From Phoenix dactylifera (lineage: Eukaryota; Streptophyta; Magnoliopsida; Arecales; Arecaceae): a stretch of 64,000 nt of DNA. A model generated the notes under the pieces. The model made no database searches. It saw only the letters and a list, made by a program, of their open reading frames with translations, and was not told the origin of the DNA. Below, in pieces: positions 1 to 64,000 of the stretch. Both the position numbers and the translations under genes were made by a program. The stretch covers positions 5,986,475 through 6,050,474 of the forward strand of contig NC_052407.1 of the NCBI RefSeq assembly GCF_009389715.1. Reading direction: 5' to 3'. Each line of letters starts with the position of its first letter. Positions within the stretch are counted from its first letter, which is position 1.

Positions 1-313
1 ATTGGACCCTTTAGAATGCCGGCATAGCTGTGAGATTGACAGTGTGCCATATTGCGACACCAATTGGTTATTTCTTTATGAATATTTTTCTTGTTATCAT
101 ATTCTAAATGCTACAAATTATGGTATTTTCTGCTTTAAATGATCTTGCAATGAACTTAACTGTGGTAGGATTGAAACTGTATTTACTTCATTACTTGTTC
201 CCTAGTCACATCCAAGGCAAATATAAAGGATCTATATTGCTTCAAATGTTTCCAAGGAAAGATGCTCGAGAAAATAGTGGTAATCATCTGACATTGGCCA
301 TTTAATATTGCAG

Positions 314-424
314 AAAGAGTTCTTGGAAAAGTATGAAAGCTTCGTTCAACTGGTTGCCAAAGTTTACCCAAATGAGAGCATCCCATCAGTCACAGAAATG
401 AGACAGATTCTTGCTTCACTGTAG
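314..424 (+). CDS. Terminal coding exon of an unrecognised gene
   Basis: The sequence TTTAATATTGCAG at 301-313 is a good 3' splice site. It is followed by an open stretch of 36 codons ending in TAG at 422-424. The peptide starts [10 protein letters not shown] and ends [10 protein letters not shown]; it is charged, amphipathic and looks like a conserved C-terminus. I do not recognise the family. Earlier exons would lie left of the window. The AT-rich DNA after the stop is presumably 3' UTR. The exon call rests on the acceptor, the open frame and the protein-like composition only. Confidence 0.55.
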
Positions 425-3400
425 GTATACATGTACATATCAATGTTGTAATATTTCCTGTTGTTGAGATAATGTAATTTTTCCCATTTTGTTCTTTTCT
501 TGTGCTATTCATTTCATTCCATTTGTAAGATTTTTTTTGCTAGTTTCCGATGGATAATCATAATATACCGATCTATGGAACACCTGTATGATTGTGTTTT
601 ACATTTAGAGGCCAATCTACTTTTTTCCAAGAGGCATATCTCAATGAGTGGTATGCTTATGACAATTTCCTTTCTTTGAAATGTATGGTCTACCACAGTC
701 CTTGATCTGAAAGAATTACCTAGAAGGTTGTTGCTCCACCCCAAACTAGCATCACATAGATGGTTGTTCTCCACTCTGACCAAGTTTAATGGTTGAAAAT
801 TATTCATTACATGGAAAAATTCCTCTTTTAAGTAGCCCTGTTATTATGGGAAGGCAACATAGGGTTCTACCACTTGTTCCACGCTTTTGATTCTTGTATA
901 CCTGGATCTGTTTTCATTGTTCCTGAATCCGTGTCTTTGGCTTGGAGTAAAGTGAAATATCTAATGCCCCAAAGATGAAGCGGAAATCAAGATTTCGATA
1001 TGCTCTATTTCTGTATAAATTACAGTTGCAAATGCTACTCATACAGCGTTACCCGCTGCTGTTTATCATTCCATCTTAGAAACTTGTTCTCTTTGTTGAT
1101 CCATGTGAATTACGTGCATGAATTTTTATTTTTTTGCATAGAGCATTAGCAGGTGTTCCATCCTGGCTGATATATTAGCTTGTCTTTAAATTGGCATACT
1201 CGAAGTTTGCAACCATTTTTGGGGAAGAATTTTATGATTCCACCAACATAATTTTACCATGAGACCTTCAGAATCCCCTTTTTTGGTTTTTGCCTCCTGT
1301 TTTACTGTTAGTTGAATCACGAGTGTTCTCGTTGGAGATGAGGGGGATATTTATAGAGGAATGCTGCACTGTTTTGCAAGTAACCGTCCGGTGTATAAAC
1401 GCTTAAAACAGTGTTGATGGTGTGGTTTAATAGGTCAGACGAGCTTTCGAGGGGATGTGGATGCACGGATAACTCACAGAAAAAAGGGTTTTTTTTACCG
1501 CATGCGTGCGTGCAATAGTTCGGGCTACTTTTTTGAATCTTAAAATGCCTTTGAATCATGGACTTTGAAAGTTCTTTTGATTGATAAAAAAAAATCATAG
1601 CATAATCTTTATAATTTTTGATCTTTTTGATAAATAAATTATTTGAATTTCATTGTGAGTCACAAAGTATCCATATAATAAATCTTGAAAAGATTTTTCG
1701 AGTAAGTCCTATCTATTTTTTTCTTTTTTAAAAATTGTTGGCTCTACTTAGATCTGATAGACCTCTACTAATTGATTTAACAGATCTCTAAACTATAATT
1801 CTAATCTGAATTGCAATATACTTATATAATTCTATCATATTATAATAATGATACAATGATTGTATGATAATTTAATTGAATGGTTGAACTTCTGTATTTT
1901 ATTTTATTTATTTATTTTTTTGATCTCAGAAAGGGCTAATCCTCATCTTCGACCCTATATCCATCCATCTCTTGGTGATTGACTTCAACTAAAATGGAAC
2001 CCCTGCTCTATTCTCTAGTGGAAAGAGTTAATATCAACCAAGCAAGTGTTTAGTGGCCTTATGCCACAGTAATAATTATAAATACATTCTTTTTTCATTA
2101 TAACTCTTGTACGAACATGTCAAGAAATAATTTAGTACAATTTTGATGAATTTAATAGCTGAATTATAATCAATTATGTTTTTTTATTATATTTTTCCTC
2201 ATATATGTCTCTGCACGTAAACCTTTCCTTTGCTAGTTATAATACAAATTCAAATATATGTGGCTGCTAAAGATTTTTGATATAACACAGCTCAATTAAA
2301 TACTAAATTTTAAAAAGGTTTGAAAATAATTATATGCTATTATTTTAAAAATTGGCTATTATGTCTAGAAGACAATTGTGGAACCAGTAAGGTATTGTTA
2401 GTCGTGGCGGCGGCGGGGGAGGAGGGGAGGCACCTTCGGGTGGAGAAATTTAGGGCTATTATAAGATTTTTTGGGTCATGCTATTTAAGAATTGAAAAAT
2501 TAATAAATATTTCTACTTTTATATTACCGTTAGAATTAAACCAAAATTTGAGTTTTACTTCATCTACCTTGACACGCTTTGGAACCGAGATAAACCTGCA
2601 AATAAAAGCTGGCTACCTAGCTTACTATTCAAAACTTGTCATTTAGCCTACCGAACAATGCGGAGAATTCCCTGCATCTCTCTGAAAACAACTCATTCGT
2701 ATCACTATTTCTAATAAATGCACCATTAGGGCAACAAAGGCAATAACTCGGCCGTATCATTATTTCTAGCAAACAAACTTGAGCAAATTATGCTATTTAG
2801 AAATGTAGAAGAGATTAATGAGCAAGATACGCTATTGTTTCTTATTAATCAGCATATAGCCCCACCACTTGATTACAAATTCCAGCTCTTGCCTATATAT
2901 TACATTTTTAAGAATTTTTTAAGTAAATTCTCTTTTGACTTTTTTATATTGCTTCTCTGCTCCTCTCAAACTTTCTTCCAGAGTTGTTTGATTTAGGCAT
3001 CAGAGAATTCTTCATTGGAGATGCTTCAATTTCTATCTACATCAAAGAATTTTTCACCCGACAGGATTCAATTTCTAGCGGCAACAAATCTGCAATTCCT
3101 AACCTCCTATTACTTTAACTACTCACATCTTAACTAATTGTATTCCTTGTTTTTGGCTTTGAGGTTCATTCTCAGATACAACAGAAATGCTTATTCCTAA
3201 ATTTCCAGTGTATTTATCATATCAACGAAAAACTATTTGATCATTGGATAATCACAACCCCCTTCTAATAACACCTCATACGCATTGTCCCAGGTGAAAT
3301 ATCAATACATATAGAATCTAAAGGAAAACTCAGGCCACAAATCAATGAAGATAACCCACGCACCGAGAAGTGTCGAAATGTTTGCTTTCGTTTCGTTGCA

Positions 3401-3773
3401 TCCGCAATGTAATTAAGCTAGGACTGGAACAACCGTCCTCTTTTCTCCTCGAAGTCCTTGACCAGGCTTCGTCTGGCTCAACTGATATTATACCTACCAA
3501 GAAAAAACACCTCCAACTACGTCATAATGGCTAATCATAATGGTAATTTTGATCTTCAGTACGTCAATTACATATAATATTGTTGATTGTTCACTGTTGA
3601 ATGAGACGGAGGCCTAAAACTATTTATGTTTGCCAGCCTTTATGATTAGATGTGGTTTGGATCTTTTCTCCCTACAAATAATAAGAACTATTTTTCCCTT
3701 GCTTTTTCCAGAGTTCTACTAAGAGGAGCTGTGAGAGAAGGAACAAGCATCCCTATGGGGCGCATTCTTGGAC
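425..3773. other. AT-rich intergenic DNA, no gene seen
   Basis: After the terminal exon I see only AT-rich sequence with homopolymer runs and no convincing exon, RNA gene or complete transposon. A T-rich run near 1888-1921 followed by unique-looking sequence could be the 3' end of an old minus-strand retroposon, but no domain is readable. A short GC-rich patch (GGCGGCGGCGGGGGAGGAGG) lies near 2407-2426. Confidence 0.5.
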
Positions 3774-4150
3774 TTTTTTTTTTTTTTTTTTGGGTAAAAG
3801 GAGCATTTCATACATCACGAGTATGAATACACCCAATAAAATCGAAATACAAAATGTTTCAAAGTGCTTCGAGCATCTCTCTCTCCAACCCATAGAGTGC
3901 CTCTTAAGTGGCTCGCTACATATGCCATCACCCAGTCGACCATTTCATTAGCTTCACGACATACATGTATAGCCTGCAATGTAACCCCCTCCCTCACCAT
4001 CAACCAAATATCGTAGAGCTAGGAATGAGCTCCTCCATAACCATTCAGGCCTCTACAGATTCAGCTGATCACCATGGCCGAATCACCCTCCAGTAGGACA
4101 GAACTCGTCTAAAGCACCTGCCTCGTGTAACACATGCTCATCCAGGACAC
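3774..4150 (-). mobile_element. LINE fragment (3' end, RNase H domain)
   Basis: On the minus strand the region reads into the C-terminal RNase H-like domain of a plant L1-type LINE, with the phrase HVCREANEMVDWVMAYVASH and the terminal FYWVYSYS before the stop. The T run at 3774-3791 is the poly(A) tail read in reverse. Upstream, a broken ...LEGDSAMVIS... segment shows the same domain with stops and frameshifts. This is a heavily 5'-truncated, dead copy. It shares the 3' signature ACACCCAATAAAAT with the copies at 7.1 kb and 47.9 kb. No clear target-site duplication was found. Confidence 0.85.
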
Positions 4151-5592
4151 GATTCTTTTAAAAATGCCTCAAAATGCCATGAAAACATGTGAAAATAAAA
4201 AACAAGAGATTTCCTTCTTTCTTCTCTAATTATAAATATGTACATATACAGATATATTCTCAAATAGACATTATACAGCTATGTTGGAATATGGTTTGAT
4301 GCTTTTATTTTTTGATACGATTGTTTGATAGTTCGATAATTGAGAGGACAATAGGTAAATGATATTTGTTTAAGCAAAGTTTGAACTCCAATTTGACAAA
4401 AAATATTCATGAGGATCCACTAAGAGGCTGTTTGGATAATCTTAACAAGATTCACAAGTATACAAGCAGGTTAGATCTATATTCACCGTATTCAAAATAA
4501 TTTTTTCAAGTGTGCTGGAACAAATCCTACATTGAGAAAAAAAAATAACCTCACTAATATAGAGGAAGAGATCCATTTGATATGGACCCGACCCAACATA
4601 ATCTATGCAATATATTCTAGATGGATTACGTCCAATTAATGCAAGATTTTGGATCCATTTTTGCAGGAATATCCAACTAGGCTCTTGATCATATTAGAGT
4701 GCTTGAAGATTTTGCAGGAAGATTTTGGATCATATCAAAAGTGCTTGAAGACTCATCGCTGCATCAAAATCTCTCCCCAACTTAAATTCCAACCAAAAAG
4801 AAAGCCCGAAAACCACTCAAAACAAATTCGAATTTTTTAAGAAGATAAAAATAATCAAATGAATAAGAGAGATAACAATGCACAAAATGTACCCAGTTTG
4901 CGTAAAATCAAAGAACAGCTCACTAGCTTTGCATGATTAGCTTCATATTAAAAGAAAAGAAAATTGGCTGCGGAGTAAACGCAAAATTGCAATCAAACTG
5001 CCGCAAGCGGTTGCCAAAATCTCAAAAAAAAAAATAATCCCTCCTTCCCTTTGCTTAATGTCTAGTAAAATATGATAAAATATACCGAAAACAATCGGCC
5101 AAGAATTGAATAGAGCCTGACAGAAGCTCGGGATATCAAAATCGAAACCATAGCATAATGAGAAATTTAAAATGACGAGGATCCAAAGTACCATCGCAAA
5201 GAAGGGGCGAGAAATCAATTTGCCCAATAATTCTCAACTTAAAATGACGAGGATCCAATGTTAACATAACAACCTAAAAAGCCAACCTCTATTTCTACTC
5301 CCAATTATTTCTCAGACTCTTACGGCCCGTACTGATCGATGCCTACAGAGCCTGGTCACGGGCAAGTTGAGAATGACCTCCAAGGCCAAATCACAAAATA
5401 TATATAACAAAGAGAAAATAATAACATGAAAAATTCTGACGACTAATATGGAGCAACGGGCCAGAGACTACCAATTCAACTGACGCCCGATCCCTAATGA
5501 GGGGGGGTCAAAAAAATAAAACGTAATAACAAAATCAGATAAAGAAAATTATAAAAAGACTTTTTTCCGATCTATGGGATTAATATCTAACT
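4151..5592. other. No confident gene; possible 3' part of the snoRNA transcript
   Basis: AT-rich sequence. Two 13-14 bp copies of AAAATGACGAGGATCCAA-like sequence occur near 5170 and 5240. A minus-strand frame at 4943-5227 is open for 94 very hydrophobic codons but matches nothing I know. Around 5310-5390 there are stable inverted repeats, which could belong to another small RNA but lack clear boxes. This stretch lies downstream of the two minus-strand snoRNAs and may be part of their host transcript. Confidence 0.3.
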
Positions 5593-5670
5593 GGCATTCA
5601 GAATGAGTAGGAGGATTATTTCACTCATCAGTGAAAAGATCTCGGGAAAAAATAGTTTCATCATTATGCC
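5593..5670 (-). ncRNA. Box C/D snoRNA candidate, 25S rRNA guide
   Basis: On the minus strand the 78-nt segment begins GGCAT and ends ATGCC, a perfect 5 bp terminal stem. Just inside it are a C box (ATGATGA, 5658-5664) and a D box (CTGA, 5598-5601). Internal CTGA and TGATGAG sequences provide D'/C'-like boxes. The 12 nt just upstream of the D box are complementary to ATGAGTAGGAGG, which I recall as a conserved stretch of plant 25S rRNA. The fifth-nucleotide rule would put a 2'-O-methyl on the second A of ATGAG. It lies 131 nt from the second snoRNA on the same strand, the usual plant clustered arrangement. The rRNA match is from memory. Confidence 0.75.
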
Positions 5671-5801
5671 ATATTCTTAAGCAGCAAAGAAACTACGATT
5701 TTTATTGCAATCAAAAGCCTGAAAACAAAATTTCTTTATTAAAAAAAACTCTTAGAGAAAAACGATTAAAAGAAAGCGGAAGGAGAGGAGAGGGGGGGTT
5801 A

Positions 5802-5892
5802 TCTCTCAGACAAATGCCTCGATTCGTCCTCATAATGTTTTGAATGGAAAGATCGGACTCGTCATCTATATTTTCTTTGCTCATCACCGAGA
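5802..5892 (-). ncRNA. Box C/D snoRNA candidate with two adjacent 25S guides
   Basis: The 91-nt minus-strand segment has a TCTC...GAGA terminal stem, C box GTGATGA (5881-5887), D box CTGA (5806-5809), a C'-like TATGAGGA and a degenerate D' box (CCGA). Upstream of D, 11 nt are complementary to CAAATGCCTCG. Upstream of D', another 11 nt are complementary to CTCGTCATCTA. As I recall plant 25S rRNA these two targets overlap in one conserved run (CCAAATGCCTCGTCATC). Two independent antisense elements against one rRNA helix are very unlikely by chance. A reading frame crosses the segment but looks meaningless. Confidence 0.8.
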
Positions 5893-6150
5893 AACCCCTT
5901 GGCCCCAAGATTTAGACCATCAGACTGCCCACTTTAAAACCTTGCAAACAGCTGAACAAATACAAGAAAAGAAAGGGAGAAATCAAAAGATGCGGAACAA
6001 TCACCAAGGAATTGAAGAAATCCATCGATCAGGCCTCCGAATTCGAAATAAAAGAAGGGGGGGCGGAGGTGGGAAGAGAAGGAGACCCGGCGGGGTTTGG
6101 TAGGGGACGGACGAGAGTGCGACGGAGAGAGGGGTGAGCGAGGGGGGCGG

Positions 6151-6185
6151 AAATTTATAGGCCGAGCGCTCTAATTCTAGGGTTA
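6151..6185 (-). promoter_or_regulatory. TATA box and telo-box of the snoRNA transcript
   Basis: On the minus strand AACCCTA (telo-box, 6178-6184) is followed by CTATAAATTT (TATA box, 6151-6160). A Site II-like TGGGCT lies near 6380. Telo-box plus Site II promoters are typical of plant snoRNA clusters and ribosome-biogenesis genes. Downstream is a C/T-rich 5' UTR-like stretch and then the two snoRNA candidates, about 260 and 480 nt away. Confidence 0.6.
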
Positions 6186-6189
6186 GGTC

Positions 6190-7057
6190 TCGGTTTTGCT
6201 CCATGCTTGTAGATTTACGTAAATGCCCCTAACAGTTGGATTCGGCATCGAACCCGGTCCACAACTGCGCCTCAAAGAGCGGCGACCGGTCCAGCAAAGA
6301 AATACCGGCTCTCGATTCCCGTGAACCGACCCAAGCAGGCCAAACCCAAAACCCGATCCAGATAAGCTTTCAATGGTCAAGCCCATAACCTTCTAGAGAA
6401 GCGGGAGAAGGTAGAAAGTGACATTTAGCCTCTCATAATCTTAAAAAAGAACAAAAAACACATAGATCAATCACTACATTGATTGAAGGAGGGAAAAAAT
6501 TTAAATTTAAAATGACTAAAAGAAACCAATCATTTTCTTAAGAAAAATAAAAATAAAACAAATTTTTGGAAACTTTTTATTTTAGATTGATGATCCAACC
6601 CGGCCAATTGTAGATAAAAGATAATTTTCGAGCTTGAGTTAAGTCGAAGCTTGAACTCATGCCTACCATATAATGTTTGATTAAAAAAAAAAAATACCTA
6701 AACCCAATCCAAATTGAAAACTACGGGACAATTTTAAATAGTGGCTTAATGACTGTTATCCATGTAAAGATGTAGAAATATATAATGATCTTTACTTTTC
6801 ATTAACTTCTGATGTAAATGAGTATCATAGTACGTAGTGGTCGTTATTTTTCTTCATATAAAATAATATTTATTTCAAATTTTAATTTTTTCATGAAAAT
6901 TCTCTCCAAGAGTGATCACATGGTTGAAATATATATTATTTTATCTAATAAAAAATAAAAAAATAGTGCCATTAATTTTTTTGATATCATCTATTATTTT
7001 TTATTGTGATGATCTAAATAGTTTTTTATTTCTATAGTTACTGTAATATTAAAAACT
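6190..7057. other. Upstream region of snoRNA locus, then AT-rich spacer
   Basis: 6190-6420 is GC-richer and probably upstream promoter DNA of the minus-strand snoRNA transcript. 6420-7057 is AT-rich with homopolymers. I see no gene. Confidence 0.4.
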
Positions 7058-7067
7058 CCAAGAGTTT

Positions 7068-9066
7068 TTTTTTTTTGCTGAAACGGGTGATTCATATAAT
7101 TCGAATACGGATACACCCAATAAAATTAGAAAACAAGTTTCGAAGTGCTTTAGGCAGCTCCTCCTCTTCAGTCCACAGGGTACCTCCGAAGTGACTGGCC
7201 ACATAAGAGGCCACTAAGTCTGCAGCTCCGTTAGCCTCTCTGAATACATGCTTAGCCTGAAAGGCCATATCATCACTCACCATAGCCCGAATATTTTGAA
7301 GTAGGGGGTGTCCCCCTCCGCCACCAGGGCCATCCTGGATCCAACTAATCACAGTGGTCGAGTCGTCCTCCAATATGACCAAGCTGGCCTGTAGCGTGCA
7401 CCGAGCATGGCTCAGGCCAGTTCAAGCCGCCCGCAGCTTTGCTCCCGAAATTGAAGAATCGAAGATCTAGCATCCACCACCAGCCACTATCCTATAGTTC
7501 GGGTATCTAATGACGAAACCAGAACCTCCTCTCTTGTCGCCGTTCAGCACACATCCATCGAAATTGACCATGAGAAAACTCGGGGGGTGGGGGCTCCCAG
7601 GTGAAAAACATCATACAAGGCGCTACCTGAGCAGAAGGGGAGCTCCATATGTCCCGAGCTATCAAGGATCCATATGCCAAGCCTGCATGAATGATCTCCG
7701 CTTCTTCTACCCGGGCGTGCTCCATGACGAATCTCGAGGACGGACTACTCTCGCTAAATGTCTGAGCGTTCCTAGCCAACAAGATCTAGTAGGTCGTGCA
7801 GGTCGCCCCAATGGCCACCTAGCGCATCTGGGGGGCACTGGACCACTGACGAATTGCCTGTAGGAAAGATCCTATCTGGCTGCAAGCATCTTGTGGGATC
7901 TTGACAAGTCTTCAGACTCCCCTAGACCACATGCACTGGAATAGGGCATGATCCACCATCTTGTCCACTTGGGAATCCGAACACTAGGGTTGAACGCCAA
8001 GTCCTCTTCTGCTCAGTAATAATTTCGTCGGCAGGCGCTCCCAGGCCACCTTCCATAGAAATAGAACTACCCGCAGGTAGAGTCCAAAACTCCATGTCCA
8101 AGCACAATCCATCCCGAGCATGTGCTCCCGCTGGAGGGTGTGGAAGACATCTTCCACCCTGACACTAGCTCTACTAGACATACTCCAAACTCTCACATCT
8201 GGGCCAACACACCCCGGATTCGAGAGCGATCGAACATGCTTTGCAAGGTGCTCTCCAAATACCCGACCAATCATGCCGACATCCCACTCCACCCCCTCTG
8301 GGCTAAGGAGATCGCAGACTTGAAGTTCGTTAACAGCCTCGATGTTGAGCATGGTCGGCCAGAGTCTCAAAGGAAGAGAGTCCACCCACGAGTCCTCCAT
8401 CACATCCACATTCTGCCCACGCCGATTAGCCATTTGGTGTTCGCCAAGGCGGTGGGTATATACCAGCGAATCTCCTGCCCCAAGTAGGAGCATCTTCGTC
8501 TACTCGGGGTCGCCCCATTAGTATGCACCCGGCCGTACCTAGCCGCCATGCCCTGACTCCAGAGGTCCTGCGGCTCAAGGATAAACCTTACCGCATGACG
8601 AGCAATAAGCGCCTCTCATCTCTCTAGGAGGGATTGCACCCCCAGCCCTTTCTCGCGGACTGGTGCGCAGACTCTCTCCTAGGCCAACAAGTGCACTCCA
8701 TGGCCACTTCCATACAAACCCCATAAGAAGTTCCGAAGAAACTGATCAATCTTCATCAGCATTGCCTTAGGAACAACAGTATTAGACATGAGGTAGACAG
8801 CATGGGATACAAAACCGACCTGACTAGTGTCAGCCTGCTTATTATAGATAGAGATGATGTTCTCTAGCCCTCCAGCCTGTCCGGGACCCATTGCATTAGC
8901 TCAGAACACTCCACCACCTGCAACCTCCTCCCCATGATAGGTACCCTAAGGTAGCTCTACGGCCCCTCCTGCTCCCGCATCTCGAGAATCCTCCTGATCT
9001 CTCGCCTCACCTGCACCTCCATCCTCGGGCTGAAGCAAATGGTCGATTTCTGAAGGTTCACTAACC
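7068..9066 (-). mobile_element. 5'-truncated LINE with 10 bp target-site duplication
   Basis: The insertion is flanked by CCAAGAGTTT at 7058-7067 and 9067-9076. Next to the first copy is the T run that represents the poly(A) tail. Reading the minus strand, 8.9-8.6 kb gives the C-terminal reverse-transcriptase region (FLRNFLWG), 8.5-8.0 kb the zinc-finger zf-RVT-type region, and 7.38-7.09 kb the RNase H domain ending NFIGCIRIRII. The FADD-box RT core, endonuclease and ORF1 are missing, so it was 5'-truncated at insertion. Several stops and frameshifts show it is dead. Confidence 0.9.
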
Positions 9067-9076
9067 CCAAGAGTTT

Positions 9077-10538
9077 CTTTACAACGAAAATAATGGTTGT
9101 CAATTATTATAATGGTCAATAATAGTTCCAATTTGGGGAAAATTATAGCACATCATTTTAAGCTATGCTTTGGAACAAGTTCATAAGGATTTTATTGGAA
9201 CATTTAAGATAGGAGAATATATATATTTAATTAAAAAATTAGAAATTTCTAATATTACTTTTTCTTACAAGTTTCATCATCAATATATATTTAGGAAGGC
9301 AGTTCTAGAATTTTATAAAAGTTTGGTTATCAGGTGACCTCACGTGATAAGAGAAATAAACAGTCGGGCCACATTGCAACGGATTAAAAGTCTTGATGGC
9401 TAATTGATACTTTTCAAATTTTTGGGATCTAAGTGTACCCCAAACTTATGGGGGTGTATCTATAATTTTTCAGAATATATTTTTTTAGAATTCTTTTAGA
9501 GAAAGAAAATAAGGGAGGTCCATCCATATTATAATTATGTAGGCTAAAATGCTTGGAGATGCATCATTTGAGATTTGAATCTAGATTTTTTTTTTTTTTT
9601 TTTTTTGGTTGCTAGGCAAAGGGTGCAAGGTGCTAGGGAGAGACCCAGTTACTGAATTCCAATAAAATAGATAGAAAGAAGAAGATATCTAAAGGAATAA
9701 ACAGCAAGGTGCTAGGGAGAGACCCAGTTGCTTTACATCAATTTCACTTTAAATGGCACCTTGTTTCATTAAATGGCACTTTTGATGATACCAATTCAAA
9801 GGGATTTACTTGAGTTAGTTGGCTCTGGAATCCTTAAATAAATCTATAAGTGTGGTGCACCATCCATATTGGCGCAGCAATCATCACATCTAAAATTTTA
9901 AGATTGCGAGATTAACCACCTCTCTTCTTTGACACATTTCACTCATCGTGGTTCCTCCACGTACGTAATCAAGGTTGCACATGAAGGATGATGTTAAACC
10001 TGATATACAATGACGACCGTTTCTTTATCAACTCAAGCATTTGGAATCAATTGATTATTCAACATGATATCAAGACATTGATTTGCTACAGAATTGTGAA
10101 TGCAAATCTTCTCCACATGCATCATTTTTTTGGTTAACCTAATTATCATCTCGACCCAATTAAGTCATTATGTTTATTATCTTGACTCATTCTTCAATTA
10201 TCCTGATTCCTCCATGAAATAGACAAGAGTGTGAGTGCAGCAGCTCATAAAATCAGAAAAGAGCTCCCTAATTCGGTCATATAAATTAACCACAGAAAAG
10301 CATGCGTGGGTACACCAAAATCCAAATGCAATGCATACCGAATCTGCCAGACTTCATCCCCAGAACAAGAAAAATATCCCTATTTAAGCACAAAACCATT
10401 ATTTCAAAGAGAAGCCTATCTCAATATTTTGGTGGTTCATTAGAAAGCCAACCATAGGAAATCCACAATCTCAAAATAACCAAATCCGACCGTCCCAACA
10501 ACGGCAAACAAAACATTTCCAGAGCTGGAACGAGGAGG
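9077..10538. other. Spacer and 3' UTR side of the COR413 gene
   Basis: No gene seen. A 24-nt T run at about 9583-9606 is followed by two direct copies of GCAAGGTGCTAGGGAGAGAC (near 9628 and 9705), suggesting a small old retroposon. The last few hundred bases before 10538 are probably the COR413 3' UTR. Confidence 0.4.
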
Positions 10539-13500
10539 CTACATGAAACGCAGCACCAAGCACCAGACAGGATAGACGAACAAGAGAATGATACCTACGG
10601 TATTTGATATGCCATGACTCCTCGTGAATGAGTTTCTGAAGCCCCCTGATGCTCGGATGTGCTCTTGAAGCAGGTAGCAGCCAATGACCAAACATATGAC
10701 GACGCCAACTAGGCCGTCCCTGATTGTGTGGGCAAAGAAGCTAGGGGAAACCACGAGAAGAAGGATCAACGATGCGGGCATCTCCAACCAGTCTGGATCA
10801 ACAGGAACAATGTTCACATAAGAAAGGATCCAATTTTTTTGATCAGTTACCTACAGTATTATGATGTCTTAACATGTTATAATACATCATGTATAGGTAT
10901 CCTTCTGTTAAGTGCACCATGCCAGGGCACTTCAGCATGGGAGGATGTGGAATCATGCGCCTATACTACGTTTACTCATGCAAATAAAGGAGGAAGGAAG
11001 ATCAACATATTTGAAAGAAGCAATGTATACAACTATAAGGTGGATCATTTAGCAAGATTTCAAAGGATATAGTGCCAAATATAATCTACACAAAGGATAG
11101 GAGAATGCTGACATAACTTCTCCACGATCCAAGATATTTGTGGTTCAAAAGTTTTGAGCATGACCGTATATAGACATTCAGCAGAAATTTATCACTAAAT
11201 AAATAGTATGATGATTCAGGAGTTTCCACAGGAAGCAAGACCCATAGGATGATGCTTTAATGTTTAGAGGCACCAAAGCACAATGGTACAAGGTAGCTTG
11301 GATAAATCCTCATCCTTGAATGGTTAATCTCCTTTTTTTTTTATCCTTCTTTTGAGTGTGTGTATGTGTAATGACCCTGAAAATGGTTAATCAGCTTGTA
11401 CAATATATGATAGGCAAGCAGGTACTTGTGGACACAGTTTATACACAAGACTCAATTCAGAGTTGAAAGGTGGAAATATTGTTAATTTAGCAAAAGACTT
11501 TGAAGTGTTCAATTGATTATGCATTAGTGCTTCTGGTAAGAGCAGAAAACATGCCTTACAAACCAAACTCATATAGATGGGGAGACACTCATGTAATATG
11601 GTTGCAATTATGCGCGAGTCCATCAACACCAAGAACGAATTAATGCCTCTGATCATAAAGCATTTTCTTCCAACCCAGGGAAAAAAGAAACAGAAAAAGA
11701 AGCATACATAATTTGAGCTAAAATAACATCTGGGGTAAATAAACAAATAAATAATTAAATAAATCTCTCTTTGGTTGTACAGAAAGGAGACTGCCATATT
11801 TCCAGGTTGAAAGGGTAGTTGGTAACATCTTGTGCTTCCTATTGGAGAGTGGATTACATAAATATCTAATATTCCAATTCCATACATGACCAACACTTCT
11901 TAAATTCCAAGATGCTGCATTTCATAAATAGCAAGGAGGAAAAAATAACTTATGAAAAGTCAGCAAATATAAATCTCAACACTGCAATTCTCTATTACTG
12001 ATTGGGAATTGACAAAGATTAAACAAATAGAACATTTGTACAAAGAAAAAGGAAAAAGAAAAAAATAGAACCAATTATAAGTGCATGAACAAATAGACAC
12101 ATTATGACTATACAACTGCTGATAATTAAGACCTTCAGAGTATTTGTGCCGCTAAGGGGATACTAGAAACAGGAACATGATAGATCAAGCTAGATTAACA
12201 TTAAAACATATACCTGGAAAATGCCGAGGAAAGAAGAGTCGCAGCACAACAGCAATAAACGCAATCCATTTACCAACCTCCCCCCTGCAAAATATCTCAA
12301 TAAAATTGAAGACCAAACCATGGGAAAATATATCATAAACAACAAGACTTGTCTGATCTGTTCAGTGCCACTTACAAGTTTCCTTCTCAATTAGTTAATA
12401 CATAACCAAGGCTAAATCCTGTGAGATTATTACATAAAAAATTAAACCATTTCTCAGAGTCTCCTATCAAACCTTTACAAAAAAATCTGTAGCCCATTCA
12501 GTACCCCCATACCCAGGCAGTTTTTCAACCATTCAACTTCCTCCAAGGAAGACCAGTTCTGGCCTAAATTGTCATCCAATACATAATAGCTGTCTATCAT
12601 TACTTTATATATCCAATAACAAACCATATCTAATATAGCCATTGTTCATCCTAGTATCATACTTGCGAGCCTTCTCCACTGCCTAACATCCTGATGTTTA
12701 AGGTGACCTGACTATTGTTTTTTGAAATTATTTTTTGAATCCCAATGGAGTTTGATTAAATACTACCCTGAAGGCATATCTACACTTCATTTACCTCAAT
12801 TTAATCCTATCAGGGATGTACTCATTTATCTGTCCATCATTCAGTAAAGTTGATTCAAGGTGAAAAATATTCCCACTCCATATTTTACCAACACTAATTA
12901 CATCCTTAAATCCTCTCATATTCCCACTACACTGGTACCTTAAGTTAATTGTTCTGGTTCACCTAATTTTTGAACCTTCATTCTGCAGGTCATCCACAGA
13001 AAAAGCCAATATAAAAGAAAGAAAAGGATAGTCACCTCAGTAAAGAAAACAGCACATATGGCAAGCTCAAGAAAATGTAAGGAACTAAAAGTGCAGTCAA
13101 CATGTTTGTCCTCCAGTTTGTCCGGTCCAATACCAACAGATATCTGCAGTAAGAAGACACACAAAAAAATAAATTATTAACTTCAGAAGTAAGGTAAAAC
13201 AATCAAATCAATAGAACAGTATTGTGTCAGCACATATAGGCACTTCTAACAAGTTTATTGTTTTAAAAAAAAGGCTGAACATGTATGTCTGTCTGATTAT
13301 GATACAGAAGATTCCAGACATCCCAAAAACTCTGGGGTACATTACTGATCTACACAGTTATAAAATGGAACAGAAAAGTTGCATAAAAGTGAGGCAAATT
13401 CTAACTAAAGATGCATGCGACATCACATAAGCATCAATACAAAGTCTGTGGCAACAGCTATAACAATTCACTATCTCTCCCTTCAATGAAGTTACATTAT

Positions 13501-16500
13501 GGCATCCAAGGAAAACAACCAAGCATCAAGAAAAATTAACAAAACTGCAGCTTGTTTTGTTCAAGTCACAAAAATCAAGCATTTCCTGGTACATATACTG
13601 TTGTTTTAATCTCAGTATAACTGAGTATCATCATCTGATGTCAGAACATTTGGATCCAGCAGATACAGAACAACCAACAGAGAAGTCATAACTGATTGAC
13701 CAAACCCCAGTTCCCATGTGAAAGTACAAATAACAATGTTTTAGCTGTTTTATTTAAATATAAAGCATCTCCTGGCACAGGCACCTTTGTTTAATCAAAG
13801 CATAACTGTGTATACTCATCAGATGTCAGAACATTTAGATCCAGCAGATACAGAACAACCAACAATGAAGTCATAACAGATTAAAGTAAACCTAGTTCCC
13901 CTTTGAAAGTACAAGCAATAATGCCTTAGCCGTCTTATTTAATTATAATATGTAAATACTCTCAACACATAAGTAGAAAGTTGCAATCCGTAACATTAAG
14001 CTGAAAAATTGAAATGTAAAAGTATAAACAGCTAGAGTTTACATAGATAAGTAGTAAAGATTGCTGATGGAAGAGAATTAAAAATCCCAGATGTTCCTAA
14101 GTAGGCAATGGAGTTATGTGCGATCTTTAGAGGAAAGTCTACAAGAGAGGAAGAAAATATGTTCTCACAAATTTGGATTTTCTTTGCGATGGACTACATG
14201 TCATGCCTCCATCTTAAGGAGGAATACTCCACATGCCCCTTTCTTTCCTAATTGTCTCTTCTTTTTCTTCTCATTATGCAAATCTAAGTATTGAAGCAAC
14301 ATGAATTCAGGACATCAAAATCTTCAGCAAATAATGGGATCTGAAGAGTACTTTATAGCATCCAAAGGTTGAAAGGCTTAAAAATGCATTTGTATGTGGC
14401 AAGTATGTCAAAGTTCATTATGTATATTGCCTACACATATTGTGTTTCCTTTCCTTTTATTTTTTCTTGCTTTGAGTGTCCTGCTATATGGCATCATGTA
14501 TGTATAATAATTTATTGCCTTCAGTTGTGCTGATGTATTTCACATTTCTTTTAAGCTTTTATAATCTAAATAACATGTTCTAAAATCCCGATCAGGAGCT
14601 TTCATGAAATCATCAAAGAACAATTGCTAAAAGTCAAAGCATCCATAGCTCATATCCACCTTTTGAATTAGAAATCAAAATTACCCTCTGCATGTTTGTA
14701 GATCATCAATCTATCCTACCAAATCACTATTGGAAGTTTAGATCTTCAAAGCTTTCATCAAAACGTGAACCAGAGCTCTGGTCAGATGTCCATGTGAAAG
14801 CTTTCCCTCTATCCAATTTTCCATTCCATTTTCAATTAATGATGATAGAAAAGAAACTTTTCCGACCACATGCTCTTGCTAGGGACTTGCACCACTGGCA
14901 ACATGAACCACTAGGACAAAATGTTTAAACAATCAAAGATCACATTAAGGTGAATTGAGTCTTTAGTCTAACACATCCCAACTGAAGCATCCTTATTATA
15001 GTTCTTTCCCATTCTCTATCCACTGAACAGTTACAAATATATGGTTTTCTCACCACAAAGCTCTTACCAAAGGCTTGCACCACTAAATCCATAAGCAAAA
15101 CTAGCTATACACTTTTAAGCTCTTATTTTTCCTCGTGATTCATCTCTGAGTGTCCTGGCAGCCATTGAGTATGAATATAAGAAAAAGAAAAATAAAGTAG
15201 CCCAACTATGATTGTGCATGATATGAACCTTTCTCCCACTAATTTGTCTTGAATTATCTCCAGCCCCAGATTAACCCATACCTAGCTGTTTATTTCATTC
15301 TTCGCATAAGGAGCAACTATCTCCGTCTCCTAGATTCTTCTGTAGGTTGGTGAAAGCCACTCACTTGTCTTAGTCTCGCCTGCTCGGTTTTCATCCTGAA
15401 CACCATAATTGCAACAGTTCTGGTCATTCATAACCTTATATTAATAGTTCTGTTGAGGCCTGCTGCTGCATAACTTCTCCAAGCACAGACTTTTTTTAAG
15501 ACTTTCGGTTTTGTTTGCATTTCATTTGAGTGAGTTCTTGAACAACCCTCATGCACTTCTCATTGATTCAAGGTAATATTTTGAATCCTTTATTTAACTA
15601 GATTACACCTACAATATAGTCCAATCCCATGTTCTAGAACCAAATCTGGATTTTAAGAAAAAAGAGTTTTTTTTTTTTTTTTGGGTGCAGAAGGAGGGCG
15701 GGTTGTCAATCCTAATAGTACATCAGGTCCATTGTGGAATCAAGCATGTAATGGTTTTATATTCCCCACGATGATATAAGGTATAGGCCTTCTTGCTATC
15801 CAATTTAGACTAATTCAGGTATAGCATAATGAGTGAATTAGAACGACTTATGCCAGCACCAAACATTAATTTATAGATGAAGACATAAAGAAGAAGCACT
15901 ATCCATGTTTGCATCCTTGAACGCAACAAATGACGATATTTGAACAAAGGAACACAAACTTCATCGATATCATGAAACCAGCTAATATTTTCAGGAAAAC
16001 CGGTTCATCAATCGTGCTAGTAGGCAACAAACCTTAAGAACTTTAGCCACTCGGCCCACTCCAGAAAGGTTACTATTAGTTCTTTGTTGGAGTCTTCTAC
16101 TCCATGGACCATCCAATATACCTCTTTTTACACGAGGCGCAGGGAAGTACCTCGCCGTTATCAAAAAATTTGTTTTAAAAGATGCAACGACATCTGTCCA
16201 TAAAGACACTACCTTCAATCGCTAAGCAGTCATATGGTCATGATCTGCGCCGCTCGCATCGAGAAAAAAATGAATTGTTACAGAGAAAAGGAGACCATTA
16301 TCAAAATAAAGGCCGTATCCAACGTTTTTTTCCTCAAAAGAACAGAAAAACCCTTCAGAATCAATATCCTTATTTTTTTAGACTGATGAGAATATTATAT
16401 GATTCTGAAACAAGAAACTTAGGACTTTGCAGAATAGATTTAAATCTAACACCTCAAAGATTATGGTAGAAATAATCAACTGCCACAATCAACAGAGTTT

Positions 16501-16856
16501 CTCTTGCAATTTAAGTTAATACTAAACAAGAGAGGAATGGATCGATGATGAACAGAGAGTAACTGGTACCCGAAATGAACTTAGTTGTCATTAAAAGCAT
16601 ACGTATAGAGAAATCGAAAAAAGAAATCAGAATAAAGCGGTCACAGGGGAATAAAGGATCAAACAAGGCGAGCTCACATTGCTGAAAAGGAAGCGAGGAA
16701 TTGGAAGAAGGTGGTGCCGAACCCAAGTCCACTGCCAAGCTTGAAGGCATGGCTGGCGAGCTTCTTGGCCGCGATCCCGAGCTCCTTGAGATCCGACTCG
16801 ATCAAATCGTCCGCCAACCTATCCGTCTTCATCTCCAGGTACCCTATCTTCCCCAT
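10539..16856 (-). CDS. COR413PM: Cold-regulated 413 plasma membrane protein (COR413-PM)
   Basis: Four exons on the minus strand: 16678-16856, 13036-13143, 12214-12284 and 10539-10792. All junctions are GT-AG and the phases agree, giving 203 residues, the normal family length. The protein opens MGKIGYLEMKTDRLADDLIE and contains the family signatures LLVLDRTNWRTNML, DWLEMPASLILLLVVSPSFF and GCYLLQEHIRASGGFRNSFT, with several hydrophobic membrane segments. COR413 proteins are polytopic plant membrane proteins induced by cold, drought and ABA; their exact biochemical role is unsettled. Intron 1 is long (3.5 kb) and holds a diverged tandem duplication. No disruption is visible, so this is probably a working gene. 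The start is the only ATG giving the family N-terminus. Confidence 0.96.
13582..13945. repeat. Diverged tandem duplication in COR413 intron 1
   Basis: Two copies about 185 bp apart share long blocks such as GATGTCAGAACATTTGGATC (13637) and the matching block at 13822, plus CCAGCAGATACAGAACAACC in each. They differ at many positions, so the duplication is old. No coding or splice role is evident. Confidence 0.8.
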
Positions 16857-17031
16857 CCCCCTAAGAATTTTTTCTCAATTAGAAGCAGAACTAGAAGAAG
16901 AAGAAATTTTTTTTTCTTCGAAATTTCAGAGCTCACGCTAGAAAGTTCTCGAGAGGAGGAGCAACACAAATAGGCAGGAGGGAGGCAAACGGCTGGCTGG
17001 CCGGCCCACGTTCTCTGGATCAACGTCGCAA

Positions 17032-17081
17032 ACGTGTCCCACGCCTAGCTTATTGCCGTAGGCGAATCACGAAGACGTGTC
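17032..17081 (-). promoter_or_regulatory. Pair of ABRE-type motifs upstream of COR413
   Basis: ACGTGTC occurs at 17032-17038 and 17075-17081, about 175-225 bp upstream of the COR413 start codon. It matches the ABA-responsive consensus ACGTGKC bound by bZIP factors of the ABF/AREB group. Paired ABREs suit a gene family known to respond to ABA and cold. The call is by consensus and position only. Confidence 0.5.
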
Positions 17082-19619
17082 ACTTACCGCGGGCGGCACC
17101 CAGGCGCGAGTAGTGAATGGCCCACAGGATCTTTTAACCCGTTTAATCTATTTTAATTTATTTAATAATTAAAGCAGATCATTATCCAATTTAGACTCAG
17201 CTGCTTATGCTGCTGCTTTTTTTTTTTTTTTTTGATGGAGATGACAATGACCTATCTTTATTTATCAAAAATTTATTAATCTGAATTCGATCTATTTATT
17301 AAATAGAATAAATTTTAGATTTGAATTCGATCTTTTTATTAAATAGATAATCCAATATGTTGCATATAATCCATTTATTAAATAAATCAAGCAAGAATAA
17401 ATAAGTTAAATAAATTTTTATTAGATTAAATATATTTAAATAGGCTAAATATATTAAGCAAGCTGGATAAAATAGATCAGAAACAGATTTACCTGATCCA
17501 ATCCGACTTAATTACTATCCTTATTGGTTTGTTCCTGTTGCTTGGTTGTATCCATTAAACTTTGTCTTTACTGGCACATGCCTTACTATCCGAGCAGCGG
17601 TATCCAGCTCGAAATTTTCAAACCGAGGGAAATGTCAAAATAGATTACCCTTGGATTTTGAACAGGCCTTTTTTGGTAAGCTGGATACATCATACCATTT
17701 TAGCATGACCACATCCAATGAAATAAAAAAAAAGAGGTGACGGGGAGGGGTGGAGCAGGCTAATACTATCACAAATCCAGCCACCAGAGTGCTGCGCAAT
17801 ATATGAGGCGATCCAATCAACCGCCTTGATCTCCTCTCGATAAGTATGGATGGCCTAGGAGGCCACACAGTCCCTTAATAAGTTGCAAATGTCCTGCAAC
17901 AATGAGTGCTCATCGCCTACCCTGGCATGACCCTAGATCTACCCAATCACAATCGCCGAATCTCCTTCCAGGTGGATATGATCTGCCCCCAAATTGACCC
18001 ATGCATAGGTGATCCCTTTCCAAACAGCTTTTAGCTCGGCTCTAGGAACAGAAGTGTCATAGAGCCGACTGCCCCGCTGCAATCAATCTCAAATCAGTGC
18101 CTCTAATCACAAATCCAGCTCCACCTCATCCTCCATCCTCGAATACACTACCATCGAAGATTACCTTGAGAAAGCTCGAAGATGGAGTTTTCAAGAGACA
18201 AAAATCATCCAAGTCACTCTAAGAGTTGAGTGGGGGCCCCTAGTGTCCCTAGCAATCCTGGATCCTTTGATTGTTTGAGCCTGAGCGAACTCATCTGCAT
18301 AAAGAAGCTTCCTATCAGCCACAGTCCTCAGATTCTACCTCTGTCCCTCAAATGTCCGGCATTTCTATCCAGCCAAATGTGATAAGCAACATAGACAGTG
18401 CTGACTCACCTAGCACTAGTGACAGGTTTGCTGATGGACCCCTTCAGGTGAGCAAAGAAAGTTGCAGTCAGGGTCGGAGACTACAGGAAACCTTAGTTGC
18501 CTCTGGCCAACTACCAAACCTGGACTACCCTCGGGCAATAAAACAACACATGCTTAATGGACTCCTCTACATCTCGGCACCCGTCATAAGTAGGGTGGAG
18601 CCTCACACCCCGTCTGCTTAAAATTCTCTGGCCGGGAGGCAGCCCCACACCACCTTTTAGAGAAACAAAGCAACCTGAGGGTGAACATGGAGCCTCCAAA
18701 GCCAGCCGCTATCTATGGACCGAGATGTCTCAACTCCGTACAACTCCCCAAGGTCACTAGCTCTCACCTTGATTTGCTAGTCGGACTTTAGGTCCTTCTA
18801 TCAGGTCCTCCTCCCTAGAAACTGGTACGATTAGGATCCTCTCTGCCAACTGATCCCCAAAGAAGTGTTGGACTTTCACTTTATCCCATCTCCTCTCCCA
18901 TGGACTGAAGAGATCGCACATCTTAAGGCCCGAGCTCTCCACATCAACCAATGTGGGCCATAGTTGAATAGGAAGATCAGACACCCACGTATCATTCAGC
19001 ACATCTATCGACTGGCCATCACCGACTACCCATCGAATTTGAGTCGTCACCTCTAGAGCATAAGAGCACATCTCCTGTCAAATAAAAGAGCTACACCGGT
19101 TAGCCTGGAAGTCTGGCGCCATGGCCTGGTCACCGCACTTAGCCTCCATTAAGGAGCTCCATAGGCCATCTGGCTCAAGCAAGAACCGAGTGACATGTCT
19201 GGCCGCCATAGCCTCCCTCCTCATCAGCAGAGAATAGATGCCTAGACCACTATAGCCTCAGGGCTGACATACCACCTCCCAAGCAAAAAGATGGAGTCCT
19301 CTCCTGCCATCCTATACTTCCTATATGAAGTTCTTGAATAGCTATTCCACCTTCACTAGAGGAGCCTTGGGCATATCTGTGTGAGTCAGCAAGTAGACCG
19401 AAGCGAGCTAAGGACTGATCTCACCAGTGTCACCCTACCCATCATAGAGAGTGTTCTCGCCCGCCACCCCTCCAGCCTTTGTTTGATGCCCTGCTTGACT
19501 TGCTGCACTCTATCGTCCACTGTCGCCTCCTTATAATGGGTACACCTAAGTATCTCTAGTTGCCAACCTCCTCTCATACACCTAGGATCTCCTTGATGTC
19601 AATCCTGAGATGCGACTTA

Positions 19620-21172
19620 GGCCCTGTTTGGGGGAGCTGTTGGCAGTAGAGCTGTTAGAAGTAGAGCTGTCTGAAGTAGAGCTGTTATAAAAAGTTGTTT
19701 GCTGTTTGGTAACTACATTCGTAAAGTGCTGTGGTACTTTGTTTTGTGTTTGGTAAACAAACTGAGAAAGTACTTTTGTATGACAAAATTACCATAAAGG
19801 ACATTGCATAGTATTATACAACAGAACATAATAAAACATAATATAAATTAATACATAAATATACGAAATAGTATAATATTATTGTAATATAAAATAATAT
19901 TATGTTGATATAGGATAATAGTAATATAATTATTAGAGTAAATTAATATTTGGTAATATAACATAATATTAAATTATTTAACATAACATATTAATGTATT
20001 ATGATATAATGTAATATATATTATATTTATAGTATAATACAATAATAAAAGTATAAAATATTATAATTATTAGTATAAATTAATTTCTCATAATATAACA
20101 TAATATTAAATTATTTAAAATAACATATTAATGTATTATAATATAATGTAATATAATACACTATTTATAGTATAATACAATAATAAAGGTATAAAATATT
20201 ATAATTATTATTATAAATTAATTTTCCATAATATAACATAATATTAAATTATTTAAAATAACATATTAATGTATTATAATGTAATGTAATATAATATAAT
20301 ATTTATAGTATAATACAATAATAAAGTTATAAAATATTATAATTATTAGTATAAATTAATTTTCCATAATATAACATAATATTAAATTATTTAACATAAC
20401 ATATTAATGTATTATGATATAATATAATATGATATTATATTTATAGCATAATACAAAAATAAAGGTATAAAATATTATAATTATTAGTATAAATTAATTT
20501 TCCATAATATAACATAATATTAAATTATTTAACATAACATATTAATGTATTATGATATAATATAATATGATATTATATTTATAGTATAACACAAAAATAA
20601 AGGTATAAAATATTATAATTATTAGTATAAAATAATTTCTCATAATAATTTCCCATAATTTTTCATAAAATAATTTTCCGCGGTCCAGGGGCTCTTCTTC
20701 GTGGTCCACGCTCGAGGAGGACCTCAGCATGGGCCGCGAGGTTGATGATAAAAAAAAACAATAGATTGATTTTGGAAGGTATGGAAAAGGATTAAAATTT
20801 TTTTCTTCTAAAATGTGGTTCAAGAGATGCATACAAAAATTGAAAAGAAAAATACCTTTTCTTATGGAAGGGAGTCTGACAGCTAGGGTTCTTGGCTCCA
20901 ACAGATTTTTAGGTTTATAAAAGGACAAACTATGTAATTATGTTATTTTAATATGGGCATTTTTGTCAAAAATACAGCTTTCCGAAAAAGCTGAAACAAC
21001 TTTCTCCCAAAAGCTCCAAATTGGAGCTTCCTCCCAAAAGCTGTTTTCAACTTTCTACAAAAGCTGAAACAACTTTTTGAAAAATTTACCAAACACAGTT
21101 TTTCATCTAAAAGTACTTTTGGAGGGCCAGAAAGTGCTTTCTGGCCCTCCAAAAGCTCCCCCAAACAGGGCC
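19620..21172. mobile_element. PIF/Harbinger-type non-autonomous element
   Basis: Perfect 19 bp terminal inverted repeats, GGCCCTGTTTGGGGGAGCT at 19620-19638 and its complement at 21154-21172, flanked by the 3 bp duplication TTA (19617-19619 and 21173-21175). The TTA target and the GGCCCTGTTTGG-type terminus are typical of Tourist/PIF-Harbinger elements. At 1,553 bp it is large for a MITE and has no transposase; the middle is an AT-rich tandem array. Near the right end is an internal palindrome, CCAGAAAGTGCTTTCTGG. Inserted in the LINE reverse transcriptase, so it is younger than the LINE. Confidence 0.88.
19913..20645. repeat. AT-rich tandem array, about 138 bp period
   Basis: Inside the Harbinger-type element the phrase TATAAAATATTATAATTATT recurs at about 20052, 20190, 20327, 20466 and 20604, a spacing of 137-139 bp. 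Each unit also carries AACATATTAATGTATTAT. There are about five copies with few changes. Expansion of a subterminal unit would explain why this element is much longer than typical MITEs. Confidence 0.85.
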
Positions 21173-22516
21173 TTAATCTTTGGGCTAAAGTAGACTGCTG
21201 ATTTGGCTAGGTTGAGTTGCTAACCTGAAGCAATATAGTGGTCCTCCAGGATTCCCTCGTTCGTCCAAGAGCTCTGTCTCATAGCTCGGGCAAGGAGCAT
21301 GCAATCATCCGCAAAGAGGAGGTGAGAGATTAGCTCAGCATGTGAGGTAGGCCTATAGGCTTCAAAGGTCTGCATCAAGGTGGCTACACGGAGAGATCTG
21401 GACAAAACATCACCACAAATAATGAATAGGTAAGGAGAAAGAGGGCAACCTTGCCGAAGATCGACAGTGGAGTGAAAAAAGGTCGTAGGCATGCCGTTCA
21501 CTAGAATGGTGAAGGACGGATCCTAAATTCACCCATGATCCACCGTATCCACACCTCATGGATCCCAAAGCTCGCTAGGGAGGAAGAGAGGAAGCTCCAG
21601 CTCATCCAGTCATAGGCTCGCTCCATATCCAGCTTAACCGTTATAAGACTTCATCGACTTGGAGCTCTCTAAAGATCATGCATGAACTCCTGAGCAATTA
21701 GGATGTTGTCAGAAATGCTCCGGCCTCCCACAAAGGCCCTATGCTCCATCCTGATGAGTCCGAAAAGAATCTCCTTGAGTCTGGCAACCGTAACCCTCGT
21801 AATGACTTTGTAGAGAGTTGAGCAAAGGCTAATGGGCATGTAATGGTTCGGCTCAATAGCATCCTTTTTGGAAATTAGAGTGACAAATGTTCTCTTCCAT
21901 TTTCTAGGCATCGAGGACGTATGAAAGAACTTTTGGATAGAGGCCACCACCTCACACTAGACGATGGGCCAGTACCTTTTGAAGAAGAAGGGCGAAAAAC
22001 TATTCAGCCCAAGAGCCTTGTCCTTCGCTAATGACCAGACATCCTCTTGAACGTCCCTAGCCATGAACAGCCTAATGAGATCACTGTTCTCAGACTCCGA
22101 GACTCTCACCTTGGGCATTGGTCCAAAAGTAGGGCTACCACTCTCCAGCTGGGCTGACCACCTTGAGCTGAAAAACTACAGAAGCACTCGGCAGATACTC
22201 CCCACATCCTCCATCATCTAGCTACCGTTGTCCCTAATGCTTCAGATCCTATTCCTCTATCTCCTAATAATTGCCTATTGATAAAAACATCTGGTATTCC
22301 GATCACCCTCCAAAATCACTGCACCAAGGACTCCTGCAGCCAGAGGGTCTGCTGCTAGCGCAGAAGCGAGTGATGCAAAGCCAGTTATGCTCGCAGCTCA
22401 ATCAGGTCCCTGGGGGAAAGGCCTCCATACATCTCCTCCTTAGCTCAGCTGAAGGTGATAGAGCCTTCAATCCCTTCCAATCTCTTGGTGATGTCCTCTA
22501 CCTCCTTAGCCAGCAA

Positions 22517-22711
22517 CTACCCAGCCATCAGCCCTGGACCGCCGACAAGAGTCGCATTCCGATCATCCTCACTCGTATAATGGAAGACGCAGTGCTCCTC
22601 TGCCAACAGAAATGCCTCCATGTCGTAGTCCAACTTTCCTTGTATCTTAAGATCCCGAGCGACCCACTCGGCAGGAACCCTCCGCCCCAAACTCGAAGCT
22701 ATGAGCACCAT
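22517..22711 (-). pseudogene. LINE ORF1 fragment fused to ORF2 linker
   Basis: The minus-strand peptide (AEWVARDLKIQGKLDYDMEA, then a hydrophobic run ending GGPGLMAG) resembles the DUF4283-type N-terminal domain of plant LINE/retrotransposon ORF1 proteins. After a TAG where Q is expected it continues LLAKEVEDITKRLEGIEG. That continuation looks like the linker upstream of a LINE reverse transcriptase. The zinc-knuckle part of ORF1 and the endonuclease that should lie between are not visible. I infer an internal deletion that fused the two ORFs. Confidence 0.5.
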
Positions 22712-22980
22712 CGTCTCCTAGGCATATTCCTTTGTCAGCTCAAAAACCTCCGTTAAGTGCTGCTGGAGGTTCTCCAACTCCTCTACTGTGATTCGATAGC
22801 TCGTCCAACTTGGTTGTCGGAGGGGCCCTTGAACCACGCTAGATCACGTCCGATTTCTCTCTTCCTGTCTCACGTTCATCCTATCCTCGCCACTAGAGAA
22901 CTCCTTTGTTGGCTTCGCCTTACGATCACTCATTCTCCTTGCCCATCACCAGTTCGACAGAATTGCACAGACACCACATA

Positions 22981-23595
22981 AATATTAAAGCTTAGCGACT
23001 TGGAGTCCGCTCCTTGCTCTTTTCAAGCAACTCGTTTTAAACCGCCTACCTCCCCTTTGATTTGTTTTCCCTGTAACTATTTTGGACTGGCGATTTCGTA
23101 TTCTAACGTCTTTTCCTTTCTTTTGAATTATAAAAAGAAATGGTAGCGATCTAATGGTTATAGTAACAGTATTTTGACAGTGCTGTTGATACAAACCCGT
23201 TATAATATTAAGTTAGTTATTTCAGGCCCAATTGCTGAAAGAATCAAGCACGGTGGCTTTGCTGCCAACGTGCCTCGTGGCCCGCCACATCATATTCATA
23301 TGATTAAAAGAAAATTTAGGCATAGAAAATACTAATTGGACCCAAAAATGGACCTAAGACTTATACCCCGTATATTAGATTGGGAGATGGTTAAAGAAAA
23401 TTGGCCTCGACAATAGTAAAATAATAATTAAAAAGAAGAATGGGTGAAGTCTGAAAATTTGATTCATCAGATCATAAAACATATAATTAACGATTGTCAC
23501 ATTAAATGCCTTGCTTGCTAAAGGAGATACCTAGGTGTTCTAATTTACCAACCAAACTCCACAATAGGTTTTTTAATATTACATCTAGATAACCA
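22981..23595. other. Intergenic or intronic spacer, no gene seen
   Basis: Low-complexity, AT-rich DNA between the LINE and the host exon hit by the large retrotransposon. If the exon call is right, part of this is its upstream intron. Confidence 0.4.
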
Positions 23596-23699
23596 GTACA
23601 ACCAATTAAACTGATTATTTATTTGCTTTTGGTATCTTATCCTGCTAATTGTATGGAAATAAGAGAGAAGTGTGAACACACATTTTCTCTCTTGGGTAT
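23596..23699 (+). pseudogene. Left part of a host exon split by the Tat element
   Basis: The frame ending ...REKCEHTFSLLG + GGTAT runs without a stop from an AG at 23594-23595 into the 5' LTR. If the element and one copy of its GGTAT duplication are removed, the frame continues exactly into 45162-45288. It then runs 42 more codons to TAA. The joined C-terminus looks like a real protein but I do not recognise it. The exon start is uncertain: AG dinucleotides at 23594 or near 23661 are possible acceptors. Upstream exons were not identified. Confidence 0.5.
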
Positions 23700-24960
23700 T
23701 GTTGGGGGAAAAACCCCAAGTCATGCCATAACGGAGGCGCTCGGCCAAAGAGTGCCGACCGGAAAGGCGCCTGGCCAAAGAGCGCCGACCAGAGAGCTGC
23801 TCGGCCAAAGGATGACGACCAGGAAGGCGCTCGACTAGAGGGCGCCGACCAGAGTGCGCGCCAAGAGGTGCCCAACCAAAATAAGCTGCTCGGCCAAAGG
23901 ATACCGACCAGGAAGGCGCTCGACTAGAGGGCGCCGACCAGAGTGCGCGCCAAGAGGTGCCCAACCAAAATAAGCTGCTCGGTTAGAAAGTGCCGACCAA
24001 AGACAGCGCCGAGGCGCTCTGCTAGAAGGTGCTCGCCTAAAGGGCGCCGACCAGGAGTACTCGAAGCAGCCCCGCCACAGGGCGCCCCATTGGGCGACCA
24101 GCTCGGCTCGGCACCCTTGCCGAGCCGATGCCTTAACCAAATGTTCCACCTCCGCCTAAAGTCCAAGGGACTTGACAACTCCTACGGCTTGCGACCTGCC
24201 ACTATCTCCAAGCCATCAAGGCATAAGATCTCTGCAGGCATTCGGCACGACCTGCCATTAATGCACGAGACTCCCTCAAGTCTCCGATGCACTCAGGCAT
24301 TTAATGAACACGGCCTAAGACGATCTCCGGATCACTGAACCATCAGAGCGCATGGCTCTACCTGACCGCCGGTTCATTCGGTAATAAATGCACTTACCAT
24401 CCACAGACCCCAGGCCCGCCACGGCCGGCGGTTCAACCACTCCAACAGGTCCGATCGACCGTGACAACTCCCTGGTTTCGGTCTGATTCGGCCCCGTTCT
24501 CCACTACGCCATAAATGGGCCAAATCGTGCCCAATTATTACGGACAGGGACAAATCCTCCGGTCACCTCCCAGGTAACGTAATCCCCTCCTATAAAAGGG
24601 AACCTGGGGAGAACCAAGGGGGGAGGACAAACAAAAACGGAAACAGACCCCCGGGACTGAACCCTCCGGGAAGCACAGACACAATTGATGACATCATTCC
24701 CTTCGTCTTCTTGATCTGATAAAATACTGTCTTCTCCATACACTTCCTCTTCCCCGCTCTCTCCACATACTTGCCCCCTCTGACTTAGGCATCGGAGGGC
24801 CGGCGCCGGGGAGCCCGGCCACCGGTTTTCCTTGCAGGACTTGCACACCCCCCGCGGCGGAGGACGCAGCCAGCCGGCGCACCGCCGTCCGCCTCCTGCA
24901 GCAGCGGAGCTCCTCCTTTCCCGGCTTCACGGCGGCCCCCGGGTCCAATTTCCAGCAACA
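23700..24960 (+). repeat. 5' LTR of the Tat element
   Basis: Starts TGTTGGGGGAAAAACCCC and ends CCAGCAACA. It contains two copies plus part of a third of an 89 bp unit (23796-23884, 23885-23973, then partial), rich in CGACCA and GCTCGGCCAAAG motifs. A TATAAAAGGG box at 24591 marks the likely U3 promoter, with transcript start about 30 bp later. The last 120 bp are strongly GC-rich. Confidence 0.95.
24591..24600 (+). promoter_or_regulatory. TATA box of the Tat 5' LTR
   Basis: TATAAAAGGG in a GC-balanced context, 370 bp before the end of the LTR. This is the expected place for a U3 promoter driving the genomic RNA. Confidence 0.7.
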
Positions 24961-24962
24961 GT

Positions 24963-24980
24963 TGGCGCTAGAGGAAGGGC
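24963..24980 (+). other. Primer binding site of the Tat element
   Basis: TGGCGCTAGAGGAAGGGC begins two bases after the 5' LTR, where the minus-strand primer site should be. It opens with the invariant TGG that pairs with the tRNA CCA end. I could not assign the tRNA from memory. Confidence 0.65.
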
Positions 24981-24994
24981 CCGAGTTCGCTGCC

Positions 24995-27118
24995 ATGAAG
25001 CTAAGAAGCAAAGGGGTCTCCAACGCCTCTCGACGTCCTCCACCCAGTCCTGAGCACTCCGTCCGAAACTCACCACCTCCGGCTGAGTCAGTTCATCAAG
25101 TTCGGCCGGAGCAGTTTGATGCCCTGGTGCAACAGGTGCAGGCCTTGGCCACCGCTGTCCAAAGCCTGCAACCTAGAGGCATCCCAACGGCACCGCCTCC
25201 CCCGGCTCCAGTTCAACCGGAGCCCCCTACAAGCGGGCTTCCTCTTCGAGGTTAGGACTCTCAAGTCCAGGCCTCCCTCTGGAGAGAGCACCCAGTCAGA
25301 GGCCACGGAGGCTGGCCACAACCTTCAGAAGCTGAGTCGGTTCCAGGGCAACCTGCACCCGGAGGAACCGCTGTAGCGATCCTCCAGAATGATGAACTCG
25401 ACAAGAAGGTCGAGAAGCTGGAGCGCCAAATCCAGGCACTCCACGGGAGAAAATCGGGACGTGACGGCGACTTCGAGTTCAATACGAAGTCGCCCTTCTC
25501 CCAGGAGATTGAAGATGAACCGGTTCCCCTCCGGTTCAAGATACCCCAGGTGGAGCCTTACAACGGCAAGGCTGATCCCCTTGACCACCTGGAGAGTTAC
25601 CGGGTCTTAATGGCCCTACAAGGAGCCTCGGAAGCCATGATGTGCAAGGCTTTCCCGGCGACACTCCGAGGACCAGCCCGGCTTTGGTTCGCCGGGCTGA
25701 AGCCGAGTACTGTCTCCTCCTTTGAGCAGCTCGGCAGACAGTTTGCTGGCAATTTCGCCGCTAGCCAGCCCCAGCGGCGGACATCCGACTCCCTCCTCGA
25801 CATCAAACAAAAGGAGGGAGAGTCCTTCAAGGAGTATATGGACCGGTTCACCGCCGCAACATGGGAAGTCCGGGAGCTTGACCAGTCAATCGCCATGTCG
25901 GCGCTGAAGACTGGATCCCGGTCCTACAGATTCCTCTTCTCGATTGAGAAGAATTTCCCAGCAGACCTTACCGAAATGTTCGCTCGGGCCCGGAAATATG
26001 CCAAGGCTGAGGAAGCCGTGGCCGTCAGGCGGGGCGGGACCGAGCAGAACCCCAAGAAGAGGCGCCGCGAGGAGCGCGGCCAGCCCAGAAGCCCATCTCC
26101 GCGACGAGCCAAGAATCCGCCCCGCCCGAGGAGTCCACCCCGACTGAGGGGACCGCCACAGCAGAGGTCACCACTCCGCCCGAGGTTCCCACTGCAGGCC
26201 CGTGCACCCGAAGGGAGGTATGAAAAATACACCCCCCTCAACACCCCTCGGGCCGAAATCCTCATGGAGATCGAGAATCGAGATCGCATCCGGCTCCCAC
26301 CTCCGAAGCCTGATACCCGAACCCGGCGCGATAACCGGAAGTATTGCCGTTTCCACCGGGACAAAGGTCACGATACCGAGGAGTGTTACCAGCTCCGAAA
26401 TGAGATCGAAGCACTCATCCGCCGAGGGGTGCTCGATCGGTTTGTGCAAGGCCGGCGTGAAGAAAAGCAGCCCGCCGAAGGAGCAGCACAGCCTGAAGGT
26501 TCGAATGCCAACAGGCCCATTGCCGGCGTCATCAACACTATCCGAGGAGGGGCCTCGGCTGGAGAAGCTTCGGAGGGAGAAACCTCATCGAAGCGCCCGC
26601 GCGCTTCTGAAGTCATCTCCTTTTCAGACGATGATTTAGAGGGAGTTGAAACTCCCCATGATGATGCCGTGGTCATCTCCATGATCATAAATAGATTTGA
26701 TGTAAAACGCATCTTAGTTGATAATGGAAGCTCGGCGAATGTTTTGTACTTTGGTGCATATTGTAAAATGGGGATGACCAAAGAACAGCTACGGAGGATG
26801 AATGCTCCGTTGGTTGGATTTACTGGGGATTCAGTCCCGGTAGAGGGCGAGATCGACCTTCTGGTCACGGCCGGGCTCGCCCCTCGTGAAAGTACCGTGG
26901 GGATGAGCTTCCTCGTGATATGCCTTCCCTCGGTCTACAATGCCATCCTCGGGAGGCCAGGCCTCAACGCCCTCCGAGCGGTAGTCTCCACTCACCATCT
27001 GCTCATGCGATTCCCCACCAGCCGGGGGGTCGGCGAAGTCCGAGGAGACCAAATGGTGGCAAGGCGATGCTACCTGGCGACCCACGAGGCAAAGCGACCC
27101 GCCGAGGTGCCTGCCTGA
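24995..27118 (+). CDS. Gag-protease part of the Tat polyprotein, in-frame stop
   Basis: ATG at 24995 (MKLRSKGVSN) lies 34 bp after the LTR. The frame runs to TGA at 27116, but TAG at 25253-25255 (codon 87) interrupts it. Downstream is a retrotransposon Gag core (GPARLWFAGLKPSTVSSFEQL, about residues 200-330), then an R/P-rich basic stretch. A zinc knuckle follows at about 451 (CRFHRDKGHDTEEC, spacing CX2HX4HX4C, with His in place of the usual second Cys). A retropepsin-like active site VDNGSSANVLYF is at about 575. The terminal TGA is not native: it is the first bases of the nested element's LTR. Before that insertion the frame continued into pol. Confidence 0.9.
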
Positions 27119-29861
27119 TAAGTGCTAAATAATGCATAAATTAATATCTTATTCATAGCACTTATCATTATGTTAATTCACATATTTTATAAATTTAACT
27201 AAAAAAATATATTTTCCTTCATCCTTTCATTTTAAATAAATTATTCAAGTTAGATTCTTTTATTATTGGTTGAGTCTAATGGATGCAGGTCGAATCAAAT
27301 TCATCTGGGATGACCCCTGAACCCAAATCGCATGCACCCCATGAATTGGATCTTTCCAACCAATTAGAGTCGAGCCCAATTTTCTTTTCCAACATTGAGC
27401 TCATCCCGAACAAATTCCTTTCACGAATCTCGGTGCATCCCGTTCATGAGCCATATCCTGCCGAATCATCTTCCTCTTCCCAGCTTATATCCCCTTCATT
27501 ACCGTTCAACAAATCCCACGCATATCCCACGAACAAACAAAGAAATCCCAGCCTATCCGCCGCGTTCAAGGCTTCAAGCTACAACCAGTTCATTCCCAAT
27601 CCGTGAACGCGTCCCAGCATCCCACGGTTAGCCATGAGCTTTTACCACGAAATCCATCCCATGTCCGCAAGCTTCCCAGCTTCAAACAAAGCCAGTGCTC
27701 CATCCTCTTCCACGTAACCAACCGAATGCCCATGAATCTAGCCTTCATCGCCCATGGATAAAGCCAGGCTTCCGCTCATCTCATGCATGCCTTCCTCCCC
27801 TTCATCCACATCGAGTTCATCTTTATCCCATCTCCCAACCAACTTCAGTTCTCATCCACGAATTCCTCCCAGCCGACCGTCATCTTTTCTCCCAAATAAA
27901 TCCCAATCCTTCCTCTCAACTCCCGGATCAACTCCATTCAGCCGCGTCCAACTTCTCATCCACGTTGATATATGATCTTATCTTGATCCCATCCGAAGCA
28001 TCGTCAACCTCCCAGACTTCACGGAAACAACAATCCTCACAGCTCATGAATCTGTTTCTCCCTCCCGTTTGCAGATCAAGCCAGCCTTCATCTCCGCGGA
28101 TCCGATCTTTATCCCAACCGTGAACACCATCCCCTGTTTCCCAACCGAGAACACCATCTCACGTTTGATCCCAGCTGCCATATCATCCACGGATCATTCC
28201 GTTCGCGATGGCGTTCAACGCATCCTCAGTTTCACGTTCAATCTGTTCCGACTTCATCCTCATCTCATGCCCATCTCCCGGATTTCCAGCTAACGGCAGC
28301 ACTTCCAAACTCTTCCAGCATCTCCTCTTAACCGTGAACATAATCCTCTGTATCTCGTTCGCATCTTTCCCAACTCCCGAATGAGAACCAGCCATCACGA
28401 TGCATCCTCTTCCCCTGTTCTGAAACAAAGCTAACAATCAACCAAATCCAAGCTCATCCCCCAGCTCAATCCCATCTTCCCCGTGATCCGTGAGCTCCAA
28501 CCATTCCCCTGTTCCGAGATCTTCTCACATAACCATCAACCGAATCATCCCAGCATCCAAACCAACCGAGATCCTTCTTTCTCCCATGGGATAAGCACCA
28601 AATCCAGCAGGACTTCATCTTTTGGATCAGCTTCCTCGGCTTCATCCATCCGAGCTTCACGGCGTCCGTTCTCAGCACCTCCAACGCGTCCGAGATCCCC
28701 TCCACGGAATCCCCTGTTTCGGAACCACTCCCAGCCGAGATCCGATCCTCTCAACCTTTTGAAATCCTCCCACGTTCGCCCATTCGCAGGAAATCCTCCC
28801 AACGTCCCAGCCGTTCTTCCGTTCTCAGCTGCTCAACCGAAGTTCAGTTTCATCCCGGGATATGCTCAACATCATCACCTTCTTCCGCGTCATCCAGCTC
28901 TTCGGATCAAAGCCAGCATGCCACGCGTTTGGATCACTCGTTTCCCCTGCATCCACGGAACAGGAAGCCGTTCCTTAATCTTATCTTCCCATTCGGAAGA
29001 GGTGCTGGTGAAGCTATAAAAGGAGGGAGCTATCTTCCTTCGGCCCCATCGAATCTCCTCAGAGGCCAAACCCCCCCACCGGGGTGGGGGGTTTTCCCTA
29101 TCATCTCATCACAGGCGGAGTCCCACGAAAACAGAAAAGGGGAGAGAGAGAACTTTTGGGTATTTCAGGAATGAATAGAAGTTCAAGAGGGAGAGGAAGC
29201 CGGCGAAAGGAAGAGATGGAAGCCTGCTGCTGTGCTGCTGCTGCCGTCTCCAACTCCATGCTGGGCTGATCTTCTCTAGGGCTGGATGCAGCCCTAACAA
29301 AGGAATACGGGTTTTATATTTTATTTTATGTTCTTGGAGTTGTATGAACCTATTGTTTTTAATGGGAATCTTCTTTTGAATCATATTTAATTTCTGTGAT
29401 TTTAAGTATGATGTTCGTACAACTGTTCTTCATGATCACTAGGTAAATATAAGATAGTCCATGCTTAGGGAAGATGCGATGTGCTACCACCTTAGATTAG
29501 GGTAGACATTTCATGCCAACCGAAGATGGATTATGCCCAAATTACTTTTGTGAATTTTTATTTAAATGCTTATTAGGCTTGTAGCCAATTTGCATGTTTA
29601 TCCAAGAATAAATTAAAATATAAATAACCCTTGTTCCGATGTTAGTGGTGAATTCTGTGCCCTAGGTTCTCCTAAACTGATATCCCTTTAATTGCATTTT
29701 CTTTTATTGAATTGTTTAGTTTAATAGTCTTCACTAATTCATCATTTTAAATATTTTTATTTTTAAGAAAAATAACTATACCCCAATCCCTGTGGATCGA
29801 TACCCGTAATCACTATCCTACCAGATACGTGCTATTGCGTGGTCTTTAAAGTTGACTATCA
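27116..29861 (+). repeat. 5' LTR of the nested element
   Basis: A 2,746 bp LTR. Its first 12 bases (TGATAAGTGCTA) are repeated in inverse orientation at 27156-27167, making a perfect terminal hairpin. About 27280-29000 is C/T-rich and G-poor on the + strand, full of degenerate CATCCC and CCCAGC words, and stays open in several frames without looking like a protein. TATAAA is at 29015-29020, followed by a GC hairpin at 29068-29094. The last 700 bp are AT-rich. Confidence 0.95.
29015..29094 (+). promoter_or_regulatory. TATA box and GC hairpin of the nested LTR
   Basis: TATAAA at 29015-29020 lies about 50 bp before a strong inverted repeat at 29068-29094: a C7ACC arm, then GGGGTGGGGGG, flanked by AAA/TTT. 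The hairpin should sit at the start of the transcript or just downstream. The G-rich arm could also form a G-quadruplex. Both LTR copies keep it unchanged. Confidence 0.65.
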
Positions 29862-29866
29862 ATTTT

Positions 29867-29884
29867 TGGCGCCGTTGCCGGGGA
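29867..29884 (+). other. tRNA-Asp-type primer binding site
   Basis: TGGCGCCGTTGCCGGGGA, five bases after the 5' LTR, is the exact complement of the 3' end of plant tRNA-Asp(GTC) as I recall it (TCCCCGGCAACGGCGCCA). This primer is commonly used by Athila/Tat-type elements. Confidence 0.85.
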
Positions 29885-32216
29885 CTGGTAGCATAGTTGT
29901 TTTTCTTTTTATTAAAAAAAAAATTTCAAAAAAAAAAAAATTTGAAAAATAAAAAAGAAATAAAAAAAATATAGTTTCTATTTTTACTTTCCTTATCTCT
30001 TTTACCTCTCATTTTTGATTTTTCTTTTGATATTATTTGATCAGGAATCAAAGAAAAAAGTCTGGAACGATCAAACAGGGAATTGCTGGAAAAGGAATGC
30101 TGTAGAGGTTTGCTTTTAAAAAATTGCTGGAAAAAGTCTCTTTGGTAACCTCTAAACCTTTCTTATTTAGTTTGATTCCCAATTGGCAAAAAAAAAAAAA
30201 AAAAAAATGGTGATTGTTTGATTTTAAATTCAGCAAAAGTGTGAATGCATGCCTGATACACATACACAATTAATCCGCACATAGTAAGGGCAATCACCCC
30301 AACAAGATAAGAACTGAATTTCATCACCAGATTCTTGCCCAAATTAGGTGAATCAATTCTCACATAGCTATCACTCTAATTAAAATCAATTAGACGTTGG
30401 CCCCTAGGGACATTCGAGCTCAATAGGACGAAGATCACCGAAAGCTGCACCAATTTCGCTCTGTGGCTCAGTTGATGTCTAGGCAAGCTTTGTCCCAAGG
30501 GAGACAGTTCATCTGTTCGAGGCAAGTGGGTTTTAAGTGGGACCTTTGCAAACGCATCGTGACCCCTCCACTTACCTGGGAGCTTACCTGGTCAACTCAG
30601 TTCATTAGACCGGATTGGAGGCTTAGGTGCCCTCTTCAAACCAGTTAGGAGCTGTCTAGTGATTTTAGGGCAAACATGAGGAATTGATGTGTTTTTCTTT
30701 TAATGCATGCTTAACTGCACCTGATGCGTCTGGCTGAAGACGTTAAACTTAGCGCTTGTTGGGAGGCAACCCAATTCTCGTTGGTTATTTTTGCATATTT
30801 TCTTGTCGCATTTTTTTTATTTTCTTAACAGGATCCCTCATATTACTGATGCAACTACGGTAAAATGCTTTTATCCTCCATATGCATCATATTTTCGTCC
30901 AAAATAAAAAAATATATAAAACAATAAAAATAATAATATAATATTCAAAAAAAATTTCATCAAAAAAAAAAAAAAACATTGAGGACAATGTCTGATCTAG
31001 GTTGGGGGGTATAGGATTCGAATTTTTGAAGAAATTTTTCGCATTTTCACATTTTTAAGTGAATTGGCAAAAAAAAAAAAAAAAAAAAAAAAAACCTAAT
31101 TTCTATGCCTTAGTGCTGAAATGATAATCACACAAAGTATATAAATCTAAAAAGCCCAATAACTAGTCAGGAGTAAGTCAATTTGAGTTCTTTTTATTTA
31201 TTCTTTTAGCGAGTTGTAAGATAATTTTTACTTTGGAATTTCACAACACACATGGCCTGCACTTCTAAGAATTAGGTTCAACATTATGTTGCTGAGTCTA
31301 GAGCAACCTTGAGTCCTGATGAATCATTCCTATCTAATTCACTATTATCCCATATTTATTGTTAAAAAAAAAAAGAGTGAATTTAGTCAGGTACATCGAA
31401 AAGGGCTACCTATCGTCAAAGGTCAGCGGGCTTGTAATGAGGAACCCGAGCATAGGTCCGTAGGGGAGTCTTGATGCCTAACACCTTATGCCATCTGGTG
31501 TGGGAGTGTTGACTGAATGCTCATTACATGGAGAAATCATTACAAGAGTAAAAGTGCGTAATTTATAAATCTCAAAAAAAAAAAAAGAGAAAAAGAAAAA
31601 GAAAAAAATAAATATAATATTGACCTTGAAAAAGACGATAGTGTGAAAGCCATCGTTGTAAAAATTCGAGTAAACTGGAATATTACAGATAAAGCCGATG
31701 AGGTATTAAAGTAAACATCCACAACTCTCGAAATCCTGCAAGGTAGGATGATTTTGAATCAGTGATTAGGTCTTATCTGACCAATTCTTGGAAACTACTA
31801 GTTTTAGCAGTATTTTGGAGAATCTAAAGCCTTAGCCTGTGTATGGTCCAGACATCACCGAGCACCCAAGTATAAATTAGCCTTACAACTCTCTAACGGA
31901 AACTTAATGACTTCAACTTAAGTTGCATCTTGACCTAGGATTTGGGCTGACTTAGTAATTAAAACTTTGCGTACTTTTGAAATTCTTGGCATTAATGCAT
32001 TTGAAATTAGATTTTATAAAATAATAAAATAAATTTTTTTCGACACAGTTTGTGGGTATCTGAGCCGGAAACCCTCACGAGACAAAACTCGTCCACTAGG
32101 GCCACCTAGGGGTTTAAAGCCTTATTGCATACGGTAAATGCAATCGCGATTCCTGCGAAAGTGAGTTAATTTTTTTTATTTTGCTCGAGGACTAGCAAAA
32201 TGTAGGTTGGGGGGTG
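29885..32216 (+). other. Non-coding interior of the nested element
   Basis: No frame here resembles gag, protease, RT or integrase. Landmarks are many A and T runs (29919-29950, 30189-30207, 31069-31094), GCTTGTTGGGAGGCAACCCA near 30757, GAGGACAATGTCTGATCTAG near 30982, and a GGTTGGGGGGTG polypurine tract at 32205-32216. The content is what is needed for priming, packaging and reverse transcription but not for coding. Confidence 0.8.
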
Positions 32217-34963
32217 TGATAAGTGCTAAATAATGCATAAATTAATATCTTATTCATAGCACTTATCATTATGTTAATTCACATATTTTATAAATTTAAC
32301 TAAAAAAAATATATTTTCCTTCATCCTTTCATTTTAAATAAATTATTCAAGTTAGATTCTTTTATTATTGGTTGAGTCTAATGGATGCAGGTCGAATCAA
32401 ATTCATCTGGGATGACCCCTGAACCCAAATCGCATGCACCCCATGAATTGGATCTTTCCAACCAATTAGAGTCGAGCCCAATTTTCTTTTCCAACATTGA
32501 GCTCATCCCGAACAAATTCCTTTCACGAATCTCGGTGCATCCCGTTCATGAGCCATATCCTGCCGAATCATCTTCCTCTTCCCAGCTTATATCCCCTTCA
32601 TTACCGTTCAACAAATCCCACGCATATCCCACGAACAAACAAAGAAATCCCAGCCTATCCGCCGCGTTCAAGGCTTCAAGCTACAACCAGTTCATTCCCA
32701 ATCCGTGAACGCGTCCCAGCATCCCACGGTTAGCCATGAGCTTTTACCACGAAATCCATCCCATGTCCGCAAGCTTCCCAGCTTCAAACAAAGCCAGTGC
32801 TCCATCCTCTTCCACGTAACCAACCGAATGCCCATGAATCTAGCCTTCATCGCCCATGGATAAAGCCAGGCTTCCGCTCATCTCATGCATGCCTTCCTCC
32901 CCTTCATCCACATCGAGTTCATCTTTATCCCATCTCCCAACCAACTTCAGTTCTCATCCACGAATTCCTCCCAGCCGACCGTCATCTTTTCTCCCAAATA
33001 AATCCCAATCCTTCCTCTCAACTCCCGGATCAACTCCATTCAGCCGCGTCCAACTTCTCATCCACGTTGATATATGATCTTATCTTGATCCCATCCGAAG
33101 CATCGTCAACCTCCCAGACTTCACGGAAACAACAATCCTCACAGCTCATGAATCTGTTTCTCCCTCCCGTTTGCAGATCAAGCCAGCCTTCATCTCCGCG
33201 GATCCGATCTTTATCCCAACCGTGAACACCATCCCCTGTTTCCCAACCGAGAACACCATCTCACGTTTGATCCCAGCTGCCATATCATCCACGGATCATT
33301 CCGTTCGCGATGGCGTTCAACGCATCCTCAGTTTCACGTTCAATCTGTTCCGACTTCATCCTCATCTCATGCCCATCTCCCGGATTTCCAGCTAACGGCA
33401 GCACTTCCAAACTCTTCCAGCATCTCCTCTTAACCGTGAACATAATCCTCTGTATCTCGTTCGCATCTTTCCCAACTCCCGAATGAGAACCAGCCATCAC
33501 GATGCATCCTCTTCCCCTGTTCTGAAACAAAGCTAACAATCAACCAAATCCAAGCTCATCCCCCAGCTCAATCCCATCTTCCCCGTGATCCGTGAGCTCC
33601 AACCATTCCCCTGTTCCGAGATCTTCTCACATAACCATCAACCGAATCATCCCAGCATCCAAACCAACCGAGATCCTTCTTTCTCCCATGGGATAAGCAC
33701 CAAATCCAGCAGGACTTCATCTTTTGGATCAGCTTCCTCGGCTTCATCCATCCGAGCTTCACGGCGTCCGTTCTCAGCACCTCCAACGCGTCCGAGATCC
33801 CCTCCACGGAATCCCCTGTTTCGGAACCACTCCCAGCCGAGATCCGATCCTCTCAACCTTTTGAAATCCTCCCACGTTCGCCCATTCGCAGGAAATCCTC
33901 CCAACGTCCCAGCCGTTCTTCCGTTCTCAGCTGCTCAACCGAAGTTCAGTTTCATCCCGGGATATGCTCAACATCATCACCTTCTTCCGCGTCATCCAGC
34001 TCTTCGGATCAAAGCCAGCATGCCACGCGTTTGGATCACTCGTTTCCCCTGCATCCACGGAACAGGAAGCCGTTCCTTAATCTTATCTTCCCATTCGGAA
34101 GAGGTGCTGGTGAAGCTATAAAAGGAGGGAGCTATCTTCCTTCGGCCCCATCGAATCTCCTCAGAGGCCAAACCCCCCCACCGGGGTGGGGGGTTTTCCC
34201 TATCATCTCATCACAGGCGGAGTCCCACGAAAACAGAAAAGGGGAGAGAGAGAACTTTTGGGTATTTCAGGAATGAATAGAAGTTCAAGAGGGAGAGGAA
34301 GCCGGCGAAAGGAAGAGATGGAAGCCTGCTGCTGTGCTGCTGCTGCCGTCTCCAACTCCATGCTGGGCTGATCTTCTCTAGGGCTGGATGCAGCCCTAAC
34401 AAAGGAATACGGGTTTTATATTTTATTTTATGTTCTTGGAGTTGTATGAACCTATTGTTTTTAATGGGAATCTTCTTTTGAATCATATTTAATTTCTGTG
34501 ATTTTAAGTATGATGTTCGTACAACTGTTCTTCATGATCACTAGGTAAATATAAGATAGTCCATGCTTAGGGAAGATGCGATGTCCTACCACCTTAGATT
34601 AGGGTAGACATTTCATGCCAACCGAAGATGGATTATGCCCAAATTACTTTTGTGAATTTTTATTTAAATGCTTATTAGGCTTGTAGCCAATTTGCATGTT
34701 TATCCAAGAATAAATTAAAATATAAATAACCCTTGTTCCGATGTTAGTGGTGAATTCTGTGCCCTAGGTTCTCCTAAACTGATATCCCTTTAATTGCATT
34801 TTCTTTTATTGAATTGTTTAGTTTAATAGTCTTCACAAATTCATCATTTTAAATATTTTTATTTTTAAGAAAAATAACTATACCCCAATCCCTGTGGATC
34901 GATACCCGTAATCACTATCCTACCAGATACGTGCTATTGCGTGGTCTTTAAAGTTGACTATCA
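32217..34963 (+). repeat. 3' LTR of the nested element
   Basis: Same sequence as the 5' LTR apart from one extra A near 32308, G to C near 34585 and T to A near 34837. TATAAA is at 34117-34122 and the GC hairpin at 34170-34196. It is followed by CTGCC and then the pol frame of the host element. Confidence 0.95.
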
Positions 34964-34968
34964 CTGCC

Positions 34969-37900
34969 CCAGCGACTGACCAGCCCTCAACCGAGGTTAT
35001 GGAGGCACGGGTCGACCCTCAGAAAGAGCGGGTAGAGCCCGGTGAGTTATTAATTCAGGTTCCTCTACGTGAGAACTCTCCCGAGCTAACCGTGCAGGTC
35101 GGCTCCGGCCTTGACGAGCACGAGAGGGGTCGCCTCGTCAACTTCCTGCGAGACAACATGGATGTTTTCGCATGGTCGCCTGCAGACATGCCGGGGATAG
35201 ATCCAGAGATCATGGTCCACCGGCTCCAAGTAAAGCCAACCAGCAAGCCCGTGCGGCAGAAGAAGCGAGGCGCCACCCCTGAACGACAGCAAGCAGCAGC
35301 CGAGGAGGTCAGCAAACTCCTTGAAGCTGGATTCATCCGGGAGATAGCTTACCCGGAGTGGCTCGCCAATGTGGTCCTCGTCAAGAAGGCCAACGGGAAG
35401 TGGCGTATGTGCGTGGACTACACCGATCTGAATAAAGCCTGTCCGAAGGACAGTTTTTCACTTCCCAGCATCGACCAGCTCGTGGACTCCACTTCGGGTC
35501 ACGAGCTACTGGCATTCATGGATGCCTTCTCCGGATACAACCAGATCCGCATGGCGCCAGAAGATGAGGAGAAGACAGCCTTCATCACCGATGGGGGAAC
35601 CTACTGCTACAAGGTGATGCCATTCGGCTTAAAAAATGCCGGGGCAACTTATCAGAGGCTGGTCAGCCGGATCTTCAAAGATCAAATAGGCCGGAACATG
35701 GAGGTCTACGTGGATGACATGCTAGTGAAAAGCAAGGTGGCACAAAACCATATAGCCGATCTCAATGAAGCATTCTCCACGCTCCGAAAGTACCAGATGA
35801 AGCTCAATCCAGCTAAATGTGCATTCGGAGTCACCTCCGGCAAATTCCTCGGCTTCATCATTACACAGCGAGGAATCGAGGCCAATCCAGAGAAGATCCG
35901 AGCCCTTCAAAAGATGACGCCTCCTAGGACGGTCAAGGAGGTACAACGGCTCACAGGCCGAGTTGCAGCTCTCGGGAGGTTCATCTCCCGCTCGGCTGAG
36001 CGCTGCCTTCCATTTTTCGCGGCCCTCAAGAAGCCGAAGAACTTTTTGTGGTCGGACGAGTGCCAGCAATCTTTTGAAGAGCTCAAACATTTTCTGGCTT
36101 CCCCTCCCCTGCTCACAAAGCCGCAACAGGGTGAGATCCTCTACTTATATCTAGCTGTCTCCCCTGTTGCGGTAAGCTCGGTCTTGGTCCGAGAGGAGGG
36201 CAAACTTCAAAAACCAGTGTATTACACCAGCCGGGTCTTGAGGGACGCCGAGACCCGATACGCCAAGCTCGAGAAGACCGCCTATGCTCTGGTCATTTCG
36301 GCTCGGAGGCTCCGACCCTACTTCCAAGCCCATACAGTGGCTGTGTTGACCGACCAGCCGGTCAAGCAGATCCTGCAGAGATCAGACCGTGCGGGCCGGA
36401 TCACAAAATGGGCCATTGAGCTCGGGGAATTTGACATCGAGTACCGACCCAGACCGGCAATCAAAGCACAAGCACTCGCAGACTTTATAGCCGAGTGCAC
36501 CATACCGGACGAGGTCGAACCCGAGCCAGAGCCACCCACGGAGCAGACCCCGAGTTTGACATGGACTCTGCATGTCGATGGCTCTTCAAACTCGGGGGGT
36601 AGCGGAGTAGGGCTCATTCTCACCAGCCCAGAAGGGGTGGTCGCCGAGCAAGCCTTGCGCCTGGAATTTCCTGCCTCTAATAATATGGCGGAGTACGAAG
36701 CGCTCGTCGCCGGGCTCAAGCTAGCCAAGGAGCTAGGAGTGAAGGACTTGAGGGCCTTCAGTGATTCTCAGCTCGTCGTCAACCAAATTATGGGCGACTT
36801 CGAAGCCAGAGACCCGACCATGCAGAAGTATCTTCAGAAGGTACGGGATCTCGCCTCGACCTTGGACTCTTTTCACATCCAACATGTTGCCAGGTCGGAG
36901 AATCTCAGGGCCGACCAGCTGTCAAAGCTGGCGTCCTCTCGTATGAGCGAGCTTCCCAAGGGGGCAGTACTGGAGTATCTTCAAAAGCCCAGTACAGACG
37001 AGCCCGAGCAGACCTTCTGCACTGAGTTCGAGCCAAGCTGGATGGACGAACTCATCAGCTATTTACAAAACGAAGTCCTCCCCACTGATGAACGAGAGGC
37101 TCGCCGAATCAAGCGCCTCGCCACCCGGTACATACTATACGAGGGAAAGCTCTATCGAAGATCCTTCACCTCTCCACTCCTCAGATGCCTCCGCCCAACA
37201 GAGGCAGATTATGCCCTGCGTGAAGTCCACGAAGGGATCTGTGGAAACCATCTAGGAGGACGAGCGCTGGCCCGCAAAATTTTGCGCCAAGGATATTATT
37301 GGCCGACACTCCAGAAGAATGCCATGGACTTTGTCCAAAGGTGTGACCGGTGCCAAAGGAATGCCAATGTTCAGCGCCGGCCCTCGGCTCCTTTGACTTC
37401 TATCAGTTCCCCTTGGCCTTTTGCCCAGTGGAGAATTGATATCCTAGGGCCATTCCCACTGGCCACCGGGCAAAGAAAATTTCTGGTCGTCTCCATCGAC
37501 TACTTCACCAAGTGGGTAGAAGCCGAGCCCCTTGCCCGGATCACCGAGCAGAAGATGCGGGATTTTGTCTGGAAGTCCATTATATGCAGATTCGGACTTT
37601 CCCGCATCCTTATTTCTGACAACGGTCGCCAGTTCGACAACATCCACTTCAGAGAGTTCTGCTCCGAGCTTGGCATTGACCACCGCTTCACCTCGGTCGC
37701 GCACCCTCAGACGAACGGAGAAACCGAGGTAACAAATCGTACTATTTTGCAGGGTCTTAAAGCCAGGCTCGACAAATCCAAAGGACAATGGGTCGAAGAC
37801 CTATATAATGTCCTGTGGGCTTACCGGACCACGTTCCGTGTCCCCACCGGCGAGACTCCCTTCAACCTAACATATGGAATGGAGGCCGTCATCCCACTGG

Positions 37901-38271
37901 AGATTGGGCTTCCCTCTCCAAGAGTCGAGCGTCATGATGCCAGTTCCAACTCTTCGCAGCTCAGAAGTAACCTTGACTTGATCGAGGAAACAAGGGAGGC
38001 CGCCCGAGTTCGTATGGCGAGGTACCAGCAAAAGACAGCTCAATACTACAACGCCAGGGTCAAAATCAAATCTTTCAGACCAGGGGACCTTGTCCTCAGA
38101 AGAGCTGAAGCCTCCCGACCTGCTGAGCAAGGAAAGCTGACCCCCAATTGGGAAGGACCGTACCGAGTCACGCGCGTTCGCCGGCCCGGAACTTACCAGT
38201 TGGAGTCTCCAGACGGGACGCCCATTCCGCGGAGCTGGAGCTCTGAAAACCTCCGCGTGTACCATCAGTAG
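34969..38271 (+). CDS. Pol (RT, RNase H, aRNase H, integrase) of the Tat element
   Basis: An uninterrupted frame of 1,100 codons ends TAG at 38269-38271. In order: reverse transcriptase (FMDAFSGYNQIRM; catalytic YVDDMLVKSK at about residue 247); the first RNase H at about 395-500; a second, archaeal-type RNase H (LHVDGSSNSGGSGVGLIL at about 535); and integrase with an HHCC finger at about 755-795. The integrase triad is D824, D884 and E920, in DX35E spacing. The C-terminus has GPYRVTRVRRPGTYQL and no chromodomain. The frame originally continued from gag-protease; the nested element now separates them, and no native start is present. The protein sequence itself looks undamaged. Confidence 0.93.
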   Translation, partial: PATDQPSTEVMEARVDPQKERVEPGELLIQVPLRENSPELTVQVGSGLDEHERGRLVNFLRDNMDVFAWSPADMPGIDPEIMVHRLQVKPTSKPVRQKKRGATPERQQAAAEEVSKLLEAGFIREIAYPEWLANVVLVKKANGKWRMCVDYTDLNKACPKDSFSLPSIDQLVDSTSGHELLAFMDAFSGYNQIRMAPEDEEKTAFITDGGTYCYKVMPFGLKNAGATYQRLVSRIFKDQIGRNMEVYVDDMLVKSKVAQNHIADLNEAFSTLRKYQMKLNPAKCAFGVTSGKFLGFIITQRGIEANPEKIRALQKMTPPRTVKEVQRLTGRVAALGRFISRSAERCLPFFAALKKPKNFLWSDECQQSFEELKHFLASPPLLTKPQQGEILYLYLAVSPVAVSSVLVREEGKLQKPVYYTSRVLRDAETRYAKLEKTAYALVISARRLRPYFQAHTVAVLTDQPVKQILQRSDRAGRITKWAIELGEFDIEYRPRPAIKAQALADFIAECTIPDEVEPEPEPPTEQTPSLTWTLHVDGSSNSGGSGVGLILTSPEGVVAEQALRLEFPASNNMAEYEALVAGLKLAKELGVKDLRAFSDSQLVVNQIMGDFEARDPTMQKYLQKVRDLASTLDSFHIQHVARSENLRADQLSKLASSRMSELPKGAVLEYLQKPSTDEPEQTFCTEFEPSWMDELISYLQNEVLPTDEREARRIKRLATRYILYEGKLYRRSFTSPLLRCLRPTEADYALREVHEGICGNHLGGRALARKILRQGYYWPTLQKNAMDFVQRCDRCQRNANVQRRPSAPLTSISSPWPFAQWRIDILGPFPLATGQRKFLVVSIDYFTKWVEAEPLARITEQKMRDFVWKSIICRFGLSRILISDNGRQFDNIHFREFCSELGIDHRFTSVAHPQTNGETEVTNRTILQGLKARLDKSKGQWVEDLYNVLWAYRTTFRVPTGETPFNLTYGMEAVIPLEIGLPSPRVERHDASSNSSQLRSNLDLIEETREAARVRMARYQQKTAQYYNARVKIKSFRPGDLVLRRAEASRPAEQGKLTPNWEGPYRVTRVRRPGTYQLESPDGTPIPRSWSSENLRVYHQ

Positions 38272-38399
38272 AACCCTAAGGGGTTCCCCATTATTCAATT
38301 ATTGAACCTCGTTTTATGAATTCCATTTTATAATAAACTTACGGTCCGTATACTCATTTTGAGCTCACCGATTTTTTCTGATTATCTCATGATGTCAGG

Positions 38400-39800
38400 T
38401 TTATCTCTCCTACCCTGACCACGGTCAGGATGCCCTGCCACAACGGGATGCCCCGATTCGTCGGGATGGCCCGAGACATCAGCAATGAGTTAGCGGTCCT
38501 CTCTGACCGGACGAGCTCGGCTCGTGCTCCATCGGCTATGAGTTAGCGGTCCTCTCTGACCGGACGAGCTCGGCTCGTGCTCCATCGGCTATGAGTTAGC
38601 GGTCCTCTCTGACCGGACGAGCTCGGCTCGTGCTCCTACCCTGAGACGTCAGGATGCCCCAATATATTGGGATGCCCTGCCGCAACGGGATGCCCCGATT
38701 TGTCGGGATGGCCCGAGACGTCGGGCAATGAGTTAGCGGTCCTCTCTGACCGGACGAGCTCGGCTCGTGCTCCATCGGCTATGAGTTAGCGGTCCTCTCT
38801 GACCGGACGAGCTCGGCTCGTGCTCCTACCCTGACCACGGTCAGGATGCCCCGAGACGTCGGGATGCCTCGATCCGTCGGGATGCCCCGAGACGTCGGGA
38901 TGCCCCGGCTATAGGGATGCCCGAGACGTCGGGATATGAGTTAGCGGTCCTCTCTGACCGGACGAGCTCGGCTCGTGCTCCATCGGCTATGAGTTAGCGG
39001 TCCTCTCTGACCGGACGAGCTCGGCTCGTGCTCCTACCCTGAGACGTCAGGATGCCCCAATATATTGGGATGCCCTGCCGCAACGGGATGCCCCGATTTG
39101 TCGGGATGGCCCGAGACGTCGGGCAATGAGTTAGCGGTCCTCTCTGACCGGACGAGCTCGGCTCGTGCTCTATCGGCTATGAGTTAGCGGTCCTCTCTGA
39201 CCGGACGAGCTCGGCTCGTGCTCCTACCCTGACCACGGTCAGGATGCCCCGAGACGTCGGGATGCCTCGATCCGTCGGGATGCCCCGAGACGTCGGGATG
39301 CCCGAGACGTCGGGATATGAGTTAGCGGTCCTCTCTGACCGGACGAGCTCGGCTCGTGCTCCATCGGCTATGAGTTAGCGGTCCTCTGACCGGACGAGCT
39401 CGGCTCGTACTCCACCGGCTATGAGTTAGCGGTCCTCTCTGACCGGACGAGCTCGGCTCGTGCTCCTACCCTGACCACGGTCAGGATGCCCCGAGACGTC
39501 GGGATGCCTCGAGACGTCGGGATGCCCCGAGACGTCGGGATGCCCTGACTATAGGGATGCTCGAGACATCGAGATGAGTTAGCGGTCCTCTCTGACCGGA
39601 CGAGCTCGGCTCGTGCTCCATCGGCTATGAGTTAGCGGTCCTCTCTGACCGGACGAGCTCGGCTCGTGCTCCTACCCTGACCACGGTCAGGATGCCCCGA
39701 GACGTCGGGATGCCCCAACTATAGGGATGCTCGAGACATCGAGATGAGTTAGCGGTCCTCTATGACCGGACGAGCTCGGCTCGTGCTCCATCGGCTTCAG
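38400..39800 (+). repeat. Hairpin-rich tandem repeat array downstream of pol
   Basis: About fifteen copies of a 52 bp unit (core GAGTTAGCGGTCCTCTCTGA followed by CCGGACGAGCTCGGCTCGTG), interspersed with blocks of GGGATGCCCCGAGACGTC and CCTACCCTGACCACGGTCAGG. The pieces are self-complementary: CCTGAC-CACG-GTCAGG, CCCGA-GACG-TCGGG and ACGAGCTCGGCTCGT. The array should therefore fold into a chain of hairpins. Tandem arrays in the 3' untranslated region are known in Tat elements and can seed genomic satellites. Confidence 0.9.
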
Positions 39801-39827
39801 CCAACGAGTTCGGCCCGCTCTTCGTCA

Positions 39828-40540
39828 TTGGATTTCTCTGTCGACGCCCTCCAAGAACGGAGTCCGAGCAGAGAAGCGTCTTCAGTCGCCTCGGCGCCAG
39901 GACGCACACGGTACAAGGTACCTATTTATTTAATGTCTTTACATTACCTATTCTTGGATTTCTCTGTCGACGCCCTCCAAGAACGGAGTCCGAGCAGAGA
40001 AGCGTCTTCAGTTGCCTCGGCGCCAGGACGCACACGGTACAAGGTACCTATTTATTTAATGTCTTTACATTACCTATTCTTGGATTTCTCTGTCGACGCC
40101 CTCCAAGAACGGAGTCCGAGCAGAGAAGCGTCTTCAGTCGCCTCGGCGCCAGGACGCACACGGTACAAGGTACCTATTTATTTAATGTCTACATTACATT
40201 ACCTATTCTTGGATTTCTCTGTCGACGCCCTCCAAGAACGGAGTCCGAGCAGAGAAGCGTCTTCAGTCGCCTCGGCGCCAGGACGCACACGGTACAAGGT
40301 ACCTATTTATTTAATGTCTTTACATTACCTATTATTGGATTTCTCTGTCGACGCCCTCCAAGAACGGAGTCCGAGCAGAGAAGCGTCTTCAGTCGCCTCG
40401 GCGCCAGGACGCACACGGTACAAGGTACCCATGTATTTAATGTTTCTACATCATTTTATCTATTTCTCTGCCGATGTCCTCAAAGAACGGACACCGAGCA
40501 GAGGAGCGTCTTCGATCGCCTCGGCGAAGGAGTGCTCATG
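39828..40540 (+). repeat. 126 bp tandem array, six units
   Basis: Units start TTGGATTTCTCTGTCGACGC at 39828, 39954, 40080, 40209 and 40335, and a diverged sixth begins about 40460. Spacing is 126 bp (129 once). Because the period is a multiple of three, one frame stays open for 259 codons over 39762-40541, repeating a 42-residue unit with SVDALQERSPSREASSVASA. I cannot tell whether this frame is translated; the open frame may be a by-product of the period. Confidence 0.9.
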
Positions 40541-41038
40541 ACACCGACACATTATTGTACTAAGTCCGGTGAATCCCCGTCACGAGCTGACGAGTATTCA
40601 ATCCATTTGTAAGAGAAGAATCCGGTTCGCCCCGGCAACCCGAGGCTCGGATTCGAAGTTCGCCGCATTAAGAAGTCTAAGTCCTAACGACCGCCCTAGG
40701 GCTTGGTCGAATTCTGGACTAGGCTCGGAAAAACTCTCCGAGCCCAAATCCTTGGTATAAGCACAAGCGTTGCTATACCACTAGTCGAAGAACCGAGCAA
40801 TGGAGCTCGGCAAGCCAAACTTAAACTCAAACCCTGTAGCGGAAAAAGCTGAGGCCCTAGAGCCCATATCCTCGGAACCTAAAACGGATTCGAGCAGAAA
40901 AACTTAGGCTACGACAGACGAGTTTCCAAAAAAGAAATGTATATTCATTTCAAAAAGGCCCGTAGGCTAAGTACAAAATCCGGGTTTGGCCCTTACAAGT
41001 ATGGGAGGCCATCCCGACTTTACAAGAAATAACAAAAA

Positions 41039-43362
41039 TTACATTAAAGGCTCGAGCTCGACCACCTCGGCCTCGGCAGTACCAGGAGTGGTTGGCTCGG
41101 CTGCCGGGACCTCTTCGATGGCCTCGGCAGCAATAGGAGTAGCCTCGGGAGCGACCTCGGTCACTTCGGGGATAGCTACGGCCGCCTCCGCCTCCGGAGT
41201 TTCTGCCTCTGCCTCCGCCCTCCCTGCTCCCGGCTGGAGCAGGTTAACATCAAAATCCGGGAGAAGCCGCCGCAACTGGTTGCGGAAATCCCGGAAGCCT
41301 TGGATTAGCCCGTTCACGCCCTCCTCAGCCATGAGTTCGCGAAACTCCTCCGACTCGCGGAAGAGCTTCACTGCGTTTTGGGCGTTCTCCCGGGCCTCTA
41401 TCCCCCGGGCCTCGTGGTAAGCGGCTCTCCGCTCGAGGCCCCTCAGCTCCTGCTCGAGCTCCGAATGTCGGAGGCGGGCATTCCCCACCTCCTGCTCGCG
41501 AGAGGCCAACGCCTGCTCGGCCTTGGCCAATCGAGCCTCCGCGGCGCGCAGCTCGGACCTTACCAATGCGTGCGCGCCCTTCTCTTCATCGAGCTCGGCG
41601 GTCAAAGCTCGAATCCTTTCATCGGATGCTCCGACCTTCTCTTGGAGCACCCGTTTTTCGGCCTCAGAGGCCTGGTACTTCTCCTCGGAGGCTTGGTACT
41701 TCGCCTCGGCGGCCATGTACCTCTTCTGGGCCTCCTCGTAACTGCGCTCGCACCTCCGGGCCTTCCCCCGGTATTCGTGGACTAGGTGCATCAGCATCTC
41801 CGTCTCATGCAAATACTGTAAAAGAGACGAAAAGAAAAACATAAGGCGCCGTTAGTAGAAAAACTATACAGATTACATAGGCGAAAAATTTTACTTACCC
41901 GGACGGAGTTGCAGCGCGTAGCGTCCATGAAAGCGTTGTAGCTCATGGACTGCATCATGGCCCGGTCGGCCGGGAGCAGCGCGAGCCGAAAAACTTCGCG
42001 CGCCACTTGCGGGTTTTCGAGGGCCGAATCGCCCTCGAACACCGACCAGGTGGGTGCGAAGGGCACCCGTTCTTCCGAGCTCAAAGGGCCCGGGAGGCCA
42101 GCGTCATCTGGCCTAGGTGGAGCCGACCCCGAGGCTCCTTGACTGCTCCCCGGCTGGGAGCTAAGGGGCTGGGGTCGGGCGAGCGGCCGATCTAACCGCT
42201 GCACAACTATAGCGGGGCGTGCAAGCACGGGACCCGCTGAACTCCTCCCCTGGTCGGCAACTGGAGCGTCCTGCCGACCAGGGACCTGCGTCAAGGGCGC
42301 CGGGCATGGGGGCGCCATCGGGGCTCTGGAGCCCGAGCCCCCGGAGCCCGCGCCCTCTCTCCGATCAGCCTCAGGGCACGCGGGCTGAGAAGGCCCCGCC
42401 TCGGAGTCAGCGGGGCGAGAAGGCCCCGCCTCGGAGTCAGCGGGGCGAGAAGGCCCCGCCTCGGAATGCGCAGGGCGGGAAGGACCCGCCTCGGCCACCA
42501 CTGCCGCCGAGGGAGTCGAGGTTGCCGAGACCTTCTGCTTCTTTCTCGGCTCCGCAGGCTCCCCCGAGAGCTCGGCTGCCCTCTTCTGGAAGCGGGCGTA
42601 AAGGACTTCGCTCTTGGTCACCATTTTTGCGATGTCTGTAAAGATAAACAAAATTAGAACATTAGAACAATAAGGAAATAAAAAGTTGCTGCAACTATCC
42701 TTACCCTGAGGACGTGCCGAGCTCAGGCCCACGTTCACCAGGGCGTCCTCGCTAATGAGGCCGTTCAGCAAAATCCCGTCCCCAAGGCTGTGGATGGTGT
42801 CGAAGATCTCCTGCTCACGCGGAGAAAGCTGGGGGAGCCTGTTGATGGATTTAAGCTGGGCCGGCCTCCACCTGGGGTCAAACCCCCAGAACCGTTCAGA
42901 GCCCAGAAAGAAGAATTTCTCCTTCCAACCATGAATGGATGAGGGGGCACCATGAAAAAGTGGCCGACCCGCCCGGAGGGCGATGTAGAGCCACTCCCCG
43001 TCTCCCGGGTTCGACTTAAAAATAAAAAGTCGCCGGAAGACGTTGACAGAGGTAGGAATCTCCTGCAGTAAACACAGTGACAGGAAACCCATCACTGTCC
43101 TCCAAGCGTTTGGAGTGAGTTGCGCCGGAACCAACTGGCATACCGCCAGCAACTCATTCACAAAGCTGTGGAGAGGAAATCGGAGGCCGGCCCAGAGTGA
43201 CTCCGAGTGCACTCCGATCCGGCCTACCGGAGGATCGGTTACCCGATCCCTTCGCCTGGCGGGTTCCAAACGGAACCCGTGAAGAGGGAAAAACCACTCT
43301 TCGGCCATCTCGACCTCCAGGACACTCATGGTGGACACTACTTCACTGGGCAGAGAACCCAT
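41039..43362 (-). CDS. Spliced antisense gene inside the Tat element
   Basis: Three minus-strand exons, 42705-43362, 41899-42635 and 41039-41815. The introns (69 and 83 bp) have GT-AG borders and matching phase, giving about 723 residues. The N-terminal 200 residues (EEWFFPLHGFRLEPARR, LRFPLHSFVNELLAVCQLVP, LTPNAWRTVMGFLSLC) resemble the 'putative gypsy-type transposon' domain PF04195. A linker carries four AGPSRPADSE-like repeats, then a P/S-rich stretch. The last 260 residues are a long coiled coil (YEEAQKRYMAAEAKYQASEE) with an acidic Ala/Glu tail. Its job is unknown. Extra, sometimes antisense, ORFs are known from Tat elements. Intron 1 is a multiple of three and open, so an unspliced form would also be in frame. 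Confidence 0.8.
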
Positions 43363-43500
43363 TGCAAGAGAGGGAAATCAAAAAGAAGGGGGACCTGGGA
43401 AAGATGCCGGAGAGAAGGGACTTCGGTCTGAGGAAGACTGGGAGAATAGGAAGCTGGAAGCAGAAAGCAATAGAGAGAGAACAGGGGGCCGGGGGAGAGT

Positions 43501-43507
43501 TTATATA
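43501..43507 (-). promoter_or_regulatory. TATA box of the antisense gene
   Basis: On the minus strand TATATAA lies 139 bp upstream of the antisense start codon, preceded by GGGGAGGTC. This placement suggests that the gene has its own RNA polymerase II promoter rather than using the LTR. Confidence 0.6.
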
Positions 43508-43880
43508 GACCTCCCCAACGGCCCGGATCAGCGAAGAAAGCGCTGCGTCCTGGTTAGATGATAACACGTGTCGGTCTAAAAGACAGAACGACGCATTTAA
43601 TTAGGGCTAGCGCTTCGAACGTCGAAGCGCCCCATCGGATCGTGCGGAAAGGCGTCCGCAATCGAAGATCGTGCGGCCCCATCATGAGCCCACGACACGA
43701 GGACGCTTCGCAAAAGGTGTCCCAATAATGAGGCTTTTCGGAAAAGAAGAGACGCCGCCTATTAAAGGCACCTCGAAGCGTTCGATAACTCAAAACGCGC
43801 AACGAATTAAAATTTTCGGAACTCGTAATACCCCAACTAAAACTACTTTCCGCGCTCCAGCTGGAAGCCAACTGGAACTC

Positions 43881-43896
43881 GGAAGTCGGGGGGTAG
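43881..43896 (+). other. Polypurine tract of the Tat element
   Basis: GGAAGTCGGGGGGTAG abuts the TG of the 3' LTR, as expected for the plus-strand primer. Confidence 0.75.
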
Positions 43897-45156
43897 TGTT
43901 GGGGAAAAAACCCCAAGTCATGCCATAACGGAGGCGCTCGGCCAAAGAGTGCCGACCGGAAAGGCGCCTGGCCAAAGAGCGCCGACCAGAGAGCTGCTCG
44001 GCCAAAGGATGACGACCAGGAAGGCGCTCGACTAGAGGGCGCCGACCAGAGTGCGCGCCAAGAGGTGCCCAACCAAAATAAGCTGCTCGGCCAAAGGATA
44101 CCGACCAGGAAGGCGCTCGACTAGAGGGCGCCGACCAGAGTGCGCGCCAAGAGGTGCCCAACCAAAATAAGCTGCTCGGTTAGAAAGTGCCGACCAAAGA
44201 CAGCGCCGAGGCGCTCTGCTAGAAGGTGCTCGCCTAAAGGGCGCCGACCAGGAGTACTCGAAGCAGCCCCGCCACAGGGCGCCCCATTGGGCGACCAGCT
44301 CGGCTCGGCACCCTTGCCGAGCCGATGCCTTAACCAAATGTTCCACCTCCGCCTAAAGTCCAAGGGACTTGACAACTCCTACGGCTTGCGACCTGCCACT
44401 ATCTCCAAGCCATCAAGGCATAAGATCTCTGCAGGCATTCGGCACGACCTGCCATTAATGCACGAGACTCCCTCAAGTCTCCGATGCACTCAGGCATTTA
44501 ATGAACACGGCCCAAGACGATCTCCGGATCACTGAACCATCAGAGCGCATGGCTCTACCTGACCGCCGGTTCATTCGGTAATAAATGCACTTACCATCCA
44601 CAGACCCCAGGCCCGCCACGGCCGGCGGTTCAACCACTCCAACAGGACCGATCGACCGTGACAACTCCCTGGTTCCGGTTTGATTCGGCTCCGTTCTCCA
44701 CTACGCCATAAATGGGCCAAATCGTGCCCAATTATTACGGACAGGGACAAATCCCCCGGTCACCTCCCAGGTAACGTAATCCCCTCCTATAAAGGGAACC
44801 TGGGGAGAACCAAGGGGGGAGGACAAACAAAAACGGAAACAGACCCCCGGGACTGAACCCTCCGGGAAGCACAGACACAATTGATGACATCATTCCCTTC
44901 GTCTTCTTGATCTGATAAAATACTGTCTTCTCCATACACTTCCTCTTCCCCGCTCTCTCCACATACTTGCCCCCTCTGACTTAGGCATCGGAGGGCCGGC
45001 GCCGGGGAGCCCGGCCACCGGTTTTCCTTGCAGGACTTGCACACCCCCCGCGGCGGAGGACGCAGCCAGCCGGCGCACCGCCGTCCGTCTCCTGCAGCAG
45101 CGGAGCTCCTCCTTCCCCGGCTTCACGGCGGCCCCCGGGTCCAATTTCCAGCAACA
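43897..45156 (+). repeat. 3' LTR of the Tat element
   Basis: Near-identical to the 5' LTR, with about nine to ten substitutions plus a one-base deletion in the TATA region (TATAAAGGG at 44788 against TATAAAAGGG). It keeps the 89 bp duplication. It is followed by the second GGTAT duplication and then host exon sequence. An open frame runs from inside the LTR across the border into the host exon. Confidence 0.95.
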
Positions 45157-45161
45157 GGTAT

Positions 45162-45288
45162 ATGTACAAAAGAGATTGTAGCGACTTGTTTAGATGATTT
45201 GGTTGAAAATCCTATTGGAGTCGTGAATTGGGCCAGTATAAATAGTAAAATTATACAATTACAGGCTGAGCTAGATCTATATTTATAA
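45162..45288 (+). pseudogene. Right part of the host exon split by the Tat element
   Basis: After the GGTAT duplication the sequence is open to TAA at 45286-45288, with the C-terminus DLVENPIGVVNWASINSKII and then QLQAELDLYL. It joins in frame with 23596-23699 once the element is removed. Composition and continuity indicate a true last exon. The family is not recognised. A protein made across the LTR border would be a short fusion. Confidence 0.55.
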
Positions 45289-47482
45289 ATATTCAGAAAT
45301 AACTTCAGAGTAAGTCGTTCCAAATTCCATACCAAAAAAACAAACGTCAACAGGTCTTTTGGAAGGTATTCAACACTGCTTTTTATTTGAATCCATTTGC
45401 ATGATTTGTGTGTGATATAAGCAACATTTATGATTTGTTTGTGCTTTTTTTTTCTTTAAGCTTTTATTTATCATGTTTTCTCCGAGTGCATCTGTAATGC
45501 AACTTTGATGTACTGAGTAATTTTGAATGTATTATTGGGACCAGTGGTGTTTTTTTGGCATTTTCTGATCCAAGTAATGAGAGGAATCAAGAACATGTAC
45601 CTCAAAAGAAGCCTAACTATTTGGATCTAGATGTCATGATGGTGATGCAAGTGATTCACTCCTGAAGCATATATGTTGTCATGAGATAGCTCATATAAAG
45701 CATTCTAGTCAATGCGAAAATGCATCCATTTTCTTTTGGGTTGCTATTGCATATAGTAGAGGTGATACATGTATGATCAATGACCTTGTTCTTTATATTT
45801 TGAAAACAACACCCTCTGAAATACTTAAAATGGCTTCACTGGTTTGGAATTTCAGAATTTTCTTGAAGGAAGAAAATTTTTTATATTATGCTTTACAAAT
45901 GGATATCTCTTCCCTCTTTTCTTTCTGCTAATGAGAAACAAAGATTTTCTTCTATCTATAAAATTATTGCTACTCCAATCTTAGCATAATTAGTGCTTCC
46001 ATAAGTTGTTGAATGCATAAGCATCCTTTCTTTCTATTTTATTATTTTATTTTAGTGCAAATTGGATGGAGACTAGTTGTACATGCTTCTACATGCGGTA
46101 ACATGTTATATAGAAAGTGGAAACTTATGCATCGAACTACTTAATTTTAAGTATCTGTCCATGGTTCCTATTAATTTTTTTTAATAAAACTATAAGTTTT
46201 TAAATGTTGAGGAACTTCTAAATGTAGTTATCTCAAAATCCATATTTCCAAGCATATTTAAGATAATCTATGATCGACTTTTAGATACAAACTCTCGATC
46301 ACTTTGCTACATACAGCATAAACTTGAAGGTACCATATATTAATTTGGTTGCACAATCATTTTGAAAAAAAAAAATCCAACAATAATCATTTTTTGAAAA
46401 AAGATAGGTAACTGGTCTATCTGATTGCTTTTGTGAATTAAAATAAAAAAGAAATCCACTTGATTGGCCCTTGTGCCAGCCCATTTGCATCGCTACATAT
46501 GTAGATAGAATTGGGTTCTAACTTTTCCAAACCATACTCTAATTTGTCGTCTCCTCTCCATGTTCAAGGAAAGCCGTGGGCTGAATTAATTCCTCACTAG
46601 CTTTTCCTCTTCAGCTTTAACTACTGAGGAGTGAGGACTGCTTAGCCCCCTCATAAATACCCCTCCACGGCTTCTCATCCCTGCCCCAGATTTTAGTCAA
46701 TCAATACAATTACCAACAAAATCTGACTTCCCAGCTCATTTTCACACAAATTTCATATCAGATTTAGCTTCCAACATCCCATATTTTTAAGGCTTTTCTG
46801 GACCTAAATCCATAAACCTGGAAGGCACTTCAGCATCATGTCCCAATTTTAAGCAGTTTAACGCATAATGTTATGACCTTAGACGAAGCAAAATGTTCTC
46901 TAGGAGTAAACCAATCAACAGCTTCGTAAGTCATCAGATAAGCAAACCTCACATTTTTAAAACTTAGACATAGCTGCAATATCTTGGACGGATTAGATTG
47001 ATGGAAACAAAAGTAGATAATAAAAGAAGGAAACAGTTGTGTCTTTAGATGAATCCAAGGCTGGAAAAAGATGACACTTGAGCTACACTCACAGAATGCT
47101 TGAATTGCATCGATTAAGTTATATAATTAGCTACACTCAGTGAGTGAAAAATAAAAGGCCTCTGGATCACTTATTTTATGCCATTACAAGAGATTTTCTT
47201 TTTTTTTTGGTCTGTCGCTGTGGTAAAACAGTAGTTTGTGTACCTTACCAAAAAAGAAAAAAATAAGTTAATGTTTGAAAAGCTACTAATCTAATTGGTC
47301 CTTCTTTAAATTCCTTTAGTGTTCCTATCTATTTGGGTTTTACATTATTTGCGTTGCAAGAGAAATAGTTGAAAATTATCTTCTTCTTTTTTTTATACTC
47401 TTCTCTTGACTGTCTACTAGATATTATTTTCATTATTGTATAGAGTTTCCTGTAAATGGTTTCTCCGTTGTCTTTCTTTTAG
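45289..47482. other. 3' flank of the split gene and spacer, no gene seen
   Basis: AT-rich DNA. The first few hundred bases are probably the 3' UTR of the split gene. Around 46620-46700 there is a promoter-like stretch (CATAAATACCCC) with no open frame after it. Upstream exons expected for the LIP2 relic were looked for here and not found. Confidence 0.4.
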
Positions 47483-48974
47483 CTTGTCATGTACCCTATT
47501 GCTGCCAAAACCTGAGCTGAAGGTTTGAAGAATACCAATCTGTACGCCCAAGAAAGAACAGAATAGAGGTCATAGAAGTTGTGTCCAACGTGAGGACCCT
47601 CCGATGTTTAAGTAAGCACAAAAAATTTTGGAGGACAGAGGAGAATAAGACCTCAATAATGGATTAGGCTTCTTGTTCAACCGGTATTAGGCTTCTGAGC
47701 CCTAAGTCGGGTGGAAGACAATCTCTTGGTTATCCCATCCAGTTCAACCAAGTAGACTTGTCCAACTAAGACGAGTTCTTCTTTTTTCCTCAGTACCACA
47801 TGTCAGCTGATCAAATTTGGGCTCAATTTTGGATCTACATTGGTACCTTCGTCCCTTGAAGAAGTGATAATAGAGGCCCTCCTTTCTTTTTTTTTCCTGC
47901 TTTGGCGGGTTCATCATACAAATCGTATGCGAATGCACCCAATAAAATCAAAATATATAAGCTCATAGAGTGCTCGAGGCAGCTCCCCCTCTCTTGATCA
48001 TAAGGTATACTCTGAGTTGTGAGTCGCATAGGCAGCCACCCAATCGGCCACTCCGTTGGCCTCTCTAAAAACATACTTGGCTTGAAAAGCCACCCTATTT
48101 CTCATCATCATCCTAATGTTTCGAAGCAAAGGATGGTCCGTGCTCACGCCCCTAAAAGAGACCCTTCTTTCAACTTGATAGACTATCACCTTTCTCTATC
48201 AAGGGATCCAAGGCTCGAGGGTATTACTGGAGTTTGGGTTGGTATGTCCTTGCTTCCTCCACTGATTATTTTATTCCTTATGACATAAACCTGTCCTTTA
48301 ATTCACCCATCTTTGCATGCATGCCATCACTAGGATATGTAGAGCTGTTCAGATATATGGTACAGTCATATGTAAACTGATAAGAGAAAAAGGTCAAAAA
48401 AGGGGAATTTATGAGAGCTATATACTTTTATAGTACGCAGCATCAGCACAAAAACATGAATCACCATAATATTTGCCATCCTTGATTTATCTCATTTCTT
48501 CTGCTCAGGATTTTTTTAGGAAGTCGCAAGGTTGGCGTGATTGGTATTCTGGTTTCTAGGTGGACGACTTATCATGGGTTAGTAGTGAATGTTGCAACAG
48601 ATTTTAACTCTTTTTCAACACATTGTCCCTGTGACATATAGGCTGTTCCTCTGGGAAAAAAGAAACGGCATGATGAACATTTAAATTATGTAGCTGAACA
48701 AATTTTACTATTTATTAATGATGAAAATATTTAACTGGATTCTTATTGCTATTATATGTTTGGTTTAAATTTTGGGTGTAATTGAAATATTGTTCGTTCT
48801 GTAGGACTCGTAAGCTCTTTAAGAGCCATGCACCTGTGTCACGTAGCCAACTTTGAGAGTGTGAGAAGCTGTTAGGGACAACGGAAGATACAACTTAAAT
48901 AACGGATGTCACTCGTGAATCCTTCATTAAAGAGTTCTCTGAAGTCTTCCATCTCTCTCTTGATTCAGAGTAAT
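47483..48974 (+). pseudogene. LIP2: Octanoyltransferase (LIP2/LipB family) pseudogene
   Basis: Pieces of a plant lipoate-pathway octanoyltransferase appear in order: LVMYPI after an acceptor at 47483; LHWYL and EEVIIEAL at 47831-47887; RLEGITGVWVG at 48196-48241; SRKVGVIGI and SRWTTYHGL from 48520; then a C-terminal exon from 48805 (ESFIKEFSEVFHLSLDSE) ending TAA at 48972-48974. The GT-AG intron between 48241 and 48520 is still phase-correct. Defects are a missing N-terminal half, about 300 bp of foreign sequence at 47501-47820, a LINE inserted at 47888-48188, and several single-base frameshifts. The intact enzyme moves octanoyl from ACP to E2/H proteins. Intron retention shows it is not a processed copy. 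Confidence 0.75.
47888..48188 (-). mobile_element. Short LINE insertion in the LIP2 relic
   Basis: Flanked by CCTTTCT at 47881-47887 and 48189-48195, with the T run of the tail next to the left copy. The minus strand reads AFQAKYVFREANGVADWVAA, the RNase H domain of the same LINE family as at 3.8 and 7.1 kb (shared CACCCAATAAAATC near the 3' end). Only the last 300 bp of the element are present. Removing it restores the LIP2 frame across the duplication. Confidence 0.85.
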
Positions 48975-49220
48975 CTCTGAATTGGACCTCCCCGAGGAAA
49001 GTTTGTTTACAGGGAAGTCATTGCTTCTGAAGGAGCACTCAATTTGAGAACAAACTACATTGCTCCCACCTTCTTGATTAAATGACATAAATACTCCTCA
49101 AGTATTTTATGTAATGAATAGGCTGTGTTTACAAGACTAAACATTTAAATCACAATTATAATAAAGGAGCTAAAAATGGATGGGCAGCACAGGGACATTG
49201 AAATATCACAGAAGTCCCAC

Positions 49221-49267
<47 letters not shown>

Positions 49268-49455
49268 GTGTGTGTGTGTGTGATGAGACTGAACATTATA
49301 ATCATCAAAGCCGGTATTTCAAACATGGGAAACTTGTTTCTCTAAAATCGTTTTCTTTTTTGCTTTGGAAAAAAAAAAGATTGTAAATTATAGTTCCTTG
49401 AAGATTATGAATCATTTTTTCGTAGGTGAAGATTTTCTAAAATCTAGCGTTCATT
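48975..49455. other. Spacer with (CT)n(GT)n microsatellite
   Basis: Contains a compound microsatellite, CT repeats from about 49224 and GT repeats to 49282. No gene seen. Confidence 0.7.
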
Positions 49456-50405
49456 TTGACTGCTTTCTGTCTCGTGAGCTGCGCTGCTCGTCCTCAAGAG
49501 GATAAGGCTATTTTGGTAACGTACGAACAACCTGCTCTCCTCGTTCTTTTACTCCAACCTTGTACCGAGTCCCGGTCGTTGGCTTTGGTAAGAAGAGCTC
49601 GCCAGCTTATATATATAACCAGAGCACTAATCCTTCGCAATTTGGTCTCTGTGTACTGTAAGCCGGGCAGCGCTGAAGAAGCTCGCCAACTGTTCGACAA
49701 AATGCTCGAAAGCGAACGCCAAGGCTCTTCATGTTGACTTTTGCTGAAAAGCATCCACTCGGCCTGATTGTATCCATTGGGCAATATATGAGTTTCATCA
49801 AACTTTGTTTTTTCGAAGTACCAAAAGCGTCGTTATGAACATAAAGGCTCAAGGTATGGAACCCGAGAAAGAGGCTGGCCCAACTTAAATGAGATTTGAT
49901 AGCTTCTTTATGATTTTCCAGAGTACCAAAAGCAAGCATGATATCGTTATGAAGATAAAGGCCCAAGATATGGAACCCGAGAAAAAGGCTGACCCAACTT
50001 AAATGAGATTTGCTAGCTTCTTTATGGTCTAACATTCTTGCCAACGTTCCTTCCAGTCTGAAATTTATGTGGACGGAGAGAGTTAATAAGGATGATTCGA
50101 ACCCGGAAAAGAAAGAGGTGTATGAGAAGGTGATGGAGTTGCATAAAGAGATGATGGCAATAGGCTACGTGCCGGAGATGAGGTATGTGTTGCATGACAT
50201 TGATGAGGAGGTGAAGGAGAAGGAGGTGATGTATCAGGGCGAAAGGCTGGCCGTTGCTTATGGGCTGTAAGCACGCCGCCGAAGAACCTCCGGAACTGTG
50301 GTGACTGCCACAATGCCGTCAGGATCGTGTCCAAGGTTGTGGAGAGGGAGATAATTGTGAGGGATAACAAACAGTTCCATCACTTCTTGCAGGGATTATT
50401 GGTGA
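49456..50405 (+). pseudogene. PPR-DYW pseudogene with both ends kept
   Basis: The first 93 codons read like the start of a plant PLS/DYW-type pentatricopeptide protein ([39 protein letters not shown]). From about 50090 the sequence jumps to the E motif ([20 protein letters not shown]), then the DYW deaminase domain in shifted frames ([33 protein letters not shown]), and finally CRDYW plus TGA at 50385-50405. All repeats between the first motif and the E motif are gone, replaced by about 300 bp of other sequence. Family members edit organellar RNA; this copy cannot, because of the deletion and frameshifts. Confidence 0.8.
49817..50030. repeat. 105 bp tandem duplication inside the PPR relic
   Basis: AGTACCAAAAGC at 49817 and 49922 starts two copies sharing GGAACCCGAGAAA and CCAACTTAAATGAGATTTG, about 90% alike. 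The sequence is not PPR-like and its source is unknown. It fills the gap left by the internal deletion. Confidence 0.8.
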
Positions 50406-51316
50406 GAGATCTGTGGAAAGAAAGTTTATAAAGTTCTGGAGGTATGGCGTACTTGTAACCCTGCCGTTGAACTCTTTGAGTTCATACGTCCAGGTCATGG
50501 GTTCAGCCAATGGCTCAACAATTAAGAAACGTCCTCTCATTATTCCACTGGCTCCCCAATAGTTTTACGTCATGTAGCTGCTATGGTGCAGGACGGCATG
50601 ACGAGAACATACTTACAAGATGGATTCTAGAAGCCAAGCCTTGGAGGCTTCTCCAACTGGGAAATGCTTTTGAGTCCACATCATCTATTTCGGCAGCTCT
50701 TATTCATTCCTGAAATACGACGGTGCGTTGTGATAATGAAAAAGGGCAGTCCCTCTCCAAACTGTATGACATAATAGCTATTCATGATGGAGTAGCACCG
50801 TAGAAAATTTTATCTCAATGCTGTATCAGCTGCTTCCAATGAGCTTATTATGAACCAAGTTTAGGCACAGAAAATATCAAATAGAGCTGGAACCCAACTA
50901 AACATGAATATATTTAGGCCTAAGGCCCGGCCCATAATCAGCTTGTGTTATAACTGTTGTTATATAGACAGACCACAAACTACACTCGTCCAGTTTCTTT
51001 CTTTCTTTCTTTTTCTTTTTTGGAGCAATTCTCATTCTAGTTGAGTTGCGAAAGCCACTGGGGTTTAATACCAGTAGCCTTGGTTTGATCCCTCTACCTG
51101 GGAGTGAAAGGGTGCACATTTAGATGTCGAGCTGAAATTTTTGTTATCCTGTTAGGTAGATGAAGGTCGTTAATTGTTATAGCGTTTTTGTGACAACAGG
51201 ATGCATAGAGTCATAACCATCAATTTTTTCCCCCTCTCTGAAATCTGAAACTTTAACAAGGAGAACTGTTTTCCCAAGAAAAAGAAAAAAAAATCCGATA
51301 CGTGATGAATTAAAAG
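50406..51316. other. Spacer, no gene seen
   Basis: Mixed-composition DNA between the PPR relic and the 3' end of the NPH3 gene, with a TTTC microsatellite near 50997-51015. The right end probably holds the NPH3 3' UTR. Confidence 0.4.
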
Positions 51317-53603
51317 CTACGGCGAACGTTCAGTTCTGGACTTCCTCGGCTCCACCACGGTCCGCTGGTGGGAATCACAAACTTGGGTCGTAAACTTACA
51401 TCCAAACCTCCTCGTAAACGAACCCCAAACCCCAGCTCGCTCTCCCCCGCCACGCACCCCACGAATCCGATCCATCTTCTCGATCGCCTTCCTCATCGTC
51501 GAGCACTCCCGCTCCAGCTCCCGTACCCTGCCCCTCATGCTGTCCATATCCAGCCTCAGCACCTGGTTCTCCCGAATCGCCGTCCTCCACGTGCCCCCCT
51601 CCCTCCTCCCTCCCTCCGCCGCCGCCAGCGGCCCCCCCTCCTCCTCCTCCTCCTCCTCATCCCCCGCGGCCGCCGCCGCCGCCGCCAGCGTCCCCGCGAT
51701 CGCCCGCCGGAGCTGCAGCTGCTCGAAGAACAGCACCTGCACCACCGCCCGCAGCGGCAGCCTCTCGTTCTGCGCCGCGTGGGTGCACGCTTCCAGCGTC
51801 AGCTTCCGGCAGTCCATCACACCGCTCACCCTCTCCCTCTCCTCCTCCGTTATCCTCGGATGCGCCTAGAATTAAAATTAAACATGGCATAAAATTACCG
51901 AACTGCCCCCACCCGCTTCCCTCAAACGATACAATACACTTGCGGCACAAGGTATAAAGATTTGCACCATTAAATCACGCACCTTGACATAGACGTCGAC
52001 GGCGCGATAGAGCCCATCGTCGAATACTCTAGCGTGGTCCGGCAGCGCCAGCGCGAGATCGCAGAACTTCTCCGGTCTCAGATTCGCGTCCGACGCGATC
52101 TCCGATAGGTACCCGTCCACCAGCTTCCCCACCATCAGCAACGGGTTGTTATTGTTATTGTTACCTGGCGGTGACCTGAAGGCCAAGTCCCCGCCGTCCT
52201 CGTCGGCGGCGACCACCGCCGATCTTTCCTGCAGGCCTTCGAGGAAATAGCCGAGGATCCTCTCGACGCAGTCCACGTCGTAGAGCGTCTCGACGAGGTA
52301 GGAATAATTCGGTATCAAAAGATCGTCCAGCGTCGCCTGCTCCAGCTGCGACGCGATCTTTCTCTCCAGCGCCGTTGCACAAGCTTCCGAGGCGCGGAGT
52401 ATATTTGCCGTCCGGAGTAAACCGAAGAGGAACCGGGTGGTGACCAGACCGGAGCTCTTCCCTTGGGGGAGGTTGGAGATGACGGTCTCGAGGAGCTCCC
52501 GCTGTTCGGGCTCCGAAGCCACCGGGGCGGTGGCGTGGTGGCGGCTCGTTCGCGAGAGACCCGGGATCGATCGCTTCGCGTAGGAGATGAGCGATCCCTC
52601 GATGATCTCCGAGCTCAGATCGCAAGCTCTCATGGCGGCGATCACCCGCTTGTACGTCGGGAGGCTGAGAACCGTGAGGTCCTCGAACCACGAGTCCGCC
52701 ACAGCCTCGCCGGCGGAAGACCGGATCCCGCTCTTCCGCCGGACCGCGGCGTCGATCCCGTTCCACAGGGGCGGAGCTCGAAATCTTGGTTTTGGGCTCG
52801 CCGGCGGCGGCGGCGGCCTCTGTGATCGGCCAGCCGAAGAGGGAGCTGAGATCGGAGGCGGAGGCGCGGGCGGCGATGGAGTCGATGCAGCGTTGCGCGA
52901 TGCCGAGGTCCTCAGCGAGGGGCAGGAGGTCCTCGCAGGACTTGAGGGCTCTCACCGATTCCTTAAGGCTTCGGAGGACGGACTGGGCGAGGAATCGCTC
53001 GGTGCGGGAGATGAGGTTCTCCTCGGAGAATTCTTCCGTCATCTCGAGGTACTCGGCGGCGCAGCGGAGCGGGGCGGCGTTCCAGGCCGTGATATCGATC
53101 TTGACGCCGTAGCAGAACTTGGCGGCGGTCTCGAAGATCTCGGCGCCGCCGGGGAACTCCGGGAGGGGAATGTGGTGGAGATCCTCCTCTTCTTCGATCT
53201 CTTCTTCCCCCCCTCCTCCTTCAATGCCCTCTGCTAGTCTCGCTCTGGGGTTTTGCTCCCGCTCCGTTATCACCTGGTGGAGCTTCTTGCTCTTAGACAT
53301 CAACGGGAACTAAGCAAAAGGGCAAAACACAATCCATCTTTTAGAGCCAGGGATCCAAAAATCGGAGGAACCAAAGAGAGAAAATGGAGTTGTAGATCAA
53401 TCACCTTGTGGAGATGGAAGCTCATCTCATCGACTTCGATTACGACATCGCTGGGCAATCCAGTAGTGCAAAACCTAAAAGAAATTCGAGATGAATCCTT
53501 CATTCTCGAGACCAAATCGAAGATTAAAGACGAAGGCAAAGGATTCAAAGTAGGAGAGAGCTCACCATGCTTGGCCTTTCGACCCGGGCTTCTCGGCAGC
53601 CAT
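51317..53603 (-). CDS. NPH3/RPT2-family BTB protein, one-base frameshift
   Basis: Four minus-strand exons: 53566-53603, 53405-53474, 51983-53309 and 51317-51865, all GT-AG. It starts [20 protein letters not shown], continues with the BTB domain ([40 protein letters not shown]), then the NPH3 domain ([40 protein letters not shown]) and a C-terminal coil ([20 protein letters not shown]). Exon 3 has one base too many. Near 52776, in a run of C, the frame must shift for LWNGID to follow. Corrected length would be about 660 residues, normal for the family. These proteins are CUL3 ubiquitin-ligase adaptors in phototropism, auxin and organ patterning. The extra base may be a real mutation or a sequencing error. 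Confidence 0.93.
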
Positions 53604-54611
53604 TCCTCCGATCAGAAACCCTAACCCTAGATCCTCCCTCATACACTCAACAGCAACCCATCCCATTTCCCATAACCAAAGCCATTCTTCCCGAACCCCA
53701 TCTCTTCTTTCGTTCCGACCCCTCCTCCGATTCCGGGGAAGAAAAAGAAGCGATTTTTTTGGGCAATGGCGGGTTGGACTAGCGGTGGGAATCACAGATG
53801 GGACGGAGAGAATCCTGACCGGGCGAGCAGGGACAAAAGGAGAAGAGTTTTGAACATTTTTTTACCATAAACATAAAAAGCATTTATTTTTTAATCACTT
53901 AGTGCTGCGGTGCAGGCTTGCTTGATAATCCCACAAAGTAGCATACTAGCGTAGTAGAGCATTCGCCGGGCAACATCCGGCCGGTGAGATACCGTGGTAT
54001 CTTTTAAGCCATGCCGTATATATTGGATCGCCTTATTTGCTATCTAATATTTTAGAAATTTTTGTTTTTAAACTTGGTATGATTTTGTTTCTCTAGCTGT
54101 GCTACGGTCAATGTAAAAATTAAAAAAAAAAAATAAAAAAAGATGAATTTATTTAATTATTTTTTTGTCTCACCTCGTAGATCTGAAAACCCCAAAAGCT
54201 ATCGTAGTCTGGTTGCCAACTGGCTTTCATTGTTATTTGGAGCTCCCTTTCTAGATATCGACATCAACATTGCCTGCCTCCCCTGCTTGTCTTCGTTAGA
54301 TATTTTAAGGAGTTATGATTTTAATGATTTTTCTGTGAGGGGGGCATGCATGGCATGAGCCTTTTGCAGGCCGCGCAGCAGGGCTCATCAATGCCCATCC
54401 ACCGTTCTTACAATGCCTTAAAGGTGGGGGAGGAAGGATGCAAAAGTTCAGAAGGAGAGGAATCCAATAGAAGTGGGTAGGAAGGCATCCTACACTTTGC
54501 ACAAAATTTCAGTGCTTTAAGTTATTTTTTTTTTCTAAAACAGGCACATCAAACTACATAAATACGGATATAATGAACAAAATTTAAAAATAAAATATCA
54601 TAAAGTGTCCT
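53604..54611. other. NPH3 upstream region and spacer
   Basis: 53604-53850 is C/T-rich on the minus strand and probably the NPH3 5' UTR and promoter. Beyond it the DNA is AT-rich with no convincing gene; an open frame of 71 codons at 54143-54358 (+) has no recognisable features. Confidence 0.4.
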
Positions 54612-54725
54612 GGACAGTTTTTTTTTTTGAAACTACAGAATATTGTCCCAATAGCTGGCCACTTAAGCCGCCACCTAATTTACAGTTCCATTGATCTTTT
54701 TGAATATGTATCCAAATCTTCTGTA
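54612..54725 (-). mobile_element. Very short LINE tail
   Basis: Behind a T run at 54619-54629 the minus strand gives HIFKKINGTVN, a stop where W is expected, then VAA and VASYWDNIL. This is the RNase H signature of the local LINE family (REANGVADWVAAYVASH) after decay. About 100 bp remain. Confidence 0.6.
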
Positions 54726-55874
54726 CTTTAAGTTCAAATATAATTATTTTTCGTTTATATTCTACATATCACAGTAACTTTCTAAGAAGTGATGGATATT
54801 TTTTTTTTTTAATAATAGATGAGTGGAAGTTGTGCAAGAGCCTGAATGATGTTTTGGAAGATCCAAACCAGGCAAAAAAAATTTCATTCTATTCATTATA
54901 GGACTGCTAAATTGCCAATATGGTACATCTGGTGTAAGATATATTTTTTTTTCAGCAATAATTATGTGGGGTCTCGACTCTTGGAGGACCACACAGGTCT
55001 ATCCTATCCATAAATGCACTCGTTTTGAGTAGGAAACTTTTCTTTTGTCCATTATTCTCATGGGTGTACACTTAACGGATATCAACATTTCATCAATTCT
55101 AAAGCAACAAAAAAGGATTCACAAATTTATGCAAGACACTGCTAATCCATTACGCAAATCTTAAATATCTAAAGGAAACTAATTTGATATTGGTGGCTAA
55201 GGGAAGATAGAGGTGTGAGGAGATTTAATTATGAAGAATTGGTTGGTTGGAAGTAGGAAGGCCTCAATGAGGGTTGAACTACAAGCATGTATAGATTATG
55301 TAGGTCCCCTTGAGCTTAATTCTTTGGTCCACCTAAGATTTCCACGCTGTACTGTACCATTGAAACAAGCTGAGAGCCATGAGCTGATATACCTATGTAC
55401 TTCATCATGGTCTCTACTGTAGGGAGAGTTACAGAGTATTCCTTGGTGTTTCTCTATTAATTTTCTCCAAAGAATTAGCTTACGAAATAACTTCGCAATA
55501 ATGTTGCCAAAATAGGGTTCCTCGTGGGCGTTCCACTTGCATTGAAAGAGTGAGGCCCTGAAAGAGCCGAGAAGGCAGGCTGTGGGGGCCAAAGTTATTG
55601 CCATGTCTCGACTTTTGGGAGTGGCGATTCTACGAACAGCTGCCGAGCTACTTCCACTTGGAATGGTTCTTTTCTCGCCTTTTCTTTTCGTGCAATCGTA
55701 AGTTCGTGTTGGGACTTGGTACAAGACTCGGTCGTGCACGCATGGTATGGTTGTTAATCATTGAAACGTAATGATTAGCAAGGGAAGAAGGCATGGTCAT
55801 AACAAACATTTGATCCTAAGGCTCGATCCAAGGTCTCTCATGGCCTCCATCTAATGGTGATACATGCAAGCCCT
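54726..55874. other. Spacer, no gene seen
   Basis: AT-rich DNA with homopolymers. A minus-strand frame at 55296-55739 is open for 147 codons but shows no family signature or splice context. Confidence 0.4.
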
Positions 55875-56380
55875 TTTTTCTTTTTTTCTTCTTTTTTTTT
55901 TTTTTTGCTAAGACCAATGATACTGACAAATGTTGTATAATTACATTCGTCAGAAAGTCAAATATTCTGTATAAAAATTAGCCAAACCACATCATGCATC
56001 CATAACATTTTATCGAAGTGATCTACAACAAAAGAAGCAACCAAATCCACTATGTTATTCATCTAGCAGTAAATATGGCTTGCCCTAAAGACAGTATACT
56101 ATCTCGATCCTGCCAGATATCCAAGGGCAAAGAGGATCTGCCTCTGACTGTGGATTGTCCATAGACTCACCCAATCATGATGGATGAGTCATCCTCAAAT
56201 AAAATAAAGTTTGCCCATGGGCATAACTTAGCATGGCTCAACGCTTGCTTTTTTATTTCCCAAGCAAAATTAAAAGAACCTTGCTGCCTTATGTCTCCAT
56301 TCAAAAGCTGTCCGATCCTTTTCTTTGGGCAGACTATTGTCTTCACTTTTTCACCTCACTTTTCCAACCCTATTGTAGAA
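55875..56380 (-). mobile_element. LINE fragment (RNase H domain)
   Basis: The T runs at 55875-55906 mark the tail. The minus strand reads GDSSIMIG, then VDLVASFVVDHFDKML, the plant LINE RNase H domain, with stops and an atypical middle. It is more diverged than the copies at 7 and 48 kb, so it is older or from another subfamily. Confidence 0.7.
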
Positions 56381-56411
56381 ACTAAATGAGTAATATGAAA
56401 AAGTGATAATA

Positions 56412-56418
56412 CATATGC

Positions 56419-56453
<35 letters not shown>
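56412..56453. repeat. (AT)n(AC)n microsatellite
   Basis: AT dinucleotides to about 56435 followed by AC dinucleotides to 56453. Confidence 0.95.
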
Positions 56454-57344
56454 TTTACATACATACACACCAAGTCATTAAATAAAAATAGTAGTTATCA
56501 ATGCTTTCTTTCATATACAATGTGCATGCAACACCAATTTAAATAATCTCGATAAGAGAAATAGTAGTTACATCTACATAGACTCATCCATTTAAGCAAA
56601 AACAGTTGCATAAACTTATTTGTTAAAAGAAACTTGTAAGCATCTTGACAAAGCACCTTGTTTTTTGATAAGAGAAATAAACTGACTTAATGCATGTGAG
56701 TAGTTTGTTCTGGATCACAAGAAATATGTATATAGAAATGGACCAACATATGCTTAGATTCTACTCAAATGTTGATCTTTTTGTCAAAGACATCATTCGA
56801 TCCATAATTAACAAGGAACAAGTATATATCACACCCTGTCATGCCCATCGAATCCTAAGTTTTAATAAGAAGGCTAGTCCCTTCACTGCCAAAAAATATG
56901 GGGGGCCTAATATCATTTAAACAACCATCTAGGATTCCATTTGTTGTCTACTATAATGGAAATAATAGTTATTATACATGCAATTGATCAAAGCCAAGAC
57001 ACCACATGGAGCTTCACCAGAGTGCAGATATGAATGCCAATAAGGTTTATGGAAGTGCACATGACTTCTCTCTTCCACTCCCATCCTACTCGATCCAATA
57101 CCTCAACACCACCTCATCATAGATGTTTTTTGTCTGGGAAAGGAGGAGCAGAGACAATTCTTCCAGGGAAGCAATAAGCCTACTTGGCCTGCAAAAAGGA
57201 ATGATCGACATTGCCACGTAGTTTGTTTTAACCATATTTATATGCTACAATTAAATTGTATTACATTTGGATTTAATAAGCTTGTGAACATACAGGGATC
57301 GTTATGGCTCTTTCTTCTATTGTGTCGATTAAAAATGTTCTTCT
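56454..57344. other. Spacer, no gene seen
   Basis: AT-rich DNA without recognisable exons or repeats. Confidence 0.4.
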
Positions 57345-57621
57345 CGTAGGAATTCACCGGTCGTTCAACCTGAGAGAGGATTTTTTGAACCATCAAAAGA
57401 AATGACACTGCAGCGACGTTGCCTTCCAGGCTGAGTATATTTATAGAGAGGCTCATAGAGCCACGGATTAGATGGTTGACCACTCCAGAGAAGCTCTGTG
57501 GGTTGAAAAGAGGGAGTTCTCTAAAGCACTCCGAAACTTGCTATTTTTTGATTTTTTTTTTTGAATGTATTCATACTAAAAATGTATAAGTCATCCGTCG
57601 CAACCAAAAAAAAAAAAAAAA
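57345..57621 (+). mobile_element. LINE fragment, + strand, with poly(A)
   Basis: In broken frames the + strand reads DVAFQAEYIYREAHRATD, then ALWVEKREFSKALRNLLFFD, the RNase H C-terminus, followed by a 3' UTR and a poly(A) of about 17 at 57605-57621. The UTR (GTATAAGTCATCCGTCGCAACC) parallels the other copies. The orientation is opposite to most LINEs here. Confidence 0.8.
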
Positions 57622-58799
57622 CGGCACTGCCAGTTTTTGGGACTACTCGATAAACTTGTTTTGGGCATGACTTCCAGTACAATTATTCCGAGTCCTACCA
57701 TTTAGTTGTTGGTTTTTTTTTCAGTGCAAGCCTTTTCTGATCACAGTCATGGAGCACAATTTTAAGATCAGAAAGCTGATAGAAATATCAAGCAAATTTT
57801 ACATGCGGATTTAACTTTGTCATCAACCAACTAAAACTACAACCATGATCATCAAACATCTTTCCATACGATTAAGCAAGGAAAGAAACGAGGGGAAAAA
57901 TGCCTTGAATGTAAAGATTAAAAGCTTTGGAAATAGGATTCCAATTGGTTTTGAATTAAGAGCTAGAAGCTCTTTCCTTCGAAGTCCTTGCTCTTGTCGT
58001 TATAACTGAACTTTGGACTTCACTTATGAGGATTGCACATGCCCTTTATTTGTTCAAATTAAGAGACACCATCGATGTTTTTCCACTGGATGACTACCAT
58101 TCATGAATATCACTTTGAATCTGTTTCATAGTTTGATATGCTTTTGTGAATTTTTGCCAACTTAAAAAAGAAGTCATCTCTACACTTTTCTCGATAGAGT
58201 TTGGGGCAAATCTCAGAAGCATTAAATCATTTACAAATTAATTTCATACATAAAAATTTAGTCAAAGAAGAGCCCCACTACAAGAAGAATAAAAGAACAA
58301 CTGAAGTCCCCAACAATTTCATTCATCTTACAAAATATATGGTTAATGCATTAACTTATAGGAGTGAGTTGAATGACTAAAGTCCACAAGTAACCCTCGG
58401 CCGAAGGAACTAGAGGTGCCACTAATTCCTATTCAAAACCATGCCTTGTGGAGAGTGCCTTAGTTTCATTGTCTGCTACTTACCTTCACCCTATACCACC
58501 TCAGTTTGTCCCTTTTGTTGGCCCTTTCATTTGAATTCAAAGAGTTATTTTAATTCATTATAGTGGTCCTAGGTTCAACAATAGGTACCTTAATGAAAAC
58601 GTTTCTAGGTACTTTAATCCTTTTCTAATATGATTCTATGGATTGGTTAATGTTTGTCTTGGTTTAGGCTGGTTCTAGCTTTTGTTTTAAGGTCCGGCCG
58701 GTTCAGCCGGGTCAACCAGTCCGACTTGCGACCCAAAAAGAGCCTATTGAGTCAAATCCCAAATCTTATGAAAAACTATTACTATCTCTTGCTTCAAGA
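57622..58799. other. Spacer; possible CACTA left end at 58276
   Basis: No gene seen. CACTACAAGAAGAATAAAAG at 58276 resembles the left terminus of a CACTA element, but it has no matching 3 bp duplication with the right end at 59973. Confidence 0.3.
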
Positions 58800-59008
58800 C
58801 ATTCAGGTCATGCTTAGTGGCATGTGTTCAGAGTCGCTAATGGGGTCGCGGACTAGATGGCTTCGTATGTGTCTAATCACTTCGGAGATGCCCGATGGGT
58901 TGGGAAGAGAGTTGCTTAAAGCACTCCATGATTTGTTGTTTTATGATCTTTCTGGATATATCCGTATTAGAACTGTATGAATCATCCAGTTTAGCAAAAA
59001 TAAAAAAA
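58800..59008 (+). mobile_element. LINE fragment, + strand
   Basis: The + strand reads VFRVANGVAD, stop, then MASYVSNHFGDARWVGKRVA, the RNase H C-terminus with a stop replacing W. It continues into a 3' UTR (ATATCCGTATTAGAACTGTA) and an A-rich tail ending near 59008. The 3' UTR matches the reverse complement of the 7.1 kb copy in outline, so it belongs to the same family. Confidence 0.75.
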
Positions 59009-59629
59009 TTCTGAAAAACCTGAAGTACTTCACCGGCTCGGGGTGTTGACCCGCCCAACCCACGCGGTTCGACTCAGTATTCGACTCGTCCGGGTTAAGC
59101 CATCCTTGGCAAGGCAGCGCGTGTTGCTGCTGGCGAGAAGCACGAGATTCTTGGGGCGGAGAGCTTGGCGGGAAGGATTCGCGGAGGGGAGGAGGAGGAG
59201 TCCGAGGTAGAATCCTTGTCTCGTCTCTCACGTCCCAAGGAGGGATTATTAGAGTTCTTGTCTCTGGGATTGTATGCTCGCATGATGAGCCTCTGCAGGA
59301 ACTGCACTGCTCTCTTGGCTTATAAAACCAGAAAAAATAATCTGAGAAAGATTCAATGAAAAGGAGAAATATTAGAAAGAATGTTTTGGTTGTTTGAAGG
59401 TCGGAAGAGAGAGGAGTTTATAATTCTTTGGCTGAGGCTTCAAACAGCTATTTTAGAAGAATATATGCTTAATTAGAGACACTTTTTTATGGGACATGAA
59501 CCGGTGACTCTATCATGCATTTAAGCATATCATGGCCCATTCAGATGATGGGAGAGCCTTGAGTATCTTCGCGTCCATCCGATATATCTCCCATTACCTC
59601 GCATCTTCACGTCCAAAGGCCATCCATCA
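59009..59629. other. GC-richer patch then spacer
   Basis: 59040-59300 is markedly GC-richer than its surroundings and contains a minus-strand frame of 70 codons (59095-59307), Ser/Pro-rich, not recognised. It may be the 5' end of an unseen gene or an old insertion. Confidence 0.3.
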
Positions 59630-59973
59630 CTGCATAAAAGACTAACATTTTTGCATATAAACATACAAATAAGTGTTGCAAACTTATATTCCGAAGCTTT
59701 CCAAAGCATCGATGAAGTATCGGCAATACAAATGCCAAGAAAAAATTTACGACGTTTTACATATACACCACCTTATTAAAATATTGTGATGACGCTAGTT
59801 AGAAAAGCATCGTGAAAGATCAGTTTAAAATTTCCGACGTTTTTAAGCATCACTAATCTTTGATGCTTATTAAAAGCATCGATAGACTTCTGCACGCTCG
59901 GAGGTTGCCGATGTTTTCTGCTAATATTGGTAGCTTATCCAAAAAATGGCTTTTCCTATTTTTTTTTGTAGTG
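59630..59973 (-). mobile_element. CACTA (En/Spm)-like terminus with subterminal repeats
   Basis: The sequence ends TTTTTTTTTGTAGTG at 59973, the complement of the CACTA terminus CACTACAAAAA. Upstream 350 bp carry repeated short motifs, AAGCATCGATG, AAGCATCGTG, TAAGCATCAC and AAGCATCGATAG, with CCGACGTTTT/CGACGTTTT words in both orientations. Clustered subterminal motifs like these are where CACTA transposases bind. No transposase is visible, so this is a truncated or non-autonomous copy. The other end was not established. Confidence 0.55.
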
Positions 59974-61024
59974 CATATCCATGCAGCCACCTCCAAGCTG
60001 CTGCTGCTGCAGCAAAGCTGCTTGGATTTTTTTGGTATTCTTATGAGGTTTGCATAATAGGATTCAAATCATGCAGTTAATGACATGTCCCTTTTGCACC
60101 CAAAGGAACCATATGTTCTCTTTTGACTATTTACTTTCTTAATTAAAACCTTTTGGCTACGCCATAGTTCTCAAAAAAGCCTTTTGACTAAGCATACAGA
60201 GGATAACAAAAAGTATGGTCTTATTTCATTAATCTACTCAACCAAAATTTCAAATAGGAAGCAGATAGAAGACCTTGGCTCACAGGAGGTTGACATCTTA
60301 CACTTGCAATAGAAACGTCAAATCACATCGACATGTTTCTCCCTACAAGACCGGTTTCATTGCTAAAGACCAGAATTGTATTAACTATGATCAAAACTCT
60401 ACCGAGCAGCAATACCAAGAGCTTCTAAATAACATGCAGTTCCTTTCAGCCTCACTTCTAGCCGTTTGCAGCCTCCATTCTTCCACCATAACATCATGCC
60501 ATTGCTTGAGCAGTTGCTCTCTTCTTCGAATCAAGCTTTTGTTTGATCAGCATGTCGCCATGGAAGAACAATCTAACCAGCCAATTGAAGTGATTGCTCA
60601 TAGGCGTGGTCAAACGTTATGCAAAAAATACAAGCAAAAAACATTTTATTTGATCATTGCTCTTTCGTCTCACTTCCCTTCAAGCTAGTGGCGGAGGAGT
60701 TCTCGGAGTGCATTGCAACCCCCCACCCATCATTAAGATTAATTCTATTTCCTGTTTTAATGGCAAATTAATGCATCAGACCTGTGGATAAAATGATAGT
60801 GACTGTGACCATACAGTCACGCACAAGAAGCAAGAAAAGCAAGCTCTTAAATAAGAAACCACACACATGCATTCGGCACATAGCAGACTAACAAAGTAGC
60901 AGCATCATAAACTTTCCTATTGGAACGACACAAGTTCAGAGCAATCCAAGTGACCGAAAGTAGAACAATTCCACAATATCAAGTCATACAGTGAAAGCCA
61001 AAAAATGGGAGAAGTGTATGAGCA
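59974..61024. other. Spacer and NASP 3' UTR
   Basis: No gene seen on the + strand; an open frame of 137 codons (60275-60688) lacks any family signature. The last few hundred bases before 61024 are likely the 3' UTR of the NASP gene. Confidence 0.4.
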
Positions 61025-62534
61025 TTATTTTGAAGAAGTTTCAGAATCCTGGGCCATGGAATTGACAACCTCTGAAGTGCTGCTATCAGCTTTCTCTGTA
61101 GATGAGTCCAACAAAAGCTTCTTCGGTGATGGCTCTACAACGACTGAACTTACAGTAGCCCGCTTTACGCCTCTCCCTATAACGCCCAGGTGTGTTACAC
61201 CTCCATTCGTTGCAGCAGTAGAAATCGTCGGCGAATCGAAACCACCAGCACCACTGATAATGCCCATCCGTGATGAACTCGAAGATAAAGATCTGGCTAC
61301 ACTCTCTGGCAGGTTGTTCTCGCCGGATGTTGATTTGGAAGCAAACATTTTCATAACTTCAGACACAACAGATCTTGGATTTGATTTGATTTGCTGCAGG
61401 TCTTCAAGCTGCATCCCAAAAGGGAAAAACTTGATTACTTTCATTGCCAAAGATATACCCCATCTACAGTTAACCTGTTGTAAGAAAGTTACCAAGAAGA
61501 CAGGTACTCAAGAGCTCTGATTCATATATTAAATGTACCCAAAAAGGAAAACAGAGGTACAGAACATATACAAACAAATCACACAACATAACTGAATATG
61601 CCCTAGTCTCAGTAAGATAGTTCATATCAAGATTTGTGCTATTTACTTAATAACAAATATACTTCGTAAAATGCTAAATACTTTAACCTGAACAATTCAA
61701 GATACCTTCTTTTCAAGCTCAGTTGAGATGCCACCAAGAAAATCTATCTCTTCCTCCAAATTAGACAATCCAGAACTGGTTTCACTGGAACGATTACCAC
61801 TTTTATCAGTGTCCGACATAGGGTCTCCACTGGTTGCTGCAGAATCTATAGTCTTCACTGCATTTTCCTTGAGTCTTTGTAAGCGGGATTTGCACAAGGA
61901 AATAGCCTTTTCACAATAGGGAATAGCCTCTTCAATTTTTGACCCAAGCTCCAACACCAAACATATCCTAAAATTTCTATACTCCAGTTAAGTGAGCTAA
62001 AAAGAATTAAAAGTATTCAAACAGAAATTAAAAATTTTAACATCTCATTCCAGAAAATGATCTTGCTACTAGGATGGTCACAAGCATTAAGCCACATGAT
62101 CTACTTGATAAGGATACAATTCAACAATTCGTCGATTATCTGACTCAACCAGACATTCCATTATGGATAGAGCTTTCTGATAGTCACTAAGGGAAGTCTC
62201 AATATCCTCTGCAATTTTCAGAAAAATAGTTAAAGTTCAATATATCTCTGACAAATGCAACTATGCATGATCAAAAGCTAACCTCTTTCCAATGAGACCT
62301 CCCCCAGAGCAGCCAAGATATTTACTTTCTCCAATGAGTCTTCTGGGCGCTTCTCAACAATTGCTCTAGCAACATCTAGCATTTTCCATGCCAGATCTAA
62401 ATCAGAGTCTTCTTCATCTGCTTCTGCCAGATCCTCACCATCTCCTTCAGTTCCCTCATTAACATCTTCCTGATCCTTGTCGCTACCTTCTTTCAGGGGA
62501 ACAAGATATGAGAAACCGTGATAATAACTGTGCG
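61025..62534 (-). CDS. NASP: NASP-type histone chaperone, C-terminal exons (partial)
   Basis: Four minus-strand exons: 62283-62534, 62118-62208, 61706-61976 and 61025-61408 (stop TAA at 61025-61027), with GT-AG borders and matching phases. The protein has an acidic stretch (EGDGEDLAEADEEDSDLDLA), then TPR-type helices (DLAWKMLDVARAIVEKRPED; EDIETSLSDYQKALSIMECL; EEAIPYCEKAISLCKSRLQR), a coil and the plant NASP C-terminus (GVTHLGVIGRGVKRATVSSV). NASP/Sim3/Hif1 proteins bind H3-H4 and CENH3 and escort them in the nucleus. The N-terminal exons were not found and must lie beyond the right edge. The 5' border at 62534 is the likeliest acceptor (TTTTATAG) but is less certain. Confidence 0.9.
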
Positions 62535-62560
62535 CTATAAAACTACAGAGATTATAACTG

Positions 62561-62826
62561 TATCGTCAAGCCACCAACATGCTGTGAAAGGGAAAATACA
62601 TACTACCCACTCTTAACTTCAATTTATATAGATAGATTATATATGAATAGAAGGGGAGATAACAAAGTTTTCAAAAAAGAACTTATGTGTGGTGTATCGT
62701 CAAGCCACCAACATGCTGTGAAAGGGAAAATACATACTACCCACTCTTAACTTCAATTTATATAGATAGATTATATATGAATAGAAGGGGAGATAACAAA
62801 GTTTTCAAAAAAGAACTTATGTGTGG
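62561..62826. repeat. Perfect tandem duplication, 134 bp period
   Basis: TATCGTCAAGCCACCAACAT begins copies at 62561 and 62695. The 132 bp that follow appear identical, through to TTATGTGTGG. It lies in the presumed NASP intron just upstream of exon 62283-62534. Identity means a very recent duplication or an assembly artefact. Confidence 0.9.
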
Positions 62827-64000
62827 CTTGTCAGGACATACAAATAATTGCAACATGAATAATAGTGAATTTTTCCCAGGTAGCAAAAGCACCTTATAGA
62901 AATAGTGATTGGAATTCTATAGCTCCATGAGAAGCATCAGATCATGTGATCCTTTGGCTTGACCTTATTTAATGATTCAACCAATTAAAATTAGAAATAT
63001 AAATCTCAAAAAAAAAAAAAGAATATCAGTTGAGATTTGAGACCAAAAGAAAAGTACATCGCTCTGACTAAATTTCAGTTCCCATTTCATTTCACACCCA
63101 TAGTGATGATAATGAAACCTAATTTTCAACCATACCATGCATACCAAAAAATCGAGATAGAAAGAGAAATGAGCTTCTCATTTATTCAAGATTTCCACCA
63201 GACAGCCCCTTGATGATCAAACAGCTAGCTGCCTTCCTAGACAATTTTCATTAATTGTGTGTGTTAAAGGATAATGCAGCAATATCATTGTTTTCCATCT
63301 TTTGAGGGGTCGATGTCCTTCACAAGATTGAAAGAGAAATATTTATAACTGGGAAAACACAGAAAATGTAGGTAGTTGGCTGAAAGGGTCAAATACTATT
63401 TACACACGGAACAAATTTAACAATGCCAACTATATTGACTAAGCTTTATCGATCATTTATCACCTTATCAATCATTTATCACCTTGATGTTCTACTTCTT
63501 ATTTTCCATGAGTCCAGACTAGGTCACTCATCCTATATGATGACGAGCTTATTTCCCTTGTCAGTGCTCTTTTAAAGCATACATCCAAATAATAATTTTG
63601 ATGATAAAGGTTAATCCAAGAACATACACCACGAAGCCTTGGATCATTCAAAAAATCAGATCAGCTGAAGGACTTAATAATGGGACTAGCAGGCATGAAT
63701 AACTATCAAATTGGTCAAATAAGCAAAGAGTTGTGTCTGATGGAGGTTAAACCATGGAGTCACATACAAAACTAGATGATTAAGATAGTGATTAAAACGC
63801 ATAACTCAGTCATGGCTTCGACATGAACACGCATAACTAATTAATACAAGGTTCGCAATCTCAGGACTAGACCCCCTATTAGTACCATTCTAATAAAGTG
63901 TCGGTATGCCCTCATACCGACTCTTAGTTTGGTACAAATATGGTATTAGGCCTAGTATGGGACAATATGCACAGGTACAATGAACCTTAGATTAATGCAA
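62827..64000. other. Presumed NASP intron, no exon seen
   Basis: AT-rich DNA. I searched the minus strand for the NASP N-terminal TPR and acidic exon and saw none. Near 63890-63980 repeated GGTA/TACC words (GTGTCGGTATGCCCTCATAC) suggest a fragment of a dispersed repeat. Confidence 0.35.

Follow-up and report, generated by a model that had tools for sequence, protein, structure and literature searches.

A predicted spliced antisense gene of the TRP28 kind in a probable Retand-type retrotransposon of Phoenix dactylifera

We describe a gene of three exons on the minus strand of a Ty3/gypsy retrotransposon in Phoenix dactylifera, within a stretch of 64,000 nucleotides (the window, to which all positions refer). 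The gene is convergent to the gag-pol genes of the element and, on the evidence of its copies in the genome, was under purifying selection while the family multiplied. We interpret it as an antisense accessory gene of the TRP28 kind that belongs to a Retand-type element of the Tat lineage, a reading to which we assign a probability of roughly 0.75 and in which transcription and splicing are predicted. The kind is already known; the addition is a conserved gene with two introns that joins TRP28 to an SMC-like coiled coil.

The antisense gene and its element

An earlier note on this DNA had proposed a minus-strand gene with GT-AG introns, consistent phase and about 723 open codons, and the window sequence confirms that structure: the three exons in 41039-43362 hold 723 codons and zero internal stops. 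The parts of the gene are as follows.

43507-43501, minus strand: TATATAA box upstream of the antisense gene, assigned from sequence
43362-42705, minus strand: exon 1, 658 nt; ATG at 43362; TRP28/PF04195 domain at residues 52-115
42704-42636, minus strand: intron 1, 69 nt; GTAAGG..TTACAG (GT-AG); phase 1; 28% GC
42635-41899, minus strand: exon 2, 737 nt; KKxK basic motif at residue 251; Pro/Ser-rich repeat linker
41898-41816, minus strand: intron 2, 83 nt; GTAAGT..TTACAG (GT-AG); phase 0; 33% GC
41815-41039, minus strand: exon 3, 777 nt including the TAA stop; coiled coil and acidic tail

Both introns are AT- and T-rich, against exons of 58-69% GC. Intron 1 of the window copy is open and a multiple of three in length, so that its retention would leave the frame intact. 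In the window copy, stops number 4, 5 and 9 in the three sense frames of exon 1. The proposed TATATAA box is present, although the 139 bp given for it counts from its last base; from its first base to the ATG there are 145 nt. The box is identical in 54 of the 55 copies aligned (see below), but this is weak proof of a promoter, because equal or better conservation is seen for 45 of the 513 7-mers upstream. At three diverged loci, no TATAWA was found in the ~160 nt upstream of the gene start.

The element that carries the gene has these features.

23700-24960, plus strand: 5' LTR, 1261 bp; target duplication GGTAT
25256-27118, plus strand: gag-protease ORF, preceded by an in-frame TAG (25253-25255) and cut off by the nested insertion
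27116-34963, no strand assigned: nested LTR element; LTRs of about 2747 bp; flanking CTGCC duplication
34912-38271, plus strand: pol ORF, stop to stop; first ~50 bases inside the nested LTR
38477-40526, no strand assigned: tandem arrays, with units of 18, 53, 126 bp and more, lying between the pol ORF and the antisense gene
43897-45156, plus strand: 3' LTR, 1260 bp

Pfam domains in the pol ORF follow the order RVT_1 (RT), RT_RNaseH, RVT_3 (second RNase H) and rve (integrase). A second RNase H is a mark of the Tat lineage, and the gypsy order of its domains (RT-RNase H, second RNase H, integrase) places the element in the Tat lineage of Ty3/gypsy. Features of Retand elements are also present, namely an antisense PF04195 ORF between pol and the 3' LTR, and a long region between pol and the 3' LTR (38272-43896, 5625 bp) that holds the tandem arrays. 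With arrays, LTRs and pol domains mapped, the gene does sit between the tandem arrays and the 3' LTR of a Tat element, as had been claimed.

The two LTRs differ at 9 of 1260 aligned sites (divergence K = 0.0072). At the rice substitution rate of 1.3e-8 this would place the insertion about 0.3 million years ago, or earlier if the host evolves more slowly. The gag is indeed broken, as the earlier note had it, both by the TAG at 25253-25255 and by the nested LTR element, which cuts the gag-protease ORF from 27116 onwards. That ORF presumably includes a protease motif, for which there was no Pfam match. The RT of other copies sits within uninterrupted frames that reach 1964 codons, so that the separation of gag-protease from pol is not a family characteristic.

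Several further observations concern the window. The nested element is itself young, with 2 differences in 2746 aligned LTR positions; its internal sequence amounts to ~2.35 kb, in which no ORF of at least 150 codons was listed, and it is probably non-autonomous. The 126-bp array (39725-40612) contains two open sense frames of 295 and 262 codons, which are possible because the repeat length is a multiple of three. Outside the element are a 134-bp tandem duplication whose units match at 100% (62559-62826) and, on the minus strand at 51878-53309, long, overlapping, GC-rich ORFs that we take to resemble a host gene of the NPH3 type.

The predicted protein

The proposal of a PF04195-like N-terminus is borne out by a profile search, in which residues 52-115 score 50 bits for PF04195/Transposase_28 (cut-off 26.2; E 3.6e-13). 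The Pro/Ser linker, coiled coil and acidic tail described earlier agree with the composition, heptad bias and charge of the product. Exon 2 encodes 50% Pro, Ser, Gly and Ala, together with the KKxK motif, which also occurs in a diverged relative (L082) and in both types of family copy, A and B, distinguished below. Residues 471-640 are devoid of proline and have a heptad bias and a periodicity of 3.5 residues, which 0.7% of 2000 shuffles attain, and the acidic tail carries a net charge of -15.

Exon 3 has a weak match to the SMC coiled coil (E 2.8e-7) that falls far below the curated cut-off. At 28.6 bits against 729.4, and covering 153 of 1165 model positions, it does not make the product an SMC protein, and we use the term SMC-like in this restricted sense. 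AlphaFold2 run on exon 1 alone gave a pLDDT of 35.5, and a PDB sequence search returned 0 matches to E 1.

Copies, introns and selection on the reading frame

A search of the genome (773 Mb, 2391 contigs) gave 150 listed copies of exon 1 among 4611 candidates, with 89-100% identity. A listed RT lies no more than 12 kb away from 73 of the 150 gene copies (150 RT copies were likewise listed), and among these matches all 73 pairs are on opposite strands, convergent and 6.0-8.3 kb apart; for the other 77 copies there was no listed RT within that distance. PF04195 is also frequent elsewhere in the genome: 150 loci over the cut-off were listed among 3465 candidates, each of them scoring above the 50 bits of the window gene.

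From the best 150 scored of the 4611 candidates, ranked by exon 1 protein similarity, 55 copies were aligned: the window copy, the even ranks 2-80 (40 copies) and the odd ranks 3-29 (14 copies, ending before the stop). The ATG is kept in 54 of the 55. Intron 1 has its GT in 54 and its AG in 54, while intron 2 has GT in 52 and AG in 53; in one copy, L032, a deletion spans intron 2. Apart from this wider deletion in L032, there was no precise intron loss in the 55 copies. Where intron 2 is present (54 copies), its length ranges over 70-84 nt, and exon 3 is in frame in the open copies. A CTRAY motif is found in intron 1 of 55/55 copies; for intron 2, TACTAAC (5/55) and CTRAY (6/55) were considered as branch points, and neither is a conserved signal.

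The complete reading frame is open in 17 of the 41 copies covered to the stop, and in 15 of these 17 the ATG and all four splice sites are intact, so that an intact copy is ordinary in this family. The earlier note had argued from an intact ORF beside a broken gag to recent selection. We do not accept the intactness of the window copy as evidence of selection, since at an LTR divergence of 0.0072 it mainly marks a young copy. Selection on the ORF is upheld on other grounds, by the comparison of copies.

The 55 copies fall into two types, A (36 copies) and B (17), the rearranged L032 and L049 being left out of the type-A group. The types are close in exon 1 (pS 0.09) and strongly different in exons 2 and 3 (pS 0.43 and 0.59). 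The change occurs ~850 nt downstream of the ATG, and this mosaic suggests recombination between families.

Across the 55 copies, pN/pS for exon 1 is 0.134 in the gene frame, a value to be read with the ranking in mind, since selecting copies by exon 1 protein similarity lowers pN in exon 1; exons 2 and 3 were unused for the ranking. The other five frames of exon 1 give 1.68, 2.00, 1.74, 1.14 and 0.16 (0.163, a sense frame). The low-ratio sense frame apparently has its wobble positions in common with the gene, and the wobble-sharing sense frame likewise looks constrained (pN/pS 0.15-0.56). When the types are taken separately, the exon 1 ratio is 0.124 for A (36 copies) and 0.237 for B (17 copies). 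Constraint is weaker in exons 2 and 3 (0.237-0.495 within types), at 0.357 (A) and 0.495 (B) for exon 2 and 0.237 (A) and 0.308 (B) for exon 3. The contrast in type-B exon 2 is small, its 0.495 lying slightly under the other five frames (0.56-0.97). Between types A and B, the ratios are 0.138, 0.482 and 0.351 for exons 1, 2 and 3, respectively. With one ranking rule applied to both and ten top-ranked copies of each, exon 1 of the gene stands at 0.086 and the RT at 0.058.

Comparison by dN/dS across the 17 open copies, as the earlier note had suggested, gives 0.63 for the closest pairs and lower values as divergence increases; the three deeper dS bins stand at 0.21-0.28 when the whole gene is considered and at 0.10-0.14 when exon 1 is taken alone. 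Variants present in at least five copies comprise 31 synonymous, 8 non-synonymous and 0 stop changes; those in two to four copies, 26, 16 and 1; and private variants, 40, 49 and 7. Indels relative to the window copy were counted in 38 copies (without L032 and L049): among shared indels, 22 of 26 in exons and 2 of 8 in introns are multiples of three, and among private ones, 7 of 32 and 0 of 5, counts that come from a single MAFFT alignment to the window copy in which repeats may split events. We infer that the lineage was under selection as it multiplied and that individual insertions then decayed almost neutrally.

Three loci of diverged PF04195 families were compared, and three exons are recognisable in two of them. 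In L082 (42% identity over residues 1-468), exon 1 again measures exactly 658 nt, and introns of 117 nt (intron 1) and 74 nt (intron 2) occupy the same sites and phases as in the window gene; the third exon of L082 is interrupted by stops. L081 (50% over residues 24-283) appears, judged by eye, to keep both introns, and has frame breaks. In L083 (74% over residues 1-219) the match is limited to exon 1. The comparison of family copies thus supports purifying selection on an intron-bearing antisense gene, whose transcription and splicing are predicted.

The antisense position offers a simple reason for a retroelement to keep introns. The sense genomic RNA is the template of reverse transcription, and in it the introns would lie antisense, would not be read as GT-AG and would hence be copied; the spliced antisense mRNA would not be such a template. 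Introns can thus persist because they lie on the antisense strand of the element.

Possible roles and comparison with known elements

Under our interpretation, the TATA box, which lies between the 3' LTR and the gene, would direct transcription, both introns would be spliced out, and a protein of ~720 amino acids would be translated. With less certainty, the protein may enter the nucleus by way of its KKxK motif, bind DNA or RNA of the element through TRP28, dimerise through the coiled coil and then regulate transcription or nuclear handling of the element. Taken jointly, these steps are the role we consider most likely, held tentatively and at somewhat under even odds. The broader suggestion of the earlier note, an accessory role in regulation, packaging or localisation of the element, is possible.

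The protein could instead act in particle assembly or in nuclear entry of the preintegration complex, which we regard as unlikely but worth keeping in view. It has a coiled coil and a KKxK motif, and the GENE23 protein of Grande is reported to be nuclear, with a role at the preintegration stage discussed (PMC7264820). On the other hand, a general inspection showed no feature linking it to Gag or integrase, and TRP28 is predicted to bind DNA (Vicient 2025, PMC11963269). A quite different scenario is that the antisense transcript is a non-coding or siRNA-generating RNA and the ORF incidental. Effects through dsRNA have been proposed for antisense transcripts (PMC7264820); however, the constraint is specific to the frame, shared exonic indels keep the frame and the introns drift in length, all of which disfavour such an RNA except alongside a protein function, and we consider the scenario very improbable.

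Recent capture of a host gene by a single element is less probable again. Although GT-AG introns and a promoter of its own are typical of host genes, at least 150 family copies of exon 1 and at least 150 PF04195 loci in the genome refute a recent event, and the available text of one survey reports no TRP28 relatives outside transposable elements (PMC11963269). Long frames do arise here by composition, as sense ORFs of 158 and 169 codons that overlap exon 3 attest. That the gene is a chance open frame with chance splice motifs is nevertheless scarcely credible, being refuted by the Pfam match and by the pN/pS, indel and RT-comparison tests on copies. The conserved exon structure of the gene defines a full-length protein for expression and binding tests.

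A comparison of working, without homology, can be made with HBZ of HTLV-1, an antisense nuclear coiled-coil protein of a retroelement. The antisense promoter of HTLV is in the 3' LTR (PMC7264820), whereas the proposed promoter of the window gene lies outside the LTR. Closer parallels are found in plants. The gene23 of maize Grande is likewise an antisense accessory gene between pol and the 3' LTR, with its own antisense promoter and a protein reported to be nuclear (Vicient and Casacuberta 2020, PMC7264820); expression is reported for gene23, while the window gene is known from sequence. According to the same review, ORF4 of Silene Retand is also antisense between pol and the 3' LTR, has a transposase 28 domain and shows weak, ubiquitous expression, and ORF2 of PvRetro13, likened here by its description, is antisense between pol and the 3' LTR with an SMC-type region (PMC7264820).

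The novelty implied by the earlier note is mostly unsupported, since antisense TRP28 ORFs near arrays (PMC11963269) and the promoter of Grande gene23 (PMC7264820) are published. Neumann (2019) gives Transposase_28 in 23% of Retand elements (PMC6317226). In the available text of Vicient (2025), antisense ORFs occur in all representative Retand clusters and antisense TRP28 ORFs in 97% of the recently active ones, SMC-like and other domains are found in further antisense ORFs of some clusters, tandem arrays occur in about half of the clusters, and the region from pol to the 3' LTR spans 2,933-6,566 bp (PMC11963269). The same source describes these accessory genes as widespread and of unknown function, with DNA binding predicted for TRP28 (PMC11963269). 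The window gene resembles the surveyed TRP28 ORFs in its antisense orientation, its position between pol and the 3' LTR, its PF04195 domain and the nearby tandem arrays. The survey unit was the ORF of at least 600 bp, and the part of the text available to us has 0 occurrences of 'intron' and two of 'splic', which belong to one reference title (PMC11963269). Intron passages in Neumann (2019) concern Ogre, and the literature searched (including parts of PMC6317226, PMC12786077 and PMC9055855, with key subscription papers outside it) holds no description of splicing of TRP28 antisense ORFs.

Surveys based on ORFs may split a spliced antisense gene into pieces. We lean towards the view that the antisense TRP28 and SMC-like ORFs, surveyed as separate, are exons of one ancient spliced gene, with a first exon under purifying selection near that of the RT, and with introns that would survive only by their antisense position. 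The window gene differs from the Retand ORFs as surveyed in that here two introns join such parts into a single gene (PMC11963269).
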